64,000 nt of DNA, from NCBI RefSeq assembly GCF_902459525.1, contig NZ_LR699166.1, positions 969,501 through 1,033,500 on the forward strand. The letters run 5' to 3'. The stretch's first letter is position 1, and each line of letters starts with the position of its first letter. The notes beneath the pieces were generated by a model. It was not told the DNA's origin and searched no databases. It worked only from the letters and a program-made list of their open reading frames with translations. The position numbers and the translations under genes are program-made. This document shows, in pieces, positions 1-64,000 of this stretch. This DNA is from Sideroxydans sp. CL21 (lineage in GTDB: Bacteria; Pseudomonadota; Gammaproteobacteria; Burkholderiales; Gallionellaceae).

Positions 1-195
1 CTGGCACTGGTTTTCGTGGCGCAAAATATCGTTGCGGTCGAAATCAGATTCCTGTTCTGGAGTGCTTCAATCTCAAGTTCTTTGCTGATCTTGTTTACCT
101 TGATATTTGGATTCGCTTTGGGTTGGTATTTGAATGATTACCTCCGGTACCGGAAATATAAAGGCAGGGCTGTTTATTCACGCTCGGAATTCTGA
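1..195 (+). CDS. LapA-domain inner membrane protein, 3' end only
   Basis: The gene enters from outside the window; frame 1 is open from base 1 to a TGA at 193-195, giving 64 residues. The fragment begins with a FVAQN-type motif followed by VEIRFLFW and a single hydrophobic helix ending in GWYLNDYLRYR. This is the layout of the LapA (DUF1049) family of small inner membrane proteins that take part in lipopolysaccharide assembly together with LapB. The N-terminal helix lies outside the window. Assignment rests on family resemblance read by eye; the fragment is short. Confidence 0.65.
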   Translation: MALVFVAQNIVAVEIRFLFWSASISSSLLILFTLIFGFALGWYLNDYLRYRKYKGRAVYSRSEF

Positions 196-239
196 AGCGC
201 ACAAGAAGGACCGGGCTGTTCACCTCCAACAAAATCCAG

Positions 240-389
240 ATGCGTTTCAACCTGAAAACTGCAGTTGACCGCTTGCTGACTCTGGAAGATACGCCAGAAC
301 ACTCCAATCCTGTCCTGGAATCGAAACCGGATGAGCAGGAGAAGAAAAGTCCGGTCGCATTCACGCAGGTGCTGCAGGCCGGGCTATGA
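240..389 (+). CDS. Small hypothetical protein (49 aa), coupled to the next gene
   Basis: An ATG at 240 opens a 49-residue frame whose TGA (387-389) overlaps the ATG of the next gene in an ATGA arrangement, typical of translational coupling. The product is soluble, with a basic/hydrophobic start and a charged centre rich in Glu, Lys and Pro. The frame stays open upstream of 240, so an earlier non-ATG start is possible, and no good ribosome binding site precedes 240. No family was recognised. The overlap and ordinary codon use favour a real gene, but the call is weak. Confidence 0.35.
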   Translation: MRFNLKTAVDRLLTLEDTPEHSNPVLESKPDEQEKKSPVAFTQVLQAGL

Positions 390-1681
390 AACTCTTCAAT
401 ATCATTCTCTCCGCAATAACAGTCATCGCGGCAGTGCTGCTATGCCAACAGATCATCTCGAATTCCGTGATCAACCAGCAGAACAAAAATGATTATGCCG
501 AACTCAACCATGTCAAATATGGCCTGCTCAGCATCGACGAATGGAAGCGGCAAGTCACCGTCATACTTGCCGCGGAAATCAACAAGCTATATCTGTCGAG
601 AGCGAACGAGAGGGTGATCCGAAAACATATCGAAACTCTGTTGAATACGCTGATCGATCAGGTCGACAAGAAGATCAGGAAGGACAATTCCGAAACGGCG
701 GGCGGGCGCCTCTCACAGTCTTTTATCGATCTGTTTGTCAATCTGAAAGAGATAAAAAAAGGAATACCGGAATATACGGATGCGGTGATGCATGAGCTGA
801 CGAAAGCGAAGACAAAACACCAAGTCAAGGCTGTGCTCCGCAAGCAGCTGGAAAAGTATTCAAAGCTGACTTTTGATTTTCAGGACACGCCAGAGCTCAC
901 CCGCATTCTTCTCAGGACAGGTTCCGCCGATGTCGAAACTGCCAGGGTCAAGCTGAATGATCAAATCGCACTCAAGCATGATCTGATCGTCAAGGAAGAG
1001 ATTTTGTTGATCCTGTTGGCTGTACTGCTTTTTGTCGTTTCAGGGTTTAGCAAGGAATCTCTGACCCCGTCGCGTTATGCATCCCTCGTTTTAATCCTGG
1101 TTGTCTTGCTATCCGCCGGCGTCACCACACCCACGATCGACATGGAAGCGAAAATATCGCAGATGAGTTTCATGTTATTGGGCAACCCGGTTCATTTCGA
1201 AAACCAGGTGTTGTACTTCCAGAGCAAAAGCATACTGGACGTATTCAGGATCATGATCGAGCATCGGGAAATTAAAATGAAACTGGTCGGCATTCTGCTG
1301 ATCACCTTCAGTATCATTTTTCCGCTTTTGAAAATCGCTTCGACGCTGGGATTCTATTTCGATATTCGCCATGCAAGGAGAAATCCGGTGATCAGGTTCT
1401 TTGTCCTGTATTCCGGCAAGTGGTCGATGGCCGATGTCATGGTGGTGGCGATCTTCATGGCCTATATCGGATTTGACGGAATCATTGCCAACCAGCTGAG
1501 CCATTTGAACTCAAGCGGCGAGGAGCTTGTCCTCCTGACGACGAATGGCACTTCCCTGCAACCGGGCTATTACCTGTTTCTGACTTACACCCTGCTGGCC
1601 CTGTTCTTGTCCGAACTGCTTACCAAGAAGCATCATGCAGAGGAGCGCAGGAACCCCTATGTGGAAGTAGGTCCCAAGTAA
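386..1681 (+). CDS. Paraquat-inducible protein A (PqiA)-like membrane protein
   Basis: 431 residues. A signal-anchor helix (about 4-24) is followed by a largely hydrophilic, charged segment (about 25-205) and then by four predicted membrane helices. The C-terminal half has the PqiA-family pattern: a helix ending in IFPLLKI, then GKWSMADVMVVAIF and a last helix near the C-terminus. PqiA proteins work with MCE proteins such as PqiB in envelope lipid homeostasis. Here only one PqiA half is present, attached to a long probably periplasmic N-terminal region, unlike the duplicated E. coli PqiA with its cysteine motifs, and no MCE gene is adjacent. The function is therefore uncertain. Confidence 0.6.
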   Translation: MKLFNIILSAITVIAAVLLCQQIISNSVINQQNKNDYAELNHVKYGLLSIDEWKRQVTVILAAEINKLYLSRANERVIRKHIETLLNTLIDQVDKKIRKDNSETAGGRLSQSFIDLFVNLKEIKKGIPEYTDAVMHELTKAKTKHQVKAVLRKQLEKYSKLTFDFQDTPELTRILLRTGSADVETARVKLNDQIALKHDLIVKEEILLILLAVLLFVVSGFSKESLTPSRYASLVLILVVLLSAGVTTPTIDMEAKISQMSFMLLGNPVHFENQVLYFQSKSILDVFRIMIEHREIKMKLVGILLITFSIIFPLLKIASTLGFYFDIRHARRNPVIRFFVLYSGKWSMADVMVVAIFMAYIGFDGIIANQLSHLNSSGEELVLLTTNGTSLQPGYYLFLTYTLLALFLSELLTKKHHAEERRNPYVEVGPK

Positions 1682-1751
1682 AGCAGTGTTTACCGGCGCA
1701 GCGTGAACCTGACGCGGCTAATTCATCCATAACCTTTGCGGAGGGGCAGTC

Positions 1752-2303
1752 ATGATTGATTACAAAATCGCCGTTGTCGTCGGCAGCCTACGCCAGGATT
1801 CGTTCAACCGCAAACTGGCCGACGCTGTAGTGAGCTTGGCACCGTCATATTTTTTGTTCAAGCAACTGCAGATCGGCAATCTTCCGCTTTATAACCAGGA
1901 CGACGACGATAATCAGGCCGAATCGGTCAAGCAAATGAAGAGCGAGATCAAGAGTGCTCACGGCATACTGTTCGTCACACCCGAATACAACCGCTCCATA
2001 CCCGGAGTGCTCAAGAATGCGATCGATCATGCCTCGCGTCCCTTCGGCCAAAGCGCATGGCTGGGAAAACCTGCGGGTATCTTGGGTGTTTCGCCCGACA
2101 CTACCGGCACGGCCATGGCGCAACAGCATTTGCGCAACGTTCTCGCCACCCTGGACATGCCTACGCTTGGGCAACCCGAAGTGTTCATTCAGGCCAAGAC
2201 GGGGTTGTTTGACGAAGAAGGCAACATCGGTGCGGACAGCAGGATATTTTTACAAAGCTGGATGGACCGTTACGTGGCATGGGTAAAAAAGCACACAGCC
2301 TGA
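1752..2303 (+). CDS. NAD(P)H-dependent FMN reductase
   Basis: 183 residues preceded by a strong GGAGG-type site (GGAGGGGCAGTC before ATG). The flavodoxin-like fold is indicated by the N-terminal phosphate loop [13 protein letters not shown] and by the [19 protein letters not shown] motif, which contacts the flavin in the ChrR/YieF/azoreductase family (PF03358). Such enzymes are cytoplasmic FMN-binding quinone or chromate reductases using NAD(P)H, often linked to oxidative stress. It ends 23 bp before the start of the following hydrolase gene, so the two are probably cotranscribed. The true substrate cannot be read from sequence. Confidence 0.85.
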
Positions 2304-2326
2304 TACATAAAATACGGAGGCAACAA

Positions 2327-3151
2327 ATGACCACACTCACGACCAAGGATGGAACACAGATCTATTACAAAGACTGGGGTGCAGGGCAGCCTGTGGTTTT
2401 CAGCCACGGCTGGCCGCTTAATTCGGATAGCTGGGAGGCACAGATGATGTTCCTCGCTTCCCATGGTTATCGCTGCATCGCCCATGACCGTCGCGGACAT
2501 GGGCGGTCCAGTCAGCCGTGGAATGGCAATGACATGGACACTTATGCCGATGACCTTTCTGAACTCATTGAAAAACTGGACCTGAAACAGGTAGTCCTCA
2601 TCGGGTTCTCGGCAGGCGGAGGCGAAGTGGCACGCTATATAGGCCGCCATGGAACGAAACGCCTGGCCAAGGCTGCGCTGATCTCCGCCGTTCCGCCGCT
2701 GATGCTGAAAACGGATGCCAACCCCGGCGGTTTGCCGATCGGGAAATTCGACGAAATACGCAAGGGCACCAGCGCTGATCGTTCGCAGCTGTACAGGGAC
2801 ATCGCCAGCGGTCCGTTCTTCGGGGCCAACAGACCCGGTGCCAAAGTCTCGCAGGGCATGATCGACACGTTTTGGCATCAGGGTGTGATGGCGGGGCACA
2901 AGAACACTTTCGACTGTATCAAAGCATTTTCCGAAACGGACTTCACCGAGGATCTCAAAAAGTTCGACGTGCCGACGCTGATCATTCACGGCGACGACGA
3001 CCAGATCGTGCCGATCGGCGCCGCGGCGCTGCGCTCAGCCAAGCTGGTCAAGAACGCGACCCTGAAGATCTACGCAGGCGCTCCCCATGGTCTCGCGGAA
3101 ACTCATAAAGAGCAGCTTAATGCCGACCTGCTGGCTTTCCTCAAAACATGA
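2327..3151 (+). CDS. Alpha/beta hydrolase, non-haem chloroperoxidase type
   Basis: The frame is open from 2279, but the ATG at 2327 has a clear site (ACGGAGGCAACAA) and gives the usual family start ([18 protein letters not shown]), so 274 residues are annotated. The oxyanion region [12 protein letters not shown], the nucleophile elbow GFSAGGG, the late acid in HGDDDQIVP and the catalytic His in APHG are all present. This is the signature of cofactor-free haloperoxidases/esterases of the alpha/beta hydrolase fold. Its neighbour is a flavin reductase; the pair may form a small detoxification operon, which is inference. Confidence 0.85.
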
Positions 3152-3263
3152 GTGCCATCCGCAGATATTAACCGGATGGATAAGGGATAAAGAGCATGCA
3201 AGTCCGTTCCGGACAAGCCAAGCGGTATAGGCGGATAGACAATCCAGAAATAGGGAATGATTG

Positions 3264-3794
3264 ATGAATCCTTTTGGCAACCTTGAAAAGGTATTCAAGC
3301 GAACGGATTCGAAATTCGGGGAATATCGTTTGGTGAACATCTGGTATATCGAGGCACCCCTGGAGACAGTCTGCGATGCCATCTATCATTCGCTGAGCTG
3401 GCCGCAATGGTGGCTGAATGTGGTGGAGGTCAAGGAGATTGCGTCGGGTGATGCTCAGGGCATCGGCAGTGTGCGTCGTTACACTTGGCGCGGATATTTC
3501 CCTTACCGGTTCACTTTTGATATCTGTGTCATCCATTTTGCCCCTCTGGCTTTCATCGTGGGCACCGCCAGCGGAGATGTGGAAGGGCAAGGCCGTTGGT
3601 CATTCACGACTGATGGCAACGTGACCACCGTGCGGTTCGAATGGCAAGTGAGAACCACGCCAGTCTGGATGAACTGGTTGGCGCCGTTTGCGCGCCCATT
3701 CTTCAAGTGGAATCACAACGCCGTCATGCAGCGGGGCGGTGAGGCATTGGCACACATGCTCAAAGCGCGTTTGGTCAATGTTGTGCATTCTTGA
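3264..3794 (+). CDS. SRPBCC (polyketide cyclase/START-like) family protein
   Basis: About 176 residues. A TTG at 3261 also opens the frame, but the adjacent ATG at 3264 fits the AGGGA site better. The protein begins a START-like fold at roughly residue 20 (YIEAPLETVCDAIYHSLSWPQWW) and shows alternating beta strands and a long C-terminal helix with HNAVMQRGGEAL. SRPBCC proteins form a deep hydrophobic cavity that binds lipids or aromatic ligands; no ligand is predictable. The last 20 bp overlap the convergent gene on the other strand (its stop is at 3775). Confidence 0.7.
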   Translation: MNPFGNLEKVFKRTDSKFGEYRLVNIWYIEAPLETVCDAIYHSLSWPQWWLNVVEVKEIASGDAQGIGSVRRYTWRGYFPYRFTFDICVIHFAPLAFIVGTASGDVEGQGRWSFTTDGNVTTVRFEWQVRTTPVWMNWLAPFARPFFKWNHNAVMQRGGEALAHMLKARLVNVVHS

Positions 3795-4275
3795 CCGATA
3801 CCCTGGCGTTCAGTCCTTGGTAAACCAGAATGGCAGTCAGACCGAATACCCCGTGCGCTATCAGCGTGATCCAACCCCGTGTTTGGTCAAACCAAGGGAA
3901 GATCATTGTAAAACCATACAGATTGACCAAATAAAGCATGCCGCCAAAGCCGATACCAAGCAGAAACGCAGAAACGGATTTCAGGAAAGCTGCGATTGAT
4001 GCCAGTAATGCGGCATAAATGACGGAAAGGGAAAAGTGGATCAACGTGGCTACCAGCATCACCGTGGCATCGAATGTCGCAGGAGGAGGCAAAACCGAAA
4101 TACCCAGTATGACTGCCGCAGTCAGGCGAGCATCGCGGTACAGAATGGCCGGTAAACCATCGGTGAAGATCAGCCACAGGAGCATCTGTATGAGTGTGGA
4201 TACGATGCCCGCGGCGATGCCCGCAAGAACGATAGACAACCAGACGGACTTGAGGTTTGCGCGGCAGTTATTCAT
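3775..4275 (-). CDS. Conserved four-helix membrane protein
   Basis: The frame extends to 4353 but the ATG at 4275 (GGAATGAG just upstream) leaves a 166-residue protein starting MNNCRANLKSVW and removes a low-quality leader. Four strongly hydrophobic helices are visible: IVLAGIAAGIVSTLIQMLLW, the VMLVATLIHFSLSVIYAALL stretch, a glycine-rich third helix and a C-terminal GVFGLTAILVY helix. A proline-rich loop (LPPPATFD) lies between helices 1 and 2. Proteins of this type are common in proteobacteria, sometimes mislabelled as symporters. Function unknown. It converges with the SRPBCC gene and overlaps its 3' end by 20 bp. Confidence 0.6.
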   Translation of the reverse strand: MNNCRANLKSVWLSIVLAGIAAGIVSTLIQMLLWLIFTDGLPAILYRDARLTAAVILGISVLPPPATFDATVMLVATLIHFSLSVIYAALLASIAAFLKSVSAFLLGIGFGGMLYLVNLYGFTMIFPWFDQTRGWITLIAHGVFGLTAILVYQGLNARVSVKNAQH

Positions 4276-4284
4276 CTCATTCCG

Positions 4285-4316
4285 GATTGCAACAGAAATG
4301 GATTGCAACAGAAATG
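4285..4316. repeat. 16-bp perfect tandem duplication
   Basis: GATTGCAACAGAAATG occurs twice in succession, at 4285-4300 and 4301-4316, just upstream of the start of the minus-strand membrane protein gene. It is a recent-looking duplication in the leader. Confidence 0.85.
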
Positions 4317-4417
4317 CCTCGGCAAGAAACACATGCGTACATGCCCCATGCAAGGCCCTTGCGGGCTTCTTTGGCTATGCCCGATTCGCCCGAAAGGAAA
4401 ACGAATGGAAAATATTG

Positions 4418-4519
4418 CTAGTGTTTTATCCGTTCATATCTTGCGTCATCCTGAACGATGACAAGTGCGGCAAATGCAAGTGCCAGGAAAATGTGTATCC
4501 ATACCCATGCGATGTTCAT
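4418..4519 (-). CDS. 33-residue single-helix membrane peptide
   Basis: On the minus strand an ATG at 4519 is preceded by AAAGGAGAAATATA, a near-ideal ribosome binding site with 7-8 nt spacing, in a stretch with no other gene. The frame reads MNIAWVWIHIFLALAFAALV, then a short charged tail rich in Asp, Arg and Lys, and stops at TAG 4418-4420. It is one hydrophobic helix with a polar C-terminus, typical of bacterial small membrane proteins that modulate a larger partner. It lies 142 bp upstream of the four-helix membrane protein on the same strand. The family is not recognised. Confidence 0.6.
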   Translation of the reverse strand: MNIAWVWIHIFLALAFAALVIVQDDARYERIKH

Positions 4520-4951
4520 TATATTTCTCCTTTGTGGATCGAATCGGAGCTGCGCCGATCAAGTGTCAGCAGTACGGGATAAATGCCCGGTTGCTGCGAC
4601 TTTTCACGCTACTCTCGCAAATGCAGCGTCACAGTGCGATGCCAGACATAGCCGGGTTTTTATCGATTTGTTCCGCATGGCATGTGGCTGAAGGTTGTGC
4701 GGCAAACGGAATCCGGTTGTATTTGCCATGCCCGATATTTATCGGACACCGGGCATGCCGTTGGGCGAAGAATGAATATGCAGGTACAAACATTGAAGAC
4801 ATTACGATGCGCTGTCTGATTCCATTTCTCAATCAATGGTGAATTGGTGGCATCCCCTCTCCCGCTTGCGGGAGAGCAAATTCAAATATTGAAATAGAAT
4901 TGGAATGAGTCATCCCGGACTCGCGAGTGTCAATGTTCTATGTTGATGCGA
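4520..4951. other. Intergenic stretch with one hairpin
   Basis: This stretch between the small membrane peptide and the HD-GYP gene holds only short overlapping frames without ribosome binding sites. The one distinct element is the hairpin at 4857-4876. The right part is the 3' flank of the minus-strand signalling island. Confidence 0.6.
4857..4876. repeat. Perfect 9-bp-stem hairpin, REP-like or terminator
   Basis: CTCTCCCGC and GCGGGAGAG form a perfect 9-bp stem around a TT loop. It lies about 75 bp past the stop of the HD-GYP gene in that gene's direction. There is no T-run, so it is either a factor-assisted terminator or a copy of the dispersed CTCTCCC..GGGAGAG palindromes common in proteobacterial intergenic regions. 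Confidence 0.5.
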
Positions 4952-6013
4952 TCAGGCATATTGCTCGAAGACAGCATTGAACGCTTCATGATTCTGTTTG
5001 AACGCGGAAAATATATCCGGATCGAAATGTTCCGGCATGGTGCGACCGTCCCCGTTTGAAATGATGTCGACGGTCTTTTGATGATCGAATGCGGGTTTGT
5101 AGGGGCGCTTGCTGCGCAGGGCGTCGTAGATGTCGCAAATATTCATGATGCGTGCCGCGATAGGGATCTCCTCTCCGCGTTTGCCATTCGGATAACCTCC
5201 GCCGTCCCATCTCTCATGGTGATTCAGCGCGATCTCGGCACCCATCCTGAGATAAGGCGACTTGCTGTTGCCGAGGATCTCCGAACCCATCGCGGCATGT
5301 CCCTTCATGATCTCCCATTCGTCCGGTGTGAAGCCGCCGGGTTTGAGCAGGATATGGTCGGGGATACCTATCTTGCCGACATCGTGCATCGGGCTGGAGA
5401 AAAAAATGTTGTCAACGAATGCATCATTCATTCCGAGAAGTTTTGCAAGGTCGCGGCAGTAATAGCTGATGCGTTTCACGTGCGCACCGGTGTCTTCATC
5501 TTTGTGTTCCGCTGCACGTGTCATGGCAAAGATGGTCTCCAAGTAGTTTTCCTGAAGGTCGGCGGTCCTTTGACGTACGCGTTGCTCCAGCACATCGTTG
5601 TACTGGTGCAACTCCTTGTGCAACAGCCTCACTTCAAGCATGTTGTGCACGCGTGCCAGCACCTCGGGCAGTTCGAAAGGCTTGCTGACGAAATCCTTCG
5701 CCCCGGCTTTCAATGCATGCAGCTTGTGATCCGGCTGGGCGGTGACCACAAGAACCGGAAGATAATCGCCTGTCTCGATCTTCTTCAGGCCTTCCATCAC
5801 CTGGAACCCGTCCATGCCGGGCATCTGCAAATCAAGCAGGATCAGGTCGTAGTTGTTCGCGGCGTGAAGTTCGCAGACTGTGCCGGAATCCATCGTGGTC
5901 GTGATGGCGTCATAGCCGGCGCTGCGCAGGATCCGCTCAAGCAAACGGACGTTCGCTTCCTGATCGTCCACGATCAGGATCTTTCCGTGGAGTATGTCGA
6001 GAGAGTTGATCAT
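4952..6013 (-). CDS. Response regulator with HD-GYP domain (c-di-GMP phosphodiesterase)
   Basis: 353 residues. Residues 10-130 form a receiver domain with acidic pocket D16/D17, phospho-acceptor D61, T91 and K111. A coiled linker (about 130-165) leads to an HD-GYP domain: H210-D211 in MHDVGKIGIPD, H265-H266 in NHHERWD, and GGGYP at 271-275. All residues expected for a metal-dependent c-di-GMP phosphodiesterase of the RpfG type are present. It is the last gene of the unit that begins at 10635, 36 bp after the REC-MgtE gene. Its receiver is very like those of the REC-MgtE and REC-PAS proteins in this island, pointing to one module joined to different outputs. Confidence 0.92.
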   Translation of the reverse strand: MINSLDILHGKILIVDDQEANVRLLERILRSAGYDAITTTMDSGTVCELHAANNYDLILLDLQMPGMDGFQVMEGLKKIETGDYLPVLVVTAQPDHKLHALKAGAKDFVSKPFELPEVLARVHNMLEVRLLHKELHQYNDVLEQRVRQRTADLQENYLETIFAMTRAAEHKDEDTGAHVKRISYYCRDLAKLLGMNDAFVDNIFFSSPMHDVGKIGIPDHILLKPGGFTPDEWEIMKGHAAMGSEILGNSKSPYLRMGAEIALNHHERWDGGGYPNGKRGEEIPIAARIMNICDIYDALRSKRPYKPAFDHQKTVDIISNGDGRTMPEHFDPDIFSAFKQNHEAFNAVFEQYA

Positions 6014-6049
6014 TGGAGTCGAAGTCCTTATGTGTATGTGGAATCCAGC

Positions 6050-7192
6050 CTAGATATTCTGTTTCACCAGAACCGACGCCAAACCCAGCAGCATCCCCAT
6101 GCTTGCCACATTCGTTGCAGTAGTGAGGAAAATGCTGGAGGCTGTTGCGGGGTCGGCTCCGAAACGTTTTAAAACGAGCGGCACGATGGCACCGCAGACA
6201 CCGCTGATGACGCAACTGCCGGTCATGGCAAGGAAGACAACAGCACCGAGCATGGGCGCGCTGGGCAAGTGTTGTACGATGGCGAGAACATACATGCCAA
6301 TCGCGGCCACCAATCCAACCAGTGCACCATTGAACAAACCAAGCAGCGCTTCTTTCCTGACCAGCCGGTTTTTCCTGCCCGTTTCCAAATCGCCCAGGGC
6401 GATGCCACGCAGGGTGATCGCCAACGCCTGGCTACCGGTGTTGCCGGACTGGTCGGCCAGTACCGGCAGGAATATGGTAAGAATCAGCAGATGGTTAATG
6501 GTGTCCTGAAAAAGGCCCACCACGGCGGCAGCAAGAAAGGCAGTGAACAGGTTGATCTGTAGCCAGGGGTGGCGCAACCTTAAACTTTGCATCCAGGGGG
6601 TGCCGACGCGTTCCCCTTTTTCGACACCGACCATGGCGCCAGGCAGGAGGCTCAACTCAAGTGAGCGCTTCTGCTCCGCCAGTACCTTGTTGTAAAGATC
6701 CCTGATCTCGTCGCTTTTGTGCAGTATCAGTTCGCGGCTTGCCTCCACTTCCCGGACTTTTTGCGCCAGCGCCGCACTGTGGTTTTTTTCCTCGCGGTGC
6801 AACAGGCGCACTTCCAGCATATTGTGTACGCGCGCCAGCACCTCGTTCAGTTCATACGGCTTGCCGATGAAATCCTTTGCACCGGCCTGAAGCGCGCGCA
6901 GCTTGTGACCCGGCTGAGCGGTAATGACCAGGACAGGGAGATACCCGTCAGTTTCGGTTTCCTTGAGATTTTCAATGACCTGAAACCCGTCCATGCCCGG
7001 CATGCGAAGATCGAGCAGGATCAGGTCATAGTGGTGCTTGCGGTGCAAATCGCAAACCTCGCGCGGATCCATCGTGGAGGTAATGGAACCGTAGCCGGCG
7101 CCGCGCAGCATGTTTTCGAGCAGGATGATATTGGCTGCCTGGTCGTCAACGATCAGGATCTTGCCGTGAAGAATGTCGGATGCACTTGTCAT
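6050..7192 (-). CDS. Receiver domain fused to MgtE magnesium-channel membrane domain
   Basis: 380 residues. Residues 8-130 are a full receiver (D16, D17, D61, T91, K111). A charged helical linker (about 130-175) joins it to a hydrophobic region of five predicted helices (about 195-378). That region matches the MgtE transmembrane domain: LRHPWLQINLFTAFLAA, then PVLADQSGNTGSQALAITLRG, ALGDLETG, a LFNGALVGL helix and a final SSIFLTTATNVASM helix. The usual MgtE N-domain and CBS pair are absent; the receiver takes their place. In canonical MgtE the last helix carries a conserved Asp in the TTxxD motif that helps form the ion site; here it is Asn. The reading frame is continuous across the junction. 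Unit order is kinase, this gene, HD-GYP regulator. Confidence 0.88.
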   Translation of the reverse strand: MTSASDILHGKILIVDDQAANIILLENMLRGAGYGSITSTMDPREVCDLHRKHHYDLILLDLRMPGMDGFQVIENLKETETDGYLPVLVITAQPGHKLRALQAGAKDFIGKPYELNEVLARVHNMLEVRLLHREEKNHSAALAQKVREVEASRELILHKSDEIRDLYNKVLAEQKRSLELSLLPGAMVGVEKGERVGTPWMQSLRLRHPWLQINLFTAFLAAAVVGLFQDTINHLLILTIFLPVLADQSGNTGSQALAITLRGIALGDLETGRKNRLVRKEALLGLFNGALVGLVAAIGMYVLAIVQHLPSAPMLGAVVFLAMTGSCVISGVCGAIVPLVLKRFGADPATASSIFLTTATNVASMGMLLGLASVLVKQNI

Positions 7193-7215
7193 GAAATCTC
7201 GTAACCTTGCCGATT

Positions 7216-10200
7216 TCAGGCTGAATCGGTTTCAGCCATATCCAGCGCAATCTCCAGCGCTTCGATGAACTCGTCGACTTTGATCGGCTTGGTGATATAG
7301 CGGAAGAACCCCGCCCTCAGACCCCTTTCGATGTCGAGGGGCATGGCATTTGCACTGATGGCAATGACAGGGATGTGTTTTGTGGACGGATCGGCACGCA
7401 GCATCTTCAGTGCTTCATAACCGTTGATGTCGGGCAGATTGATGTCCATCAATATCACCTCGGGGAGGGATGCGCGCGCGATCTCGATGCCGCTGTTCCC
7501 GTTGATGGCAGTCAGCAGGCTGAGGTCGGGATAACGCGCGATGACCTGCTCGACCAGTTTCATGTTGGCCGGATTGTCTTCCACGTAGAGCAGCGTGTGT
7601 ATTCGTGCCGCCCGCGATCCAAATGGCGGGCGCAATGGTGTCGCGGCGTCGGTGACGGCGGCGGCTTCCGCGACAAATTGCGGCTCGGCAACCGAGTTGA
7701 GTTCGAACCAGAATGTGCTGCCCGCACCAACGGTGCTTTCCACGCCGATGATTCCTCCCATCAGTTCAACCAGCCGCTTGGCGACCACAAGCCCGATGCC
7801 TGTCCCTTCTTCACCGCCGGCTTCCTGCCCTAGGCGGTTGAACGGCTGGAATAGCTGCGACAGCTGTTCTGGATTCAATCCTGCCCCGGTATCCTTGATG
7901 CTCACGCGGATGTGTCCCGGTGTGCTTTCATTGCAGCTCACTTCAACCGTTCCCTGCTTGATGTTGTATTTGATCGCGTTGGTAAGCAGGTTGATGAGAA
8001 CCTGTTTGAGCCTGGTTCTGTCGGCACTGACAAAAATGTCCGTGTCGAACAGGGGGAAGCTCAGTTTGACGCCACGCTGTTGTGCCTGGGGTTCGATCAT
8101 GCCCTGGCAATCGAGCATGACTTCGGCCAGCGATACAGGCTCTTCCGACAATGGAACCTGCCTGGACTCGACTTTGGCAAGATCCAGAATCTCGTTGATC
8201 AGCTTCAGCAGGTGCCATCCTGCCTGAAGGATCTGGGCGATGCTGTCCTTCTGGGAGGAGGTTGCAGGGGGAGAATCCGATTCCATCAGCTGGGCAAAGC
8301 CAAGGATGGCATTCAACGGGCTGCGCAGTTCATGGCTCATGCTGGAAAGGAATTCAGACTTGGCGAGGTTGGCCTTTTCCGCCACAGACCGTGCGCTTTC
8401 CAGCTCGACATTCTTTTCCTGCAGCACCTGATCCAGCAGTTTGCGTTCGGTGACGTCGCGTGCCGCGGCGAACACGCCCTGCAATCTGCGGTCGCGGTCA
8501 TAGAAGGTGGCCGCGTTGAAGGACACCACCGTTTCCTTGCCGTCCCTGGCGCGCGCGGTCAGTTCGTAATTGGTGACTTTCTTGTTGCTCAGGACCAGTT
8601 TGATGCTTGCCTCTGCCTTGTCCGGATCGGTGAAGTAATTCTTGAACGGCGCACCGATTAACTCGTCGCGGGTGCAGTCGGTCAGCGTCTCCATCTGCTT
8701 GTTCACGTCGGTGATGATGCCGGACGGATCGGTGGTCATGATCGCGTCGATGTTGGATTCGAACAGCGAGCGCGTGTAGAACTGATGGTCGCGCAATCGC
8801 TGTGCGAGCTGCTTCTGGTCGGCCTCGATCTGCTTGCGCGCGGTGTTGTCGGTGCCGATCAGCAGGTAGCCGATGATGGTGTCCTGGGCATCGCGCAATG
8901 CGGTGACCGAGACAACGGCCGGGAAGCGGGTGCCGTCCTTGCGAATATAGGTCAGTTCATAGATATCCTCGATACCGCGCGAGGCCTTGAACACCAGCGC
9001 CTCGAAGCCAGGTGTGATGGGCGTGCCCAGTTCTGCGCTCAAAGCTTTTGCGCGCGCGATCACCTCCTGCGGGTCGGAGATATCGGCCGGTGTGATCTTG
9101 TTCATCACCTCGGCGGCGGTGTAGCCCAGCATGCGTTCGGCGCCGACGTTGAAGATCTGGATGACGCCCTTGGCGTCGGTGGCGATGCTGGAGAAGTTGG
9201 CGCTGTTGAAGATCGCGCTTTGCAATGCGCCCGCCTTGAGCAGTGCTGCTTCTGCCTGCTTGCGCGCGGTGTTGTCGGTACCGATCAGCAGGTAGCCGAT
9301 GATGGCGTCCTGGGCATCGCGCAGTGCGGTGACCGAGACGACGGCCGGGAAACGGCTGCCGTCCTTGCGAATATAGGTCAGTTCATAGATGTCCTCGATA
9401 CCGCGCGAGGCCTTGAACACCAGCGCCTCGAAGCCGGGTGTGATGGGCGTGCCCAGTTCTGTGCTCAATGCTTCGGCACGCGCGATCACCTCCTGCGGGT
9501 CGGAGATATCGGCCGGGGTGATCTTGTTCATCACCTCGGCGGCGGTGTAGCCCAGCATGCGCTCGGCGCCGACGTTGAAGATCTGGATGACGCCCTTGGC
9601 GTCGGTGGCGATGCTGGAGAAATTGGCGCTGTTGAAGATCGCGCTTTGCAGCGCACCCGCCTTGAGCAGCGCCTCTTCTGCCTGCTTGCGCGCGGTGTTG
9701 TCGGTACCGATCAGCAGGTAGCCGATGATGGCGTCCTGGGCATCGCGCAGTGCGGTGACCGAGACGACGGCCGGGAAACGGCTGCCGTCCTTGCGAATAT
9801 AGGTCAGTTCATAAATATCCTCGATACCGCGCGAGGCCTTGAACACCAAGGCTTCGAAGCCGGGTGTGATGGGTGTGCCGAGTTCTGTGCTTAGCGCCTT
9901 GGCGCGAACGATCACTTCCTGAGGATCGGAAATGTCGGCCGGCGTGATCTTGTTCATCACCTCGGCGGCGGTGTAGCCCAGCATGCGCTCGGCGCCGACG
10001 TTGAAGATCTGGATGACGCCCTTGGCGTCGGTGGCGATGCTGGAGAAGTTGGCGCTGTTGAAGATAGCGCTTTGCAATGCGCCAGCCTTGAGCAGTGCTG
10101 CTTCCGCCTGCTTGCGCGCGGTGTTGTCGGTACCGATCAGCAGGTAGCCGATGATCGTATTCTTGTCGTCGCGCAAGGCGGTGACCGACACAACGGCCGG

Positions 10201-10635
10201 GAAGCGGGTGCCGTCCTTGCGAATATAGGTCAGTTCATAGATATCCTCGATACCGCGTGAGGCCTTGAACACCAGCGCCTCGAAGCCTGGCGTGATGGGG
10301 GTGCCCAGTTCTGCACTCAACGCTTTTGCACGCGCGATCACCTCTTGCGGGTCGGAGATATCGGCCGGGGTGATCTTGTTCAGGACGTCGGTCGCCATAT
10401 AGCCCAGCATGCGCTCGGCACCGACGTTGAAGATCTGGATCACCCCCTTTTCGTCGGTAGCGATGCTGGAAAAGTTTGCACTGGTGAGAATCGCGTTCTG
10501 CAGGGCACCGGTTTTAAGCAATGCCTCCTGAGCTTTGAGCCAGGTTGCCCGTTTGCCGGTATCGGTCAGGTCATCCTTTGCGCCTGCAGAAGAGCCGAGT
10601 AGGGATGGATCGCTGGAACTATAACTATTTTGCAT
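7216..10635 (-). CDS. Hybrid sensor histidine kinase with four near-identical tandem PAS domains
   Basis: 1139 residues, no membrane helix, so cytoplasmic. Residues 38-179, 180-321, 322-463 and 464-605 are four copies of one 142-residue PAS/PAC unit (GTDNTARKQ at each end). A fifth, different PAS domain follows (about 610-735). The kinase core has phospho-acceptor H768 in MSHELRSPLN, the N-box around N886, DTGAGL and GTGIGL. A C-terminal receiver has D1064 and K1116. It is the first gene of a three-gene unit with two response regulators (REC-MgtE, REC-HD-GYP), its likely phosphotransfer partners. The same PAS unit occurs once in each of two other kinases of the island. Confidence 0.92.
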   Translation of the reverse strand: MQNSYSSSDPSLLGSSAGAKDDLTDTGKRATWLKAQEALLKTGALQNAILTSANFSSIATDEKGVIQIFNVGAERMLGYMATDVLNKITPADISDPQEVIARAKALSAELGTPITPGFEALVFKASRGIEDIYELTYIRKDGTRFPAVVSVTALRDDKNTIIGYLLIGTDNTARKQAEAALLKAGALQSAIFNSANFSSIATDAKGVIQIFNVGAERMLGYTAAEVMNKITPADISDPQEVIVRAKALSTELGTPITPGFEALVFKASRGIEDIYELTYIRKDGSRFPAVVSVTALRDAQDAIIGYLLIGTDNTARKQAEEALLKAGALQSAIFNSANFSSIATDAKGVIQIFNVGAERMLGYTAAEVMNKITPADISDPQEVIARAEALSTELGTPITPGFEALVFKASRGIEDIYELTYIRKDGSRFPAVVSVTALRDAQDAIIGYLLIGTDNTARKQAEAALLKAGALQSAIFNSANFSSIATDAKGVIQIFNVGAERMLGYTAAEVMNKITPADISDPQEVIARAKALSAELGTPITPGFEALVFKASRGIEDIYELTYIRKDGTRFPAVVSVTALRDAQDTIIGYLLIGTDNTARKQIEADQKQLAQRLRDHQFYTRSLFESNIDAIMTTDPSGIITDVNKQMETLTDCTRDELIGAPFKNYFTDPDKAEASIKLVLSNKKVTNYELTARARDGKETVVSFNAATFYDRDRRLQGVFAAARDVTERKLLDQVLQEKNVELESARSVAEKANLAKSEFLSSMSHELRSPLNAILGFAQLMESDSPPATSSQKDSIAQILQAGWHLLKLINEILDLAKVESRQVPLSEEPVSLAEVMLDCQGMIEPQAQQRGVKLSFPLFDTDIFVSADRTRLKQVLINLLTNAIKYNIKQGTVEVSCNESTPGHIRVSIKDTGAGLNPEQLSQLFQPFNRLGQEAGGEEGTGIGLVVAKRLVELMGGIIGVESTVGAGSTFWFELNSVAEPQFVAEAAAVTDAATPLRPPFGSRAARIHTLLYVEDNPANMKLVEQVIARYPDLSLLTAINGNSGIEIARASLPEVILMDINLPDINGYEALKMLRADPSTKHIPVIAISANAMPLDIERGLRAGFFRYITKPIKVDEFIEALEIALDMAETDSA
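8821..10524 (-). repeat. Four tandem 426-bp repeats encoding PAS domains
   Basis: Copies lie at 10099-10524, 9673-10098, 9247-9672 and 8821-9246 (reading order of the gene), each exactly 426 bp, in frame and differing at few positions; the first copy is the most divergent. The period was checked with the recurring CCTGCTTGCGCGCGGTG segment at 9255, 9681 and 10107. Such long near-identical direct repeats should be prone to copy-number change and to assembly collapse. Confidence 0.93.
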
Positions 10636-10793
10636 GGCCGACCTTTGTTAAAGCGCGAATGAATCCTGCGAATCGCATAGACGAAGGTGCGTGCGTCACC
10701 CCATCTACTCGAGCTCACCCTTTTGATCAATGCCTGTCTGCGCATGCCGGTGCCGGATTGAGTACGCGGAACAGTATTGAATATCCGGTTTTG

Positions 10794-10836
10794 ATCATAG
10801 GAAATATTTCACTTGTCTACCGTGCGCTTACGCACA
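10794..10836 (-). promoter_or_regulatory. Crp/Fnr-type palindrome and -10 for the PAS4-kinase unit
   Basis: Plus-strand 10822-10835 reads GTGCG-CTTA-CGCAC, a perfect inverted repeat with Crp/Fnr spacing. On the minus strand a TATGAT hexamer (10799-10794) begins 29.5 bp from the dyad centre, which would put the site near -41.5 (class II position). It lies about 190 bp upstream of the ATG at 10635 and overlaps the stop codon of the preceding gene. Confidence 0.6.
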
Positions 10837-12414
10837 CAAAACATCATAACGTGGCAGTGAAACAGAGATCGTGGTCTGGTCCTCCTTGTCGATGACTTTC
10901 AGCGAAATCGTGCCGTTCTGGGCTTCTGTGAGCATTTTGGCCGAATATGCGCCGAGGCCGGTCCCGCCTTGTTTACCGTGGGTGACGAACTTGCCGAAGA
11001 ATTGTTCGCGAATCGCGGCAGGGACGGCCCCCTTGTTAAGGATATTGATGCACAGAGGTGAACCATCGATGAGAGTGACGGCTACCCGGCTATTATTTGG
11101 AGCCGCTTCGCAGGCATTCTTGACCAGATTCTGGAGCAGGGAATTGCAGAACGTGGCATCGCCCAGCACCAGTGGTTCATGTTCTCCCGGTGGGAGATCG
11201 ATATCGAAGACGACATCAAGATGTTTTTCGGCGAAAGTCGTATGGGAAATCTCGACGATGCGATACAGGATGTCGACGATCTTGACCGGTTTGGCATCGA
11301 GTTTGAAACGCCCGGTCTCAATCTTGAAGAGTTCGGAGGACAGGTTGATCATGTCGAGCACATCCAGTGCGGAATCTTCGGCCATACGCAGCTGCCTGAC
11401 CTGTTCGGTGTTCAGCTTGCTGTCGTATGCCAGCGACTGCACCAGCCCGATCACACCGGCCAGCGGTCCTTTCATGTCATGCCGCGAGATATGTTCGACC
11501 TGCTCGCGCAGTCGCGCCAATTCCAGCATGCCGTCATAGTTGGCCTGCAATTGCTTGCGCAATCCGACGTAGCGCATGAAGTTGTGCACGCGCAACTTGA
11601 GCGCATCGGGATCGATGGGTTTGGTGACGAAGTCCACAGCGCCGAGTTCCAGACCTTTTTGCCGCTCGTTCTCGCCGGTCAAGGCAGTGACGAAGATCAC
11701 CGGAATGGTTTCCGATGAGGGATGTTCGCGCATGCGCCTGGCCACTTCAAAGCCATCCATACCGGGCATCATGATGTCGAGCAGCACCAGGTCGGGCGGA
11801 TTGTCGGATTGGCAGATCGCCAGCGCCTTCGCGCCGGTATGTGCGATACGCACACGATATTCGTCCTTGAACAGGTGTGAAACCAGAAGCAGATTGTCCG
11901 CGGTATCGTCCACTACCAGCATCGTCGGGCGTCCCGGCTCGAATGCGACCGCCTGGTGTGCGGTATCGGACGACTCCGTTGATAAATTCCCGCCCCGCGC
12001 CAATTCCGCGAGCTTGGCTGAATTCGAACGGGGGCGGGCCGACAGCGCTTTTTCAACACGTTCCGCGAGACAGATCGCGGTATAAGGTTTGACCAGCAAG
12101 TCACTGACGCCTGCGTTGATTGCTTCCTCGATGCGGTGGCGCTCGGCTTCGGCGGTGATCATGATGAAAGGCAAGCGGGCCAGCTTTTCATCGGTGCGCA
12201 TCGCCTTGAGCAGATCGATACCGGCCATGACCGGCATGTTCCAGTCGGAAAGCACGATGTCTATCCGCTTGTTTTGCAGCATGCGCAGCGCCTCGGCACC
12301 GTTGGCGGCCATCACGATGCTGTCGGCACCCATCGAGCGCAGTTGATTGGCGGTGACTTTGCGCATCGGCTCCAGGTCATCGACAACGAGGAACCGGGTT
12401 TTCTTGTCGAGCAT
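10828..12414 (-). CDS. Dual-receiver histidine kinase (REC-REC-HisKA-HATPase)
   Basis: The open frame reaches 12552, overlapping the upstream gene, but the ATG at 12414 behind GGAAGAGAGACAGGAT begins directly before a receiver and is preferred: 528 residues. Receiver 1 has D57 in LSDWNMP, receiver 2 has D213 in LLDIMMPGMDG with K265. A dimerisation helix carries the likely phospho-acceptor H312 in SRHDMKGPL, then an ATPase domain with NLVKNACEA and GGTGLGAY. No PAS or membrane part is present, so it takes input through its receivers from another kinase. It is the last gene of the unit started by the CHASE3 kinase at 17587. Confidence 0.88.
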   Translation of the reverse strand: MLDKKTRFLVVDDLEPMRKVTANQLRSMGADSIVMAANGAEALRMLQNKRIDIVLSDWNMPVMAGIDLLKAMRTDEKLARLPFIMITAEAERHRIEEAINAGVSDLLVKPYTAICLAERVEKALSARPRSNSAKLAELARGGNLSTESSDTAHQAVAFEPGRPTMLVVDDTADNLLLVSHLFKDEYRVRIAHTGAKALAICQSDNPPDLVLLDIMMPGMDGFEVARRMREHPSSETIPVIFVTALTGENERQKGLELGAVDFVTKPIDPDALKLRVHNFMRYVGLRKQLQANYDGMLELARLREQVEHISRHDMKGPLAGVIGLVQSLAYDSKLNTEQVRQLRMAEDSALDVLDMINLSSELFKIETGRFKLDAKPVKIVDILYRIVEISHTTFAEKHLDVVFDIDLPPGEHEPLVLGDATFCNSLLQNLVKNACEAAPNNSRVAVTLIDGSPLCINILNKGAVPAAIREQFFGKFVTHGKQGGTGLGAYSAKMLTEAQNGTISLKVIDKEDQTTISVSLPRYDVLCA

Positions 12415-12514
12415 ATCCTGTCTCTCTTCCGTTATACGGCGTTGTCCGGTGCTGTCCCGCATTTCCGGTGCGGGCAAATGTGGCTCGCGCAAATATTCCC
12501 GGCCGGAGCCATCG

Positions 12515-13000
12515 TCACTTTGCGTGTGTATTGGTATGCGGAAGCCATTCAAGCTTGGCTACCTCGAATTCAAGATAATTGTTCTGATTGCGCAGGAGAT
12601 CGGCCATGGCCTTGAGCGCCAGATGGGTCTTCACACGGGCCAGGACGATGGGCGGGCTGATTGGCTTGGTGATGTAATCGACCGCACCCAGCTCCAGTCC
12701 TTTTTGTTCGTCCGCCACTTCAACTTTGGAGGTGAGGAAGATCACCGGGATGTTCATTGTTCCGGGGTCGAGTTTGAGTTGTTGGCACACTTCGTAGCCG
12801 TCCATGCCGGACATCATGATGTCGAGCAGGATCAAGTTCGGGGGAACATCGGATGCAGCGATCTTCAATGCCTTCTCTCCCGAGTTGGCCACCTTCACGT
12901 TGTAGTAATCCTTGAGCAGGTTGCTCATCAGTGCCAGGCTGTCCGGCGTGTCATCCACCACCAGTATCGTGGGTCTTTCGGCATGTACGGGTGTATTCAT
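12515..13000 (-). CDS. Stand-alone response regulator (receiver only)
   Basis: 161 residues beginning MNTPVHAERPTILVVDD. A complete receiver fold occupies about 10-130: the DD pair, phospho-acceptor D60 in LILLDIMMSGMDG, T/S and K in YITKPIS. A short helical C-terminus with no output domain follows. It starts 10 bp after the stop of the large CHASE3 hybrid kinase and overlaps only the unlikely N-terminal extension of the next kinase. Its position between two multidomain kinases suggests a phosphate shuttle within a phosphorelay; the output would be a protein contact. That role is inferred. Confidence 0.88.
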   Translation of the reverse strand: MNTPVHAERPTILVVDDTPDSLALMSNLLKDYYNVKVANSGEKALKIAASDVPPNLILLDIMMSGMDGYEVCQQLKLDPGTMNIPVIFLTSKVEVADEQKGLELGAVDYITKPISPPIVLARVKTHLALKAMADLLRNQNNYLEFEVAKLEWLPHTNTHAK

Positions 13001-13009
13001 GGCGGGCTT

Positions 13010-16000
13010 TCAAGTGGTTGCTTCAATGGCGGCTGCTCCCGAGCCGATCGAAGCTGCATTCAGTGCCGCGATCGCAGTTTCGAAATCGAGTGAGCGGATG
13101 CTGTCGTCTATCTTGTGAAACTGCTCGGGGAACGCGGCATTGAGCAGCTCAGAATTTGCATCCAGCAAATCACCTGCCGCCGCGTCGTCCGCGGCAAGTA
13201 ACGCCAGCAACTGTTCACAGACAGCCCTGAGTCTCATGGGGTCGACCTTGACAGGCAGGTTCTGCTGTTCCTCGGGCAAACTCTTTTCCAGTTGGGTAAT
13301 GAACTTTGTAAGCGGCTTTCTCAGTTCGCCGAGACGGGCATCGATCTCCTTGCGCGGTTGGCGTTCCCTGATTGCGGCTTCGAGTTTTTCTGCCAGCAAT
13401 TGCAAGCCGCTAGCGCCGATGTTGCCGGAAACACCCTTCAGTGTATGGGCGAGACGTTCCGCAGTATCCCAATCCTTGCTTTCCAGCGCATCGAAGATTT
13501 CCACTGTTGTTGATTCCTGTCCGGTGACGAACTTGCGCAGCATCCAGAGATAAAGTGCCTTCTTGCCGAGTACGCGGCGCAGGCCGTTGGCGATGTCCAG
13601 TCCCTCGATACCGGATGGCAAGTCGACTTCCTGCGCTACCGGTTGTTTCAGGCCGGTTGCGGATGCCGGAAAGTGCCGGGGCTTGATCCATTTGAGCAGC
13701 GCCTTCCACAAGTCTTCCGGCTCGATTGGCTTGGCGACATGATCGTTCATGCCCGCCGCCATGCAGCGATCGCGGTCGCCCTGCATGGCGTTGGCAGTCA
13801 TGGCTACCACCGGAAGATCCTTGAAACGCACATCCTTGCGTATTTCTTGCGTCGCGGTCACGCCGTCCATCACAGGCATCTGCATATCCATCAACACGAT
13901 GTCGTAATGGGTCGATCTGATCTTTTCCAGCGCGATCTGGCCGTTTCCGGCCAGGTCGACAAGGAATCCGGCATCGTGCAGCAACTCGGTCGCCACTTCC
14001 TGGTTGAGGTCGTTGTCCTCGACCAGCAGGATGCGGGCCCCCTTGATGGTGGCGAGTTGTTCGACGGTATCGGTCGGTACGTCACCGGCTCTGCGCGGGA
14101 TATTGACGACATCTCCCAGCATGCGTACCACGCCGTCAAAAAGTACCGAGGCACTGACAGGCTTGATCAGTACATCCTCGATGCCTGCATTTTCAGCTCC
14201 CCGGATGACTTCCTCGCGGCCATAAGCGGTCACCATCATCAAGTGCGGGATCCGCTCCAGCGGAAGTTCCCCCAGTCGCTTTGCAGTCTCGACGCCGTCC
14301 ATGACCGGCATCAGCCAGTCGATGAACACGATCTCGAAGGGCATGCCCTGTGTCTCGGCCTGGGCTACGGCATCAATGGCCGCCTGTCCGGACTCCGCCT
14401 GGTCGACCTTGAAGCTCATGCCGGAGAGCAGCTCGCCCAGTACCTGGCGTGCATACTCGTTGTCGTCCACCACCAGCACGCGTTTGCCCTGCAGGTCGCC
14501 GGACAGCGCCATCTTGCGCTGCTGGCCCACGCCCTTGTCGAGGCGCGCGGTGAACCAGAAAGTGCTGCCTTTGCCGGGTACGCTTTCAACGCCGACCTCG
14601 CCGCCCATCAGTTCGGCCAACTGTTTCGAAATGACCAGCCCGAGGCCGGTACCGCCGAATTTGCGTGTGGTCGAAGTGTCAGCTTGTGAAAAACTCTGGA
14701 ACAGGCGCCCGATATGTTCCGGTGTCAATCCGATGCCCGTATCGCGCACCGCGCAGTAGATCAATACATCCTTGTCGGTCTGTTCTTTGAGCCGGATGAT
14801 GATGTCGATCTCGCCGCGTTCGGTGAACTTGACGGCATTGTTGCTGTAGTTGATCAGTATCTGCCCCAGTCGCAGCGGGTCGCCGATCAGGTATTGCGGC
14901 ACATTCTTGTCTATGTCGAAAACCAGCTCCAGCCCCTTGGTCGAAGATTTTTCGGCAATCAGGTTGGCCACATTGTCGAGCACCGACTCCAGTTCGAATT
15001 CGGTGCGCTCGACTGTCAGCTTGCCCGCCTCGATCTTCGAAAGATCGAGAATGTCGTTGATGATGCCCAGCAGATGCTGGCCGGAGCCTTTGATCTTCTT
15101 GATATAGTCGCGCTGGCGCGGCGTCAGGTCGGTCTTCATCGCCAGGTAGGACATGCCGATGATGGCATTCATCGGGGTGCGAATTTCGTGACTCATATTG
15201 GAGAGGAAATCCGATTTGGCGAGGTTGGCCTTTTCCGCCACAGACCGTGCGCTTTCCAGCTCGACATTCTTTTCCTGCAACACCTGATCCAGCAGTTTGC
15301 GCTCGGTGATGTCGCGAGCCGCGGCGAACACCCCCTGCAATCTGCGGTCGCGGTCATAGAAGGTGGTCGCGTTGTAGGACACCACCGTTTCCTTGCCGTC
15401 CCTGGCGCGCGCGGTCAGTTCGTAATTGGTGACTTTCTTTTCGCTTAGCACCTGCTTGATGCCTTCTTCCGCCCGGTCCGGGTCGGTGAAGTAATCCTTG
15501 AACGGCGCACCGATCAACTCGTCGCGGGTGCAGTCGGTCAGCGTCTCCATCTGCTTGTTCACGTCGGTGATGATGCCGGACGGATCGGTGGTCATGATCG
15601 CGTCGATGTTGGATTCGAACAGCGAGCGCGTGTAGAACTGATGGTCGCGCAATCGCTGTGCGAGCTGCTTCTGGTCGGCCTCGATCTGCTTGCGCGCGGT
15701 GTTGTCGGTGCCGATCAGCAGGTAGCCGATGATGGTGTCCTGGGCATCGCGCAATGCGGTGACCGAGACAACGGCCGGGAAGCGGGTGCCGTCCTTGCGA
15801 ATATAGGTCAGTTCATAGATATCCTCTATGTCGCGCTTCGCCTTGAACACCAGGGCTTCGAAGCCCGGCGCGATGGGGGTGCCCAGTTCGGTGCTCAATG
15901 TCTCGGCACGCGCGATCACTTCCTGAGGGTCGGAGATATCGGCCGGGGTGATCTTGTTCATCACCTCGGCGGCGGTGTAGCCCAGCATGCGCTCGGCGCC

Positions 16001-17587
16001 GACGTTGAAGATCTGGATGACGCCCTTGGCGTCGGTGGCGATGCTGGAGAAATTGGCGCTGTTGAAGATCGCGCTTTGCAGTGCACCCGCCTTGAGCAAT
16101 TCATCTTCCGCATTCCTGCGGGTGCTGATGTCGCGCACGATGCCGACGAAATAGCGTTGACCGTCCAGCCGCATCTCGTTCACGGCCAAGTCCATCGGGA
16201 AGACACTGCCGTCCTTGCGTCGCCCGGAGACTTCGCGGCCGATACCGATGATGCGCGCTTCGCCGGTGGCCAGATAATGCGCGAGATAACCATCGTGCTG
16301 GCTGTGATAGGGTTCCGGCATCAGCATATTGAGATTTTTGCCGAAGGTCTCGGCAGCGGTATAGCCGAAGATAAGCTCGGCAGCCGGGTTTGCTGTCTGG
16401 ACGATGCCGTGTTCATCAATGGTGATGATGCCATCCGGTACGGTATTCAGTATGGTCTGGATCAGCGAGGCGTTGTCGCGCAGGGTCTGCTGTGCGGCAT
16501 ATTCCCGGGTGACATCGCGGAACACCAGCACGGCACCGGCCACTTTGCCGTCGCTGCCGCGTATCGGCGCGCAACTGTCGGCAATGGCGCTCTCGCTGCC
16601 GTCGCGTGCGATCAAAACGGTGTGGTTGGCCAGGCCCTGTATCGTGCCGTGAGCAAGGGTTGCCATGACGGGGATCGCGGAGCGTTGGCGGGTTTCCTGA
16701 TTGATGATGTGAAATACCTCATCCACCGGATGCCCGATGGCTTGTGCCTGCGTCCAGCCGGTGAGGAGTTCGGCAAGGGGGTTCAGGATTTGCACCCGAG
16801 CTTCTACATCGGTGACCAATACCGCATCGCCGATGGAGTAAAGCGTCACCGCGAGCTTATCTTCGCTGATCTGCAGGGTATCGTTTGCCTGCCGCAGCTG
16901 CTTGTTCATCTCCTCTTGCACTTCGAGGAGATGCCGTGTTTCGGCATGTACCAGATTTTGCAGCCGCTGCCGGGTTTCCCGATAGATGAAATAGGCGAAG
17001 GCCAGTGCCAGCAGCAGCACCAGCAGGCTGGTGAAAACAATGGCTGCCAGCATGCGTTGCATGTCCGACTGGAATTCGGCTTCATGCTGCGTCTGTATGC
17101 CATCCTCCAGCTGGATGTACAGGCTCATTTCGGCACGGATCGCATCCATCAGTTGCTTGCCGTGACCATTGCTTAACCGCGCCAGGACAGCAGCCATGTC
17201 GTGTTTGCGGCGCGACTCAATGGTCTGCGCCAGTTCCACCAGTTTTGCATCGATCAGCGGTGCCATTGCATCCAGGTGTTGTTGGGCGGCTGGAATCAAA
17301 GTCTGCCGGCGCAGTTCTGCGAGATGCAGTTTGAGACCGTCGCGCACTGCCAAATAGGGTTCCAGGTAGGACTCGTCGCCCGTCAACAAATATCCGCGCT
17401 GACCAGTTTCCGCATCCTTCAACAAGGACATCAGATCGCCCGCGCTGTTCATGAGGAAATGGCTATGCTGCCGTGATTCCGCAGCCTCCCCGATCTGACG
17501 GTAGGCCAGGAACGCAGCGCTCACCGCTACGGCAACGAATAGCCCGGTACCTGCAAGTAAAGCAACGAATTTATGATTGGTTTTCAA
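13010..17587 (-). CDS. CHASE3 multi-PAS hybrid kinase with two receivers and HPt
   Basis: 1525 residues, TTG start at 17587 behind AAAGGGGCG. Helix about 8-28, periplasmic CHASE3 domain (about 35-175, with [13 protein letters not shown]), helix about 181-203. Then PAS (about 240-365), PAS (about 372-490), one copy of the island's 142-residue PAS unit (496-637), another PAS (640-770), phospho-acceptor H800 in [10 protein letters not shown], ATPase with DTGIGL and GGTGLGL, receiver D1090, receiver D1234 and an HPt domain with H1381 in [10 protein letters not shown]. This is a complete intramolecular phosphorelay of the BarA/TodS class and the only clearly membrane-anchored kinase in the island. 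A 311-bp stretch (15516-15826) is identical to 8660-8970. Confidence 0.93.
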
Positions 17588-18104
17588 GGCAAGCGCCCCT
17601 TTGGTTGATGTAGCGCCACATGCTCTGGATAGTGACTATCCACAGTACCGTCCACCCGTCGGCAGAACTGTGCCCAATGACGGGATCATGATTATTGCGC
17701 TGGCCGAATGGCAAAGACGGGACCATGAATCAAATCTCATCTTCTGCCAGTGTAAAATTTTAGCGGTCAAGCCTGCGGCACTCCGTGCGCTCTCGCACAT
17801 AGCCGGTTCTTGTTTCATCGGAGAAATTGGATGCTGGAATAAATCAGCCTGGAAGAAAAATACAGTGCCTATTCAGCGCTAAAAAAGCGGATGGAATCGC
17901 CCCCGGCTTCGCAATCAGCAAGTCATTGACTGTGTAGAAACCCGTTCACCTTTCGACAGGGCCATTAGTCCATAGTCGAATAGGTAAGGCGAACGGACTT
18001 CGAACTGTAATTGCTGGATAAATGGACGGCTGGCTATGCAAAGCTAACCGTTGCAGGTGGCAGGTTTGGCATGCAGGAGATTGTCGGCGAGGCGCCACTT
18101 GCCG
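17588..18104. other. 517-bp intergenic region with promoter and imperfect inverted repeat
   Basis: No frame with a ribosome binding site was found. It holds the Crp/Fnr-type promoter at 17757-17799. At 17942-17996 there is an imperfect inverted repeat (CCGTTC..CCTT..TCGAC against GTCGA..AAGG..GAACGG), possibly the end structure of the response regulator gene upstream. Otherwise nothing is recognisable. Confidence 0.5.
17757..17799 (-). promoter_or_regulatory. Crp/Fnr-type palindrome and -10 for the CHASE3-kinase unit
   Basis: Plus-strand 17785-17798 is GTGCG-CTCT-CGCAC, identical to the site at 19445. A minus-strand TAAAAT hexamer (17762-17757) starts 29.5 bp from the dyad centre. Start codon of the downstream gene is about 200 bp away, leaving a long leader. 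Confidence 0.65.
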
Positions 18105-19337
18105 TCATGCCGGGATCACCGCATTCAGCGCTTGTTTGATCTTCGCGATAAGCAGGTTATGGTCGAAAGGTTTCACCACGAAATCGACCGCGCCGGACTT
18201 CATGCTGTCAACAACCACTTCTTCCTCGCTCCTGCCGGTGATCATGATCACCGGAGTCCCGGCAAATTCCGGTACTTCCTTGAGCCGCCGGGTTGTTTCC
18301 ATACCGTTCATATTGGGCATCATGATATCCATGAGGATCAAGTCCGGCCGCTTGTTGCGCAAAATGCTCAGGGCCTCAAAACCATCCCGGGCAAAAAGAA
18401 GATTGTAGTGATTCGCCGTCAGCAGCTTGTCGATGATGATGCGCTGCGCCTCGTCGTCATCCACGACCAGTACGGTAGGCTGGATACATTCGGCCATGGC
18501 GTTCAAGGCGCGTGCCGATTGCAGGAAGGGTTCGCATTCCTGTTTGAATTTTTCCGCCCATTGCTTCAAGGGCTGGGTGATTTCGAGAGCAGACTTGAAG
18601 TGCGGCTGAACTTCATCGCGCTTGAAGCGGCTGATTTCATTTTTAAGCCCCTCGGCATTTTTGACTTCTACCGCATCGGGAAGTGCTCCCGAGATAATCC
18701 GCTGGGAAAGTCCGTCCAGTGCTGCGCCGACTCCCTGTGCAGCGTTTTCCACTGCCAGACTGGCAACCTTGATATGCAGGCCGCCTTCCACGATTTGCCG
18801 GTCCAGCGTGTTTTCAAGCTCGGCCAAGTGGCGCGCCTGGGCGGCAAACTCGGCCTTGGACGGTCCCTCTGTCTTGAGCGCCGCCAGATCGTGCAAGGCA
18901 TGGTGGATGGTCATGGCCAGCCGGGACGAGTCATCCGACACCGGCCAGAAAAGGATGTAGTCGTCGAAATATTCCTTTTTGCAAAGTTCATATACCTGGT
19001 TTATTTGACTCCGGTTGCACAGAATCACGGTGCGCAGCGGTTGCTGGCGTACCTCCTCGCACAGGCGGTACAGCTCCAGGAAATAACTTTCCGCTTTTTC
19101 CAGCGTGTCGAACGCGAGCACCAGGACACTGGGGCGGTAGCGCACGAAGTCTCCCGGCACCTTGTCGGCTCCGGTGGAGATATGGATGTGATCGAATTCC
19201 GAGTGGAGCAGATCCTGGACTTGAGCCGCATCGCCGATGGAGTCCGAGGCGATCATGATCGTGCCGGCGGTCGGGACGTGATTGCCCGCAGGTGATTGAC
19301 CTTTGTTCTTGATCGATTGCCGAAATTCGTTTTGCAT
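18105..19337 (-). CDS. Response regulator with degenerate N-terminal and intact C-terminal receivers
   Basis: The ATG at 19337 with GCGGAGCTCATTG upstream is preferred to a TTG at 19340; about 410 residues. The N-terminal 150 residues resemble a receiver fold (GTIMIASDSIGDAAQVQDLL) but lack the acidic pocket and phospho-acceptor. A helical middle region (about 150-285) follows, then a complete receiver (VLVVDDDEAQ, phospho-acceptor in LILMDIMMPNMNG, K in VVKPFD) at the C-terminus. The C-terminal placement of the active receiver is unusual and suggests that phosphorylation controls the preceding segment. It is a one-gene unit with its own palindrome-bearing promoter. Confidence 0.82.
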   Translation of the reverse strand: MQNEFRQSIKNKGQSPAGNHVPTAGTIMIASDSIGDAAQVQDLLHSEFDHIHISTGADKVPGDFVRYRPSVLVLAFDTLEKAESYFLELYRLCEEVRQQPLRTVILCNRSQINQVYELCKKEYFDDYILFWPVSDDSSRLAMTIHHALHDLAALKTEGPSKAEFAAQARHLAELENTLDRQIVEGGLHIKVASLAVENAAQGVGAALDGLSQRIISGALPDAVEVKNAEGLKNEISRFKRDEVQPHFKSALEITQPLKQWAEKFKQECEPFLQSARALNAMAECIQPTVLVVDDDEAQRIIIDKLLTANHYNLLFARDGFEALSILRNKRPDLILMDIMMPNMNGMETTRRLKEVPEFAGTPVIMITGRSEEEVVVDSMKSGAVDFVVKPFDHNLLIAKIKQALNAVIPA

Positions 19338-19416
19338 CAATGAGCTCCGCTAGGCGTGGATGAATCGGACGAAGTCTGCAGAACTGCCGGCAGCGCATCA
19401 TCTTCATACCTGATTG

Positions 19417-19459
19417 ATCCTAGCGCAGGGCCATGCAACCCACCGTGCGCTCTCGCACA
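19417..19459 (-). promoter_or_regulatory. Crp/Fnr-type palindrome and -10 for the response regulator at 19337
   Basis: Plus-strand 19445-19458 is GTGCG-CTCT-CGCAC. A minus-strand TAGGAT hexamer (19422-19417) starts 29.5 bp from the dyad centre, the same distance as in three other units of this island. The downstream ATG lies about 80 bp beyond the hexamer. Confidence 0.6.
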
Positions 19460-19493
19460 TTGGCGGCATCTTCATCGGTGGGCCGGGAATGAT

Positions 19494-20324
19494 TCAGGCA
19501 GGGGAGATCGTTCCGGTCACATCCTTGCCGATGCCGCGGTAGCCGATAAAGCGTCCCGTCGGATTGAACATCGGTTCTCCGCTCACCATCAGGAATTGCC
19601 TTGTGCCATCGGGTTTGGTCCTGCTGTAGACAAAATCCAGGAACGGTTTTCGGGTGGCCAGATTGGCTTCCAGCATTTCCCGCTCGCTCTCGTTCCAGGT
19701 TCCGCCGTGATCGTCTCTGGTGTGGCCGAGCTCGTCGTCGACCCGGATTCCGAGCATTTCAAATACCGGGCCGAAGATCTTGGTGAACTGGCCGTGTTCA
19801 TCCTGCTCCCAGTACCAGTCGGACGATAATTCAGTCAGGCGTTGATAGCGTGCTTCGCTTTTGCGCAGCTCGGCTGTGCGCTCCTGTACCGTCTGTTCCA
19901 GCTCCCGGTTTTGCTGTTCCAGTTTTTTGTACAACAGGCGCACTTCGAGCATGTTATGGATACGCGTCTGCACTTCAACCAGGTCGAACGGTTTGGCGAC
20001 GAAATCCTTGGCGCCCGCGGCGAGCGCACGCAGTTTGTGATCCGGTTGGGCGGTGATCACGAGCACGGGAAGGTAGCCGTCCGATTCGATTTCCTTGAGG
20101 CCTTGCATCACCTGGAAGCCATCCATGCCGGGCATCTGCAGATCGAGCAGGATCAGGTCGTAGTTGTTCTCGCGATGCAGTTCGCAGACCACGAATGGAT
20201 CTGTCGTCGATTCGATGCCGGAATACCCGACGGCTCTCAGCATTTCTTCCAGCAGCAGCACATTGGATGGCTGGTCATCCACAATCAGAATGCGGGCGCT
20301 GCGGATTTCCTGTTCATTTATCAT
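19494..20324 (-). CDS. REC-PAS response regulator
   Basis: A GTG at 20354 also opens the frame, but the ATG at 20324 is preceded by GGAGGCAATAAA and is chosen; 276 residues. Receiver about 8-130 with D61 in LILLDLQMPGMDG and K111. A coiled coil (about 130-155) leads to a PAS domain (about 158-270) starting RYQRLTELSSDWYWEQDEHG. No enzymatic output is present. The receiver closely resembles those of the HD-GYP and MgtE fusion proteins. It follows the 847-residue hybrid kinase and ends the Crp-kinase-regulator unit. Confidence 0.88.
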   Translation of the reverse strand: MINEQEIRSARILIVDDQPSNVLLLEEMLRAVGYSGIESTTDPFVVCELHRENNYDLILLDLQMPGMDGFQVMQGLKEIESDGYLPVLVITAQPDHKLRALAAGAKDFVAKPFDLVEVQTRIHNMLEVRLLYKKLEQQNRELEQTVQERTAELRKSEARYQRLTELSSDWYWEQDEHGQFTKIFGPVFEMLGIRVDDELGHTRDDHGGTWNESEREMLEANLATRKPFLDFVYSRTKPDGTRQFLMVSGEPMFNPTGRFIGYRGIGKDVTGTISPA

Positions 20325-20350
20325 TTTATTGCCTCCTGCCTCATTTGCGA

Positions 20351-22894
20351 TCACTGTTCTGTTTTGGAAAATTCCAGTGCATCGTCCAGCGCGTTCAAAA
20401 ACTCGTTCACCTTGATCGGCTTGGTAAGATAGCGGAAAAAGCCGGCTTCCAGCCCTCTTTCGATATCGTGCTGCATCGCATTTGCACTCAGGGCAAGCAC
20501 GGGGATCTGCTTTGTTGCCGGATCCTTGCGCAGGATCTTGAGTGCCTCTATGCCGCTGATGTCCGGCAGGTTGATGTCCATCAAGATCACTTCCGGGAGG
20601 TGGGTTCGTGCAAGCGCGATGCCGTGATGTCCATCGCGGGCACTCAGCATGTTCACATGCGAAAGCCCCCCGATGATGTGCTCGACCAGCATCAGGTTGG
20701 CCGGATTGTCTTCCACATAGAGCAGTGTGCCGGCTTTGATCTCGTTTCGAGCTGACGGTGCATTTTCAGCGGGAATGCTGTTTCGGGTTGCATAACTCGG
20801 CGGCACACACCGTATCAGTTCTATCCAGAATTGGCTGCCCTTGCCTACGCTGCTTTCCACGCCGATGGTGCCGCCCATCAGTTCGACCAGTTGCTTGGCA
20901 ACGACCAGGCCCATGCCTGTCCCTTCCTCTGTACCGTTCTCCTGCCCGAGCCGATTGAACGGCTGGAACAGCTGCCCGATCTTCTTCGACGACAGTCCCG
21001 CGCCGCTGTCCCTGATGCTGATGCGTATGTGTTCCGGACCGGTCGCGCTGCATTCCACCGTGACCGTTCCATGCAGGCTGTTGTATTTGATCGCGTTGGA
21101 AAGAAGATTGATCAGTACCTGCTTGACGCGGGTTCGGTCGGCGTTGGCAAACCATGAGTGATCGAAAGGGAGGAATTCCAGCCGGATATGGTGCTTTTGC
21201 GCCTGCGATTCGATCATGGATTGGCATTCGTGCATCACATCGATCAGCGACACGGGTTCCCGCGACAGCGACAGCTTGCCGGATTCGATCACGGCAAGAT
21301 CGAGTATCTCGTTGATCAGTTCCAGCAGATACCAGCCGGCCTTGGTGATCTGGTGCAGTCTTTCCGATTGGGAAACGGTAAGCGACGGCGACCCGGCTTC
21401 CAGCAACTGCGAGAAACCGAGAATGGCGTTGAGCGGCGTGCGCAATTCGTGGCTCATTCTCGAAAGGAAATCCGACTTGGCGAGATTGGCTTTTTCCGCA
21501 GTGGATTTTGCTTTCTTCAGGTCGATATTGTTTTGCTGCATAACCTTGTCCATCTCGTTGCGCTCGGTGATATCGCGCAGGATGCAGGTAAAGTAGCGCT
21601 GACCGCGCAACCACATCTCACTGAGCGCTATCTCGATCGCAAAGCTGCTGCCGTCCTTGCGCTTACCCAGGACTTCATGCCCCGGAGGGGTGTCCTGTAC
21701 CTCATCGCTCACCTGAAGCGCCTGGAAATGATTGCTCTGATCCCGATCGATCTCGGGTATCAGCATGTTGAAATCCTGTCCGACAAGCTCCTCGGTGGAG
21801 TAGCCGAACATCTTTTCGGCGGCCGGATTTGAGCTCTCGATCTTGCCGCTGCTGGCAATGAAAGTGACAATGCCGTCCACCACGGTGTTGAGTACCGTCT
21901 GAACCATTGCGGCATTGTCGCGCAACGTCTGCTGCACGATATATTCCTCGGTGACGTCGCGGAACACCAGCACGGCGCCGATCACATGGCCGTCGCGGTC
22001 GCGTATCGGTGCGCAACTGTCGGCAATGGCGCATTCGCTTCCGTTGCGTGCGATCACAATGGTGTGGTTGGCCAGGCCCTGTATGGTGCCGTGCGCCAGG
22101 GTTTCCTTGACCGGGATAGGCGAAGACAGACGGGTTTCCTGGTTGATGATGTGGAATACTTCGTCCACCGGGCGGCCGAGCGCTTCCGCTTTTGTCCAGC
22201 CGGTGAGTTTTTCGGCCAGCGGGTTCAGCAAGGTCACTCGCGATTCGGCATCGGTGGTGATCACCGCATCGCCTATCGAGTTGAGCGTCACGGCGAGTCT
22301 TTCTTCGCTGACTTGCAAGGTGAGGTTGGTTTGCTGCAGTTGCCGGTTCGTCTGCTCCTGAATATCGAGCAACTGTTGCCGTTCGGCTTCGATCAGCTTG
22401 CGCGCGGTGTTGTCGGTGCCGATCAAAAGATATCCGATGATGAAACCCCGTGCATCGTGCAGGGCGGTGACCGACACGATGGCCGGAAGGCGCGTGCCGT
22501 CCTTGCGGATGTAGGTCAATTCGTAAATATCCTCGATGCCGCGCGAAGCCTTGAATACCAATGCCTCGAAGCCGGGTGTGATCGTCGCTCCGAGTTCGGC
22601 GCTCAATGCCTTGGCGCGCGCGATCACTTCCCGCGGATCGGAGATGTCGGCCGGGGTAACCTTGTTCAGCACATCGGCTGCCTTGTAGCCCAGCATGCGT
22701 TCGGCCCCGATATTGAATATCTGGATGACGCCCTTTTCGTCGGTGGCGATGCTGGAAAAGTTCGCACTGTTCAGGATCGCGTTCTGCAGGGCGCCGGTTT
22801 TGAGCAATGTTTCCTGCCTGCGAATTTCGGTCAAGCCTTCCGCCGAAGCGGAAGACGGATTGCAGATGTCGGGATTGTGTAGTTCTTCAACCAT
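20351..22894 (-). CDS. Hybrid sensor histidine kinase with three PAS domains
   Basis: 847 residues with a strong AGGAGG site overlapping the stop of the Crp/Fnr gene, so the two are coupled. Residues 29-170 are one copy of the shared 142-residue PAS unit, followed by PAS (about 195-315) and PAS (about 325-445). H482 in MSHELRTPLN is the phospho-acceptor; the ATPase domain has NLLSNAIKYN, DSGAGL and GTGMGL. The C-terminal receiver carries D773 in LMDINLPDISG. Soluble, no membrane helix. The kinase core and receiver strongly resemble those of the four-PAS kinase at 7216, so the two are paralogues. Confidence 0.92.
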   Translation of the reverse strand: MVEELHNPDICNPSSASAEGLTEIRRQETLLKTGALQNAILNSANFSSIATDEKGVIQIFNIGAERMLGYKAADVLNKVTPADISDPREVIARAKALSAELGATITPGFEALVFKASRGIEDIYELTYIRKDGTRLPAIVSVTALHDARGFIIGYLLIGTDNTARKLIEAERQQLLDIQEQTNRQLQQTNLTLQVSEERLAVTLNSIGDAVITTDAESRVTLLNPLAEKLTGWTKAEALGRPVDEVFHIINQETRLSSPIPVKETLAHGTIQGLANHTIVIARNGSECAIADSCAPIRDRDGHVIGAVLVFRDVTEEYIVQQTLRDNAAMVQTVLNTVVDGIVTFIASSGKIESSNPAAEKMFGYSTEELVGQDFNMLIPEIDRDQSNHFQALQVSDEVQDTPPGHEVLGKRKDGSSFAIEIALSEMWLRGQRYFTCILRDITERNEMDKVMQQNNIDLKKAKSTAEKANLAKSDFLSRMSHELRTPLNAILGFSQLLEAGSPSLTVSQSERLHQITKAGWYLLELINEILDLAVIESGKLSLSREPVSLIDVMHECQSMIESQAQKHHIRLEFLPFDHSWFANADRTRVKQVLINLLSNAIKYNSLHGTVTVECSATGPEHIRISIRDSGAGLSSKKIGQLFQPFNRLGQENGTEEGTGMGLVVAKQLVELMGGTIGVESSVGKGSQFWIELIRCVPPSYATRNSIPAENAPSARNEIKAGTLLYVEDNPANLMLVEHIIGGLSHVNMLSARDGHHGIALARTHLPEVILMDINLPDISGIEALKILRKDPATKQIPVLALSANAMQHDIERGLEAGFFRYLTKPIKVNEFLNALDDALEFSKTEQ

Positions 22895-22898
22895 GGGG

Positions 22899-23621
22899 TT
22901 ATGCCTCCTTCAGCAATCGATGGAACTCTTTTCTGACCACGTCGTAGCATTCACATGAGTGTTTCTCCAATCCGGCACGATTCAGGACGGTGATGTGTCC
23001 GCGGCGGTAACTGATCAGACCGGCGCGTTGCAGATCGCCCGCGGTTTCCGTGATGCCTTCGCGCCGCACGCCTAGCATGCTGGCGATCAGTTCCTGCGTC
23101 ATGATCAGCTCTTGCGATGGCAAGCGGTCCAGCGTCTGCAACAGCCAGCGGCACATTTGCTGTTCCATCGAATGGTGCCGGTTGCAGACTGCGGTTTGGG
23201 ACATTTGCGTGATCAAGGCCTGGGTATAGCGCAGCATCAATTTCATCATCGACCCCGCGCGATTGAATTCTTCCATCATCACATTCGCTTTCAGGCGGTA
23301 GCCATAACCGCCGGTGCACACTGCGGCCCGGCTGGGCGTGGTGTTGCCGCCCATGAAAAGGGAGATTCCGACTACGCCTTCATTGCCCACGCCCGAGATT
23401 TCGGCAGAAGCGCCATTTTCCATGACGTAGTGTAGCGACACGATGGCGGTCGTCGGGAAATAGACATGGTGCAGCTGGTCGCCGGATTCGTACAGGACTT
23501 CACCGAGCGGCATTGAGACCGCTTCCAGATGGGGGGCGATGCGTTCGAATGTCTCCTTCGGCAGCGAGGCGAGAAGGTGGTTCTGCCAGGGCGTTTGCTG
23601 TGTGGACATCTTGGCAACCAT
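22899..23621 (-). CDS. Crp/Fnr family transcription regulator
   Basis: The frame extends to 23696, but the ATG at 23621 behind GGAGACAAGAAA is preferred, giving 240 residues. Residues about 15-140 form a cyclic-nucleotide-binding-like beta roll (GEVLYESGDQLHHVYFP), without the Fnr-type N-terminal cysteine cluster. A dimerisation helix and a winged helix-turn-helix follow; the recognition helix reads GVRREGITETAGDL. The Arg-Glu pair of the CRP recognition helix is kept, while the next DNA-contacting Arg of CRP is replaced. It is the first gene of a unit with a hybrid kinase and REC-PAS protein and is the natural candidate to bind the GTGCG-N4-CGCAC sites in front of the island's units, including its own. 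Confidence 0.9.
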   Translation of the reverse strand: MVAKMSTQQTPWQNHLLASLPKETFERIAPHLEAVSMPLGEVLYESGDQLHHVYFPTTAIVSLHYVMENGASAEISGVGNEGVVGISLFMGGNTTPSRAAVCTGGYGYRLKANVMMEEFNRAGSMMKLMLRYTQALITQMSQTAVCNRHHSMEQQMCRWLLQTLDRLPSQELIMTQELIASMLGVRREGITETAGDLQRAGLISYRRGHITVLNRAGLEKHSCECYDVVRKEFHRLLKEA

Positions 23622-23715
23622 TTTCTTGTCTCCGGAGCGTGCAGCTGATAGGTAAAAACCGATAATGCAACGGAAATATGGATCGAAATACTGCAAAGAC
23701 TTGACCGTATATGCC

Positions 23716-23758
23716 TGTATAGCATGCTATCCGGGGCGGTTATGTGCGCTACCGCACC
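23716..23758 (-). promoter_or_regulatory. Crp/Fnr-type palindrome and -10 for the crp-like unit
   Basis: Plus-strand 23744-23757 is GTGCG-CTAC-CGCAC. A minus-strand TATACA hexamer (23721-23716) starts 29.5 bp from the dyad centre. A second perfect palindrome, ATAGCATGCTAT, covers 23719-23730 and overlaps the hexamer. The placement predicts autoregulation of the Crp/Fnr gene. Confidence 0.55.
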
Positions 23759-23819
23759 TACAGCGGCGGCGGGCTGAATTCAGTTTGATACCCCTTCATC
23801 CTGTCTAACTCACCGCAAC

Positions 23820-24800
23820 TTACCCGCGTTCGGTGACATCTTCCATTGCCAGCAGGATCAATTGTGTTCCGCCCGTCTTGCAGACGAGGCGTCTTGCATT
23901 GAGCAGCATCCTGCGCTTTCCGATGCCCGGGAAATCATGCACGACTTCGAAGTCTTCGAGAACCCGGTTGTGCGGCAGGATGGTTTCCAGCATTTCCCTC
24001 AGCTTTGGAATATCCCACTGGTGTTGGCCCAATTCATAGATCTGGCGGCCCACTGTATCTTCCGGCGCAACATGGAATTTCTGGTAGAACGAGCGGCTGA
24101 CGGAAACGACCTTGAGGGCATCGTCCAGCACGATGAGAGGCTCGCGCACCGTATCCACGATGCTTTCGGCGAATTCGCGCGCTTCTGTAACCGCGGTTTC
24201 GGCCTGCACGCGTTCGGTGATGTCGGTAATGGCGATGCGCACCGAGAATGCCCCGCCTGGTGTGTGCAGGCCGGGTGCCTGCTCAAGCTCCTCGGAGCCA
24301 AGCGCGTTGCGCACCTTTAACGAATCCAGTTGGGCGTTAAAGTGCGAACCATCCTCGCGCTGAAACACCAGTTCGCAGCGCTGTCTTTGGTCGTGCTTCA
24401 GTACGCTGCCAAAATGCAGATACCAGCGATCACGGTCGGTCTCGGTGACAAATTGGGAAAATCGGCGCTTGATCAATTTGTTTCGCACCACACCCAGCAT
24501 ATCGGCGGCTGTGAGGTTGATCTCGTTGATCATGCCCTCGCGGCTCAGGGTGAGATAGCCGATGGGCGCGAAGTCATAGAGATCCGCGTAGCGGTCGCGG
24601 GACTCCTCCATGGCGATCTCCGCCTGGCGCAAGGCATCGTTCTGCATCTGCAGCTCGACCTGATGCACCTGCAGTTCATGCAGGAGTTTATGCAGCAACT
24701 CCTCGCCCGGTTGCGGGTTCACCAGCACCATCTGCTCTTTGTCGATGCGTGCCTCGGCTTCTGAGCGCAGGGAGTCCGGTATTTTTGTCTTGTCGTCCAT
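23820..24800 (-). CDS. PAS-PAS protein without output domain
   Basis: 326 residues. A helical N-terminus (about 1-75, with HELQVHQVELQMQNDALRQA) precedes a PAS domain (about 75-200, APIGYLTLSREGMINEIN) and a second one (about 205-320). No kinase, cyclase or transcription domain is present. The C-terminal PAS domain closely matches the C-terminus of the upstream CheB-CheR protein (shared ESIVDTVREPL, QWDIPKLRE and EVVHDFPxIGKRxMLLNAR), so one arose by duplication from the other. It starts 30 bp after that gene with AGGATGCACC before the ATG and is probably cotranscribed. It may be a sensory adaptor. Confidence 0.8.
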   Translation of the reverse strand: MDDKTKIPDSLRSEAEARIDKEQMVLVNPQPGEELLHKLLHELQVHQVELQMQNDALRQAEIAMEESRDRYADLYDFAPIGYLTLSREGMINEINLTAADMLGVVRNKLIKRRFSQFVTETDRDRWYLHFGSVLKHDQRQRCELVFQREDGSHFNAQLDSLKVRNALGSEELEQAPGLHTPGGAFSVRIAITDITERVQAETAVTEAREFAESIVDTVREPLIVLDDALKVVSVSRSFYQKFHVAPEDTVGRQIYELGQHQWDIPKLREMLETILPHNRVLEDFEVVHDFPGIGKRRMLLNARRLVCKTGGTQLILLAMEDVTERG

Positions 24801-24830
24801 GGTGCATCCTTAAAACCGGTTCGTGCCTCT

Positions 24831-27791
24831 TTATTTGACTTCTTCCATCGCCAGCAGGATCAAGGGCGTTCCTTCCGACTTGCCGGTAATGCGCCGCGCG
24901 TTGAGCAGCATCTTGCGTTTGCCGATAACGGGAAAGTCATGCACGACTTCGAAGCCTTCGACGATTTGTTTGCTTGGCAGTTCGGTTTCCAGCAATTCCC
25001 TGAGTTTCGGGATATCCCATTGGCGGTTGCCCAGCTCATACAATTGACGCCCCACGGTGTCTGCCTCTTCAACCTTGAAATTTTCGTAAAAAGACCGGCT
25101 GGCGGAGATGATCTTGCATTTCGCATCCAGGACGACAAGCGGTTCGCGCACCGTGTCCACGATGCTTTCCGACAATTCGCGCGCATCTTTCATGGCGGTT
25201 TCTGCCTGGATGCGCTTGGTGATGTCGGTGAAAGTCAGCACCACGCCGTCGATGACATTGTCCAGGGTGCGGTAGGGTTGGGTGCGCGCGAGGAACCATT
25301 CTCCGCCTGTGGTGAAGACTTCGCGTTCGCGCGGAACCAGGGAGTCGAGCACGGCTTGCGCATCGGCAAGCAGGTCGTCATCCTTGATATTCGATTTGAT
25401 GTCTCCCAGAGGCCGGCCCATGTCCGAAGCGACCAGGCGATACACCTTTACCGCCTCGCGCGTGAAGCGCTTGATGTTAAGGGTATCGTTCAGGAATATG
25501 GTGCCGATATTGATGTTGTCCAGCAGGTTCTTCATGTCGTTCTGCATGCCGGCCAATTGCTCAATCTTGTTCTGCAGTTCGGCATTCACGGTCACCAGTT
25601 CTTCATTGACCGATTGCAGTTCTTCCTTGGAGGTCTCCAGTTCTTCATTGGTGGACTGGAGCTCCTCGTTGGTGGATTGCATTTCCTCGTTGGTTGATTT
25701 GAGTTCCTCGTTGGAAGCCTGTTGTTCCTCAATGGTGGCGTGCAGGTTTTCCTTGATGTAGGACAAGTCGCGTTCCAGCTCCCCTATGCGCTGTTGTTCT
25801 GCCGATAGAGTGACAGCCTTGCCGCGCGCAGATTTGCCCTTGGCAGCGGTTGCTGTTGCGGACGGTTTCTCTGTCTGGGCACTCGCCATATCCTGAAAAC
25901 TCACCAGCAGCAAATTCTGGCTGGTATCCGCAACAGGCAAAAGCCGCACGCTGAAGCTCACGCTGAGCAAATCGCCATTACTTCCAAACGATGCTACCCG
26001 GTTCAGTGTTGGCACACCTTTTTCGGTGGCAGCCTGAATGGCATTGCGCAGTTCCAGTTGCAGTCCTTCGCGTGCCATTTCGATGATATTGAGCGTGGCT
26101 TGGCCGGGTGCCGGGCGCAGGTATTTTCCGGTGTCGCCATGCACAAAAAGGATGTCGCCTTTGAGATTGGCCACCACCGAAGCCGGCGCATAGGACTGGA
26201 GCAGGGCGCGTCGGGTCAATTCGGCGAAGTCGGTTTCCTTTATTTTGGTAATCACTTCATCGGAACCTTTGGTTGGGTTGTCTTTGGTCCAGGACAAGCC
26301 GCTGGACATGACTGCGCGGGCGGATGCCATTGTGGGTGCACTCTGGTAGAGCTTCCATTTTCGGTTGAGCGCAGTGAACAAGTCTACATGGCTGCCGATG
26401 CTTTCCGACGGTGAGAGAAACAGTACGCCTCCCGGCTTGAGTGCGTAGTGAAACGCCGGAATGACGCGGTTCTGCAATTCCGGCTCCAGATAGATCATCA
26501 GGTTGCGGCAGCTGAGCAGGTCGAGCTTGGTGAAGGGGGGATCTTTGATGATGTTCTGGGTGGCGAATACCACCATTTCGCGAATATCCTTTTTTACCCG
26601 GTAGTACGTGTCTTCTTTGATGAAGAAGCGGCGCAGCCGCTCCGTTGTGACATCCTGTACGATATTCGGCGGATAGATCCCGGCGCGGGCGACGGCAATG
26701 GCATCATCATCAAGATCGGTGCTGTAGATCTGGGTTTTGAATTCCCGCCCCGTTTCGTCCATGAGTTCGCGCAGCAGGATGGCAATGGAATAGGCCTCTT
26801 CGCCGGTGGCGCATCCTGCTACCCACACCCGGAACACATAGCTTTCCGGCTTGTCCTTGAGCAACAGCGGCAGAATATCCTGTTTCAATGCAAGGAATGC
26901 CTCGGCGTCACGGAAGAAACTGGTGACATTGATCAGCAGCTCCTTGAACAGCAGATGCACTTCAACCGGATGCTCTTTGAGGTAGCGTGCATAGAGATCC
27001 ATGCTCTCGATGTTGTGCTGGGACATGCGCCGCTCGATGCGGCGGCCGATGGTGCTTTTCTTGTATAGCGAGAAGTCGTTTCCGGTGCCGGAGCGCAATA
27101 GCATCAGAATCCGGTTCATGCTGTTTTCGCCAGCCGGAGTCGGCTGTATTTCCTTGGCGTTAAGCAGATTGTGTTTGTTGCTCAGCAATTGCTCCGGCAT
27201 CTTTTCCACCGGCAAGGTATAAGTGGCGTACCCGGCGTGGATTGCACTGACCGGCATACCGTCATATTTTGCCGTGGCCGGTTCCTGCACCAGCGTGATG
27301 CCGCCCGCGCCCTGAATGGCGCGCAATCCCAGAGTGCCGTCGGTGCCGGTGCCGGACAGGATGATGCCGATGGCTTTTTCACCCTGATCTTCCGCAAGAG
27401 ATCGCAGGAATGAGTCTATGACCATGCGTTGTCCGCGCGGCATTTCCGGTGTGCTGAGTTGCAGGTTGCCATGAAAGATGGCCATGTCGCGGTTGGGCGG
27501 CAGCACATAGACATAGTTCGGCTCCACCTTCATCTGATCTTGCGCTTCGACCACCGGCATCGTGGATGCGCGCTGCAGGATTTCGGTGAGCAAACTGGCA
27601 TGATCGGGATCAAGGTGCGACACCAGTACGAAAGCCATGCCGCTGTCCGGCGGAGTGCTGCGAAAAAACTGCTCGAACGCTTCCAGCCCGCCAGCGGAGG
27701 CACCGATACCGACGATGTTGAAGCCGGTATCGATTGGCTTGGCTTCCGCGGGAGTTTTTTTCAGATTCTTCACGACTTTCTTGATTGTCAC
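24831..27791 (-). CDS. CheB methylesterase-CheR methyltransferase-PAS fusion protein
   Basis: 986 residues, GTG start at 27791 behind GAGGGTGTTCC. Residues about 24-205 are a CheB domain with catalytic S32 (GIGASAGG), H59 and D151 (GTGTDG) and no N-terminal receiver. Residues about 225-490 are a CheR methyltransferase (NVTSFFRD, WVAGCATGEEAYSIAILLRE). A PAS-like segment, a long Glu-rich coiled coil (about 665-750, ELQSTNEELETS type) and two PAS domains follow; the protein ends without a kinase domain. CheB/CheR fusions usually sit in sensory systems outside classical chemotaxis. No receptor, CheA or CheY gene is present here, so the substrate of the methylation domains is unknown. Confidence 0.9.
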   Translation of the reverse strand: MTIKKVVKNLKKTPAEAKPIDTGFNIVGIGASAGGLEAFEQFFRSTPPDSGMAFVLVSHLDPDHASLLTEILQRASTMPVVEAQDQMKVEPNYVYVLPPNRDMAIFHGNLQLSTPEMPRGQRMVIDSFLRSLAEDQGEKAIGIILSGTGTDGTLGLRAIQGAGGITLVQEPATAKYDGMPVSAIHAGYATYTLPVEKMPEQLLSNKHNLLNAKEIQPTPAGENSMNRILMLLRSGTGNDFSLYKKSTIGRRIERRMSQHNIESMDLYARYLKEHPVEVHLLFKELLINVTSFFRDAEAFLALKQDILPLLLKDKPESYVFRVWVAGCATGEEAYSIAILLRELMDETGREFKTQIYSTDLDDDAIAVARAGIYPPNIVQDVTTERLRRFFIKEDTYYRVKKDIREMVVFATQNIIKDPPFTKLDLLSCRNLMIYLEPELQNRVIPAFHYALKPGGVLFLSPSESIGSHVDLFTALNRKWKLYQSAPTMASARAVMSSGLSWTKDNPTKGSDEVITKIKETDFAELTRRALLQSYAPASVVANLKGDILFVHGDTGKYLRPAPGQATLNIIEMAREGLQLELRNAIQAATEKGVPTLNRVASFGSNGDLLSVSFSVRLLPVADTSQNLLLVSFQDMASAQTEKPSATATAAKGKSARGKAVTLSAEQQRIGELERDLSYIKENLHATIEEQQASNEELKSTNEEMQSTNEELQSTNEELETSKEELQSVNEELVTVNAELQNKIEQLAGMQNDMKNLLDNINIGTIFLNDTLNIKRFTREAVKVYRLVASDMGRPLGDIKSNIKDDDLLADAQAVLDSLVPREREVFTTGGEWFLARTQPYRTLDNVIDGVVLTFTDITKRIQAETAMKDARELSESIVDTVREPLVVLDAKCKIISASRSFYENFKVEEADTVGRQLYELGNRQWDIPKLRELLETELPSKQIVEGFEVVHDFPVIGKRKMLLNARRITGKSEGTPLILLAMEEVK

Positions 27792-27862
27792 GGAACACCC
27801 TCGTTGTGCAGGAAGGACTTATGCTACTCCGAATTAAGGCTCATTCTATTTTTTGGCTTTAA

Positions 27863-27877
27863 GTGTGCCAGCGCACA
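27863..27877 (-). promoter_or_regulatory. Degenerate Crp/Fnr-type site upstream of the CheB-CheR unit
   Basis: The minus strand reads TGTGCGCTGGCACAC, matching the island consensus TGTGCG-N3-GCGCAC except one base in the distal half. It lies 72-86 bp upstream of the GTG start. A TAGAAT hexamer (27848-27843) is nearby, but its distance from the dyad centre (21.5 bp) differs from the 29.5 bp of the other four sites, so this one is weaker. Confidence 0.35.
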
Positions 27878-27888
27878 GAGCGAACCGT

Positions 27889-27990
27889 CATACTGGCAGA
27901 AGATGCACGCGGGTGTTTCTCCTCCCCCTGATGAGCACCTGATGTACTAAGGCCCGGTCGGTCCCCCCGAACCGGGCCTTCTTTTTTTGT
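27889..27990 (+). ncRNA. Candidate small RNA with anti-Shine-Dalgarno motif
   Basis: No plus-strand gene leads into the strong plus-strand terminator at 27949-27988. The sequence before it carries CTCCTCCCCC (27919-27928), a C-rich motif of the kind used by small RNAs to pair with ribosome binding sites. A 15-codon frame (ATG 27903, stop TAA 27948-27950) ends at the terminator stem and could instead be a leader peptide. The 5' end is a guess (a CATACT hexamer is at 27889). Purely sequence-based. Confidence 0.3.
27949..27988 (+). terminator. Rho-independent terminator, plus strand
   Basis: AAGGCCCGGT and ACCGGGCCTT form a perfect 10-bp GC-rich stem around a 12-nt loop, followed at once by C and seven T. 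On the minus strand no T-run follows, so it acts on plus-strand transcripts. Confidence 0.85.
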
Positions 27991-28162
27991 GCGCCAACCG
28001 CACATTCATGCGTGAGGGTTACTGGCATATATGTTGGCCGCAGCGATAACACGATACTCGACCGAAGAGGCTTGAAAGCCCCTTTCTGCAGGTGTTATGA
28101 GACGAACAACGCGAAATATTGAGGTTTCCATAATTGGTGACAACGCACGAAACCTGTTATCT

Positions 28163-28276
28163 CGTCATTCCGGCGCAGGCCGGAATCCAGCGGGTTTATT
28201 CAACATGCTTTTAGCTTTTGTCCCGCGTTGCGGGAGTTTGTTTTCTGACTGGATTCCGGCCTGCGCCGGAATGACG
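28163..28276. repeat. REPIN-like element with perfect 28-bp inverted arms
   Basis: Arms 28163-28190 and 28249-28276 are exact reverse complements; each starts or ends with CGTCATTCCGG and contains its own internal palindrome (ATTCCGGC..GCCGGAAT). The 58-bp centre contains CCCGCGTTGCGGG. Two inverted REP sequences flanking a short spacer is the REPIN layout, dispersed by a RAYT transposase encoded elsewhere. Frames crossing it (SGAGRNP / WIPACAGMT) are spurious. Confidence 0.88.
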
Positions 28277-28364
28277 ATAGTTCGCAAATTTTGTGTAATT
28301 AATTATGGAAAGATCAATAAGAGCGGATGATGGGGAGGCTGCTATTTGAAGAAGAGCCGATGAT

Positions 28365-29333
28365 TCACACTCCCGCGTGTTCCGCCTGAACATCCGCGAA
28401 ATAGCTGGAACGAACCATCGGTGCGCAGGCAGCATGGGAGAAACCCATTTCCTTGGCAGCGTCTTCGAATGCCTTGAAGGCTTCCGGCGTCACATAGCGC
28501 AGCACCGGCAGGTGGCCGTCAGAAGGTTGCAGGTATTGGCCCAGTGTGAGCATCTCGACGTCGTGTTCGCGCAGATCGCGCATGACTTCGAGAACTTCTT
28601 CGTCGGTCTCGCCCAGGCCCAGCATCAGGCCGGATTTGGTCATCACTTGCGGGAAGCGTGCTTTGAAGTCTTTGAGCAGCTTGAGCGAGTGCGCATAGTC
28701 GGCGCCGGGACGGGCCAGCGAATAGAGGCGTGGCACGGTTTCCAGATTGTGGTTGAGTACATCGGGCAGGCTGGTGGCCATGGCGTCCAGCGCGACGTCG
28801 AGGCGGCCGCGGAAATCCGGCACCAGCGTTTCCAGTTTGGTTTCGGGCGATGAGACGCGGATGGCGGTGAGGCAGGCGGAAAAATGTTGTGCACCGCCGT
28901 CGCGCAGGTCGTCGCGGTCAACGCTGGTGATGACAACATATTTGAGTTTGAGGATGCCGATGGAGCGGGCCAGATTCTGCGGTTCGTCGGCATCGGGGGG
29001 CAGCGGCTTGCCGTGCGCCACGTCGCAGAACGGGCAGCGGCGCGTGCAAACATCGCCGAGGATCATGAAGCTGGCCGTGCCTTTGCTGAAGCATTCGCCA
29101 ATGTTGGGGCAGGAGGCTTCTTCGCACACGGTGTGCAACTGGTTGTCGCGCAGCAGGCGTTTTACTTCGTTGAAGCCCGAACCCATGCCGGGTTTTGCGC
29201 GTATCCACTGAGGTTTACGCAGGCGCTCTACCAGAGGGATGATCTTGATCGGGTTGCGGGAGGTCTTGGCTGCGCCAGTCTGTTTGTTTGTGTCGTTCAT
29301 AGGTAACGATTGTAAGACATCCGGGTGTGACAT
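28365..29333 (-). CDS. lipA: Lipoyl synthase
   Basis: 322 residues from the first ATG; an internal ATG at 29300 would give 311 and also fits family length. The radical-SAM cluster motif CTRRCPFC and the auxiliary cluster motif [12 protein letters not shown] are both intact, and the C-terminal RSSY motif for the auxiliary cluster is present. LipA inserts two sulphurs into octanoyl chains on lipoyl-dependent enzymes such as pyruvate and 2-oxoglutarate dehydrogenase. lipB is not next to it in this window. The gene is divergent from sodB, sharing a 128-bp intergenic region. Confidence 0.96.
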
Positions 29334-29461
29334 TCGATTCTAAAATTCCTCAAAGCCATGTAGGATGCACGGTTACATAATACCCAACCATAAAGGTATG
29401 GTATATTGCAGCCCAATGGTTACGCCATTCCCCATTTACCAACCCTGACTAGGAGATTGCC

Positions 29462-30046
29462 ATGGAACACCAACTACCCGCTCTGCCTTATCCAAGAGAA
29501 GCGCTCGCGCCGCATATGTCTGCCGAGACTTTTGATTACCACTATGCGAAACACCATCAGGCTTATGTCACCAACCTGAATAACCTTATCAAGGGAACGG
29601 AATTCGAAAACGCCAGCCTGGAAGACATCATCAAGAAGGCTTCCGGCGGCATCTACAACAACGCTGCACAAGTTTCCAACCATACCTTCTTCTGGCACTG
29701 CATGAAGCCACAGGGCGGCGGTGCACCGACTGGCGCGCTGGCTGAAGCAATCAACAAGAAATGGGGCAGCCTCGACGAATTCAAGAAAGCATTCCAGACT
29801 TCCGCCGTGGGCAACTTTGGCTCCGGCTGGACCTGGCTGGTAAAGAAGGCCGACGGTTCGCTGGATATCGTGAACCTCGGTGCAGCCGGTACCCCGCTGA
29901 AAAGCGGCGAAGGCAAGCCTGTGCTGACAGTGGATGTGTGGGAACACGCTTACTACATCGATTATCGCAACATGCGTCCCAAGTACGTTGAGACTTTCCT
30001 CAACAGTCTGGTGAACTGGGATTTCGCGGCGAAGAACTTCGCGTAA
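29462..30046 (+). CDS. sodB: Superoxide dismutase, iron type
   Basis: 194 residues, usual family length, with AGGAGATTGCC before the ATG. Metal ligands are visible as H in [11 protein letters not shown] in NHTFFWHCM, and D/H in [13 protein letters not shown]. The FGSGWTWLV segment and active-site residues fit cytoplasmic FeSOD rather than the tetrameric Mn type. It removes superoxide, relevant for an organism handling ferrous iron and oxygen. A TATATT hexamer about 40 bp before the coding start may be the -10. A UUCG-loop terminator follows the gene. Confidence 0.95.
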
Positions 30047-30067
30047 AGCGCTCGCTTGTTTCGTTAG

Positions 30068-30137
30068 AATAAAGTTGTGAAAACGTTAATAAAGTTGTGA
30101 AAAAATCAAAGTCGCAAAAATATTGAAGTTGTGAAAA
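30068..30137. repeat. Three short AAGTTGTGAAAA repeats
   Basis: AATAAAGTTGTGAAAA occurs at 30068 and 30088 (20 bp apart) and a related GAAGTTGTGAAAA near 30126, between sodB and its terminator. It may be slippage-derived; no function is evident. Confidence 0.6.
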
Positions 30138-30140
30138 CCA

Positions 30141-30169
30141 CGGGGGGACTTCGGTTCCCCCGATTTTTT
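30141..30169 (+). terminator. sodB terminator with UUCG tetraloop
   Basis: CGGGGGGA and TTCCCCCG pair around C-TTCG-G, a very stable tetraloop hairpin, followed by ATTTTTTG. It lies about 95 bp after the sodB stop. Confidence 0.9.
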
Positions 30170-30441
30170 GTTCTTGCAGTGAAGTACTCATGGAGATCCG
30201 AACACTAATGTCGGCAACATGCCGCCACAGACCAAATTCGCAATGAAATAGAGTTTCGCTTTGCGAACATTAAATGAAATGTTTGTCCACGGCCAAAGAG
30301 CAGATTCAGTTTGCTGAGCTCACACTTGTAACTCAAAGCTGTCATAGAACTTTGCTAATTTATTTCTTGAAAGCGGTCATCGGTGAAGTACCGTATATTT
30401 AAGATTATCGAGGCCGGGCCGATAAGACCCGGCGCGACAAT
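30170..30441. other. Intergenic region between sodB terminator and the AhpD-like gene
   Basis: No credible coding frame. Near the right end, 30413-30433 holds GCCGGG..CCCGGC, a short hairpin just past the stop of the minus-strand AhpD-like gene, without a good T-run. Nothing else is recognised. Confidence 0.5.
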
Positions 30442-30975
30442 TTACAACTCGGAAGCTAGAGGGAAGTCCACAGGAATTCTGGTCGTGCTATGCAGGTAGT
30501 TGGCGATGGTCTTGTCGCCAATAACGACCATCACGTCCACCAAGTTGCCTTCGTTCCAGCCTGCGTCAAAAAATCCTTGCAAGACGGCCGTATCCGTATG
30601 GCCGCGATTTAACATCACATTGCGAACCAGACGAGCCAGTGCATCAAGACGCGCATCAAAAGGCGCGATGCCAGCGCGAATGTCCAGAATCTGCTCTTCA
30701 GTAAAGCCGACCATTTTTCCAACGGCAGTATGAGCGGCCAGACAGTAAACACACTGATTGACTTCGCTGACTGCGAGGTTGACCGCTTCTCGCGCTTTCG
30801 CTGACAGCGAGCTCTTTGCACTTTGCAAGGTAAGATAGGTACCCAGCGCGGTATCTGAATGAGTGAAAGTTGCATACAAATTCGGAACAAAGGTCAACGC
30901 TTTCTTGAGATTATGCATCAGTGCCTGATTGGCAGGTGAAGCTTGTTCATAGGTTGGTACGAGTACGGTTTTCAT
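30442..30975 (-). CDS. AhpD-like carboxymuconolactone decarboxylase family protein
   Basis: The frame is open to 31044 but ATG 30975 follows AAAGGAAGATC and gives 177 residues starting MKTVLVPTYEQA. The CxxC..H motif of the AhpD fold is present as NQCVYCLAAHTAVG. Members are alkylhydroperoxidase-like thiol proteins or decarboxylases. It lies 37 bp after the short-chain dehydrogenase gene on the same strand; both are divergent from a LysR regulator that probably controls them. The reaction is not predictable beyond a peroxidase-like redox role. Confidence 0.83.
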   Translation of the reverse strand: MKTVLVPTYEQASPANQALMHNLKKALTFVPNLYATFTHSDTALGTYLTLQSAKSSLSAKAREAVNLAVSEVNQCVYCLAAHTAVGKMVGFTEEQILDIRAGIAPFDARLDALARLVRNVMLNRGHTDTAVLQGFFDAGWNEGNLVDVMVVIGDKTIANYLHSTTRIPVDFPLASEL

Positions 30976-31012
30976 GATCTTCCTTTTTCGTTGATGGTTT
31001 GTTTGTGACAGG

Positions 31013-31762
31013 TTATTGGGCTGTATAGCCGCCATCCACAGCAATGCTCTGACCGGTTAAATAGAGGGCCTTGTCGGAAGCCAGGAACACAATGGTTTGC
31101 GCAATTTCTTCCGGCTGTGCCCCTCGCTTGGCTGGCATCATGGCCAACATGCCCGCTTTTGCGTCGGCATTGCCGCCGGTAAAGCGTTCCAGCATGGCGG
31201 TCTCGACCGGGCCAGGCGCCACGGCATTGACTCGGATACCAGCAGCAGCAACTTCCAGAGCGGCTGCTTTGGTCAGTCCTTCCACTGCGTGTTTGCTGGC
31301 CACATAGACCGATGCGCCGGCCATGCCGACCTGACCGGCAATGCTGGACAGATTGATGATGGAACCACTACCCTGAGTTTGCATGGCAGCCAGTTCGTAT
31401 TTCAGGCTAAGTAATACGCCCAGAACATTGGTATCAAAAGTCGCACGATAATTTGCGACGCTCTGTCCGGTAATCGGGCCGAGCTCGCCTTCTGCACCCG
31501 CGTTATTGACAGCAACATCAATGCGGCCGAAGCGTCTTATCGTATTTCCAATCAGTGTCTCGACCTGTGCTTCATCGGTGACATCGGCCAGCAAAAATTC
31601 GGTATCCACACCTTGACGGCGCAATTCGGCGGCTAGTTGCTGACCGGCTTCGAGGCTGCGTCCGGAGACAACGATGTTATGGCCTTCAGCGGCAAATGCG
31701 AAAGCCGTGGCTCGCCCTATGCCAGTTAAGGCGCCGGTTATTAATACGGTTGATTTATTCAT
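31013..31762 (-). CDS. Short-chain dehydrogenase/reductase
   Basis: 249 residues, start supported by CAGGAGTAAAAA. Classical SDR features: cofactor loop TGALTGIGRA, NNAG at about residue 91, catalytic Ser in NLSSIAG, and YVASKHA with catalytic Tyr and Lys. The end GQSIAVDGGYTAQ is typical. These enzymes oxidise or reduce alcohol/carbonyl groups with NAD(P)H in the cytoplasm. The substrate is unknown. It heads a two-gene unit with the AhpD-like protein and diverges from the LysR gene. Confidence 0.92.
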   Translation of the reverse strand: MNKSTVLITGALTGIGRATAFAFAAEGHNIVVSGRSLEAGQQLAAELRRQGVDTEFLLADVTDEAQVETLIGNTIRRFGRIDVAVNNAGAEGELGPITGQSVANYRATFDTNVLGVLLSLKYELAAMQTQGSGSIINLSSIAGQVGMAGASVYVASKHAVEGLTKAAALEVAAAGIRVNAVAPGPVETAMLERFTGGNADAKAGMLAMMPAKRGAQPEEIAQTIVFLASDKALYLTGQSIAVDGGYTAQ

Positions 31763-31841
31763 TTTTTACTCCTGTCGGTTGTTGATGGGTTGCAGTATGG
31801 TGTTCCTCCGAAATGGGCACTAGATAGAGAAATGGACTATT

Positions 31842-31864
31842 ATTAATTCCATTTGGGAATTAAT
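31842..31864. promoter_or_regulatory. Candidate LysR operator
   Basis: ATTAATTCC and GGAATTAAT form a perfect 9-bp inverted repeat with a 5-bp spacer, containing a T-N11-A core. It sits in the divergent region between the dehydrogenase and the LysR gene, 11 bp before the LysR start codon, a suitable place for autoregulation. Confidence 0.6.
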
Positions 31865-31874
31865 CGGAGACGTC

Positions 31875-32789
31875 ATGGACAGACTCCTGGCGATGCAGAC
31901 CTTTGTCAGAGTGGTAGAAACCGGTAGCTTTTCCGCAGTAGCGCGTGAGCAGTCCAGTACCCAAAGCGCGATCAGCAAGCAGGTGGCGGGGCTTGAGAAA
32001 TATCTTGGTGTGCGCTTGCTGGTGCGAACTACCCGTGCCGTAACCACAACCGAAGACGGATTACGCTATTTCGAAGAAACCCGCCGCTTGGTCGCGGAAA
32101 TCGGTGAAGCTGAATCGGAATTGCGTCGCGGTGAGCGTGCTTTGTCGGGGCTGTTACGAGTAGCCACTTCGGTCGGTTTTGGGTTGCGCGTGTTACTGCC
32201 GCATATACGCTCGTTCATGCGTAACAATCCTGATGTCATTGTTGACCTGAGATTGGATGACGGCTTTGTGGATCTGATCGAACAAGGCATCGACGTGGCA
32301 GTACGAATTGGTACGCTGGGGGACAGTTCTCTCGTAGCACGCCGCATTGCGACTTCGCAGCGGATGCTGGTGGCAGGACGTAAATACTTGGAGCAACTCG
32401 GGCCTGAGCAGAGTGCGCCGCAGATACCTCAAGACCTGCTGCAGCATTCCTGTCTGCTGTATACAGAATTGGGCACTCGCAATCAGTGGGAATTCAGCAC
32501 CGCCGATGGTTCTACCGTGAGTGTTCGGGTTCACGGACCGCTGCTAACCAATAATTCTGAGGCACTGCGTTCCTGCCTGCGCGATGGTTTGGGAATCTGC
32601 TACATTCCAGACTGGCTGATTTCGGATCTATTGGCAAGTGGTGAAGTTATAGAGTTGATGAAAGACTGGCTGGTAAAGCCGATACCAGTCCATTTGGTCA
32701 GCCCCGCGGCGCGTAAGCATTCGGCCAAGGTCAGGGCATTTGGCGATCATATCGCTTCAATACTCTCATCACCTAGTCAGCCGAGCTGA
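31875..32789 (+). CDS. LysR family transcription regulator
   Basis: 304 residues with CGGAGACGTC before the ATG. The N-terminal winged helix-turn-helix (MDRLLAMQTFVRVVETGSFS..SAISKQVAGLEKYLGVRLLVRTTR) and the C-terminal periplasmic-binding-like effector domain (about 90-300) are complete. It belongs to the CrgA/AaeR-like group whose members commonly control divergent oxidoreductase genes. A palindromic operator candidate is immediately upstream. The effector is unknown. Confidence 0.93.
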   Translation: MDRLLAMQTFVRVVETGSFSAVAREQSSTQSAISKQVAGLEKYLGVRLLVRTTRAVTTTEDGLRYFEETRRLVAEIGEAESELRRGERALSGLLRVATSVGFGLRVLLPHIRSFMRNNPDVIVDLRLDDGFVDLIEQGIDVAVRIGTLGDSSLVARRIATSQRMLVAGRKYLEQLGPEQSAPQIPQDLLQHSCLLYTELGTRNQWEFSTADGSTVSVRVHGPLLTNNSEALRSCLRDGLGICYIPDWLISDLLASGEVIELMKDWLVKPIPVHLVSPAARKHSAKVRAFGDHIASILSSPSQPS

Positions 32790-32888
32790 GATTCGTCGAA
32801 CTATCCAGGCTCTGCAAGATAGTTCTGTCGGTGCTGACAACAAGCTCTGATAATATTTATGCCATTTAACTTTGGTAACTGACTGGGC

Positions 32889-33530
32889 ATGAGTAACTCG
32901 ATATCGAAACAGCAAACTATATTAAGCCCGGACGTTATCGTCGAAGCCGAGTTGTTTCTAAGCAAGCGAGACAAGGAGCTTTCCCGGCTGATTCGAGATG
33001 TTGGGCCGTGCACAATCAACGTAAGCAATAGACCCAAGGTTGAAATGCTTATTTCCACCGTCATCAGTCAACAGCTTTCTGGCACCGCTTCAACAACGAT
33101 TTTCAATCGTCTCGTCGAATGTGCAGGAGGCAGAACAAACCTGGCCAAAAGACTAAAAGGACTCAGCTTCGATGAAATAAGGTCGTGTGGCACATCGACT
33201 ACGAAGGCCAAAACGATTTTGCAGATTGCTGATCTGGTGACATCAAAGCAGCTTGATCTGGAGTCACTAAGCAATGCGGATGATGAAGGTGTCTATCGTG
33301 AGTTAACTGCAATAACCGGTATTGGGCCTTGGACAGTTCAAATGTTCTTGATGTTTGCACTTCGACGTCCCGATATATTCTCCACCGGTGATGCCGGCTT
33401 ACGAAGAGGGCTGGTTAAACTTTATGGCATGCGTGATAGGCCTACAGAAGCTGAAATGGCTGCCATCACGGATAAATGGCGTCCTTATCGAACTGTAGCT
33501 TCTTGGTACTTGTGGCGTCTCGCAGACTAA
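32889..33530 (+). CDS. DNA-3-methyladenine glycosylase II-like (AlkA/HhH-GPD) protein
   Basis: 213 residues. The helix-hairpin-helix is visible as LTAITGIGPWTVQMFLMFAL, followed by the catalytic Asp in IFSTGDAGLRRG and a C-terminal RTVASWYLWR typical of AlkA. The N-terminal segment LISTVISQQLSGTASTTIFNR matches the usual SQQLS..A motif. It excises alkylated purines to start base-excision repair. It lacks the N-terminal beta domain of E. coli AlkA, like the shorter Mag-type enzymes. The gene appears to stand alone. Confidence 0.88.
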   Translation: MSNSISKQQTILSPDVIVEAELFLSKRDKELSRLIRDVGPCTINVSNRPKVEMLISTVISQQLSGTASTTIFNRLVECAGGRTNLAKRLKGLSFDEIRSCGTSTTKAKTILQIADLVTSKQLDLESLSNADDEGVYRELTAITGIGPWTVQMFLMFALRRPDIFSTGDAGLRRGLVKLYGMRDRPTEAEMAAITDKWRPYRTVASWYLWRLAD

Positions 33531-33644
33531 CCACACAATGATTATTTGCAGTAGAAGGTCGCAGTCCATTATTGATGGTTTGTGCTATTACGGCAAGCCG
33601 ATCACATCATATGAAGACATGCTGCCTACAACTTATTTGTTTGA

Positions 33645-33857
33645 TTGCTCAAGCTGTCCGACCTTTCCGGGTATCTCTGCTGCCAAAGCATCAAAAGCGG
33701 TGCGTGTTTTTGTCTGGACAAGAAGCTTGTTCGGAAGCTTGATGAGCATAAACTCGTTCCGGTAGAAGTTTTAGCTATTCAGCTTGAGATTGAAGATGAA
33801 AAGCTTAAAGAGTGGCGCGAGAGGTTTGCTGAAATAAGAGCCCGATCGAAAAAGTAA
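33645..33857 (+). CDS. Short hypothetical frame (70 aa), possibly a gene remnant
   Basis: A TTG-started frame gives 70 residues with a Cys-rich start (YLCCQ, ACFCLD) and a charged C-terminal helix (KLKEWRERFAEIRARSKK) that looks genuinely coding. No ribosome binding site is seen. An overlapping frame (33538-33765) encodes DCSSCPTFPGIS-like text in another phase, so the region may be a frameshifted small gene. Family not recognised. Confidence 0.25.
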   Translation: MLKLSDLSGYLCCQSIKSGACFCLDKKLVRKLDEHKLVPVEVLAIQLEIEDEKLKEWRERFAEIRARSKK

Positions 33858-33909
33858 TATGCAACCGGCAGTCAAGTTGTAGTTTCATGGTGTTGCAGTA
33901 AATGGCATA

Positions 33910-35703
33910 TTATACGTCTGGTAGCGCAAATTTTTGAGTGCTGTTTAGCCACTTGGAAAAATCATCCGGAGCGAGTGGTTTGGCGTAATGATATCCTTGG
34001 GCCACGTCACATAAGCAACGTTTTACAACATCCAATTCGGACTGGCTCTCTGTGCCTTCAGCGATAGTCTGCATTGACATGCTATTTGCCAAAGCGACTA
34101 TCGCTCGCACGATGGATTCGTTGACAGGAGTTGTATCGATGTCCCGAATAAATGATTGATCGATTTTGAGACAGTCAATGGGGAATTGTTTAAGATAGTT
34201 CAAGTTTGAGTATCCGGTTCCAAAGTCATCGATGGATAACCGTACGCCAATTGCTTTTAATTCGTTAAGTGTTTCCAGAACGCCGGCAGCGTTCTGCATC
34301 AAAGTGCTTTCTGTTAATTCAATCTCAATGTAGCGCGGGTCTATCCCTGTTTCTAAAAAAACTGACTTAACTGTTTCTATAAAGCCCATTTTCCGAAACT
34401 GAAGGGCGGAGACGTTGACCGCTACATGAATGGATGGCAGGCCGGCTTTATTCCATTGGCAATGTTGGATGCAAGCCTGACGCAAGACCCAGTTTCCAAT
34501 TTCCACAATTACACCGTTTTCTTCGGCAAGTGGAATGAAATGAACCGGTGAAAGCAGGCCCCGTGTAGGGTGCTGCCATCGTATAAGTGCTTCGACTCCG
34601 ATCACCTGACCGTTATTTAGACTGACTTTAGGCTGGTAGTGAAGCACGAATTCATTGTTTCTTACTGCACTTCTGAGCTCAGTATCCAGCGACATTTGTG
34701 CGCTGTTGTACATGGAAAGACCGGGTGCGTAGATGCGATATCCATTGCGTCCACTCGATTTTGCCTCATACATGGCAGTATCGGCCTTGGTAAGCAAAGC
34801 GGTGACATCGGTGTCGTCAGTTGGATAAATGGCAATCCCGATGCTGACGGTAATTAGCAGGGAATGTCCTGAGATTTGCAATGGCTCCTGCATGGAGTCG
34901 ACGATCCTCTGCGCCATAACCACTGGGTCATCTGTCTCTTTCAGATTGTCCATCAAAATGGCGAATTCATCTCCACCCAGACGGGCAACGGTATCGGATT
35001 CACGGGCGCAGGATTTTAAACGCTCCGAAATTGAGCACAGAAGCATGTCGCCAAAGCCGTGACCCAGAGAGTCATTGACTTGCTTGAAACGATCGACATC
35101 GACAAACATCAGCCCCACCAAAGTATTGTTGCGCAGGGCATCTCGACAGGCTTGCATCAAACGATCCCCAAATAGCATACGGTTAGGTAACCCGGTCAAA
35201 TGATCGAAATGTGCAAGAAAGTAGAGGTCAGCCTGCTTGCGCAAAGTAATCTCGTTGAGCAGGTCGTGGCCGTTGGCGACGCCCAGATATTCACCGTCTC
35301 CGGTAACAATGAACCCGGTAACCATGTGCTGCATTCCTGCGCCAATGATCATTTGTGCCACATCATCAATACAAGTGGCTTCGTCGATAATGATAGGCGC
35401 AGTTGCAGCGGTTACAGCCAAGCCTTCTTTCAGAAAATTTAGCACTGGCTTCTTGCCGTGAATTTCCGGAACATACTGACGGGTGAAGTACTCGACGAAA
35501 ACATGTCTGTCGATGAGTCCGACGGGAATGTTGTTCTTATCTACTACCGGCAAAGCATAGAGCTTTGCATCGGACAGGAAATACCTGAGTACCTCCATGC
35601 AGGTTGTGTCTTCATCTACGGGCAGCAGAAATTTTGATAATTGTCGTACAGCTGAATGTTCTGATCTTGGACTTGAAGTTAAGTGCAGAAATTTCGCGTT
35701 CAT
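33910..35703 (-). CDS. CBS-pair GGDEF-EAL protein (c-di-GMP turnover)
   Basis: An upstream TTG at 35724 also opens the frame; the ATG at 35703 gives 597 residues. Residues about 25-150 form a CBS pair (LYALPVVDKNNIPVGLIDR), a ligand-binding module that usually senses adenosyl nucleotides. The GGDEF domain has an intact ARLGGDEFAIL signature with HFDHLTGLPNR; the EAL domain has GVEALIRW, the ELTEST and DDFGTGYSNLNYL motifs needed for phosphodiesterase activity. Both activities are thus possible, and the CBS pair could switch them. It lies between the repair gene and the exosortase H genes and upstream of the polysaccharide locus, where c-di-GMP commonly acts. Confidence 0.92.
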   Translation of the reverse strand: MNAKFLHLTSSPRSEHSAVRQLSKFLLPVDEDTTCMEVLRYFLSDAKLYALPVVDKNNIPVGLIDRHVFVEYFTRQYVPEIHGKKPVLNFLKEGLAVTAATAPIIIDEATCIDDVAQMIIGAGMQHMVTGFIVTGDGEYLGVANGHDLLNEITLRKQADLYFLAHFDHLTGLPNRMLFGDRLMQACRDALRNNTLVGLMFVDVDRFKQVNDSLGHGFGDMLLCSISERLKSCARESDTVARLGGDEFAILMDNLKETDDPVVMAQRIVDSMQEPLQISGHSLLITVSIGIAIYPTDDTDVTALLTKADTAMYEAKSSGRNGYRIYAPGLSMYNSAQMSLDTELRSAVRNNEFVLHYQPKVSLNNGQVIGVEALIRWQHPTRGLLSPVHFIPLAEENGVIVEIGNWVLRQACIQHCQWNKAGLPSIHVAVNVSALQFRKMGFIETVKSVFLETGIDPRYIEIELTESTLMQNAAGVLETLNELKAIGVRLSIDDFGTGYSNLNYLKQFPIDCLKIDQSFIRDIDTTPVNESIVRAIVALANSMSMQTIAEGTESQSELDVVKRCLCDVAQGYHYAKPLAPDDFSKWLNSTQKFALPDV

Positions 35704-35927
35704 CTGAGTTAGACTCCGTCGCAATTACATAGTGGGAATTCGTAATAACCGTTGTCTCGAAATGTAGTCGAACATCACATATTGGCACGACGAGAAACTT
35801 ATGATTGGGCCTGTAAAAGTTTAATTTTGACTTCAGGCGGGAAGAAATTGATGTAAGAATTTTGACTGTACAAAATTGTCGTGTCAGTTATGTGACAGTT
35901 GCTAAGAATATTTGCTATGTTCAAGTA

Positions 35928-36590
35928 CTACTTGGAACTGTTCCGGAAAGTTGCGGCATGACCAGAGCCATAAATGCTGGTAATTGCCGCCATAACTCCA
36001 ATTGCCAACCGTCCGCCGCCTTGCAGAAAATCTGCCCAAACCGTCAAGAATGACCAGCTGCCGGGGGATAGGTTGTCGAGTAATACTCCCCACAACTCGC
36101 CTGCAAGCAGGAGAGGGATGTCAAAAATGGTTTCCATCGAGGATAGCAGGGTCAGAATAATCAACCGCAACGTGACTTCACGCCAGGAACGGGAAGGCCA
36201 TGCAAGTATGGCGATTAATCCAACCATGACGGGCTGAAAGATATTCCCGGTCATGGTGGTGACACTCGCGCCGCCTTGGGAATTCGCCATAACGAGATGA
36301 CCGGCGACAGCGATTGCGTGGGACAACGTCACATTCAAACGGATCACGCGATCGGCGTTTTCCAAAGATATGCCTAGCGACAGGATGCGGAAGTCGCCGG
36401 CGATCAGTTCGAATACCATGCGGTAGAGCGGCAGCAGAGTTGTTGCGATAGTCTCGGCATAAAAGATAGTAATCAGTAACAGCAACGAGGCTGCGGTCAG
36501 ACGAACAAAGATTGCCGCCGGTTTGCAGCTGAGAAGAAAATCATCCTGTTTCGCGTTGATGGGATTACTTGATCTGGATCTTTTGATCAC
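35928..36590 (-). CDS. Exosortase H-associated membrane protein
   Basis: The frame extends to a TTG at 36632; GTG 36590 is taken as start because it limits overlap with the exosortase gene to 26 bp, but this is uncertain. About 220 residues with hydrophobic helices near residues 25-50, 90-120, 130-150 and the C-terminus. It contains RVIRLNVTLSHAIAVAGHLV and WREVTLRLIILTLLSSMETIFDIPLLL. A multi-pass protein immediately downstream of XrtH fits the partner protein described for exosortase H systems. Its biochemical role is unknown. Confidence 0.65.
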   Translation of the reverse strand: MIKRSRSSNPINAKQDDFLLSCKPAAIFVRLTAASLLLLITIFYAETIATTLLPLYRMVFELIAGDFRILSLGISLENADRVIRLNVTLSHAIAVAGHLVMANSQGGASVTTMTGNIFQPVMVGLIAILAWPSRSWREVTLRLIILTLLSSMETIFDIPLLLAGELWGVLLDNLSPGSWSFLTVWADFLQGGGRLAIGVMAAITSIYGSGHAATFRNSSK

Positions 36591-37101
36591 GATTGTGCAT
36601 GCCGAGCCAGAAAGCAAAAAAAGCAGTAGCAATGAGAATCAACACGATTGGTGCGATCATGCCATGCAGCAAACTGAACATTGATTTATCAGACCGGTAG
36701 GAATAAAACAGGCCAAGAATTCTAAGCTGATTGCAAACATAAATTAAACCGCCACCGGCCAGGATACCCAATAGACGCCGATGCCCCGGGATCGGAGCTA
36801 TCAGCATCGCTGAAACAAACAGTAAAACGACATCCATTCCGTCGCACCCATTGAGAATATTGATGCCGCCGCCGGGGGCACTAATACGGCTGCCTATCGG
36901 CCGAACAGCAATTTCAGGAGTGATGCGCGCGATAAGCCATGCAGCAGGCTTCACAGTCAGTTCGTCTACGACCAACCGCTCCAATGCCGTACCACGGAAA
37001 TAGCTCCACCCAAATTGCATAGTCACTAACAGGCCAACGAATACCATCATCAGAACGAGTGGTGAGCGTAAACCCGCTTTGGGTTGCAAATGATTTTCCA
37101 A
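36565..37101 (-). CDS. xrtH: Exosortase H (archaeosortase/exosortase family)
   Basis: 178 residues, the short size characteristic of XrtH. Several membrane helices; the transpeptidase-like triad is visible as C86 in LNGCDGMD, R127 in NQLRILG and H146 in SLLHGMI. XrtH cleaves proteins carrying IPTLxxWG-type C-terminal signals at the inner membrane. The divergent gene at 37343 encodes a subtilase ending in such a signal (VPALPWWG plus helix plus RKR), so enzyme and probable substrate are adjacent. This system is separate from the exosortase B of the Eps locus 9 kb away. Confidence 0.82.
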   Translation of the reverse strand: MENHLQPKAGLRSPLVLMMVFVGLLVTMQFGWSYFRGTALERLVVDELTVKPAAWLIARITPEIAVRPIGSRISAPGGGINILNGCDGMDVVLLFVSAMLIAPIPGHRRLLGILAGGGLIYVCNQLRILGLFYSYRSDKSMFSLLHGMIAPIVLILIATAFFAFWLGMHNRDQKIQIK

Positions 37102-37342
37102 GAGAGTGTAGGGGGTTGAATGAGAAACGCTGATATAAAAATTGGACGCTGCTCAGTGGATTAAAGACCAGAAAGATTATCGAAAGCTTTTAAATATCCT
37201 AGTTTGATTTTGTTTCATCAATGTGACACCAGAGAGAAGATAGGCCTAGTAAAAGTTATCCGGATGTAACCGCCACGTTATATTCATTGGGCAGAATGGT
37301 AGGAAATGTCGAATAAACCAACTCTTGGAAAATTAATTCCCC

Positions 37343-39493
37343 GTGAATAAACTGCGCCAACTCTTGATGACCGCATCGGGTTGCTTGATCTGTATCCATT
37401 CGGCATTTGGCGCAGCAACAGCCCCGGCAAATGCAGTGAATCGCCTGCAGGCCGGGCAAGGGGTTGATTTAATCGTCGAGTATGAATCTGCCGCAGTCGA
37501 ACAAGAAGCCGCCAAACGACGACAACTCACCCAACGGCATTTAGACGATGCGGGAATTCTTGACTATAAGGCTACCCAGTACAAAATCCTGAAGCAACAG
37601 GTGGACGGTACATTTTCTTCTCAGGAGATAACGCACCTGAAGGACTATAGCCATCTGCCGATGTCATTCAAGCATGTTCAAACGTTGGCAGCACTGAACG
37701 CACTGATCGCCCATCCCGGTATCAAGGCCATATTTGAAAATGGCCAGTTGCATCATGTGTTGACAAAAAGCCTTCCGATGGTCAACCAACCGCAAGTTGC
37801 GGCCGTCGGTGAAACCGGCGGTGGGACGACCGTGGCAGTGATCGACGACGGCATCGACTATACCAATGCCGCATTTGGTTCTTGTACCGCACCAGGAATT
37901 CCAGCCGCATGCCATGTTATTGCCTCTGTCCTGTTCGGGACTGGAACAACCGACACCAGCCACGGAACCAACGTTTCAGCAATTGTGCTGGGGATGGCGC
38001 CGACTACCCGGATTGCGATGCTCAATGCATTTTCAGGCACAACGGCCTATTTCTCAGACGTCATATCGGCCATCAACTGGACTATCGCCAACCAGTCTGC
38101 CTATAACATTGCGGCAATCAATATGAGCCTGGGCGATGGCTCCAAGAATACGGCCCCATGCAGCAACGCTCGCACCAACCCTTTTGTGACGCCGGTGAAC
38201 AGTGCGATGAGCGCGGGTATCACGGTCGTCGCCTCCAGCGGCAATGATGCTTATACGAATGCGATAGGAAGTCCGGCATGTACGCCGGGGATCATCTCGG
38301 TCGGTGCCGTCTATGATGCCAATTATGGCGGGCTCACCTGGGGCGCCAATCTCTGCACCGATTTATCGACGGCTGCAGATCTGGTTACGTGCTTTTCCGA
38401 TAGTGCGAGCTTTCTGACCATGCTTGCACCGGGAGCGATAATTACTGCAGCAGGCATTACCATGGCCGGGACATCGCAGGCCAGCCCGCATGTGGCGGGT
38501 GCCGTTGCCGTGCTGCGATCGGCGTTTCCTGCGGAGACTCTGAGCCAGACTCAGGCACGCCTGATCAACGGCGGGGTTCAGGTTACCGACCCGCGCAACG
38601 GTCTGGTCAAACCGCGTCTGAATTTACTGGAGTCGGCAAGACCGGCGGACGACATGTTCGCCAATCGTTTTTTATTGAGTGGCGGCTCGGGCAGTACAAG
38701 CGGGACTAGTTTGCTCGCCACCAAAGAAGCCAGGGAGCGCAATCATGCCGGGAATAGTGGCGGTGCTTCGGTCTGGTGGAAATGGATTGCACCATCCTCC
38801 GGTCAGGTAAGCCTGAATACGCATGGGAGCGGGTTTGACACATTGTTGGCGGTTTACACCGGTGCGAGCGTCAGTGCATTGACGCCAATCGCCGCGAATG
38901 ATAATGACGGTACGGCAGGGGGAACCAGCGGCCTGTTGTTTGAGGCTATCGCAGGTCAGGAATATGAAATCGCAGTCGATGGCTTCAATGGTGCAGCAGG
39001 GAGCGTTGTGCTTAACTGGAGCTTGAATACGACAGCAACGGCGGCTATGTCGGTGAACATCACGGGCCCAACCAACGCTTCATCCGGAAACGCGATCCCC
39101 TATACGGTAACCGTGACTAACGCGGGACCGCAAACTGCCACGAACGTCGTTGTTACCATAACGCTTCCAGCCGGGGCAAATTTTGTCTCGGGACCGGCCG
39201 GGTGTTCAGCCAATATCTCCACCATCACCTGTATGCCGGGCAATATCGCGAATGGAGCAAATATTTCGCTGCTGATTCAGATAATGTTGAGCAATGGCGT
39301 TGCCATGGAATCGATATCCGCCAACGTCTCTTCCGATCTGCCGAACCCTGCACCAGCGGGCAGCACCACGAACATTCAGGTTGCAGTCAGTGGTAACAAT
39401 GACAACGATGTACCTGCCTTGCCCTGGTGGGGGCAGTTGATACTGGCAACAATATTAGGCGGCATTGCAATCACAACAAGAAAAAGAACCTGA
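37343..39493 (+). CDS. Secreted S8 (subtilisin-like) protease with DUF11 domain and C-terminal sorting signal
   Basis: 716 residues, GTG start. Signal peptide about 1-25. Subtilase domain about 150-440 with catalytic D168 (VAVIDDGID), H207 (TSHGTNVS), oxyanion N301 and S378 (GTSQASPHVAG). A beta-rich segment (about 445-560) and a DUF11-type repeat (about 570-680, AIPYTVTVTNAGPQTATNVVV) follow. The C-terminus has VPALPWWG, a hydrophobic helix and RKRT, a variant of the IPTL-CTERM signal. Exosortase H in the divergent gene is the likely processing enzyme. Presumably a surface-anchored or released protease. Confidence 0.9.
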   Translation: MNKLRQLLMTASGCLICIHSAFGAATAPANAVNRLQAGQGVDLIVEYESAAVEQEAAKRRQLTQRHLDDAGILDYKATQYKILKQQVDGTFSSQEITHLKDYSHLPMSFKHVQTLAALNALIAHPGIKAIFENGQLHHVLTKSLPMVNQPQVAAVGETGGGTTVAVIDDGIDYTNAAFGSCTAPGIPAACHVIASVLFGTGTTDTSHGTNVSAIVLGMAPTTRIAMLNAFSGTTAYFSDVISAINWTIANQSAYNIAAINMSLGDGSKNTAPCSNARTNPFVTPVNSAMSAGITVVASSGNDAYTNAIGSPACTPGIISVGAVYDANYGGLTWGANLCTDLSTAADLVTCFSDSASFLTMLAPGAIITAAGITMAGTSQASPHVAGAVAVLRSAFPAETLSQTQARLINGGVQVTDPRNGLVKPRLNLLESARPADDMFANRFLLSGGSGSTSGTSLLATKEARERNHAGNSGGASVWWKWIAPSSGQVSLNTHGSGFDTLLAVYTGASVSALTPIAANDNDGTAGGTSGLLFEAIAGQEYEIAVDGFNGAAGSVVLNWSLNTTATAAMSVNITGPTNASSGNAIPYTVTVTNAGPQTATNVVVTITLPAGANFVSGPAGCSANISTITCMPGNIANGANISLLIQIMLSNGVAMESISANVSSDLPNPAPAGSTTNIQVAVSGNNDNDVPALPWWGQLILATILGGIAITTRKRT

Positions 39494-39618
39494 TAACGCT
39501 GAATACCTATTTCCCCTGAGAACAGCGACTACCCATCTTGCAATTCGGTTTAATCAATCATTCATGAAGGCGTGGCACACTGACCAGTTGCATTTTCATA
39601 AATGAAGCAGGGGTTGGT

Positions 39619-40845
39619 GTGAGTTATTGTCCGTTCAGAAAAAAATCAATGACAAATATTGCAAGCCGTGGAATGGGCTTGGTGGTTTTGCTGATAAGCA
39701 TTCCGGTATCTGCAGACCAATTCGATACGCTCAGCTATGTAGTGTCGGCAGGGATGGTTTACGACAACAATGTCTTTCGGCTGCCTTCCTGGCTTGATCC
39801 GCAAAGTGTGATCGGGAAATCCACCACATCGGATCGAATTCAATTTGAATCGATAGGCATCAACTTTGACAAAAAATATTCCAATCAGGATGTGCAGTTT
39901 AAAGCGAACGTGACGAAAAATAATTTCAGCACATTCTCATTTCTCAACTACTTCAATACGGAATATAGCGGTGCATGGAACTGGAATCTCGGGGAAAGGT
40001 TGAGTGGAGCGTTGAGCGATGACCGTACACAGACATTAAATAGCTTTACGGATATCCATACTTACACACGAAACCTCACCACGGTAGATACGCGTCATCT
40101 GGACGCAGACTGGTGGGCTGAAAGCAACTGGCATGTTTTGTTGGGTGCAACGGATAGCATATCGACAAGTAGCCAGTCGGTGATCAATAACCAAAGTTCC
40201 ATTGCAAAGACAGCGGAATGGGGGCTTAAATATGCACTTGCAGATGGCAACTCGATGTCGCTTTTTTCGCGAAATATACGTGGACAATTTATCAATGGGA
40301 TTCCCGATTACGTCCTGTTGGCAGATACTGCATATAGCGAATCTCAGACAGAGCTAAGGTTCAACTGGGTGCCCAGCGGGAAATCAGTCCTGAGCGGCAA
40401 TCTGATGAACATCAACCACCAATACCCGACATTTTACCAACGTGACTTTAGCGGGACGCAAGGGGGGGTGAACTATCTCTGGAGCATCAGCGACAAAACC
40501 ACGATGAACATATCGATAAACAGGTCCATCAATACCTGGCTTGATGCGGCTAGCAGCTACTTTATCAATGACTCGGCTTCCATCACGCCAGTCTGGCAAA
40601 TCGGCGCCAAGACAAACATGCACCTGTCGCTAATGCGTGGCAAAGCAAACTATCTGGCGCCGATAGAATCTAACAAAACTGTCAGGCACGATATCAACCG
40701 ATCGGAGGAGTTCGGGCTGGATTGGTCTCCACAGCGATCGGTGAAACTAACGGCAACGTTGCAAAATTCGAGTCGCTCCACGAACTATGCAACGTATGAA
40801 TATGCCGACAAAAGTGCGAACCTGATGTTGCAAATCACTTTCTGA
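39619..40845 (+). CDS. epsL: EpsL-like outer membrane beta-barrel protein of exopolysaccharide system
   Basis: 408 residues from a GTG at 39619 with CAGGGG upstream (ATG 39649 is an alternative). A signal sequence ends near SADQFDTLSY; the rest is a run of alternating beta strands with aromatic girdles and a terminal LMLQITF, as in outer membrane barrels. The N-terminal SAGMVYDNNVFRLP motif is typical of XrtB-associated EpsL proteins. It probably forms the outer membrane exit for the polymer made by the genes downstream. It is the first gene of the Eps cluster in this window. Confidence 0.78.
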   Translation: MSYCPFRKKSMTNIASRGMGLVVLLISIPVSADQFDTLSYVVSAGMVYDNNVFRLPSWLDPQSVIGKSTTSDRIQFESIGINFDKKYSNQDVQFKANVTKNNFSTFSFLNYFNTEYSGAWNWNLGERLSGALSDDRTQTLNSFTDIHTYTRNLTTVDTRHLDADWWAESNWHVLLGATDSISTSSQSVINNQSSIAKTAEWGLKYALADGNSMSLFSRNIRGQFINGIPDYVLLADTAYSESQTELRFNWVPSGKSVLSGNLMNINHQYPTFYQRDFSGTQGGVNYLWSISDKTTMNISINRSINTWLDAASSYFINDSASITPVWQIGAKTNMHLSLMRGKANYLAPIESNKTVRHDINRSEEFGLDWSPQRSVKLTATLQNSSRSTNYATYEYADKSANLMLQITF

Positions 40846-41118
40846 GCAACTTAAATCCAAATGAACCACATTGCAAAATTTCCTGCCAAGACCAATTCAG
40901 GGTTCATCAATCTGTAATCATAATAGCTTAACTTCGCAAATCGCATTTAAGTCGCATTGGTTTAACACATTCAATGCGCATTCTTTTTCCCCTTGAGTGG
41001 GTGTTCGAATAGTCGCTTCATACCTGATTGGAGGTTTCAAGCAAGGTGAACATCCGGTTGTTCGGGATATTCAGGGAATGACGGTGTTTGATGTTTTAAA
41101 TTTTCACACAGAGGACTT

Positions 41119-42081
41119 ATGGAATATCTTTCATACAATTTGGCAGCAAATGGCCGCCAAGGATTATCTCTAGTTGCATTATTACTAATTGCAACTGCTT
41201 TTGCCGGATGTGGGGAAAAAGGAAACTCCACACAAGTGGCTGCAAAAATCAATTCCGATGAAATAACGGTAACTCAGGTAAATGCGGCATTGGCAAATGT
41301 ACCTGCCACGCCCGGTAAAACACCCGATCAGGCAAAGCAGGAAGTGTTGAACAACTTGATTGTGCAAAACCTTGCCGATCAGCAAGCCGTCAAAATGAAA
41401 CTTGACCGCACTCCCGCAGTCATGCAGGCAATTGAAAATGCCAAGAACACCATCCTTGCTCGCGCCTATATGGATCCGATTATTTCAGGGATACCCAAGC
41501 CGACTCAAGTGGATGTGCATAAATTCTATACCGATCACCCCGAATTATTCTCTAACAGGCATATCTACTCCATAAAAGAACTTGAAATGGAAGCCAAGCC
41601 TGACCTGGCTGCATCAATACGCGATATGGCTGGTAAAGACGAAAGTCTGGAGTCGATAGCAGCCTGGCTAAAGAGCAAGAATATTGCTTCGTCTGTCCAG
41701 ACAGGCGTCAAGCCGGCAGAGCAATTGCCTTTGGATATGCTGCCCAGATTCGAAAAATTGGGTGCAGGCAAATTAATGGTGATCGAACTAAGCAAAACGA
41801 TCAGCGTGGTGCAAGTTCTCAATGCCAAAGCGGAGCCTGTCGAAGAAAGTGTAGCGACACCGGTTATTCTGGATTACTTGATGAACAGCAAAAAATCTGA
41901 AGCGCTTGATAATGAGATCAAGTCGCTCAAGGCCGGAGCCAAAATAGAATACTTTGGTGAGTTTAAGCCGGGTTCAAATTCAACTACTGAGGTAAAGACA
42001 ACTGCAACTGAATCATCTGGCAAGACGCCAGCGCAATCGTCTACTCCAGATATTTCAAAAGGCATAGCAAGTCTCAAATAA
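41119..42081 (+). CDS. epsD: EpsD-family peptidyl-prolyl isomerase-like lipoprotein
   Basis: 320 residues with CACAGAGGACTT before the ATG. A lipobox (TAFAGC) at about residue 30-31 marks a lipoprotein. SurA/PrsA-like N-terminal helices (DEITVTQVNAAL, QAKQEVLNNLIVQNLADQQA) precede a degenerate parvulin-like region and a Thr/Ser-rich C-terminus. EpsD proteins occur with XrtB polysaccharide loci and are thought to assist folding of export components in the periplasm. Separated from epsE by a 290-bp non-coding interval. Confidence 0.82.
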   Translation: MEYLSYNLAANGRQGLSLVALLLIATAFAGCGEKGNSTQVAAKINSDEITVTQVNAALANVPATPGKTPDQAKQEVLNNLIVQNLADQQAVKMKLDRTPAVMQAIENAKNTILARAYMDPIISGIPKPTQVDVHKFYTDHPELFSNRHIYSIKELEMEAKPDLAASIRDMAGKDESLESIAAWLKSKNIASSVQTGVKPAEQLPLDMLPRFEKLGAGKLMVIELSKTISVVQVLNAKAEPVEESVATPVILDYLMNSKKSEALDNEIKSLKAGAKIEYFGEFKPGSNSTTEVKTTATESSGKTPAQSSTPDISKGIASLK

Positions 42082-42371
42082 TGGCGGCTGACAAAGGCGC
42101 GAAATTATCCGGGAAAGCGAAGATCAGGTTTTCCGTTCGCGGTGAACCTGACATGACAATCATCTGGCAAGAATTTCGGCAAACACCAGCCAAATGCTGG
42201 TCATGGCGAACTGCGAGTGAAGGATGACCCAAATCAAAAATACTCGCCGATCCTTTCGCAAACACGGGACAAGTGCACCGGATCAGCGCCTCCCCTAAGC
42301 AAAGTTGGTGAATAAGAAGTTAAACGACATTGTTTCGGGTTACAGAAATAAACCAATCTTACGGAGATTTC
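42082..42371. other. 290-bp intergenic region before epsE
   Basis: No coding frame with a ribosome binding site and no clear hairpin with T-run was found. It may hold the promoter for the epsEFG genes, but no convincing -35/-10 pair was identified. Confidence 0.4.
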
Positions 42372-43181
42372 ATGCTTGGCAAAGGAATAATACGTCTGCT
42401 TTTGTTACTGCTTCTGGTCATGAATGGAGTGAGCGGGCAGGCTGCCGAGGGTAATAACGATTATCGTCTGGGTGCCGGAGATACGATGCACATAGTAGTT
42501 TTCCAGAACCCGGATTTGACGACTGAAGTGCGGGTTTCGGAAAGCGGCGAAATCTCCTACCCATTGCTGGGTTCGGTCGAGTTGGGCGGAATGACGATAA
42601 CCGCAGCTGAGAAAAAAATAGCCAGCTTGCTCAAGGATGGAAAATTCGTCCAGCAACCCCAAGTCAACATCGTGCTGACGCAGGTCCGTGGCAATCAGGT
42701 ATCGGTGCTGGGACAGGTGAACAGGCCGGGTCGCTATCCGCTGGAAACATTCACAATTCATGTTTCCGACATACTGGCTGTGGCAGGAGGTGCAACAGGA
42801 ACGGGTTCGGACAACGTTATTTTGACCGGCACCCGCAACGGCAAACTATTCCGCAAGGAAATCGATATTCCCAGCTTGTTTCTGGACGACAAGCGCAGTG
42901 ACGATGTGCTGGTGGAAGGCGGTGACATCATCTACGTGCATCGTGCCCCGATGTATTACATCTACGGTGAAGTTCAGCGACCGGGTTCATACCGCGTGGA
43001 ACGCAATATGACCCTGATGCAGGCGCTTGCCCAGGGTGGTGGCCCGACGCTGCGCGGTACGCAGAGGAACATCAAAATATTCCGGCGTGGCGGGAGTGGC
43101 AAGCTGGATGAAATCTCCCTGGATCTGACTGCGCCGGTCAATAACGACGATGTTCTCTATGTACGCGAAAGCCTTTTTTAA
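42372..43181 (+). CDS. epsE: Polysaccharide export protein EpsE (Wza-like)
   Basis: ATG 42372 behind ACGGAGATTTC is preferred to an upstream ATG at 42330; 269 residues. Signal peptide (LLLLLLLVMNGVSGQAAE), then a poly-export domain (about 25-105, YRLGAGDTMHIVVFQNPDLTTEVRV) and SLBB repeats (NQVSVLGQVNRPGRYPL; MYYIYGEVQRPGSYRVE). This is the periplasmic/outer membrane channel that passes polymer to the cell surface, working with the chain-length protein encoded 24 bp downstream. Confidence 0.92.
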   Translation: MLGKGIIRLLLLLLLVMNGVSGQAAEGNNDYRLGAGDTMHIVVFQNPDLTTEVRVSESGEISYPLLGSVELGGMTITAAEKKIASLLKDGKFVQQPQVNIVLTQVRGNQVSVLGQVNRPGRYPLETFTIHVSDILAVAGGATGTGSDNVILTGTRNGKLFRKEIDIPSLFLDDKRSDDVLVEGGDIIYVHRAPMYYIYGEVQRPGSYRVERNMTLMQALAQGGGPTLRGTQRNIKIFRRGGSGKLDEISLDLTAPVNNDDVLYVRESLF

Positions 43182-43205
43182 GGCAAAAATATTGCCGGTA
43201 TCCAA

Positions 43206-44639
43206 ATGAACATTCACCAGTTTCTTATCATTCTTCTGGCACGTTACAAGATTGCACTTTATGTGTTGCTTGCTACTGTAACTGTCGCTTTTGCAGTAAC
43301 CCTACTGATGCCGGATAAATACGTCGCGTCTACTTCAGTACTGCTGGATGTCAAAACGCCTGATCCGCTGGTTGGCATGGCAATGGCAGGCATGGCCATG
43401 CCAAGCTACATGGCTACCCAGACCGATATCATAACCAGCGAGAGAGTTGCGCAAGGCGCGGTCAAACTGCTCAAACTCGACGAAAGCCCGCAGGTCAGAG
43501 AACAGTGGCGCAAGGCAACACAAGGAAAGGGTCAACTGGTCACGTGGTTGGGGAGCCTGCTATCCAAGAAGCTCGAAGTCAAACCTTCCCGCGACAGCAA
43601 TGTGATCGACATTTCCTTCTCGTCGGACGATCCGGCTTTTGCCGCAGTGGCAGCCAATGCCTTTGCCCAAGCCTACATCAACACCAACCTCGAGTTGAAA
43701 GTTGAACCGGCCCGGCAATATGCACAGTGGTTCCAGGTGAAAGTCGCGACCTTGCGTTCGGAACTGGAAAATGCCCAGTCGAGACTGTCGGCATATCAAA
43801 AACAAACTGGATTGGTATCGACCGACATCAGAATGCAAAATGTGGAAAGTACCAAGATCGCCGAACTTTCAGGCCAGTTGGTTGTGTCCGAGGGCCAAAC
43901 AGCGGATACCGAAAGCAAGAAAAAGCATGCAGGCACCGGCGACACCTTGGCCGATGTCATGCAAAACCCGGTCATCCTGAGTCTCAAATCGGAACTGATC
44001 AAGCAAGAAGGAAAGTTGCAGGAAGCAAGTCTCAACCTCGGTCAAAACAATCCCCAATATCAGGCGATGGAAAGCCAAATCGCATCGCTCAAGCAGAAGA
44101 TGGCAGAAGAAACCAAGAAAATTCTTGACAGCATTAACACCGCGAACAGCGTCAACATGCAAAAGCGGTCCGAATTGAAGGCCGCCATAGAGTCTCACAA
44201 GCAACAAGTCATGGAAGACAGCGGGCAGCGTGACCAGATTGCCGTGCTGGAAAGAGATGTGGAGTCGGCACAGAAAGCCTATGACACTGTGGTGCAGCGA
44301 TATACGGAAAGCAATCTACAAAGCCAATCCAACCAGACCAACATTACGGTACTTACGCCGGCTTCGGAGCCCCTCGCGCGTTCTTCCCCTAGCATGTTCA
44401 AGAATCTGTTAATCGCAGTATTCATGGGGACATTGTTGGGAGTGGGCGGGGCATTTGTTGCTGAAATGCTGGATCAACGCGTTAGAACAGGCGAATCGCT
44501 GGGGTCTGCGACAGGCGTACCCGTACTGGTTCAGTTCAAAAAGGATTCGAAACCACTCGGTATCAGGGGGTGGATGAAAAAAATGGCCGGTGCGGTGAAG
44601 ATAAGGCCGCGGTTTCGCAAGGCCGTAACGGTAGTTTAA
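43206..44639 (+). CDS. epsF: Chain-length determinant protein EpsF (Wzz family)
   Basis: 477 residues. N-terminal helix (about 14-34) and a C-terminal helix (FKNLLIAVFMGTLLGVGGAFVAE, about 398-420) flank a large periplasmic coiled-coil region with SRLSAYQKQTGLVSTD and Gln/Lys/Glu-rich helices. This is the Wzz/PCP-2 architecture without the cytoplasmic kinase, which is supplied by the separate EpsG. It sets polymer length and links the polymerase to the export channel. Confidence 0.92.
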   Translation: MNIHQFLIILLARYKIALYVLLATVTVAFAVTLLMPDKYVASTSVLLDVKTPDPLVGMAMAGMAMPSYMATQTDIITSERVAQGAVKLLKLDESPQVREQWRKATQGKGQLVTWLGSLLSKKLEVKPSRDSNVIDISFSSDDPAFAAVAANAFAQAYINTNLELKVEPARQYAQWFQVKVATLRSELENAQSRLSAYQKQTGLVSTDIRMQNVESTKIAELSGQLVVSEGQTADTESKKKHAGTGDTLADVMQNPVILSLKSELIKQEGKLQEASLNLGQNNPQYQAMESQIASLKQKMAEETKKILDSINTANSVNMQKRSELKAAIESHKQQVMEDSGQRDQIAVLERDVESAQKAYDTVVQRYTESNLQSQSNQTNITVLTPASEPLARSSPSMFKNLLIAVFMGTLLGVGGAFVAEMLDQRVRTGESLGSATGVPVLVQFKKDSKPLGIRGWMKKMAGAVKIRPRFRKAVTVV

Positions 44640-44801
44640 GGAAGCTCAGATTGAATTTCCGTTCGTGGCGAGCCCGGTGAAGCAACTGATGAAGCGACCA
44701 GCCATCTGACCAAGCCGTCAAAGACACTTGCAGGGTCGTTGCTCATGTCGAACCACGATCGAATTAAAAAGTGAACGCGTATTTGAATTCTCGAGATCAA
44801 A

Positions 44802-45674
44802 ATGAACGACTTAAACATGCAGATGAAATCAGAATTGAAATCCGAACGGTCGATTGGAGCGATCCTGATCGATTCCGGAAAGCTTTCCATCAACGATGCG
44901 GAGCAAATACTGCATTTGCAAAAATCGGAAAATCTACGCTTCGGTGATGCCGGAATAAAATTGGGACTGTTGTCTGAAGTGGATATCCAGCGTGCACTTG
45001 CGCATCAGTACGACTATCCCTATTTGCTTAAAGGCGACGGAGCCGTCTCCGAGACGCTCGTGGCTGCCTACAATCCTTTCTGCCACCAAGTCGAGTCGTT
45101 GCGCACCTTGCGCAGCCAGCTCATGCTCAGACGGTTTACCGGTCAGCCCAATCGAAAAATGCTGTCTGTCGTCAGTCCGGGCCGGGGTGAAGGGCGCAGC
45201 TATCTTGCAGCCAATCTGGCGGTGGTATTTTCCCAATTGGGCGAGCGCACCCTGTTGATCGATGCCGATATGCGCAACCCCTGCCAGCACGATCTGTTCA
45301 AACTGGAAAATCGTCGGGGATTCTCATCAGTGCTTGCAGGCCGGGATGATTTGCAGGCCGTGCAACGAGTCAACAATTTTGTCGATCTTTCCGTATTGAC
45401 TTCCGGCGCAACGCCCCCGAATCCGCAGGAACTTCTGGGACGGTCTGCCTTGACACACTTGCTGCACAGCCTTAATGAAGCGTTTGATGTGATTCTGATT
45501 GATACGCCGGCCGCAACGGAATTTGCAGACGCTCATATGCTTGCCGCCAGAGCCGGTGCTGCGATGGTTGTGGCTCGCAAGAATTTTACACAGCTCGAAC
45601 TGGTGCGCCAACAGACGGAAAACATGGCTCAGTCAGGCATAGAAGTGGTCGGCTCTGTGTTGAGCGAGTTTTAA
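44802..45674 (+). CDS. epsG: Chain-length-associated tyrosine kinase EpsG
   Basis: 290 residues. An N-terminal segment (about 15-85, SIGAILIDSGKLSINDAEQILHLQ) resembles the GspE-II N-domain. The BY-kinase core has the P-loop PGRGEGRS with Arg instead of the usual Lys before Ser, Walker A' LLIDADMRNP and Walker B VILIDTPA. It regulates polymer assembly through cycles of phosphorylation with EpsF. The gene ends with VGSVLSEF and lacks a Tyr-rich tail, as usual for the EpsG group. A 160-bp interval separates it from epsF. Confidence 0.88.
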   Translation: MNDLNMQMKSELKSERSIGAILIDSGKLSINDAEQILHLQKSENLRFGDAGIKLGLLSEVDIQRALAHQYDYPYLLKGDGAVSETLVAAYNPFCHQVESLRTLRSQLMLRRFTGQPNRKMLSVVSPGRGEGRSYLAANLAVVFSQLGERTLLIDADMRNPCQHDLFKLENRRGFSSVLAGRDDLQAVQRVNNFVDLSVLTSGATPPNPQELLGRSALTHLLHSLNEAFDVILIDTPAATEFADAHMLAARAGAAMVVARKNFTQLELVRQQTENMAQSGIEVVGSVLSEF

Positions 45675-45700
45675 CAAATCCAACCGGAATCAGACTTACT

Positions 45701-46576
45701 GTGACAACGCTCTCCAAACCAATGCCGGATGTAATGTGGAAATCTTCATGGCCGATTTTGCTCGGGCTGTGCGTCCTGTACTTACCCACTATATATACCT
45801 TTGCAAAGACCGTCTGGCAAAGCGAGGATCAGGCTCACGCTCCGATAATCCTGATGGCAGTGACTTTCATTTTTTGGCAAAAACGCGATTACCTGATAGG
45901 AGAAACACAACAGAAGCTGAATCCGGTTATCGGGTGGATGATGTTGCTATTCGGGCTGCTGCTGTACGTGATCGGACGCACGCAGGGAGTGAGGCTATTC
46001 GAAATTGGTTCGCTGGTGCCGGTATTGATCGGAAGCCTGTTGATTACGCGGGGCACCGCGACTATCAAGAAGCTTTGGTTTCCGCTGCTATATTTGCTGT
46101 TCGTAATCCCGTTGCCTGGCGCATTGGTGGACGCACTTACAGGACCACTCAAGCAACAAATTTCCGAGTTGGTCGAGATGCTTCTTTATTGGGCGGGCTA
46201 CCCGATTGCCCGCAGCGGGGTAACGCTTTCCATCGGCCCTTACCAGTTGCTGGTGGCAGACGCTTGCTCCGGCCTGAATTCCATGTTTTCACTTTCGGCC
46301 ATGGGTCTTCTTTATCTTTACATCATGCGCTACCGCAGTTGGGTACGAAATGGCGTGATGATTGCCAGTCTTCTGCCTATTGCATTTTTCGCCAATACAT
46401 TGCGAGTGATTATCCTGGTGTTGATCACCTATCACTTTGGCGATGAAGTCGGACAGGGGTTCATTCACAAATTTGCAGGGGTGCTGTTGTTTTTCGCCTC
46501 TTTGGTTCTTCTATTTTTACTCGACGTCTTTCTCGGCTGGATATTGCCGAAATACACAAAAGCTGAATCGAGATGA
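45701..46576 (+). CDS. xrtB: Exosortase B
   Basis: 291 residues from a GTG (ATG 45722 possible). About eight membrane helices. The catalytic triad is C189 in ADACSGLNS, R235 in ANTLRVI and H256 in FIHKFAG. Exosortase B handles PEP-CTERM proteins and is always tied to an Eps-type polysaccharide locus, as here. No PEP-CTERM protein is encoded in the window, so its substrates are elsewhere. The stop overlaps the start of epsI (ATGA). Confidence 0.92.
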   Translation: MTTLSKPMPDVMWKSSWPILLGLCVLYLPTIYTFAKTVWQSEDQAHAPIILMAVTFIFWQKRDYLIGETQQKLNPVIGWMMLLFGLLLYVIGRTQGVRLFEIGSLVPVLIGSLLITRGTATIKKLWFPLLYLLFVIPLPGALVDALTGPLKQQISELVEMLLYWAGYPIARSGVTLSIGPYQLLVADACSGLNSMFSLSAMGLLYLYIMRYRSWVRNGVMIASLLPIAFFANTLRVIILVLITYHFGDEVGQGFIHKFAGVLLFFASLVLLFLLDVFLGWILPKYTKAESR

Positions 46577-47286
46577 AAAATATACCTGTAAAAAATTTGT
46601 TGATTGGTTTGGTCATGGCTATTGCTGCAATCATAGCATTGACATACAAACCTGCCACACTGGCTGCACAGCAGGTGCCGAAAATCGATTTGGAAACCAT
46701 GATTCCGAAACAGTTTGGGGACTGGCATCTGGATGAGTCTCTTATGCCTTTGCGCGCCAGCCCTGACCAGGAAGAAGCGCTAAAGAAAATATACAGCCAG
46801 ATTCTCACCCGTACGTATGTCAGCAGTCTAGGTCAAAAAGTCATGCTTTCGGTTGTGTATGGCGATGGAATAGACCGCCAATTGGATGTGCATAGACCGG
46901 AAGTCTGCTATGCAGCGCAGGGATTTCAGGTTTCGCGTTACACCGATCAAGTTATTCATACACTGTTCGGAGGCCTGTCTGTACGAAGGCTGGTTGCGAC
47001 GAATGGGCAGCGCATAGAGCCGATCAGCTACTGGATCAAGGTTGGCGATAAAGCCGTAAGCAGTTCGTTTGAGCGCAAGCTGCAAAAAATAAAGCAAGGA
47101 CTCACCGGACAAGCCGACTCGGGCATGCTGGCGCGCGTTTCTTCCATCGAGACCAACCAAGTGTTGGCCTATACAGAACAGGAAATTTTTATCAATGACA
47201 TGCTGCAGGCAATGCCGGAAGAGCAGCGTAAGCAACTGATAGGCGACCAACTACCGGAATTAACTATTGCAAAGGATATCAAATGA
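46573..47286 (+). CDS. epsI: Exosortase-associated protein EpsI
   Basis: 237 residues; start overlaps xrtB and stop overlaps gmd, both as ATGA, showing tight coupling. N-terminal anchor helix (about 8-27), then the DUF3485/EpsI domain with [37 protein letters not shown] and a C-terminal helical part. In many exosortases EpsI is fused to the enzyme; here it is separate, as is usual for B-type. It is needed with XrtB for processing or polymer export, mechanism unknown. Confidence 0.9.
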
Positions 47287-48368
47287 ACAGGATCGCCCTC
47301 ATCACGGGGATTACAGGACAGGATGGCGCTTATCTCGCCGAGTTTCTGCTGAAAAAAGGCTACATCGTGCACGGCATCAAACGCCGTGCTTCCCTGTTCA
47401 ATACCGACCGCATTGATCATCTGTATCAGGATCCCCACGTCAGCAACCGCAACTTCATTTTGCATTATGGCGACATGACGGATTCCAGCAGCCTGACCCG
47501 CATCGTTCAACAGGTTCAGCCGGACGAGATATACAACCTTGCCGCACAAAGCCACGTGGCGGTTTCATTTGAAGAACCGGAATACACCGCCAACTCCGAT
47601 GCATTGGGTGCCTTGCGCGTGCTGGAGGCCATCCGTATTCTTGGTCTGGAAAAGAAGACCCGTTTCTATCAGGCATCCACTTCCGAGCTATACGGTCTGG
47701 TGCAGGAAACACCGCAAAAGGAAACTACCCCGTTCTATCCGCGTTCACCCTACGCGGTAGCCAAGCTCTACGCCTACTGGATTACCGTCAATTACCGCGA
47801 AGCGTACGGAATGTATGCCTGCAACGGCATCCTGTTCAATCACGAATCGCCGGTACGTGGCGAGACCTTCGTCACGCGGAAGATTACCCGTGCCTTGTCG
47901 CGCATCAAACTGGGACTCCAAGACTGTCTCTATCTAGGCAATTTAAATTCCCTGCGCGACTGGGGGCATGCCAAAGACTATGTCGAGATGCAATGGTTGA
48001 TGTTGCAGCAGGACAAACCGGACGACTTTGTGATTGCCACCGGCGTCCAATACAGTGTGCGCGATTTCGTCAATACTGCAGCAAGGGAACTGGATATGGT
48101 CATCTTCTGGCGCGGTGAGGGAGCGGAAGAAAAGGGTTACGACGTTTCAGGCAAATGTATCGTTGCTGTCGATCCGCGCTACTTCCGCCCCACCGAAGTC
48201 GAAACATTGTTGGGCGACGCCAGCAAAGCCAGGGAAAAACTTGGCTGGACTCCCAGGATCAGTTTTAGAGAACTCGTCAGCGAGATGGTGCGCGAAGATC
48301 TGAAATCCTCCGAGCGCGACGAGCTGGTCAAAAAACACGGCTACCCCGCTTTCGATTATCACGAATAA
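47283..48368 (+). CDS. gmd: GDP-mannose 4,6-dehydratase
   Basis: 361 residues, full length. NADP-binding loop [16 protein letters not shown] at the N-terminus, [15 protein letters not shown], catalytic STSELYG and [10 protein letters not shown] (Tyr/Lys), and the [16 protein letters not shown] motif of GMD. It makes GDP-4-keto-6-deoxymannose from GDP-mannose; the next gene converts this to GDP-L-fucose. The pair shows that the exopolysaccharide contains fucose or a related 6-deoxyhexose. Confidence 0.96.
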
Positions 48369-48372
48369 ATCA

Positions 48373-49365
48373 ATGGACCTGGACGCCAAAATTTATGTTG
48401 CAGGACATCACGGGTTGGTGGGTTCTGCCCTGATGCGTAACCTGTGGGACAAGGGCTACAACAACCTCATCACCTGCACTCACGATGAGCTGGATCTGGC
48501 CGACCAGGCGGCGGTGCGTGAATTCTTCGCGCAGGAAAAGCCGGAATATGTATTTCTCGCCGCTGCCAAAGTCGGGGGCATTCATGCCAACAACACCTAT
48601 CCGGCAGAATTCATCCAGCAAAACCTTGCGATTCAGACCAACGTTATTCACGAGTCCTGGCGCAACAATGTGCAGCGCCTGCTATTTCTTGGCTCCTCCT
48701 GTATCTATCCGCGTGACTGCCCGCAGCCAATGAAAGAGGAATACCTGCTGACCGGCCCGCTGGAACCAACGAATCGTCCTTATGCATTGGCCAAGATCGC
48801 CGGTATCGAGATGTGCTGGAGCTACAACCGGCAATACGGCACCCGCTTCCTCGCCGTTATGCCTACCAATCTGTATGGGCCAGGCGACAATTACCATCCC
48901 GAAAACTCCCACGTCATCCCCGCGCTCATCCGCAAGTTCCACGAAGCCAAGCTCAATAACGCATCCAGTGTCACGGTTTGGGGCACCGGCACGCCCAGGC
49001 GCGAATTCATGTACAGCGAAGACATGGCCGATGCCTGCATTTATTTGATGAACCTGCCTGATGCACAGTTCACCCCGCTGCTGGGGCAGGATCGCAACGA
49101 CGGCTTGCCGCCGCTCATGAATATCGGCGTCGGGCAGGACCTGACCATTCGAGAATTGGCCGAAACGATCAAAAACGTGGTGGGATTCACTGGAGAAATC
49201 ATCTTCGATAGCACGAAACCCGATGGTCCTAAGCGCAAGCTGATGAAGGTGGATCGGCTGCATGCCATGGGTTGGCAGGCAGCGACGGAACTTGCCGACG
49301 GCCTGGAGCTGGCCTATCAGGATTTTGAATCACGATTTCCCACGCAGTCATTGGTTGGTGTGTGA
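48373..49365 (+). CDS. fcl: GDP-L-fucose synthase
   Basis: 330 residues. NADP loop [18 protein letters not shown] with catalytic Ser, PYALAKIAG with Tyr/Lys, and [30 protein letters not shown] typical of the epimerase-reductase WcaG/Fcl. It turns GDP-4-keto-6-deoxymannose into GDP-L-fucose with NADPH. It follows gmd by 4 bp and its stop overlaps the flippase start (ATGA). Confidence 0.96.
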
Positions 49366-50879
49366 TGACTGCAACCAATCCCAGCCTGCTGCATCGCAGC
49401 TTGCATGCGCTCAAATGGAACTATTTGGGTACTCTGGTCCGGATTGGCACGCAATTCATCCTCGGTATTGTCCTCGCGCGTTTGCTTGGACCTGAACCGT
49501 TCGGCCTGGTGGCCATAGCATGGCTGATTCTTGGATTGGGCAATCTGGTTGCGGATTTCGGACTGGCTTCTGCTCTGGTGCAGAAGGAAACGATAACGGA
49601 TCGAGACGTCCGTTATGTGTTTACCCTGCAGATGCTGGTCGGCATTTTCATGACAGCAGGGATTGTTCTTGCGGCACCTTTGATCGCCGGCTTTTTCAAT
49701 AGTGCCGATGCCATCGCAGTTTTGCGTGCTATGGGATGCTTGTTTGTCATCCAGGCTGCCGGACAGACGGCAACATCCTTGCTGCGGCGGAATATGAATT
49801 TCAAGCCACTACAAATAATCGGGGTCGGCAGCTATCTTTTCAGCTATGTGGGATTAGGGCTACCGCTGGCATGGGGCGGGGCGGGGGTATGGTCGCTAGT
49901 CGCAGCGCAAGTTTCTCAGGCAATGATCTACTCGATCGGCGTCAATCTGCATACCCGCCATCCCTGGCTGCCGACACTTAAATCAGATGCCAGCGGAATG
50001 TTTCTGTTTGGTTCCAAAATCATGGTCAGCAATATGACCAGCTGGGGTATCAGCAATCTCGATTCGGTCATCATCGGTCGTGTTTTCGGAGCGGTTAATC
50101 TCGGTCTGTACAACCGTGGCATGAATCTTGTTTCGTCTCCCATGAATGCCTTTACTTCGACCTTGCAGGGTGTGCTTTTTCCTGCGTACTCGCGTACCAA
50201 TGGTCAGATAGACCCCGCACGGCGCGCTTACCTCGCATCAGTTGGGCTGATCGCTGTTTTGCTGATCCCGGTGTTTGCGGCAGTGGCCGTCATACCCGAT
50301 ACCGTGATCGCCGCAGTATATGGCGAACATTGGATGCAGGTTGCAGCACTGCTTACGCCGCTGGCGTTGGCCATGCCGGTCAATGCCATATTGGCTGTTG
50401 GAGGCCCGTTGATGAGTGGTCTGGGTGCAGCCGGTCGGGATGCGGCGGCACAAGCGTTGTGCGTTGTGATACTTGGCGTGGCAGTTTGGCAGGCATCTCA
50501 TGTTTCGTTGGAAATGGTGGCGTGGACAGTATTGGGGGTCTATCTGCTGCGTGCACTATTGGTTTCCTATCTGGCCCTGCAGTTGGTGGCTGGCACATGG
50601 GGACAAATCACGCGCGCTCTGACAGGTCCATTTGTATTGGGTTTGCTGGCTGCGGTGCTGGCCTGGTCGACAGATGCTTTGCTGATCAAGACGGTGCCCG
50701 GTCCGATGCTGCGCTTGTGCATTGATATCGGCTTTGTCGGCACTGTGATCGGTATTTTATTGTTGTGGCTGGGACGATATCTTCTTTCAAGCGAAACCCT
50801 GGCGGTCGCTGCAACCATCGCGGCTAAATTGCCCGCACCGTTTGCTGCGTACCTGAAAAGCTGGGAGCCTGCCAAGTGA
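49362..50879 (+). CDS. Polysaccharide flippase (Wzx-type, MOP superfamily)
   Basis: 505 residues with about 12-14 hydrophobic helices. The N-terminus ([40 protein letters not shown]) is the standard start of the PST/RfbX family. It moves lipid-linked repeat units across the inner membrane for polymerisation. Stop overlaps the GTG start of the following glycosyltransferase. Substrate specificity is not predictable. Confidence 0.92.
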
Positions 50880-52042
50880 AGCCGCAACCACACCTGATGA
50901 TCGTGACAGTGATGATGCTGCACGGTACTACTGGGGTACAAACGCATTTCAATGCGATTGCGCAATACGCCAAAGCTCATGAACTGCGAGTTAGTATCGT
51001 CGAACCACATCAGATCAATTTCTGGCTTCGCAAGATACACGGTGTGGTTGGAAGGTTGCTCAACAGGGTCAACCGCGAATGGGGTGTTCTCTTCAATAGG
51101 TTTGTCTCCCACCGATTCTTGAAATCGCTGCTACGGAATGCGCTGATCAAGTCTCAAGATAATTCGATAGTTATTTATGCCCAAGATCCACTGAGTGCCA
51201 AGGTGGCAATCGATCTGCGCAAGGAAGGATTCCAGTTCAGGCTGGTCAGCGTGATTCATTTCAATATCTCCGAAGCGCTGGAATATGTAGAGAAGGGAAT
51301 TGCCAAAGAAAACGGAAAGCTATGGCGCAGCCTGATGGCAAACGAGCGCAAAGTATTGCCAAAGCTGGATCAGGTCGTTTTCGTTTCCTATTTCATGCAA
51401 CAGGTCGTCGGCGCAAGATTGCCTGGTCTGACAGGGGTTCCCCAGACTGTCATCTCCAATTTCATTCTTTCACTAAAAGATAATTCAGTTAGCAGTATTG
51501 ATGTTTCAGGTGACATGATCGCCATAGGTACTTTGGAAGCACGCAAGAATCAGGCGTTCCTGCTTCGACTACTTGCCGAATGCAATGCGATGGGTAAACG
51601 CTACAACCTTACTGTGGTTGGCGATGGCCCAGACCGCGCAGCTCTTGAACAACAAGTCGCCAATTTGGGTTTGACCGGTCAAGTGAAATTTCTTGGCTAT
51701 CAGCCTGATGCGGCAAGTCTAATACCGGGACACAAGGCGTTTGTGCATGCCTCGCGCATGGAGAGTCAGGGCATTGTTCTGTTGGAAGCATTACGTGCCG
51801 CCGTGCCAGTATTTGCAGCACCGGTCGGAGGTATCCCGGAAGTGTTTGATGACGGGCAGGAAGGTAGCTACCTGAATCTGGATGATCCGCGCGATGCGGC
51901 AAGGAAGATCATATCGATTCTGGATGACCAACAAAAATGGCAGTACATGTCGCTATGCGCTCAGAAGACATATACCAACCGATTTCATCCTGATCTTCTG
52001 GGCAAGCGCTGGATCAATACACTGCTAGGCATGACGTCATGA
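50876..52042 (+). CDS. Glycosyltransferase family 4
   Basis: 388 residues, GTG start overlapping the flippase stop. GT-B fold: N-terminal acceptor domain with GTTGVQTHFNAIAQYA, donor domain from about 200 with AIGTLEARKNQAFLLRL, VVGDGPDRAALEQQV, FLGYQPDAAS and the ESQGIVLLEALRA nucleotide-sugar motif. It transfers one sugar from a nucleotide donor to the growing lipid-linked oligosaccharide at the cytoplasmic face. The sugar is unknown. Stop overlaps the next start (ATGA). Confidence 0.9.
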   Translation: MKPQPHLMIVTVMMLHGTTGVQTHFNAIAQYAKAHELRVSIVEPHQINFWLRKIHGVVGRLLNRVNREWGVLFNRFVSHRFLKSLLRNALIKSQDNSIVIYAQDPLSAKVAIDLRKEGFQFRLVSVIHFNISEALEYVEKGIAKENGKLWRSLMANERKVLPKLDQVVFVSYFMQQVVGARLPGLTGVPQTVISNFILSLKDNSVSSIDVSGDMIAIGTLEARKNQAFLLRLLAECNAMGKRYNLTVVGDGPDRAALEQQVANLGLTGQVKFLGYQPDAASLIPGHKAFVHASRMESQGIVLLEALRAAVPVFAAPVGGIPEVFDDGQEGSYLNLDDPRDAARKIISILDDQQKWQYMSLCAQKTYTNRFHPDLLGKRWINTLLGMTS

Positions 52043-53277
52043 AGATCGCCATCCTGGGACCCATATCTTCGACAGGGATTTCTTCTTACTTGAATGAGCC
52101 GCCACCGCCGGATTTTCCGCACGGTACCAGTGGCGCACCGCTGATGGGGACGCTCATAGGCGCCCTCCTGAATCGTGGACATCAGGTATGCGCGATTACA
52201 TACGGCGGATGGGCCACGCAGCATAACAAACCTATTGGCCTGAAGGGCACGAACTTCGAGTTCTATTGTGTACCCGTGCGTCAACATTCTGTGCGGCCCA
52301 AGAATGGGCATATCGGGCGTATTCTTGATCTTTATGCGTATGAACGAAGAACTGTTTGCAAACTGTTAACAGCCGTGAAACCGGATTTTGTGCATGCCCA
52401 CTGGACTTACGATTTCGGCATGGCGGCGATAGATAGTGGTCTGCCTTATCTGGTAACGGCGCATGACGATCCTGTGGCTGTCCTGAAGCTGTTCAAGAAT
52501 GGGTATCGTTTCGGTCGCTACCTCATGGCACGCAGTGTACTCAAGCGAGCAAAAGCTTTGAGCGCAGTATCGGGATATCTGCAGAGCAGGTTATTGAATC
52601 TTGCCAAAGCGCCGATAGAGGTTATTCCCAATCCGTTGGACCGCCGCTTCCTGGATGCATCGTCACCCAAGACGGTACCGTCTGCTTCAAAAGAACATCG
52701 CTTCGTATCTGTCATCAATGGTTGGGGAAAGATGAAGAACGCCGACAGCGCGCTGTTGGCATTTTCACTTATACGCAAACAGAGAAAAGACGTTACCTAT
52801 CATTTGTTCGGTTCTGATTTCCAGCCCGGGGGGCGTGCCCAGCGCTGGGCAGAGGCAGAGGGATTGACTGAGGGTTTAGAGTTTCGCGGTCCGGTGCCGC
52901 ATGTGCAACTGATCGAAGAGTTGAAGGCCGCAAGCATCATGCTTCACCCATCACGCATCGAGTCTTGTCCAATGGGGATAGCCGAAGCAATGGCGCTTGG
53001 CCTGCCTGTGGTCGGAGGCTGTGATAGCGGTGGTGTGGCCTGGATGATTGCCGATGGTGGATTGACAGTTGATATCAATCGCCCCGAAGAAATCGCCAAA
53101 GCTGCGCTGCAACTGATTTCTGACGACGCACTCTATCAACAATGTTCTAAGGCCGCGACCAAGCGCGTGCAGCAATTTGCACCTGAGGTAGTGATCACTC
53201 AATATGAAGCGCTTTACCAAAGAGTACTGGAGGAAAAAATCGGATCGCTCCTTCCTGAATACGCGATACGGGAGTAA
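52039..53277 (+). CDS. Glycosyltransferase family 4
   Basis: 412 residues. Begins MKIAILGPISSTGISSYL with a long acceptor-binding half (DFVHAHWTYDFGMAAIDSGLPYLVTAHDDP) and a donor half with VINGWGKMKNADSALLAF, EGLEFRGPVPHVQLIEEL and the ESCPMGIAEAMALGLPVVG motif. A second GT4 enzyme of the same repeat-unit pathway, distinct from its neighbour. It is 5 bp from the acyltransferase gene downstream. Confidence 0.9.
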   Translation: MKIAILGPISSTGISSYLNEPPPPDFPHGTSGAPLMGTLIGALLNRGHQVCAITYGGWATQHNKPIGLKGTNFEFYCVPVRQHSVRPKNGHIGRILDLYAYERRTVCKLLTAVKPDFVHAHWTYDFGMAAIDSGLPYLVTAHDDPVAVLKLFKNGYRFGRYLMARSVLKRAKALSAVSGYLQSRLLNLAKAPIEVIPNPLDRRFLDASSPKTVPSASKEHRFVSVINGWGKMKNADSALLAFSLIRKQRKDVTYHLFGSDFQPGGRAQRWAEAEGLTEGLEFRGPVPHVQLIEELKAASIMLHPSRIESCPMGIAEAMALGLPVVGGCDSGGVAWMIADGGLTVDINRPEEIAKAALQLISDDALYQQCSKAATKRVQQFAPEVVITQYEALYQRVLEEKIGSLLPEYAIRE

Positions 53278-53282
53278 GGCGC

Positions 53283-53900
53283 ATGAAAAGACTATTCAAT
53301 CTGCATCGATATCCTCTGTATGCGAAAAAGCTGCATTGGGAAATTGCTTCCAAAGCTATTCTTGGACAGAAAGGCATATCCAAAACGGGGTCGATCGTAT
53401 GTTATGGCCTGCCAATAATTACACTATCGGCGAATAGCCATATCATTTTTGGCACCGGCATAGCGTTGCACTTGGATGCCAATCATACTGCATTGGGGGT
53501 ATCTCATCCGGTCATACTCAGAGCCCTATTACTGGGCGCATCCATATCTATCGGCGATAAAGCAGGCATGTCAGGCACCACGGTCTGCGCAGCGCGTTCT
53601 GTGTGTGTAGGAAATCGCTGCCTGATTGGTGCCGACGTGGTGATTGCCGATACAGATTTTCATCCGATTGCAATGGAGGACAGGCGATATAAGGGATTTG
53701 CTGACGCAATTTTACATCCGATTGAGATCGAAGACGATGTGTTTATTGGGGCAAGAGCAATAATTCTGAAGGAGGTAAAAATTGGTGAGGGTAGCGTGGT
53801 TGGTGCGGGTTCGGTAGTAACTACAGATGTGCCGACAGGCGTCGTAGTTGCGGGAAATCCAGCCAGGATCGTTAGCAAAATTCAAGACCCGGCATATTGA
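53283..53900 (+). CDS. Hexapeptide-repeat acyltransferase
   Basis: 205 residues. The C-terminal two thirds show left-handed beta-helix repeats of the LbetaH family: GDKAGMSGTTVCAARSVCVGNRCLIGADVVIADTD is broken by an insertion, then IEIEDDVFIGARAIILKEVKIGEGSVVGAGSVVTTDVP and GNPARIV. His and Asp in VIADTDFHP fit the catalytic site of WbbJ/NodL-type O-acetyltransferases. It probably acetylates a sugar of the polymer. Confidence 0.87.
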   Translation: MKRLFNLHRYPLYAKKLHWEIASKAILGQKGISKTGSIVCYGLPIITLSANSHIIFGTGIALHLDANHTALGVSHPVILRALLLGASISIGDKAGMSGTTVCAARSVCVGNRCLIGADVVIADTDFHPIAMEDRRYKGFADAILHPIEIEDDVFIGARAIILKEVKIGEGSVVGAGSVVTTDVPTGVVVAGNPARIVSKIQDPAY

Positions 53901-53904
53901 TCGC

Positions 53905-55284
53905 ATGGAAATAATTACATATCTTTCCATCGTCTTGCCCTTTGTCATTGTGTTCATTGTGGCATTGGGATTGTGTGCTTTGGCTGTCCTGCTTTTGAAC
54001 AGTGCAACGATTGCCATGGGGTTGATGGCTGCAACCCTGCTATTGGAAACTTCTTCATTGAAGCCACTTTCCCTTAACCTTGGCCTCTGGATATATCCCC
54101 CCGATCTGCTCACCATCCTGCTGTTGCCAGCCTTCTTTTACCGTCTGGTGATACTGAAAAAAATTGATGCGATACCTCGGGCCTGGTGGGTACTTGGGGC
54201 TGTGTGGATGCTACTGTTTGTCTGGGGCTTGACCCAGTACGGAACTGCAGCGGGGGTGGATTGCCGTCCATTCTTCTACCTGTGGCTGGGAGCGGCGTAT
54301 CTTTCCACGTTCGAATACGACGAAGCCTTTGCGCGCAGCTTTCTCAAGTTCTTCATGATCATGGGGGTGGGGATTTGTGTGATCGCCTATTACCGCTGGA
54401 CGATGGGGGCGATCGATAATGAATTCCGGCAGGATCTTGAAATGCTCGATACGACAGGTGTAGCACTGCTTCGAGTCGTACCGGCAAGCGCGGCCTTTAT
54501 CGTGACATGCGCTATGCTTGTTGCGGCTTTTCAGGCGGTGACTGATCAATCCAGGCGAATGGCTTGGCCACTAGTCATTCTGTTTGGCACTTCTGTAGTT
54601 GCAATGCAGCACCGTTCAGTCTGGATGGCAGCAATTGCCGGGTTCATTGCGCTGGCGTTGGCGCTGCAGCAGTTGCGCGCCGGGGCAGGGTCGAAGCTTT
54701 TCTCCATGGTGTTTGGGGTAATTGTAGTACTTGTCCTGATTGTGGCCAGCGGCCGCTTCCAGGGTGCAGTGAATTCGGTCGAAGATCAAGCGGAGCGTGC
54801 GACCAGCACCACCAGCGGTACTTTTGTGGGCCGGGTGGCGGGCTGGCAGACCTTGCTGAAAATGTGGATGGGGTCGGGTTCTGCAGTGACCTATCTGGTC
54901 GGCAAGCCATTCGGAAGTGGTTATGAACGCTACGCTTCGGAAACGAGTGGTGAAAAAATTGGCTATATGCCACATAACCAATATGTGCAGTTGCTCTATC
55001 GTGGCGGATTGGTTGGGCTGATTGCCTTTCTATGGACAGTTGGTCAAGGCATGCGTAGTTTGTGGGACAAACTGCGTCGCAAGGATGATGCTATGGCGCC
55101 GCTGCTGTTTGCCATGCTGATCGCTCATCTGATTTATTACATCCCTTACGGAATTGAGTATTCACAGATGATTTTGTTTGGCCTGCTGCTTGGGATGATT
55201 ACCAGCGAGAAAAATGAATCGAAAGTGACTGTAAGAAGCCTGAAGTTGTCACCAACCGCGAAACCATTGAAATTGGGTCGATGA
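53905..55284 (+). CDS. O-antigen ligase/polymerase (Wzy-like) membrane protein
   Basis: ATG 53905 chosen (frame opens at 53848 inside the acyltransferase); 459 residues. About 10-12 membrane helices and a large loop between helices near residue 300-360 carrying GRVAGWQTLLKMW and KPFGSGYERYASETS, followed by PHNQYVQLLYRGGLVGLIAF. These are features of the O-antigen ligase/Wzy family (PF04932). In this locus it is most likely the repeat-unit polymerase. Confidence 0.85.
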   Translation: MEIITYLSIVLPFVIVFIVALGLCALAVLLLNSATIAMGLMAATLLLETSSLKPLSLNLGLWIYPPDLLTILLLPAFFYRLVILKKIDAIPRAWWVLGAVWMLLFVWGLTQYGTAAGVDCRPFFYLWLGAAYLSTFEYDEAFARSFLKFFMIMGVGICVIAYYRWTMGAIDNEFRQDLEMLDTTGVALLRVVPASAAFIVTCAMLVAAFQAVTDQSRRMAWPLVILFGTSVVAMQHRSVWMAAIAGFIALALALQQLRAGAGSKLFSMVFGVIVVLVLIVASGRFQGAVNSVEDQAERATSTTSGTFVGRVAGWQTLLKMWMGSGSAVTYLVGKPFGSGYERYASETSGEKIGYMPHNQYVQLLYRGGLVGLIAFLWTVGQGMRSLWDKLRRKDDAMAPLLFAMLIAHLIYYIPYGIEYSQMILFGLLLGMITSEKNESKVTVRSLKLSPTAKPLKLGR

Positions 55285-56378
55285 TGTCACTAGCTGCTTT
55301 GCCTCGTTCCTCAGTAAGAATCCAATCTTTAGATGGATTACGCGGAGGTGCGGCTATATGTGTTGCGGTTATGCATTTTCAGGGCTGGTTCGCTCCATCT
55401 CATTTCCTTGATTTTGCTTACGTCGCTGTCGACCTCTTCTTTGTACTAAGCGGTGTTGTTATTGCCATGACATACGAGAGCCGTATTGTTGCAGGAATGA
55501 GTTGCGGGCAATTTCTGGGTAATCGTCTTGCACGTCTTTACCCTTTGTTCTTCCTGACAATGCTGGTTGGTTTGTCCCATTCATATGCCCTTTTCTTATC
55601 GGGCAAATTGGAGCCTGCTACTTGGTCCAGATTGAGTGATGAAATGTCTGTAGTTTCAAATTTCTTCATGCAGCCCTCCCTCAACGCCGAAGGCAAACAG
55701 GCGCTGTTTCCATTTGATGGACCCGCATGGTCTGTGTTTGCGGAAATTTGGGTAAACCTAGTATTTTTTCTTTGGGTCCAGGCGGGGCAGCGTTATCTGG
55801 CGCCTATCGTAGTGCTTGCGGCCGGTTGTCTCGTTTGGTTGGTTTTGCGGAGTGGCAGCATAGATGCCGGTTGGGGTGGAGCGCAGATACCTTTTGGCTT
55901 GCTTCGTGCAGTATCCGGATTTTTTATCGGCGTTACGATCTATCGCTACCGCGAGAAATTTGCCAATGTTCTAAGACATATATCTGTTGAGATTATCATT
56001 ATTGCCATCTTTCTTTATCCGAACCTGAAAGGCGGGCAATCCTTCAGCGATCTGTTTGTCGTATTGATCCTGATACCAGTCTGCGTTGGATGCGCAATGA
56101 AAGCGCACGCGTGGTTCCTGGAAAATAGGCTAATGCAGTGGTTGGGCATGATCTCTTATTCGATATATCTCTGGCAGTCCCCATACACTCTCTGGTTTTC
56201 TTCAGTCGCAAGGCAGGTTTTCAAGCTTGATCTGGACAGTCATAACCCGCTTATGGGTATCACATGGCTCGCAGGCCTTTTGACTCTAGCATGGCTTTCA
56301 TATTATCTCGTAGAGATTCCGTCGCAGAGGGGAATCAAGAAACTGCTGTATGGAAAAATTAAAATGGTTACCAATTAG
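55281..56378 (+). CDS. Acyltransferase 3 family membrane protein
   Basis: 365 residues; ATG overlaps the previous stop (ATGA). Ten hydrophobic helices with the OafA/YrhL signatures: SLDGLRGGAAICVAVMHF at the N-terminus (catalytic His in the first helix) and YVAVDLFFVLSGVVIAM, later MISYSIYLWQSPYT. Such proteins add O-acetyl or succinyl groups to surface sugars. With the hexapeptide enzyme it makes two acyl-modifying enzymes in the cluster. Confidence 0.92.
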   Translation: MMSLAALPRSSVRIQSLDGLRGGAAICVAVMHFQGWFAPSHFLDFAYVAVDLFFVLSGVVIAMTYESRIVAGMSCGQFLGNRLARLYPLFFLTMLVGLSHSYALFLSGKLEPATWSRLSDEMSVVSNFFMQPSLNAEGKQALFPFDGPAWSVFAEIWVNLVFFLWVQAGQRYLAPIVVLAAGCLVWLVLRSGSIDAGWGGAQIPFGLLRAVSGFFIGVTIYRYREKFANVLRHISVEIIIIAIFLYPNLKGGQSFSDLFVVLILIPVCVGCAMKAHAWFLENRLMQWLGMISYSIYLWQSPYTLWFSSVARQVFKLDLDSHNPLMGITWLAGLLTLAWLSYYLVEIPSQRGIKKLLYGKIKMVTN

Positions 56379-56430
56379 CATACTTTTTATATGTATGGAG
56401 TCTTACCTACAGCTTTTGAAGTGAGTATAT

Positions 56431-57315
56431 ATGCCTGAAATAAGCATTGCTGCTGTCCTGACTTGCTTCAACCGCAAGGACAAAACTGGGGATTGTCTCG
56501 ATGCACTGTTTAGTGCGGCGCAGCGCATGTCCGATCGTATTCGGCTGCATGTCATAGTCACTGATGACGGCAGCAGCGACGGCACGGGCGAGATGCTACA
56601 GAGCCGTTTTCCTCAAGTGGAGGTATTGCATGGCAATGGCGGGTTGTACTGGAATGGCGGTATGCGTGTAGCTTTTGGCCGGGCGTTGGAGCAGGGATAC
56701 GATTTCTATTTGTGGGTTAATGATGACACGACCTTGTTTCCGGACTGTCTGGAAAAATTGCTGGCTACACATGACGCGCAGGTTGCAAGCACCGGGCGTG
56801 GCGGTCTTGTGGTTGGTTCGACTTGCAATGACGAGGGGCAAGTGAGTTATGGCGGGCTGCGCCGCCAGACTGGAGGCAAGCTTTTGCAGTTTTGCCTGGT
56901 GGAGCCGACCGCGCAGCCTCAATCATGCGAGAGTACCAACGGCAACTGTTTGCTTGTTTCTGCGCAGGCAGCTCTAAGGCTCGGCAATCTGGAAGCGGCC
57001 TACGTGCATTCCATGGGCGATATGGACTATGGCTTGCGGGCAACCAAGGCGGGTATTCCGCTCTGGGTAATGCCGGGCTTTGTCGGCAAATGTGGCAACG
57101 ACCATCCGGTAGGTGGCTCGTATCTGGATCAGTCATTACCGTTTTCGGTGCGCTGGAAAAAGGCATTGTCACCCAAGGAATTGTCTCCGCATGCCTGGGG
57201 CGTGTTTTGCAAGCGCCACGCAGGACCATTATGGCCGCTATATTGGGCTTGGCCTTATGTCAAGATCGTGCTCACTTCTATCACGGTCAAATTCACTTCC
57301 GCAGGGAGAGTTTGA
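56431..57315 (+). CDS. Glycosyltransferase family 2, rhamnosyltransferase-like
   Basis: 294 residues. GT-A fold with TCFNRKDKTGDCLDAL, VTDDGSSDGTGEML, NGGLYWNGGMRVAFGRAL and the metal-binding WVNDDTTL. The NGGLYWNGGM stretch resembles WbbL-type rhamnosyl/fucosyltransferases. A C-terminal MGDMDYGLRATKAG helps define the acceptor site. Given the GDP-fucose genes it may use a 6-deoxyhexose donor; this is inference. Its stop overlaps the next start (TGATG). Confidence 0.88.
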   Translation: MPEISIAAVLTCFNRKDKTGDCLDALFSAAQRMSDRIRLHVIVTDDGSSDGTGEMLQSRFPQVEVLHGNGGLYWNGGMRVAFGRALEQGYDFYLWVNDDTTLFPDCLEKLLATHDAQVASTGRGGLVVGSTCNDEGQVSYGGLRRQTGGKLLQFCLVEPTAQPQSCESTNGNCLLVSAQAALRLGNLEAAYVHSMGDMDYGLRATKAGIPLWVMPGFVGKCGNDHPVGGSYLDQSLPFSVRWKKALSPKELSPHAWGVFCKRHAGPLWPLYWAWPYVKIVLTSITVKFTSAGRV

Positions 57316-58658
57316 TGTTGTGGAAGTCTGCCACGCACGACAGAACAAGTAAAACAGGACTGCTAGCGGCAGTCGCATTTGTTTTGGTTTTGTCGGCGGG
57401 TATCAGCCTGACCGGACGTGCAGACCCGTATCAGGAAGCGACGTCGGGCCGTGAGCCGCTTATCGGTTTGCCGTATTTCGGCACGCATTTCCATCGGCTG
57501 GTATTGACCCAGGGTGAGAAGAATTTGCAGACGATTTGGCCGGCTTCCAGTATCGGTGCAATTCGACTCTGGGACTCCGGCGTCTGGTGGGCAGGAATAG
57601 AACCAAGACCCGGGCAATGGGATTTTGATCGTGTTGATGCTTACGTGCAGTATGCAACTGCCCATCACGCGGAAGTTCTGTTTGTCCTGGGAGGAGGCAC
57701 CCCGCAGTGGGCATCTGCGCGGCCCGAGGAGAAATGTTCCTATGGACTGGGTTGTGCAGCTGAGCCGGTGAGAATGGCGCACTGGGAAGAATACGTGCGC
57801 CGGGTGGTGCAGCGCTACCGTGGACATATCAAGGCATATGAACTTTGGAACGAACCGAATTTTTCCGATATACCGCGTGACCTTAATGCACCGGGTTTCT
57901 ATACAGGCAGTGTGGCCAACATGGTGGAGATGGCAAGGATAACGCGCAAGGTTCTGGATGAAAATGATCCCGGTGCTTTGCTCAGTACGCCGGGATTTGT
58001 GAACGGGTCGGACCGCCTGGAATTATTTCTATCCTCCGGTGGGAAAAAATATGTGCAGGCGGTTGCATACCATTTTTATTCCGAGAATTCGGACCAATTC
58101 GTCAAACAGATTATTGAAGTGCGCGACATCATGAAGCGACAGGGACTGGAACACCTTCCGCTATGGAATACCGAGACCGGTGTGGAAGTGTCGGGGACGA
58201 ACGATCCACCCTCCAGCACCGCTTCGCATAGCCAGAAGGAAGCCGCAGAAAAGCTGGCGCGCTTCCTGATTCTGGGGGCCTCGGCCGGGCTGGAACATTT
58301 CTATCACTACGCGTGGGATAACGAGCGCACCGGCATGATGAACCACTTGGGCGAGCCGATGCCGAATCTGCCTGCCTATGAAAAAGTACAGAGCTGGTTG
58401 CTCGGCTCCAAGATGCTGGGTTGCAGGAAAGTGTTTCCATCTACCGTCGCATGTGAAGGCAAACATGAGGGAGCCAGATTCATGATCGCGTGGTCGGGCA
58501 ATGCAGCTACCTACTCATTGCCTGCGCCGCCCGGCTGGGCGATCGCATCCATGGAGCATCTTCTGGATGGCAATGCCACACCGGCAAGTCAGGGTCACCC
58601 AGACCGTATCGAATTGGATCCGCAGCCCCTGTATATCCGGTACAAGCCGCAGCAATAG
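57315..58658 (+). CDS. Secreted glycoside hydrolase, PslG/GH39-like
   Basis: The frame is open from 56892, but ATG 57315 behind CAGGGAGAGTTTG marks the start: 447 residues. A signal-anchor helix (about 13-35) precedes a clan-A TIM barrel: FGTHFHRL, IRLWDSGVWWAGIEPRPGQW, acid/base Glu in AYELWNEPNF and nucleophile Glu in LWNTETG. The layout matches GH39-like enzymes such as PslG of Pseudomonas, a periplasmic hydrolase found in exopolysaccharide operons that trims or releases polymer. A similar role here is likely. Confidence 0.85.
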   Translation: MLWKSATHDRTSKTGLLAAVAFVLVLSAGISLTGRADPYQEATSGREPLIGLPYFGTHFHRLVLTQGEKNLQTIWPASSIGAIRLWDSGVWWAGIEPRPGQWDFDRVDAYVQYATAHHAEVLFVLGGGTPQWASARPEEKCSYGLGCAAEPVRMAHWEEYVRRVVQRYRGHIKAYELWNEPNFSDIPRDLNAPGFYTGSVANMVEMARITRKVLDENDPGALLSTPGFVNGSDRLELFLSSGGKKYVQAVAYHFYSENSDQFVKQIIEVRDIMKRQGLEHLPLWNTETGVEVSGTNDPPSSTASHSQKEAAEKLARFLILGASAGLEHFYHYAWDNERTGMMNHLGEPMPNLPAYEKVQSWLLGSKMLGCRKVFPSTVACEGKHEGARFMIAWSGNAATYSLPAPPGWAIASMEHLLDGNATPASQGHPDRIELDPQPLYIRYKPQQ

Positions 58659-58681
58659 ATCAAAATGACTTGAGAATCAAT

Positions 58682-59701
58682 ATGAATATATCCGACAAAT
58701 CGTTGCTGTTTGCCACGGCGTTCTACCACGCCGAGGGGCGTTCGCCCAATGCATGGACGTTTTCCGAACGATCCAAGCTGGACATGTACTACCGGTGTAT
58801 GGTCGTCTGCTATGCCTCCATACGACGCCTGTATCCGGATGCGAAGATGGCACTGTTCTCCAACCGGGAATTGCCGGAGCCCTTTAACAGTCAGCTGAAA
58901 TCGCTAGAGGTGCGCACAATGTTCTGCGCAAGCGGTTACGTCGACGACACTGCTTTCAAGAACGGTTTTCCGGGTTGCCTGTTTACACTGGATGTAATTG
59001 AACATCTGGCGTATCAGCAAAATGATTTTTCCCACCTGATCCTGCTGGATTCGGATTGCATCGTTCGCGACAGACTGGATGGCTTGCTGGACAAACTGGA
59101 GAGCAATGAAGAAACAGTCTATGCCTATGAGCCCGGTTACCCGACCAACATGGTTGCCAATGGTCAGTCACGCGCATCGCTGACGCTTGCACTGAGTTAT
59201 TTCTCCGGGCAGATGATCGCCCCTCCGGTTCCATTATATGGAGGGGAGTTCTATGCGCTCTCTGCCAAATCGTTGGAGAAATTGGCAATGCGTATTGCAG
59301 TATTTTGGGAGTGGATGAAAGCTGAAGGTATCCAGATATTTGGCGACAATCTGACGGAAGAGCATGTCATGAGCGTTGTTCTGGCGCAGTCTGGCAACAA
59401 CGTTCATGGCGCAAGTGCATTGGTCAAACGGATATGGACAGCAGCGGTATTTTCGACGGTAAATGGAATCGAATCCGGGATACCGATCTGGCATTTGCCC
59501 TCGGAAAAAAAGAAGGGCTTCGTAAAATTGTATCAACACTGGCTGGACTACAAAGGCTTTGCCGGGTTAAACAACGATGATTTCAAGCGTCTGGTTGATA
59601 ACCATATTCCGCTGCATGTGGGTGGCCGGAAATACCCGGGAAGAACCGCCTTGCTCAGGCTGCGCAATGCGGGAAAAGTCCTTGTGACCGGGCGTTTGTA
59701 G
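58682..59701 (+). CDS. Putative GT-A glycosyltransferase, family not assigned
   Basis: The true start is ATG 58682 (frame opens at 58490 inside the hydrolase); 339 residues. The metal-binding DxD element is visible in SHLILLDSDCIVRD, preceded by YPDAKMALFSNRELPEP, as in GT8-like nucleotide-diphosphosugar transferases. The remainder (GGEFYALSAKSLEKLAMRI, HVMSVVLAQSGN, IPLHVGGRKYPGR) fits a donor/acceptor-binding half. I did not recognise a named family. Position, 23 bp after the hydrolase, supports a role in the same polymer pathway. Confidence 0.6.
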   Translation: MNISDKSLLFATAFYHAEGRSPNAWTFSERSKLDMYYRCMVVCYASIRRLYPDAKMALFSNRELPEPFNSQLKSLEVRTMFCASGYVDDTAFKNGFPGCLFTLDVIEHLAYQQNDFSHLILLDSDCIVRDRLDGLLDKLESNEETVYAYEPGYPTNMVANGQSRASLTLALSYFSGQMIAPPVPLYGGEFYALSAKSLEKLAMRIAVFWEWMKAEGIQIFGDNLTEEHVMSVVLAQSGNNVHGASALVKRIWTAAVFSTVNGIESGIPIWHLPSEKKKGFVKLYQHWLDYKGFAGLNNDDFKRLVDNHIPLHVGGRKYPGRTALLRLRNAGKVLVTGRL

Positions 59702-59842
59702 TCTCTCAACACACCGCGCTACGCGTGGCACTGAGTAAAACAGCTAGACATCGACCAGGCTGCATAACAACTCAGCCAAGTTGCTGGTTATCGGGGCGAA
59801 CGGGAAATATATGCAAAGAAAACCCATTATGCTGGATTTTGA

Positions 59843-60625
59843 TTATTGAAACTTTTCCATTGCACTAATTATCTGATCCCTCGACCAAAGGCACATTTCC
59901 CGCGAAGTCTCGCGTGGTATTGTGTCGTCAATTCTGTATAAAACATCTTTGGGGAAGTTGTACGGAGCTGAAAACAAATCTATCAAACGAAAAGACCCGG
60001 TTACTATATCTTGGTTACTAAATGCGCCATTATTGACATAGGTAGTGGTCAGCAGGTACGGGATTCCTGAATCAATAAAATTTTGAAGAGCCAGCTTTGT
60101 GTCCTTGTAGGCCAGGTGAAACAAACAATCTCTGCATATCATCAAATCGGATGCTGGAAAGCTATCCTTAGTGATGTCCATATGAATAAATGTCGTTTTG
60201 GCGTTTTTGTAATTTGAATTGTGTGCGTCGACCAGGGCGCGGACGATGTCGCCTCCAATGTAGTTGACCTGTATATTCTTGAGCGCTTCTCTCATCCAAT
60301 GAAAATCTCCGCAGGGGGCATCGAATATCGTTTGAATCGAGAACTTTTCAACAAGCCCCGGCAACTGCCGCCTCAAGTTTTGAGACGCTTCAAGGGTGGA
60401 GCCGTTTCCGCTGACGCTTTCAAAATTACCCCAGTAGTTATTACGATAGATTTCAGTAAACCTGTCCTCAATGTTTTGGAATCTGGAAACTTTCTCTTCA
60501 ATGGTTTGTTTTCGAATCACTCTTCGATACAAAACTCTAAATGAGTGTTCTGTCAATTTATAAATGGTACGAGGTATTCCTATGCTGTTGAACGAGGCTG
60601 AGATTTTACTGACGATTTTGTTCAT
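59843..60625 (-). CDS. Class I SAM-dependent methyltransferase, inverted in the Eps cluster
   Basis: 260 residues, on the minus strand inside a run of plus-strand genes. The SAM loop is TIFDAPCGDFHWMREAL, followed by YIGGDIVRALVDAHN and DLMICRDCLFHLAYKD. The basic N-terminus (IYKLTEHSFRVLYRRVIRK) may contact membranes or glycolipid. The gene and its flanks are visibly AT-richer than the surrounding genes, suggesting separate acquisition. It could methylate a sugar of the polymer, as such enzymes often do in polysaccharide loci. Confidence 0.75.
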   Translation of the reverse strand: MNKIVSKISASFNSIGIPRTIYKLTEHSFRVLYRRVIRKQTIEEKVSRFQNIEDRFTEIYRNNYWGNFESVSGNGSTLEASQNLRRQLPGLVEKFSIQTIFDAPCGDFHWMREALKNIQVNYIGGDIVRALVDAHNSNYKNAKTTFIHMDITKDSFPASDLMICRDCLFHLAYKDTKLALQNFIDSGIPYLLTTTYVNNGAFSNQDIVTGSFRLIDLFSAPYNFPKDVLYRIDDTIPRETSREMCLWSRDQIISAMEKFQ

Positions 60626-60975
60626 AGTGTTTTCAGAGGATTATTGAGAAGAGGGGGGCAAAGGTGGTCATGCCCATTGCAAGAATATTCTCCCGAATAT
60701 AGTTCCATAAGATGACAGATATGCGACGGGTTAATAGTCCTCTTGAGCTAAATTTGAGTAACTACCGATATTTTGTTCCTCGCGGGGACTACAGTGAACT
60801 ATGAATTCATTCTGACTCAGTAAACCCTTTGTAATATCACTGAGAGACAATCTTATGAGGCAGAGAGGTTGCCGGCGTCCATTTCCTCAGGCCGTTTATT
60901 GCCCGGTGAAATCGTTTATCCGCATGACGAATATCGTTTTTAATTACTTTCGAATACATTTAGGACTTTCGGGAC
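60626..60975. other. 350-bp intergenic region, AT-rich
   Basis: No credible gene. Between divergent methyltransferase genes, so it should hold promoters for both. The base composition is lower in GC than the neighbouring plus-strand genes. No clear insertion-sequence ends or target duplications were seen. Confidence 0.4.
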
Positions 60976-61692
60976 ATGGATATAAGCAGCGAAATCAAAT
61001 TGCAGCGGGATTACTACGCACGGACTGCAAACGTATACGAAGAGCTGCATGTGCAGGAGGGCGACGAACACTATTTTGCCCTGGCCTGGATGGCAGCATT
61101 GATTGGACAGTATGGATACCGTTCGGTACTCGATGTCGGTGCGGGAACCGGAAGAGGTTTGATTTTCCTGAAAACCATGTTCCCCGGGCTGAGAGTGGTC
61201 GGTGTTGAGCCTTCCCCGGAGTTGCGCCAGATTGGCCATGACAAGGGATTGAGCCAAGAGGAACTGAGAGACGGTGATGCACTCAATCTGGCGTTTGCCA
61301 ATGGCGCATTTGATCTGGTGTGCGAGTTTGGGGTGTTGCATCATGTCAAGTATCCGCGCCAGATGCTGGGAGAGATGCTGCGCGTGGCCAAGTCCGGCTT
61401 GTTTGTCTCGGATGACAATCACTTTGCCTGTGGCTCACTGCCTAACCAGATTACCAAGCGTTTTCTGCGCAGCATGCATCTATGGAAGGCGGCCTATTGG
61501 CTGCGCACCGGGGGCAAGTGCTACGCTATTAGCGAAGGTGATGGCCTGTCCTACGCCTATTCTGTATTCGACGATTACGATTTCATCCGCAAGCGCTGCA
61601 AGCAAGTTCATATGGTCAACACTTGCGGCAGCGGTGCCAACCTTTACCGCTCTGCCCAGAATGTGGCGCTGTTCGGGCGCAAGCATCCATAG
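60976..61692 (+). CDS. Class I SAM-dependent methyltransferase
   Basis: 238 residues. UbiE/Methyltransf_11-type: SVLDVGAGTGRGLIFLK (motif I), VVGVEPSPEL (motif post I), FANGAFDLVCEFGVLHHVKYPRQMLGEMLRVAK (motifs II/III). The N-terminal segment carries SSEIKLQRDYYARTANVYEE. Located among glycosyltransferase genes, it likely O-methylates a sugar or lipid-linked intermediate. It is unrelated in detail to the inverted methyltransferase next door. Confidence 0.87.
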   Translation: MDISSEIKLQRDYYARTANVYEELHVQEGDEHYFALAWMAALIGQYGYRSVLDVGAGTGRGLIFLKTMFPGLRVVGVEPSPELRQIGHDKGLSQEELRDGDALNLAFANGAFDLVCEFGVLHHVKYPRQMLGEMLRVAKSGLFVSDDNHFACGSLPNQITKRFLRSMHLWKAAYWLRTGGKCYAISEGDGLSYAYSVFDDYDFIRKRCKQVHMVNTCGSGANLYRSAQNVALFGRKHP

Positions 61693-61772
61693 TGTCAACT
61701 AAGCTGTGATGTGACAGCCTGGGTGGCAGACGAATTCACAAAGGTGTCACAAGACTAGGCCAAACTCCGCTG

Positions 61773-63059
61773 TTGAACAAAACAGGGGACACTGGTTTGG
61801 AAGCCTTAAAAGTACAATTTCAACAAAGCACCGGTGCCAAGCCCTGGATAGCCGTATTCGATCTGAAAGTAACAAAGAACAGCCCGGCTGGCAGTTGTGT
61901 GCTGGCAGAAGTACTCGGTCTGGCGGATGAATTTGATATCACCGTATTCTCGGATGCGTTCGATAACGACAACACCGGGCGTGTACGCTGGGTGAGGGTA
62001 CCCTTGCCCGGCAAGCCGGGAATTTTGCGCTACGTATTTTTCAACCTGCTGGCACCGCGCGCATTGCGCAAGCACATCGCGCAGCGCGGTACTCCGCCTG
62101 TTCTGATCCAGGCGACACAGGGTCAATTCATCGGCGCCGATATTTGTTATGCCCATTTCTGTCATCGGTCCTATCTGGAACATCAGTGGCAATTTCAAAA
62201 AGCACGAGGTTTGCGCAGACTGGTACGCTGGATCACTCACCAATACAATGCGACGACTGAGCGGCTTTCTTTCCTCAAGGCTGCTCAGGTGGTAACGCCT
62301 TCTCAAGGTCTGGTTAGGGAGTTGACCCAGACTTATTCTTTCCTCAAAGCTCGGGTGATCGCAATTCCAAATCCGGTTGATGTTGAATCATTCGCACGTC
62401 CGGAAGGGTTTGACCGTAACCCGCTTCTTGCGCGATTGGGTTTACCGGTTTATTCGCGCGTGCTGTGCTTCGCGGCGCTGGGTGATTTTTCCCGCAAGGG
62501 GCTTGGAGTGCTGCTGGAAGCTTTGTCTGGGATAAGCGATCTATCGGTAAGGTTGCTGGTAGTGGGTGGGAATGCAGGGGAAATTGCCGAGTTCAACGAG
62601 ATTGCCAGAAAACTGAACGTGTCACAGCGGGTTGCATTTGCCGGTTACCAGAGCGATGTTAGGCAGTATTTGTGGGCATCCGATCTGTTTGTGTTGCCTT
62701 CCTTGTACGAAACTTTTGCGCTGGTGGTCATGCAGGCCATGGCTGCAGGTGTACCTGCCATCGTGACCCGTTTGCACGGTGTCGAAGACTATGCGGTGCA
62801 GGGCGAGAATGCCTGGTTTGTTGAACGCAATCCCGATGCAGTGCGTGCGGCGATCGTCACTGTGTTAAGCGACGAAAAACTGCTGCAATCGGCTCGAATT
62901 ACCGCCAGCCAGACGGTGGCCCGCTATGACAAGGCGCCTTTCGTGGAAGCTTGGCGCAAGTGCATGCGCGAGGCAATCGCTGCCAAGTTAAATGATGGGA
63001 TGTCAGATTCAGTTAAAACTCCGGTTCAACTCCAGACGCAAATGCAAAACAAGATCTAA
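61773..63059 (+). CDS. Glycosyltransferase family 4
   Basis: Frame from a TTG at 61773 (428 residues); a second in-frame TTG at 61797 has a better AGGGGA site and may be the real start. GT-B fold with acceptor half (ADICYAHFCHRSYLEHQW) and donor half: IPNPVDVESFARPEG, FAALGDFSRKGLGVLLEAL, AFAGYQSDVRQYLWASD and YETFALVVMQAMAAGVPAIV. The C-terminus is a Gln-rich tail. Another sugar-adding enzyme of the Eps pathway. Confidence 0.88.
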   Translation: MNKTGDTGLEALKVQFQQSTGAKPWIAVFDLKVTKNSPAGSCVLAEVLGLADEFDITVFSDAFDNDNTGRVRWVRVPLPGKPGILRYVFFNLLAPRALRKHIAQRGTPPVLIQATQGQFIGADICYAHFCHRSYLEHQWQFQKARGLRRLVRWITHQYNATTERLSFLKAAQVVTPSQGLVRELTQTYSFLKARVIAIPNPVDVESFARPEGFDRNPLLARLGLPVYSRVLCFAALGDFSRKGLGVLLEALSGISDLSVRLLVVGGNAGEIAEFNEIARKLNVSQRVAFAGYQSDVRQYLWASDLFVLPSLYETFALVVMQAMAAGVPAIVTRLHGVEDYAVQGENAWFVERNPDAVRAAIVTVLSDEKLLQSARITASQTVARYDKAPFVEAWRKCMREAIAAKLNDGMSDSVKTPVQLQTQMQNKI

Positions 63060-63067
63060 ATCGCACA

Positions 63068-64000
63068 ATGCTTATGAAATCATCCGGCGCTTGCCGCGTT
63101 GCCATCGTCACCAATATCCCCGCACCCTACCGGTTGCCGGTATATGAGGTTTTGGCCGCCGATCCGCAGATTGAGCTGAAGGTGTTTTTTTGCAGTGGAC
63201 GCGAGCCCGATCGTAGCTGGGACTTGCGCGAGGCACGTTTTGATCAGGTGTATCTGCGCGAACGATTCATCAGCTACCGTGGTCGCTTCATCCATTTCAA
63301 TCCTGACGTATGGAGTGAGTTGGATTCGTATCGCCCGGAGGTGGTGATCACCACCGGATTCAACCCCACGCATCTGTTCGCCTATTTGTATGCGCGCACG
63401 TTTGGTCTCAAGCATGTCGCCATGACTGACGGGACATTGAAGTCGGAAGAAAAACTTTCGGGTATCCATCGCTGGATCAGGCGCAGGGTGTTCTCCGGTA
63501 CGCAAGCTTTCATTGGGGCAAGCGATGGCGCTTTTGATCTTTACCGGTCATATGATATTGGCGAGGATCGGATTTTCAAGTCGCATTTGTGCGCCAACAA
63601 CGCTGCATTTTTTGCCGCATCGGACATCGAAAAAAAATACGATTTCATTTTCTGCGGCCGCTTCGTGGACGTGAAGAATCCATTGTTTGTGCTCGAAGTG
63701 GCACGGCAGGTGGCTCGTTACCTGGAACGCAGAATCGTTGTGGCCTTTGTAGGCTCGGGAGAAATGGAAGCCGGAATGCGGGCCCTGGCTGCGACGATGT
63801 CGGCAGAGGTAGAGGCTATTTTTACCGGCTTTGCCCGTCAGGATGAGCTGCCAACATTATACGGCGCTGCCCGGATTTTCATGTTCCCGACGCAATGGGA
63901 TCCTTGGGGGGTAGTGGCGAACGAGGCCTGTGCCTCCGGTTTGCCTGTACTGGTAACGCCTTTTGCCGGAGCGGCAGGGGAACTGGTGCGGAATGGACAA
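63068..64000 (+). CDS. Glycosyltransferase family 4, 3' end missing
   Basis: ATG 63068 (or 63074) opens a frame that stays open to the window edge, 311 codons. The N-terminal half (RVAIVTNIPAPYRLPVYEVLA, RPEVVITTGFNPTHLFAYLYAR, DGTLKSEEKLSG) and the start of the donor half (FIFCGRFVDVKNPLFVLEVA, YGAARIFMFPTQWDPWGVVANEA) are clear GT4 features. The C-terminus lies outside the window. It indicates that the cluster continues to the right, where the initiating sugar-phosphate transferase may be found. Confidence 0.88.
   Translation, partial: MLMKSSGACRVAIVTNIPAPYRLPVYEVLAADPQIELKVFFCSGREPDRSWDLREARFDQVYLRERFISYRGRFIHFNPDVWSELDSYRPEVVITTGFNPTHLFAYLYARTFGLKHVAMTDGTLKSEEKLSGIHRWIRRRVFSGTQAFIGASDGAFDLYRSYDIGEDRIFKSHLCANNAAFFAASDIEKKYDFIFCGRFVDVKNPLFVLEVARQVARYLERRIVVAFVGSGEMEAGMRALAATMSAEVEAIFTGFARQDELPTLYGAARIFMFPTQWDPWGVVANEACASGLPVLVTPFAGAAGELVRNGQ

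Follow-up and report, generated by a model that had tools for sequence, protein, structure and literature searches.

Response regulators are known mainly for DNA-binding, enzymatic or protein-binding outputs. One gene in the stretch of DNA analysed here, 64,000 nucleotides of the Sideroxydans sp. CL21 genome (the window), places a receiver domain ahead of the membrane domain of an MgtE magnesium channel, an architecture for which we know of no counterpart. A receiver that acts on a channel pore would allow a kinase to change ion flux across the membrane without going through transcription. The locus raises the question of what the receiver does there, and whether the pore behind it is still one for Mg2+. 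A reading made from the letters of the window alone (the sequence-only reading) had proposed that the receiver replaces the magnesium sensor of MgtE, so that pore opening would follow phosphorylation.

A receiver fused to an MgtE membrane domain

The open frame lies on the minus strand, running from 7192 down to 6050 (frame 1 of the plus strand has three stops over 6050-7192), and its 380 residues are uninterrupted, as the sequence-only reading had described. Pfam recognizes a Response_reg domain (PF00072, residues 12-122, E 2.5e-26) and an MgtE domain (PF01769, E 1.1e-26; 93.9 bits, cut-off 27.6). The latter match, at residues 242-370, falls within the stretch 190-380 to which that reading had assigned the channel domain. 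At E 0.001, Pfam gave no match in the protein to CBS (PF00571), MgtE_N (PF03448) or any third family. The residues named earlier as those of phosphorylation, D16, D17, D61, T91 and K111, are all present; in an 18-row alignment of the fusion's receiver family the first four are invariant and K111 is nearly so. The fusion gene holds the only PF01769 match in the window's genome (one contig, 3.77 Mb, 99.98% complete). Coordinates of the gene, its parts and its neighbours are collected in Table 1.

Table 1. The receiver-MgtE gene, its parts and neighbouring genes, in window positions
Feature	Position	Strand	Basis or remark
REC-MgtE fusion gene	6050..7192	minus	380 aa, ATG start
Receiver domain PF00072, residues 12-122	6827..7159	minus	Pfam; codon of phospho-acceptor D61 = 7010-7012
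Predicted continuous helix, residues 115-181	6650..6850	minus	AlphaFold2; last receiver helix into coiled-coil-like linker
Connector from CBS-type parent, ELS..PGAMVGVEK.ER..TPW..., residues ~178-206, into TM1	6575..6661	minus	Comparison with non-fused MgtEs
MgtE membrane domain, residues 207-377	6062..6574	minus	PF01769 part, residues 242-370, = 6083-6469
T239, in place of T. thermophilus Ala317 at the periplasmic constriction	6476..6478	minus	Alignment
D247, for Gly325 (TM2 kink glycine)	6452..6454	minus	Alignment
N361, for Asp432 (pore Mg2+ site Mg1)	6110..6112	minus	Alignment
PAS-repeat hybrid histidine kinase, C-terminal receiver, likely partner	7216..10635	minus	23 bases upstream of fusion gene
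REC-HD-GYP regulator, predicted c-di-GMP phosphodiesterase	4952..6013	minus	Downstream of fusion; Pfam
REC-REC-histidine kinase	10828..12552	minus	Upstream; Pfam
Stand-alone receiver protein	12515..13000	minus	Pfam
CHASE3-PAS hybrid kinase, two receivers and Hpt	13010..17587	minus	Pfam
Regulator with close receiver (63% identity), PAS match just under the cut-off (26.6 against 27 bits)	19494..20354	minus	Pfam

Conservation of the fusion

At least 13 distinct intact receiver-MgtE fusions were found, all of one clade. A tree was built, with the pore columns masked, from 73 MgtE membrane domains: those of the 13 intact fusions and of 60 non-fused proteins, 48 near and 12 farther off. It places the fusions on a single branch with support of 100/100; branching order within that branch is poorly resolved. 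Among the best 80 of 574 relatives, fusions occur in the named records L002, L003, L004, L005 and L052. These are titled Gallionella or Gallionellales, except for L003, whose Geobacteraceae label may stem from a binning error or from transfer.

Within the window's family, 19 of 158 genomes have a match to the TM domain at E 1e-40 or better. Judged by the loci read, 12 of them hold the receiver fusion, six hold non-fused proteins alone, and one (G530) has a piece that lacks the N terminus. Of the 12 copies, that of G494 is truncated close to the end of its contig, and those of G500 and G482 were counted through their MgtE parts alone, which duplicate other rows, apparently L002 and L005. The window's genus (34 genomes) has matches at that level in the window's genome (G000) and in G029 alone; the G029 copy (L112) is the same receiver fusion, 95% identical to the window over the MgtE part. 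Outside the family the fusion occurs in G858 and may also be present in G717, of the same genus, where a cut MgtE piece has no visible receiver. The TM domain was also searched for in overlapping sets of 369 genomes of the class, 399 of the order and 398 of the phylum; among the loci read, at most 30 per search, there was no receiver fusion beyond the family and G858. Nor was there a fusion among the matches listed for plasmids (up to 5000 records), where an apparent two-part match from Haloferax was rejected as an ordinary N-CBS-MgtE protein, and two peptide patterns found no relative in viral contigs.

Between the window and L112, dN/dS (Nei-Gojobori) was 0.05 in the receiver, 0.06 in the linker and 0.12 in the TM part; the TM value between the window and L002 was 0.135. 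Over nine pairs the TM part gave 0.10-0.16 in eight and 0.23 in the ninth, with dS saturated in several, and the linker gave 0.29-0.37 in three pairs of fusions that have Ala and Ser at pore positions 317 and 325 (A-S fusions, see below). As judged from the nine sequence pairs tested, the fusion is evidently under purifying selection.

Broken copies do exist and could suggest an assembly artefact, a pseudogene or a chimera. The record L052, titled Candidatus Gallionella acididurans, has tandem REC-MgtE genes (1912-2970 and 3072-4274), the first of which (L052a) has a short linker and is frameshifted near its C terminus; L198 (931-1935, in G494) is non-homologous after the TM3 region, near a contig end, through a possible insertion or assembly edge. 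Against this stand the 13 distinct intact copies of one clade and the purifying selection acting on them, and the probability that the fusion is such an artefact is negligible. A frameshift or chimera separating the two domains is very unlikely, since G029 and the named records share the fusion. The sequence-only reading had left it to a search for the domain pair to show whether the fusion recurs in related genomes; it does, and the receiver-MgtE architecture is real and conserved.

Origin from a CBS-type MgtE

Three near non-fused MgtEs scanned with Pfam (L204, L115 and L122, with TM-domain identities to the window of 71%, 66% and 65%; non-fused relatives overall, 55-71%) all carry two CBS domains ahead of the membrane domain. 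In near MgtEs of this type the MgtE_N match is weak or missing. The receiver of the fusion stands where these proteins have their CBS domains, which bears out the proposal that it takes the place of the sensor.

The fusions and seven non-fused proteins (L113, L115, L122, L124, L204, L207 and L210) have in common the EISAQ-GAMVGVEKEER-ATPW-like segment that, in the latter, joins CBS2 to TM1; the swap therefore retained the stretch into TM1. On these sequence comparisons, the MgtE part of the fusion is derived from CBS-type MgtEs, the N and CBS domains having been replaced by a receiver and helical linker. The likely source is the CBS-type MgtEs found in the order and class to which the window belongs, which share the TM domain and TM1 connector; unlike the fusion, with its receiver and altered pore, they have their own N terminus with two CBS domains and the residues A-G-D in the pore. 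The fusion is thereby a natural domain-swap experiment for MgtE gating, in which the Mg2+ sensor was replaced and the connector kept.

An altered pore

We aligned 113 distinct MgtE membrane domains and compared 97 non-fused ones with the 13 intact fusions. Residue numbering was set on 4U9N and is consistent with A317, G325, G328 and N332 of PMC8104411 (partial text). The window protein resembles T. thermophilus MgtE (PDB 2ZY9/4U9N) in its PF01769 membrane domain, PX6GN motif and D418. It differs in having a receiver and linker where that channel has an N-domain and CBS pair, in having T/D/N for A317/G325/D432, and in ~7 additional residues in the TM3-TM4 stretch.

The strings that the sequence-only reading had quoted as MgtE-family motifs are present in the protein, and PX6GN, an MgtE motif according to the available part of PMC9276622, is kept as PVLADQSGN. 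However, the N of TTATN replaces an Asp seen in 97 of 97 non-fused MgtEs. This is the pore Asp432 of the motif P(D/A)X4PX6D, which is broken in the window protein by Asn361; the second P of that motif is missing both here and in most non-fused relatives.

Across the 13 intact fusions, position 432 is Asn in seven, Gly in two and Asp in four. Position 317 is Ala in every one of the 97 non-fused proteins, against Thr in eight fusions and Ala in five; position 325, Gly in 95 of 97, is Asp in seven, Ser in five and Gly in one. G328 is lost in 6 of the 13. Written as the residues at 317-325-432, all 60 non-fused rows of the tree are A-G-D. The fusion family is not uniform: the basal fusion L187 is T-G-D and so keeps D432; the window, L112, L002, L203, L185, L186 and L003 are T-D-N; three (L005, L188 and L052b) are A-S-D; and L004 and L192 are A-S-G, with no carboxylate at 325 or 432. 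In the lineage of the window the three residues have thus gone from A-G-D to T-D-N. The states A-G-D, T-G-D, T-D-N, A-S-D and A-S-G form a natural series of pore mutants through which the basis of MgtE selectivity becomes testable.

In the TM domain, 35 columns are conserved in 95% or more of the 97 non-fused proteins, and the window protein departs at three of them: A317T, G325D and D432N. Non-fused MgtEs depart at 0.39 of these columns on average and at 13 at most. Four of the 35 columns are named pore, gate or kink residues, and three of three departures would fall among them by chance with P ~0.0006, a post hoc value for which the residue list was made after the departures had been seen, the columns are taken as exchangeable and the fusions are one lineage. 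Under a looser cut (90% or more of the 48 near parents), TM column 236, which is no named pore residue, departs in 13 of 13 fusions, and columns of the linker and connector depart too. In the A-S fusions the change is broader, with departures at between 6 and 11 of the 35 columns, some of them in TM1.

These positions matter in T. thermophilus MgtE. The D432A change in that channel abolished Mg2+ transport (PMC6533229 and PMC5882242, partial texts); replacement of Gly325, Gly328 or Gly435 by Ala almost eliminated Mg2+ complementation by MgtE, and A317 lines the periplasmic constriction (both from the available part of PMC8104411). The idea of a newly gated Mg2+ channel, as the sequence-only reading had it, is therefore not supported in that form, given that A317, G325 and D432 are all changed and that D432A does not conduct Mg2+. 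By residue identity, the membrane domain derives from a Mg2+ channel and has a pore that fails the defining test for the Mg2+ site; 'response regulator with a channel-derived output' is a well-supported description of the fusion. The eukaryotic MgtE homologues, SLC41, likewise have an MgtE pore without a CBS sensor; unlike the fusion, they have two pore repeats (PMC9276622, partial text) and need the pore Asp for transport (PMC6533229, partial text).

The lost Asp may have a counterpart. D325 and N432 occur together in seven of seven intact fusions that bear either, and also in the fragment L197. Counted along the helices, residue 325 is seven positions away from N332 in TM2, and residue 432 eight positions away from N424 in TM5; because N332 and N424 are in contact in MgtE (PMC8104411, partial text), D325 and the lost D432 would, by this helix arithmetic, stand at about the same height. 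This suggests that the carboxylate pair has moved across the pore wall from TM5 to TM2, a shift that would be compatible with altered selectivity or with divalents still passing.

In the latter case the fusion would be a phosphorylation-gated channel for Mg2+ or divalents in general, with D247 on TM2 substituting for the lost TM5 Asp. This accords with the pairing of D325 and N432 wherever both positions are visible and either is present, with their similar height, with the retained PX6GN motif and with the D432 of the basal fusion. It accords poorly with the T. thermophilus variants described above (Gly325Ala with complementation nearly abolished, D432A with conduction abolished), with the change at A317, otherwise universal among the non-fused proteins, and with the A-S-G fusions, which have neither carboxylate. 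We consider it rather unlikely.

The A-S-G fusions favour other ions or no conduction at all. Taken further, and with the Mg1 Asp lost in 9 and G328 in 6 of the 13 intact fusions, the domain could be a non-conducting pseudo-channel that anchors the receiver in the membrane, serves the kinase as a phosphate sink, or informs the array of regulators about ions or the state of the membrane. Yet the TM part keeps the low dN/dS values given above, and the most conserved TM columns of the window protein are intact save at the three altered pore positions, a pattern that resembles retuning and not decay; a mere anchor, moreover, needs no five-helix domain so well kept. A pseudo-channel therefore seems quite improbable.

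Magnesium supply and other MgtE genes

CorA is encoded in 13 of the 14 genomes that hold the fusion or a piece of it. The window's genome has two CorA-family genes (G000:C1:881801-882658 and 3180833-3181690). G858, which lacks CorA, has a strong match to MgtA (TIGR01524, 1226.5 bits), and the idea that the fusion is its sole Mg2+ importer was rejected accordingly; G458 also has MgtA above the cut-off. With CorA or MgtA in all 14 genomes, no need is shown for the fusion as a housekeeping Mg2+ importer, a further point against a divalent channel. A Mg2+-responsive RNA leader for the fusion was rejected as well, there being no Rfam match at the gathering threshold in positions 1-26000 of the window.

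Nine of the 14 genomes have a further place matching PF01769 in another frame, most of ~490-520 codons (profile matches). No other PF01769 protein was found in G000 or G858, whose genomes are 99% complete or more, or in the less complete G029 and G500, and these four genomes count in favour of a fusion that itself passes divalents. The nine genomes with a further match would allow the receiver-bearing subunit to pair with an ordinary CBS-type MgtE and regulate it, and the two tandem fusion genes of L052, one of them frameshifted at its C terminus, could be read in the same way. The window's genome and G858 (99% complete) offer no such partner, however, and a heterodimer with another MgtE was rejected for the window's organism unless the partner lies outside PF01769. 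Overall we judge this arrangement very improbable.

Predicted structure and linker

The AlphaFold2 model has a helix over residues 115-181 followed by helices over five membrane stretches, at a mean pLDDT of 66.3 and pTM of 0.40; from residue 141 onwards pLDDT does not exceed ~50, and it is below 50 at 166-214. When this model, of low confidence, was used as a Foldseek query, receivers ranked first and the MgtE structure 2zy9_A came at rank 37 (E 6.5e-06, probability 1.00, TMq 0.40, rmsd 6.3, 26% identity).

From the last helix of the receiver to TM1, the linker has 87 residues in 12 and 59 in 3 of 15 fusion copies, a count in which L052a (broken) and L198 (cut) are included (11 + 3 were measured by script and L186, with 87, by eye). 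The difference of 28 residues equals four heptads and fits a coiled coil whose register matters; as evidence for register-dependence it is modest, reflecting one to three events. The short linkers (L185, L188 and L052a) are spread over T-D-N and A-S-D fusions and resemble those of REC-cyclase sister regulators. Decay was rejected as their cause, L185 and L188 being intact, and recombination between sister genes would be the more likely origin.

Gene neighbourhood

As the sequence-only reading had noted, the fusion gene sits between a hybrid kinase and a predicted c-di-GMP phosphodiesterase regulator, both on the minus strand (Table 1), and from their spacing the genes around it are likely to form an operon. 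We compared 14 loci: the window, L112, L002, L003, L004, L005, L052 and L236-L242. A hybrid kinase lies directly upstream of the fusion in 11 of them and within two genes in 12. The expectation that the fusion would always be found beside such a kinase thus holds for these; the remaining two are cut by contig ends (L241 has a receiver gene upstream and then the contig end; L005 starts at one). In L240 an extra receiver gene separates kinase and fusion. Nine of the 11 directly upstream kinases have PAS modules; those of L003 and L242 have a receiver instead.

Directly downstream, 11 of the 14 loci carry a regulator with the same kind of receiver, whose output is HD-GYP (5), GGDEF (4), a cyclase (1) or DUF1003 (1). 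L236 and L238 have none, and L242 is cut. In the window, the receivers of the fusion and its HD-GYP neighbour share 72% protein and 74.4% DNA identity. The corresponding values are 98% and 95.8% for the REC-MgtE and REC-GGDEF genes of L004 (6389-7519 and 7596-8555), and 90% and 90.6% for the second fusion of L052. Such near-identical receivers indicate that in some lineages sister genes have exchanged sequence, and suggest that there the sister regulators may answer to a common kinase.

The two window kinases at 7216-10635 and 13010-17587 have in common near-identical PAS modules of ~140 residues, repeated in the first (by eye), which points to recent duplication.

Possible mechanism

Our preferred explanation, to which we give slightly less than an even chance, is that the fusion is a response regulator with a membrane pore as its output, that is, a phosphorylation-gated conductance of altered selectivity. 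The neighbouring hybrid kinase would phosphorylate D61, and the altered pairing of receivers would travel down the coiled coil to a plug-like connector. In MgtE the plug helix, between CBS2 and TM1, contacts TM2 and TM5 (PMC8104411 and PMC9276622, partial texts); the connector of the fusion, acting at these helices, would open or close the dimer pore. The pore would still conduct a cation, with a selectivity other than that of the Mg2+ channel because the carboxylate pair of the Mg1 layer has probably moved from TM5 (D432) to TM2 (D325). A single kinase output could then set a second messenger, through the HD-GYP, GGDEF or cyclase sister, and an ion conductance at once. We infer that the pore is gated by phosphorylation and, from residue identity and helix arithmetic, that its selectivity may be altered. 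The A-S-G fusions L004 and L192 count against this explanation, and conduction may be lost in them.

The sequence-only reading knew of no described phosphorelay-gated MgtE, and our literature search, with much subscription literature outside its scope, likewise found no MgtE paired with a receiver. Among the papers listed on regulators with a channel, a transporter or a membrane-spanning domain as output, none described an MgtE output, and neither 'MgtE' nor 'channel' occurs as a whole word in the census PMC1183210.

A receiver family with interchangeable outputs

Three close receivers occur in the window's genome, those of the MgtE fusion, the HD-GYP regulator (68% identity in this genome-wide comparison) and the regulator at 19494-20354 (63%); the next has 32% identity. 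The nearest solved receiver by sequence is that of PleD. In the loci compared, and by similarity to the queries, members of the receiver family have GGDEF, cyclase, HD-GYP, MgtE, DUF1003 or kinase outputs, and PAS-like, PP2C-like and sigma-54-like tails were seen by eye. The REC-GGDEF and REC-HD-GYP regulators resemble the fusion in receiver and start of the linker and share its locus; their output is soluble and enzymatic, whereas that of the fusion is a membrane pore. The family shows one receiver cassette combined with exchangeable outputs (MgtE, DUF1003, HD-GYP, GGDEF and cyclase) beside hybrid kinases.

Put at its broadest, the fusion could be the first ion channel that a His-Asp phosphorelay gates directly, in which a receiver has replaced the MgtE sensor, the filter has re-evolved with its carboxylates moved from TM5 to TM2, and one kinase sets messenger and flux through interchangeable outputs; the chances of this, in our estimate, are even.

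Another unusual output occurs in the family. In L003, the gene right after REC-MgtE (9142-10149) joins a receiver of the same family to DUF1003 (PF06210), an output that is not MgtE and shows hydrophobic stretches by eye. Regulators of this receiver family also occur in two MAG records titled Bordetella parapertussis (L046 and L073), labels that may be wrong, as the family is otherwise found in environmental MAGs.
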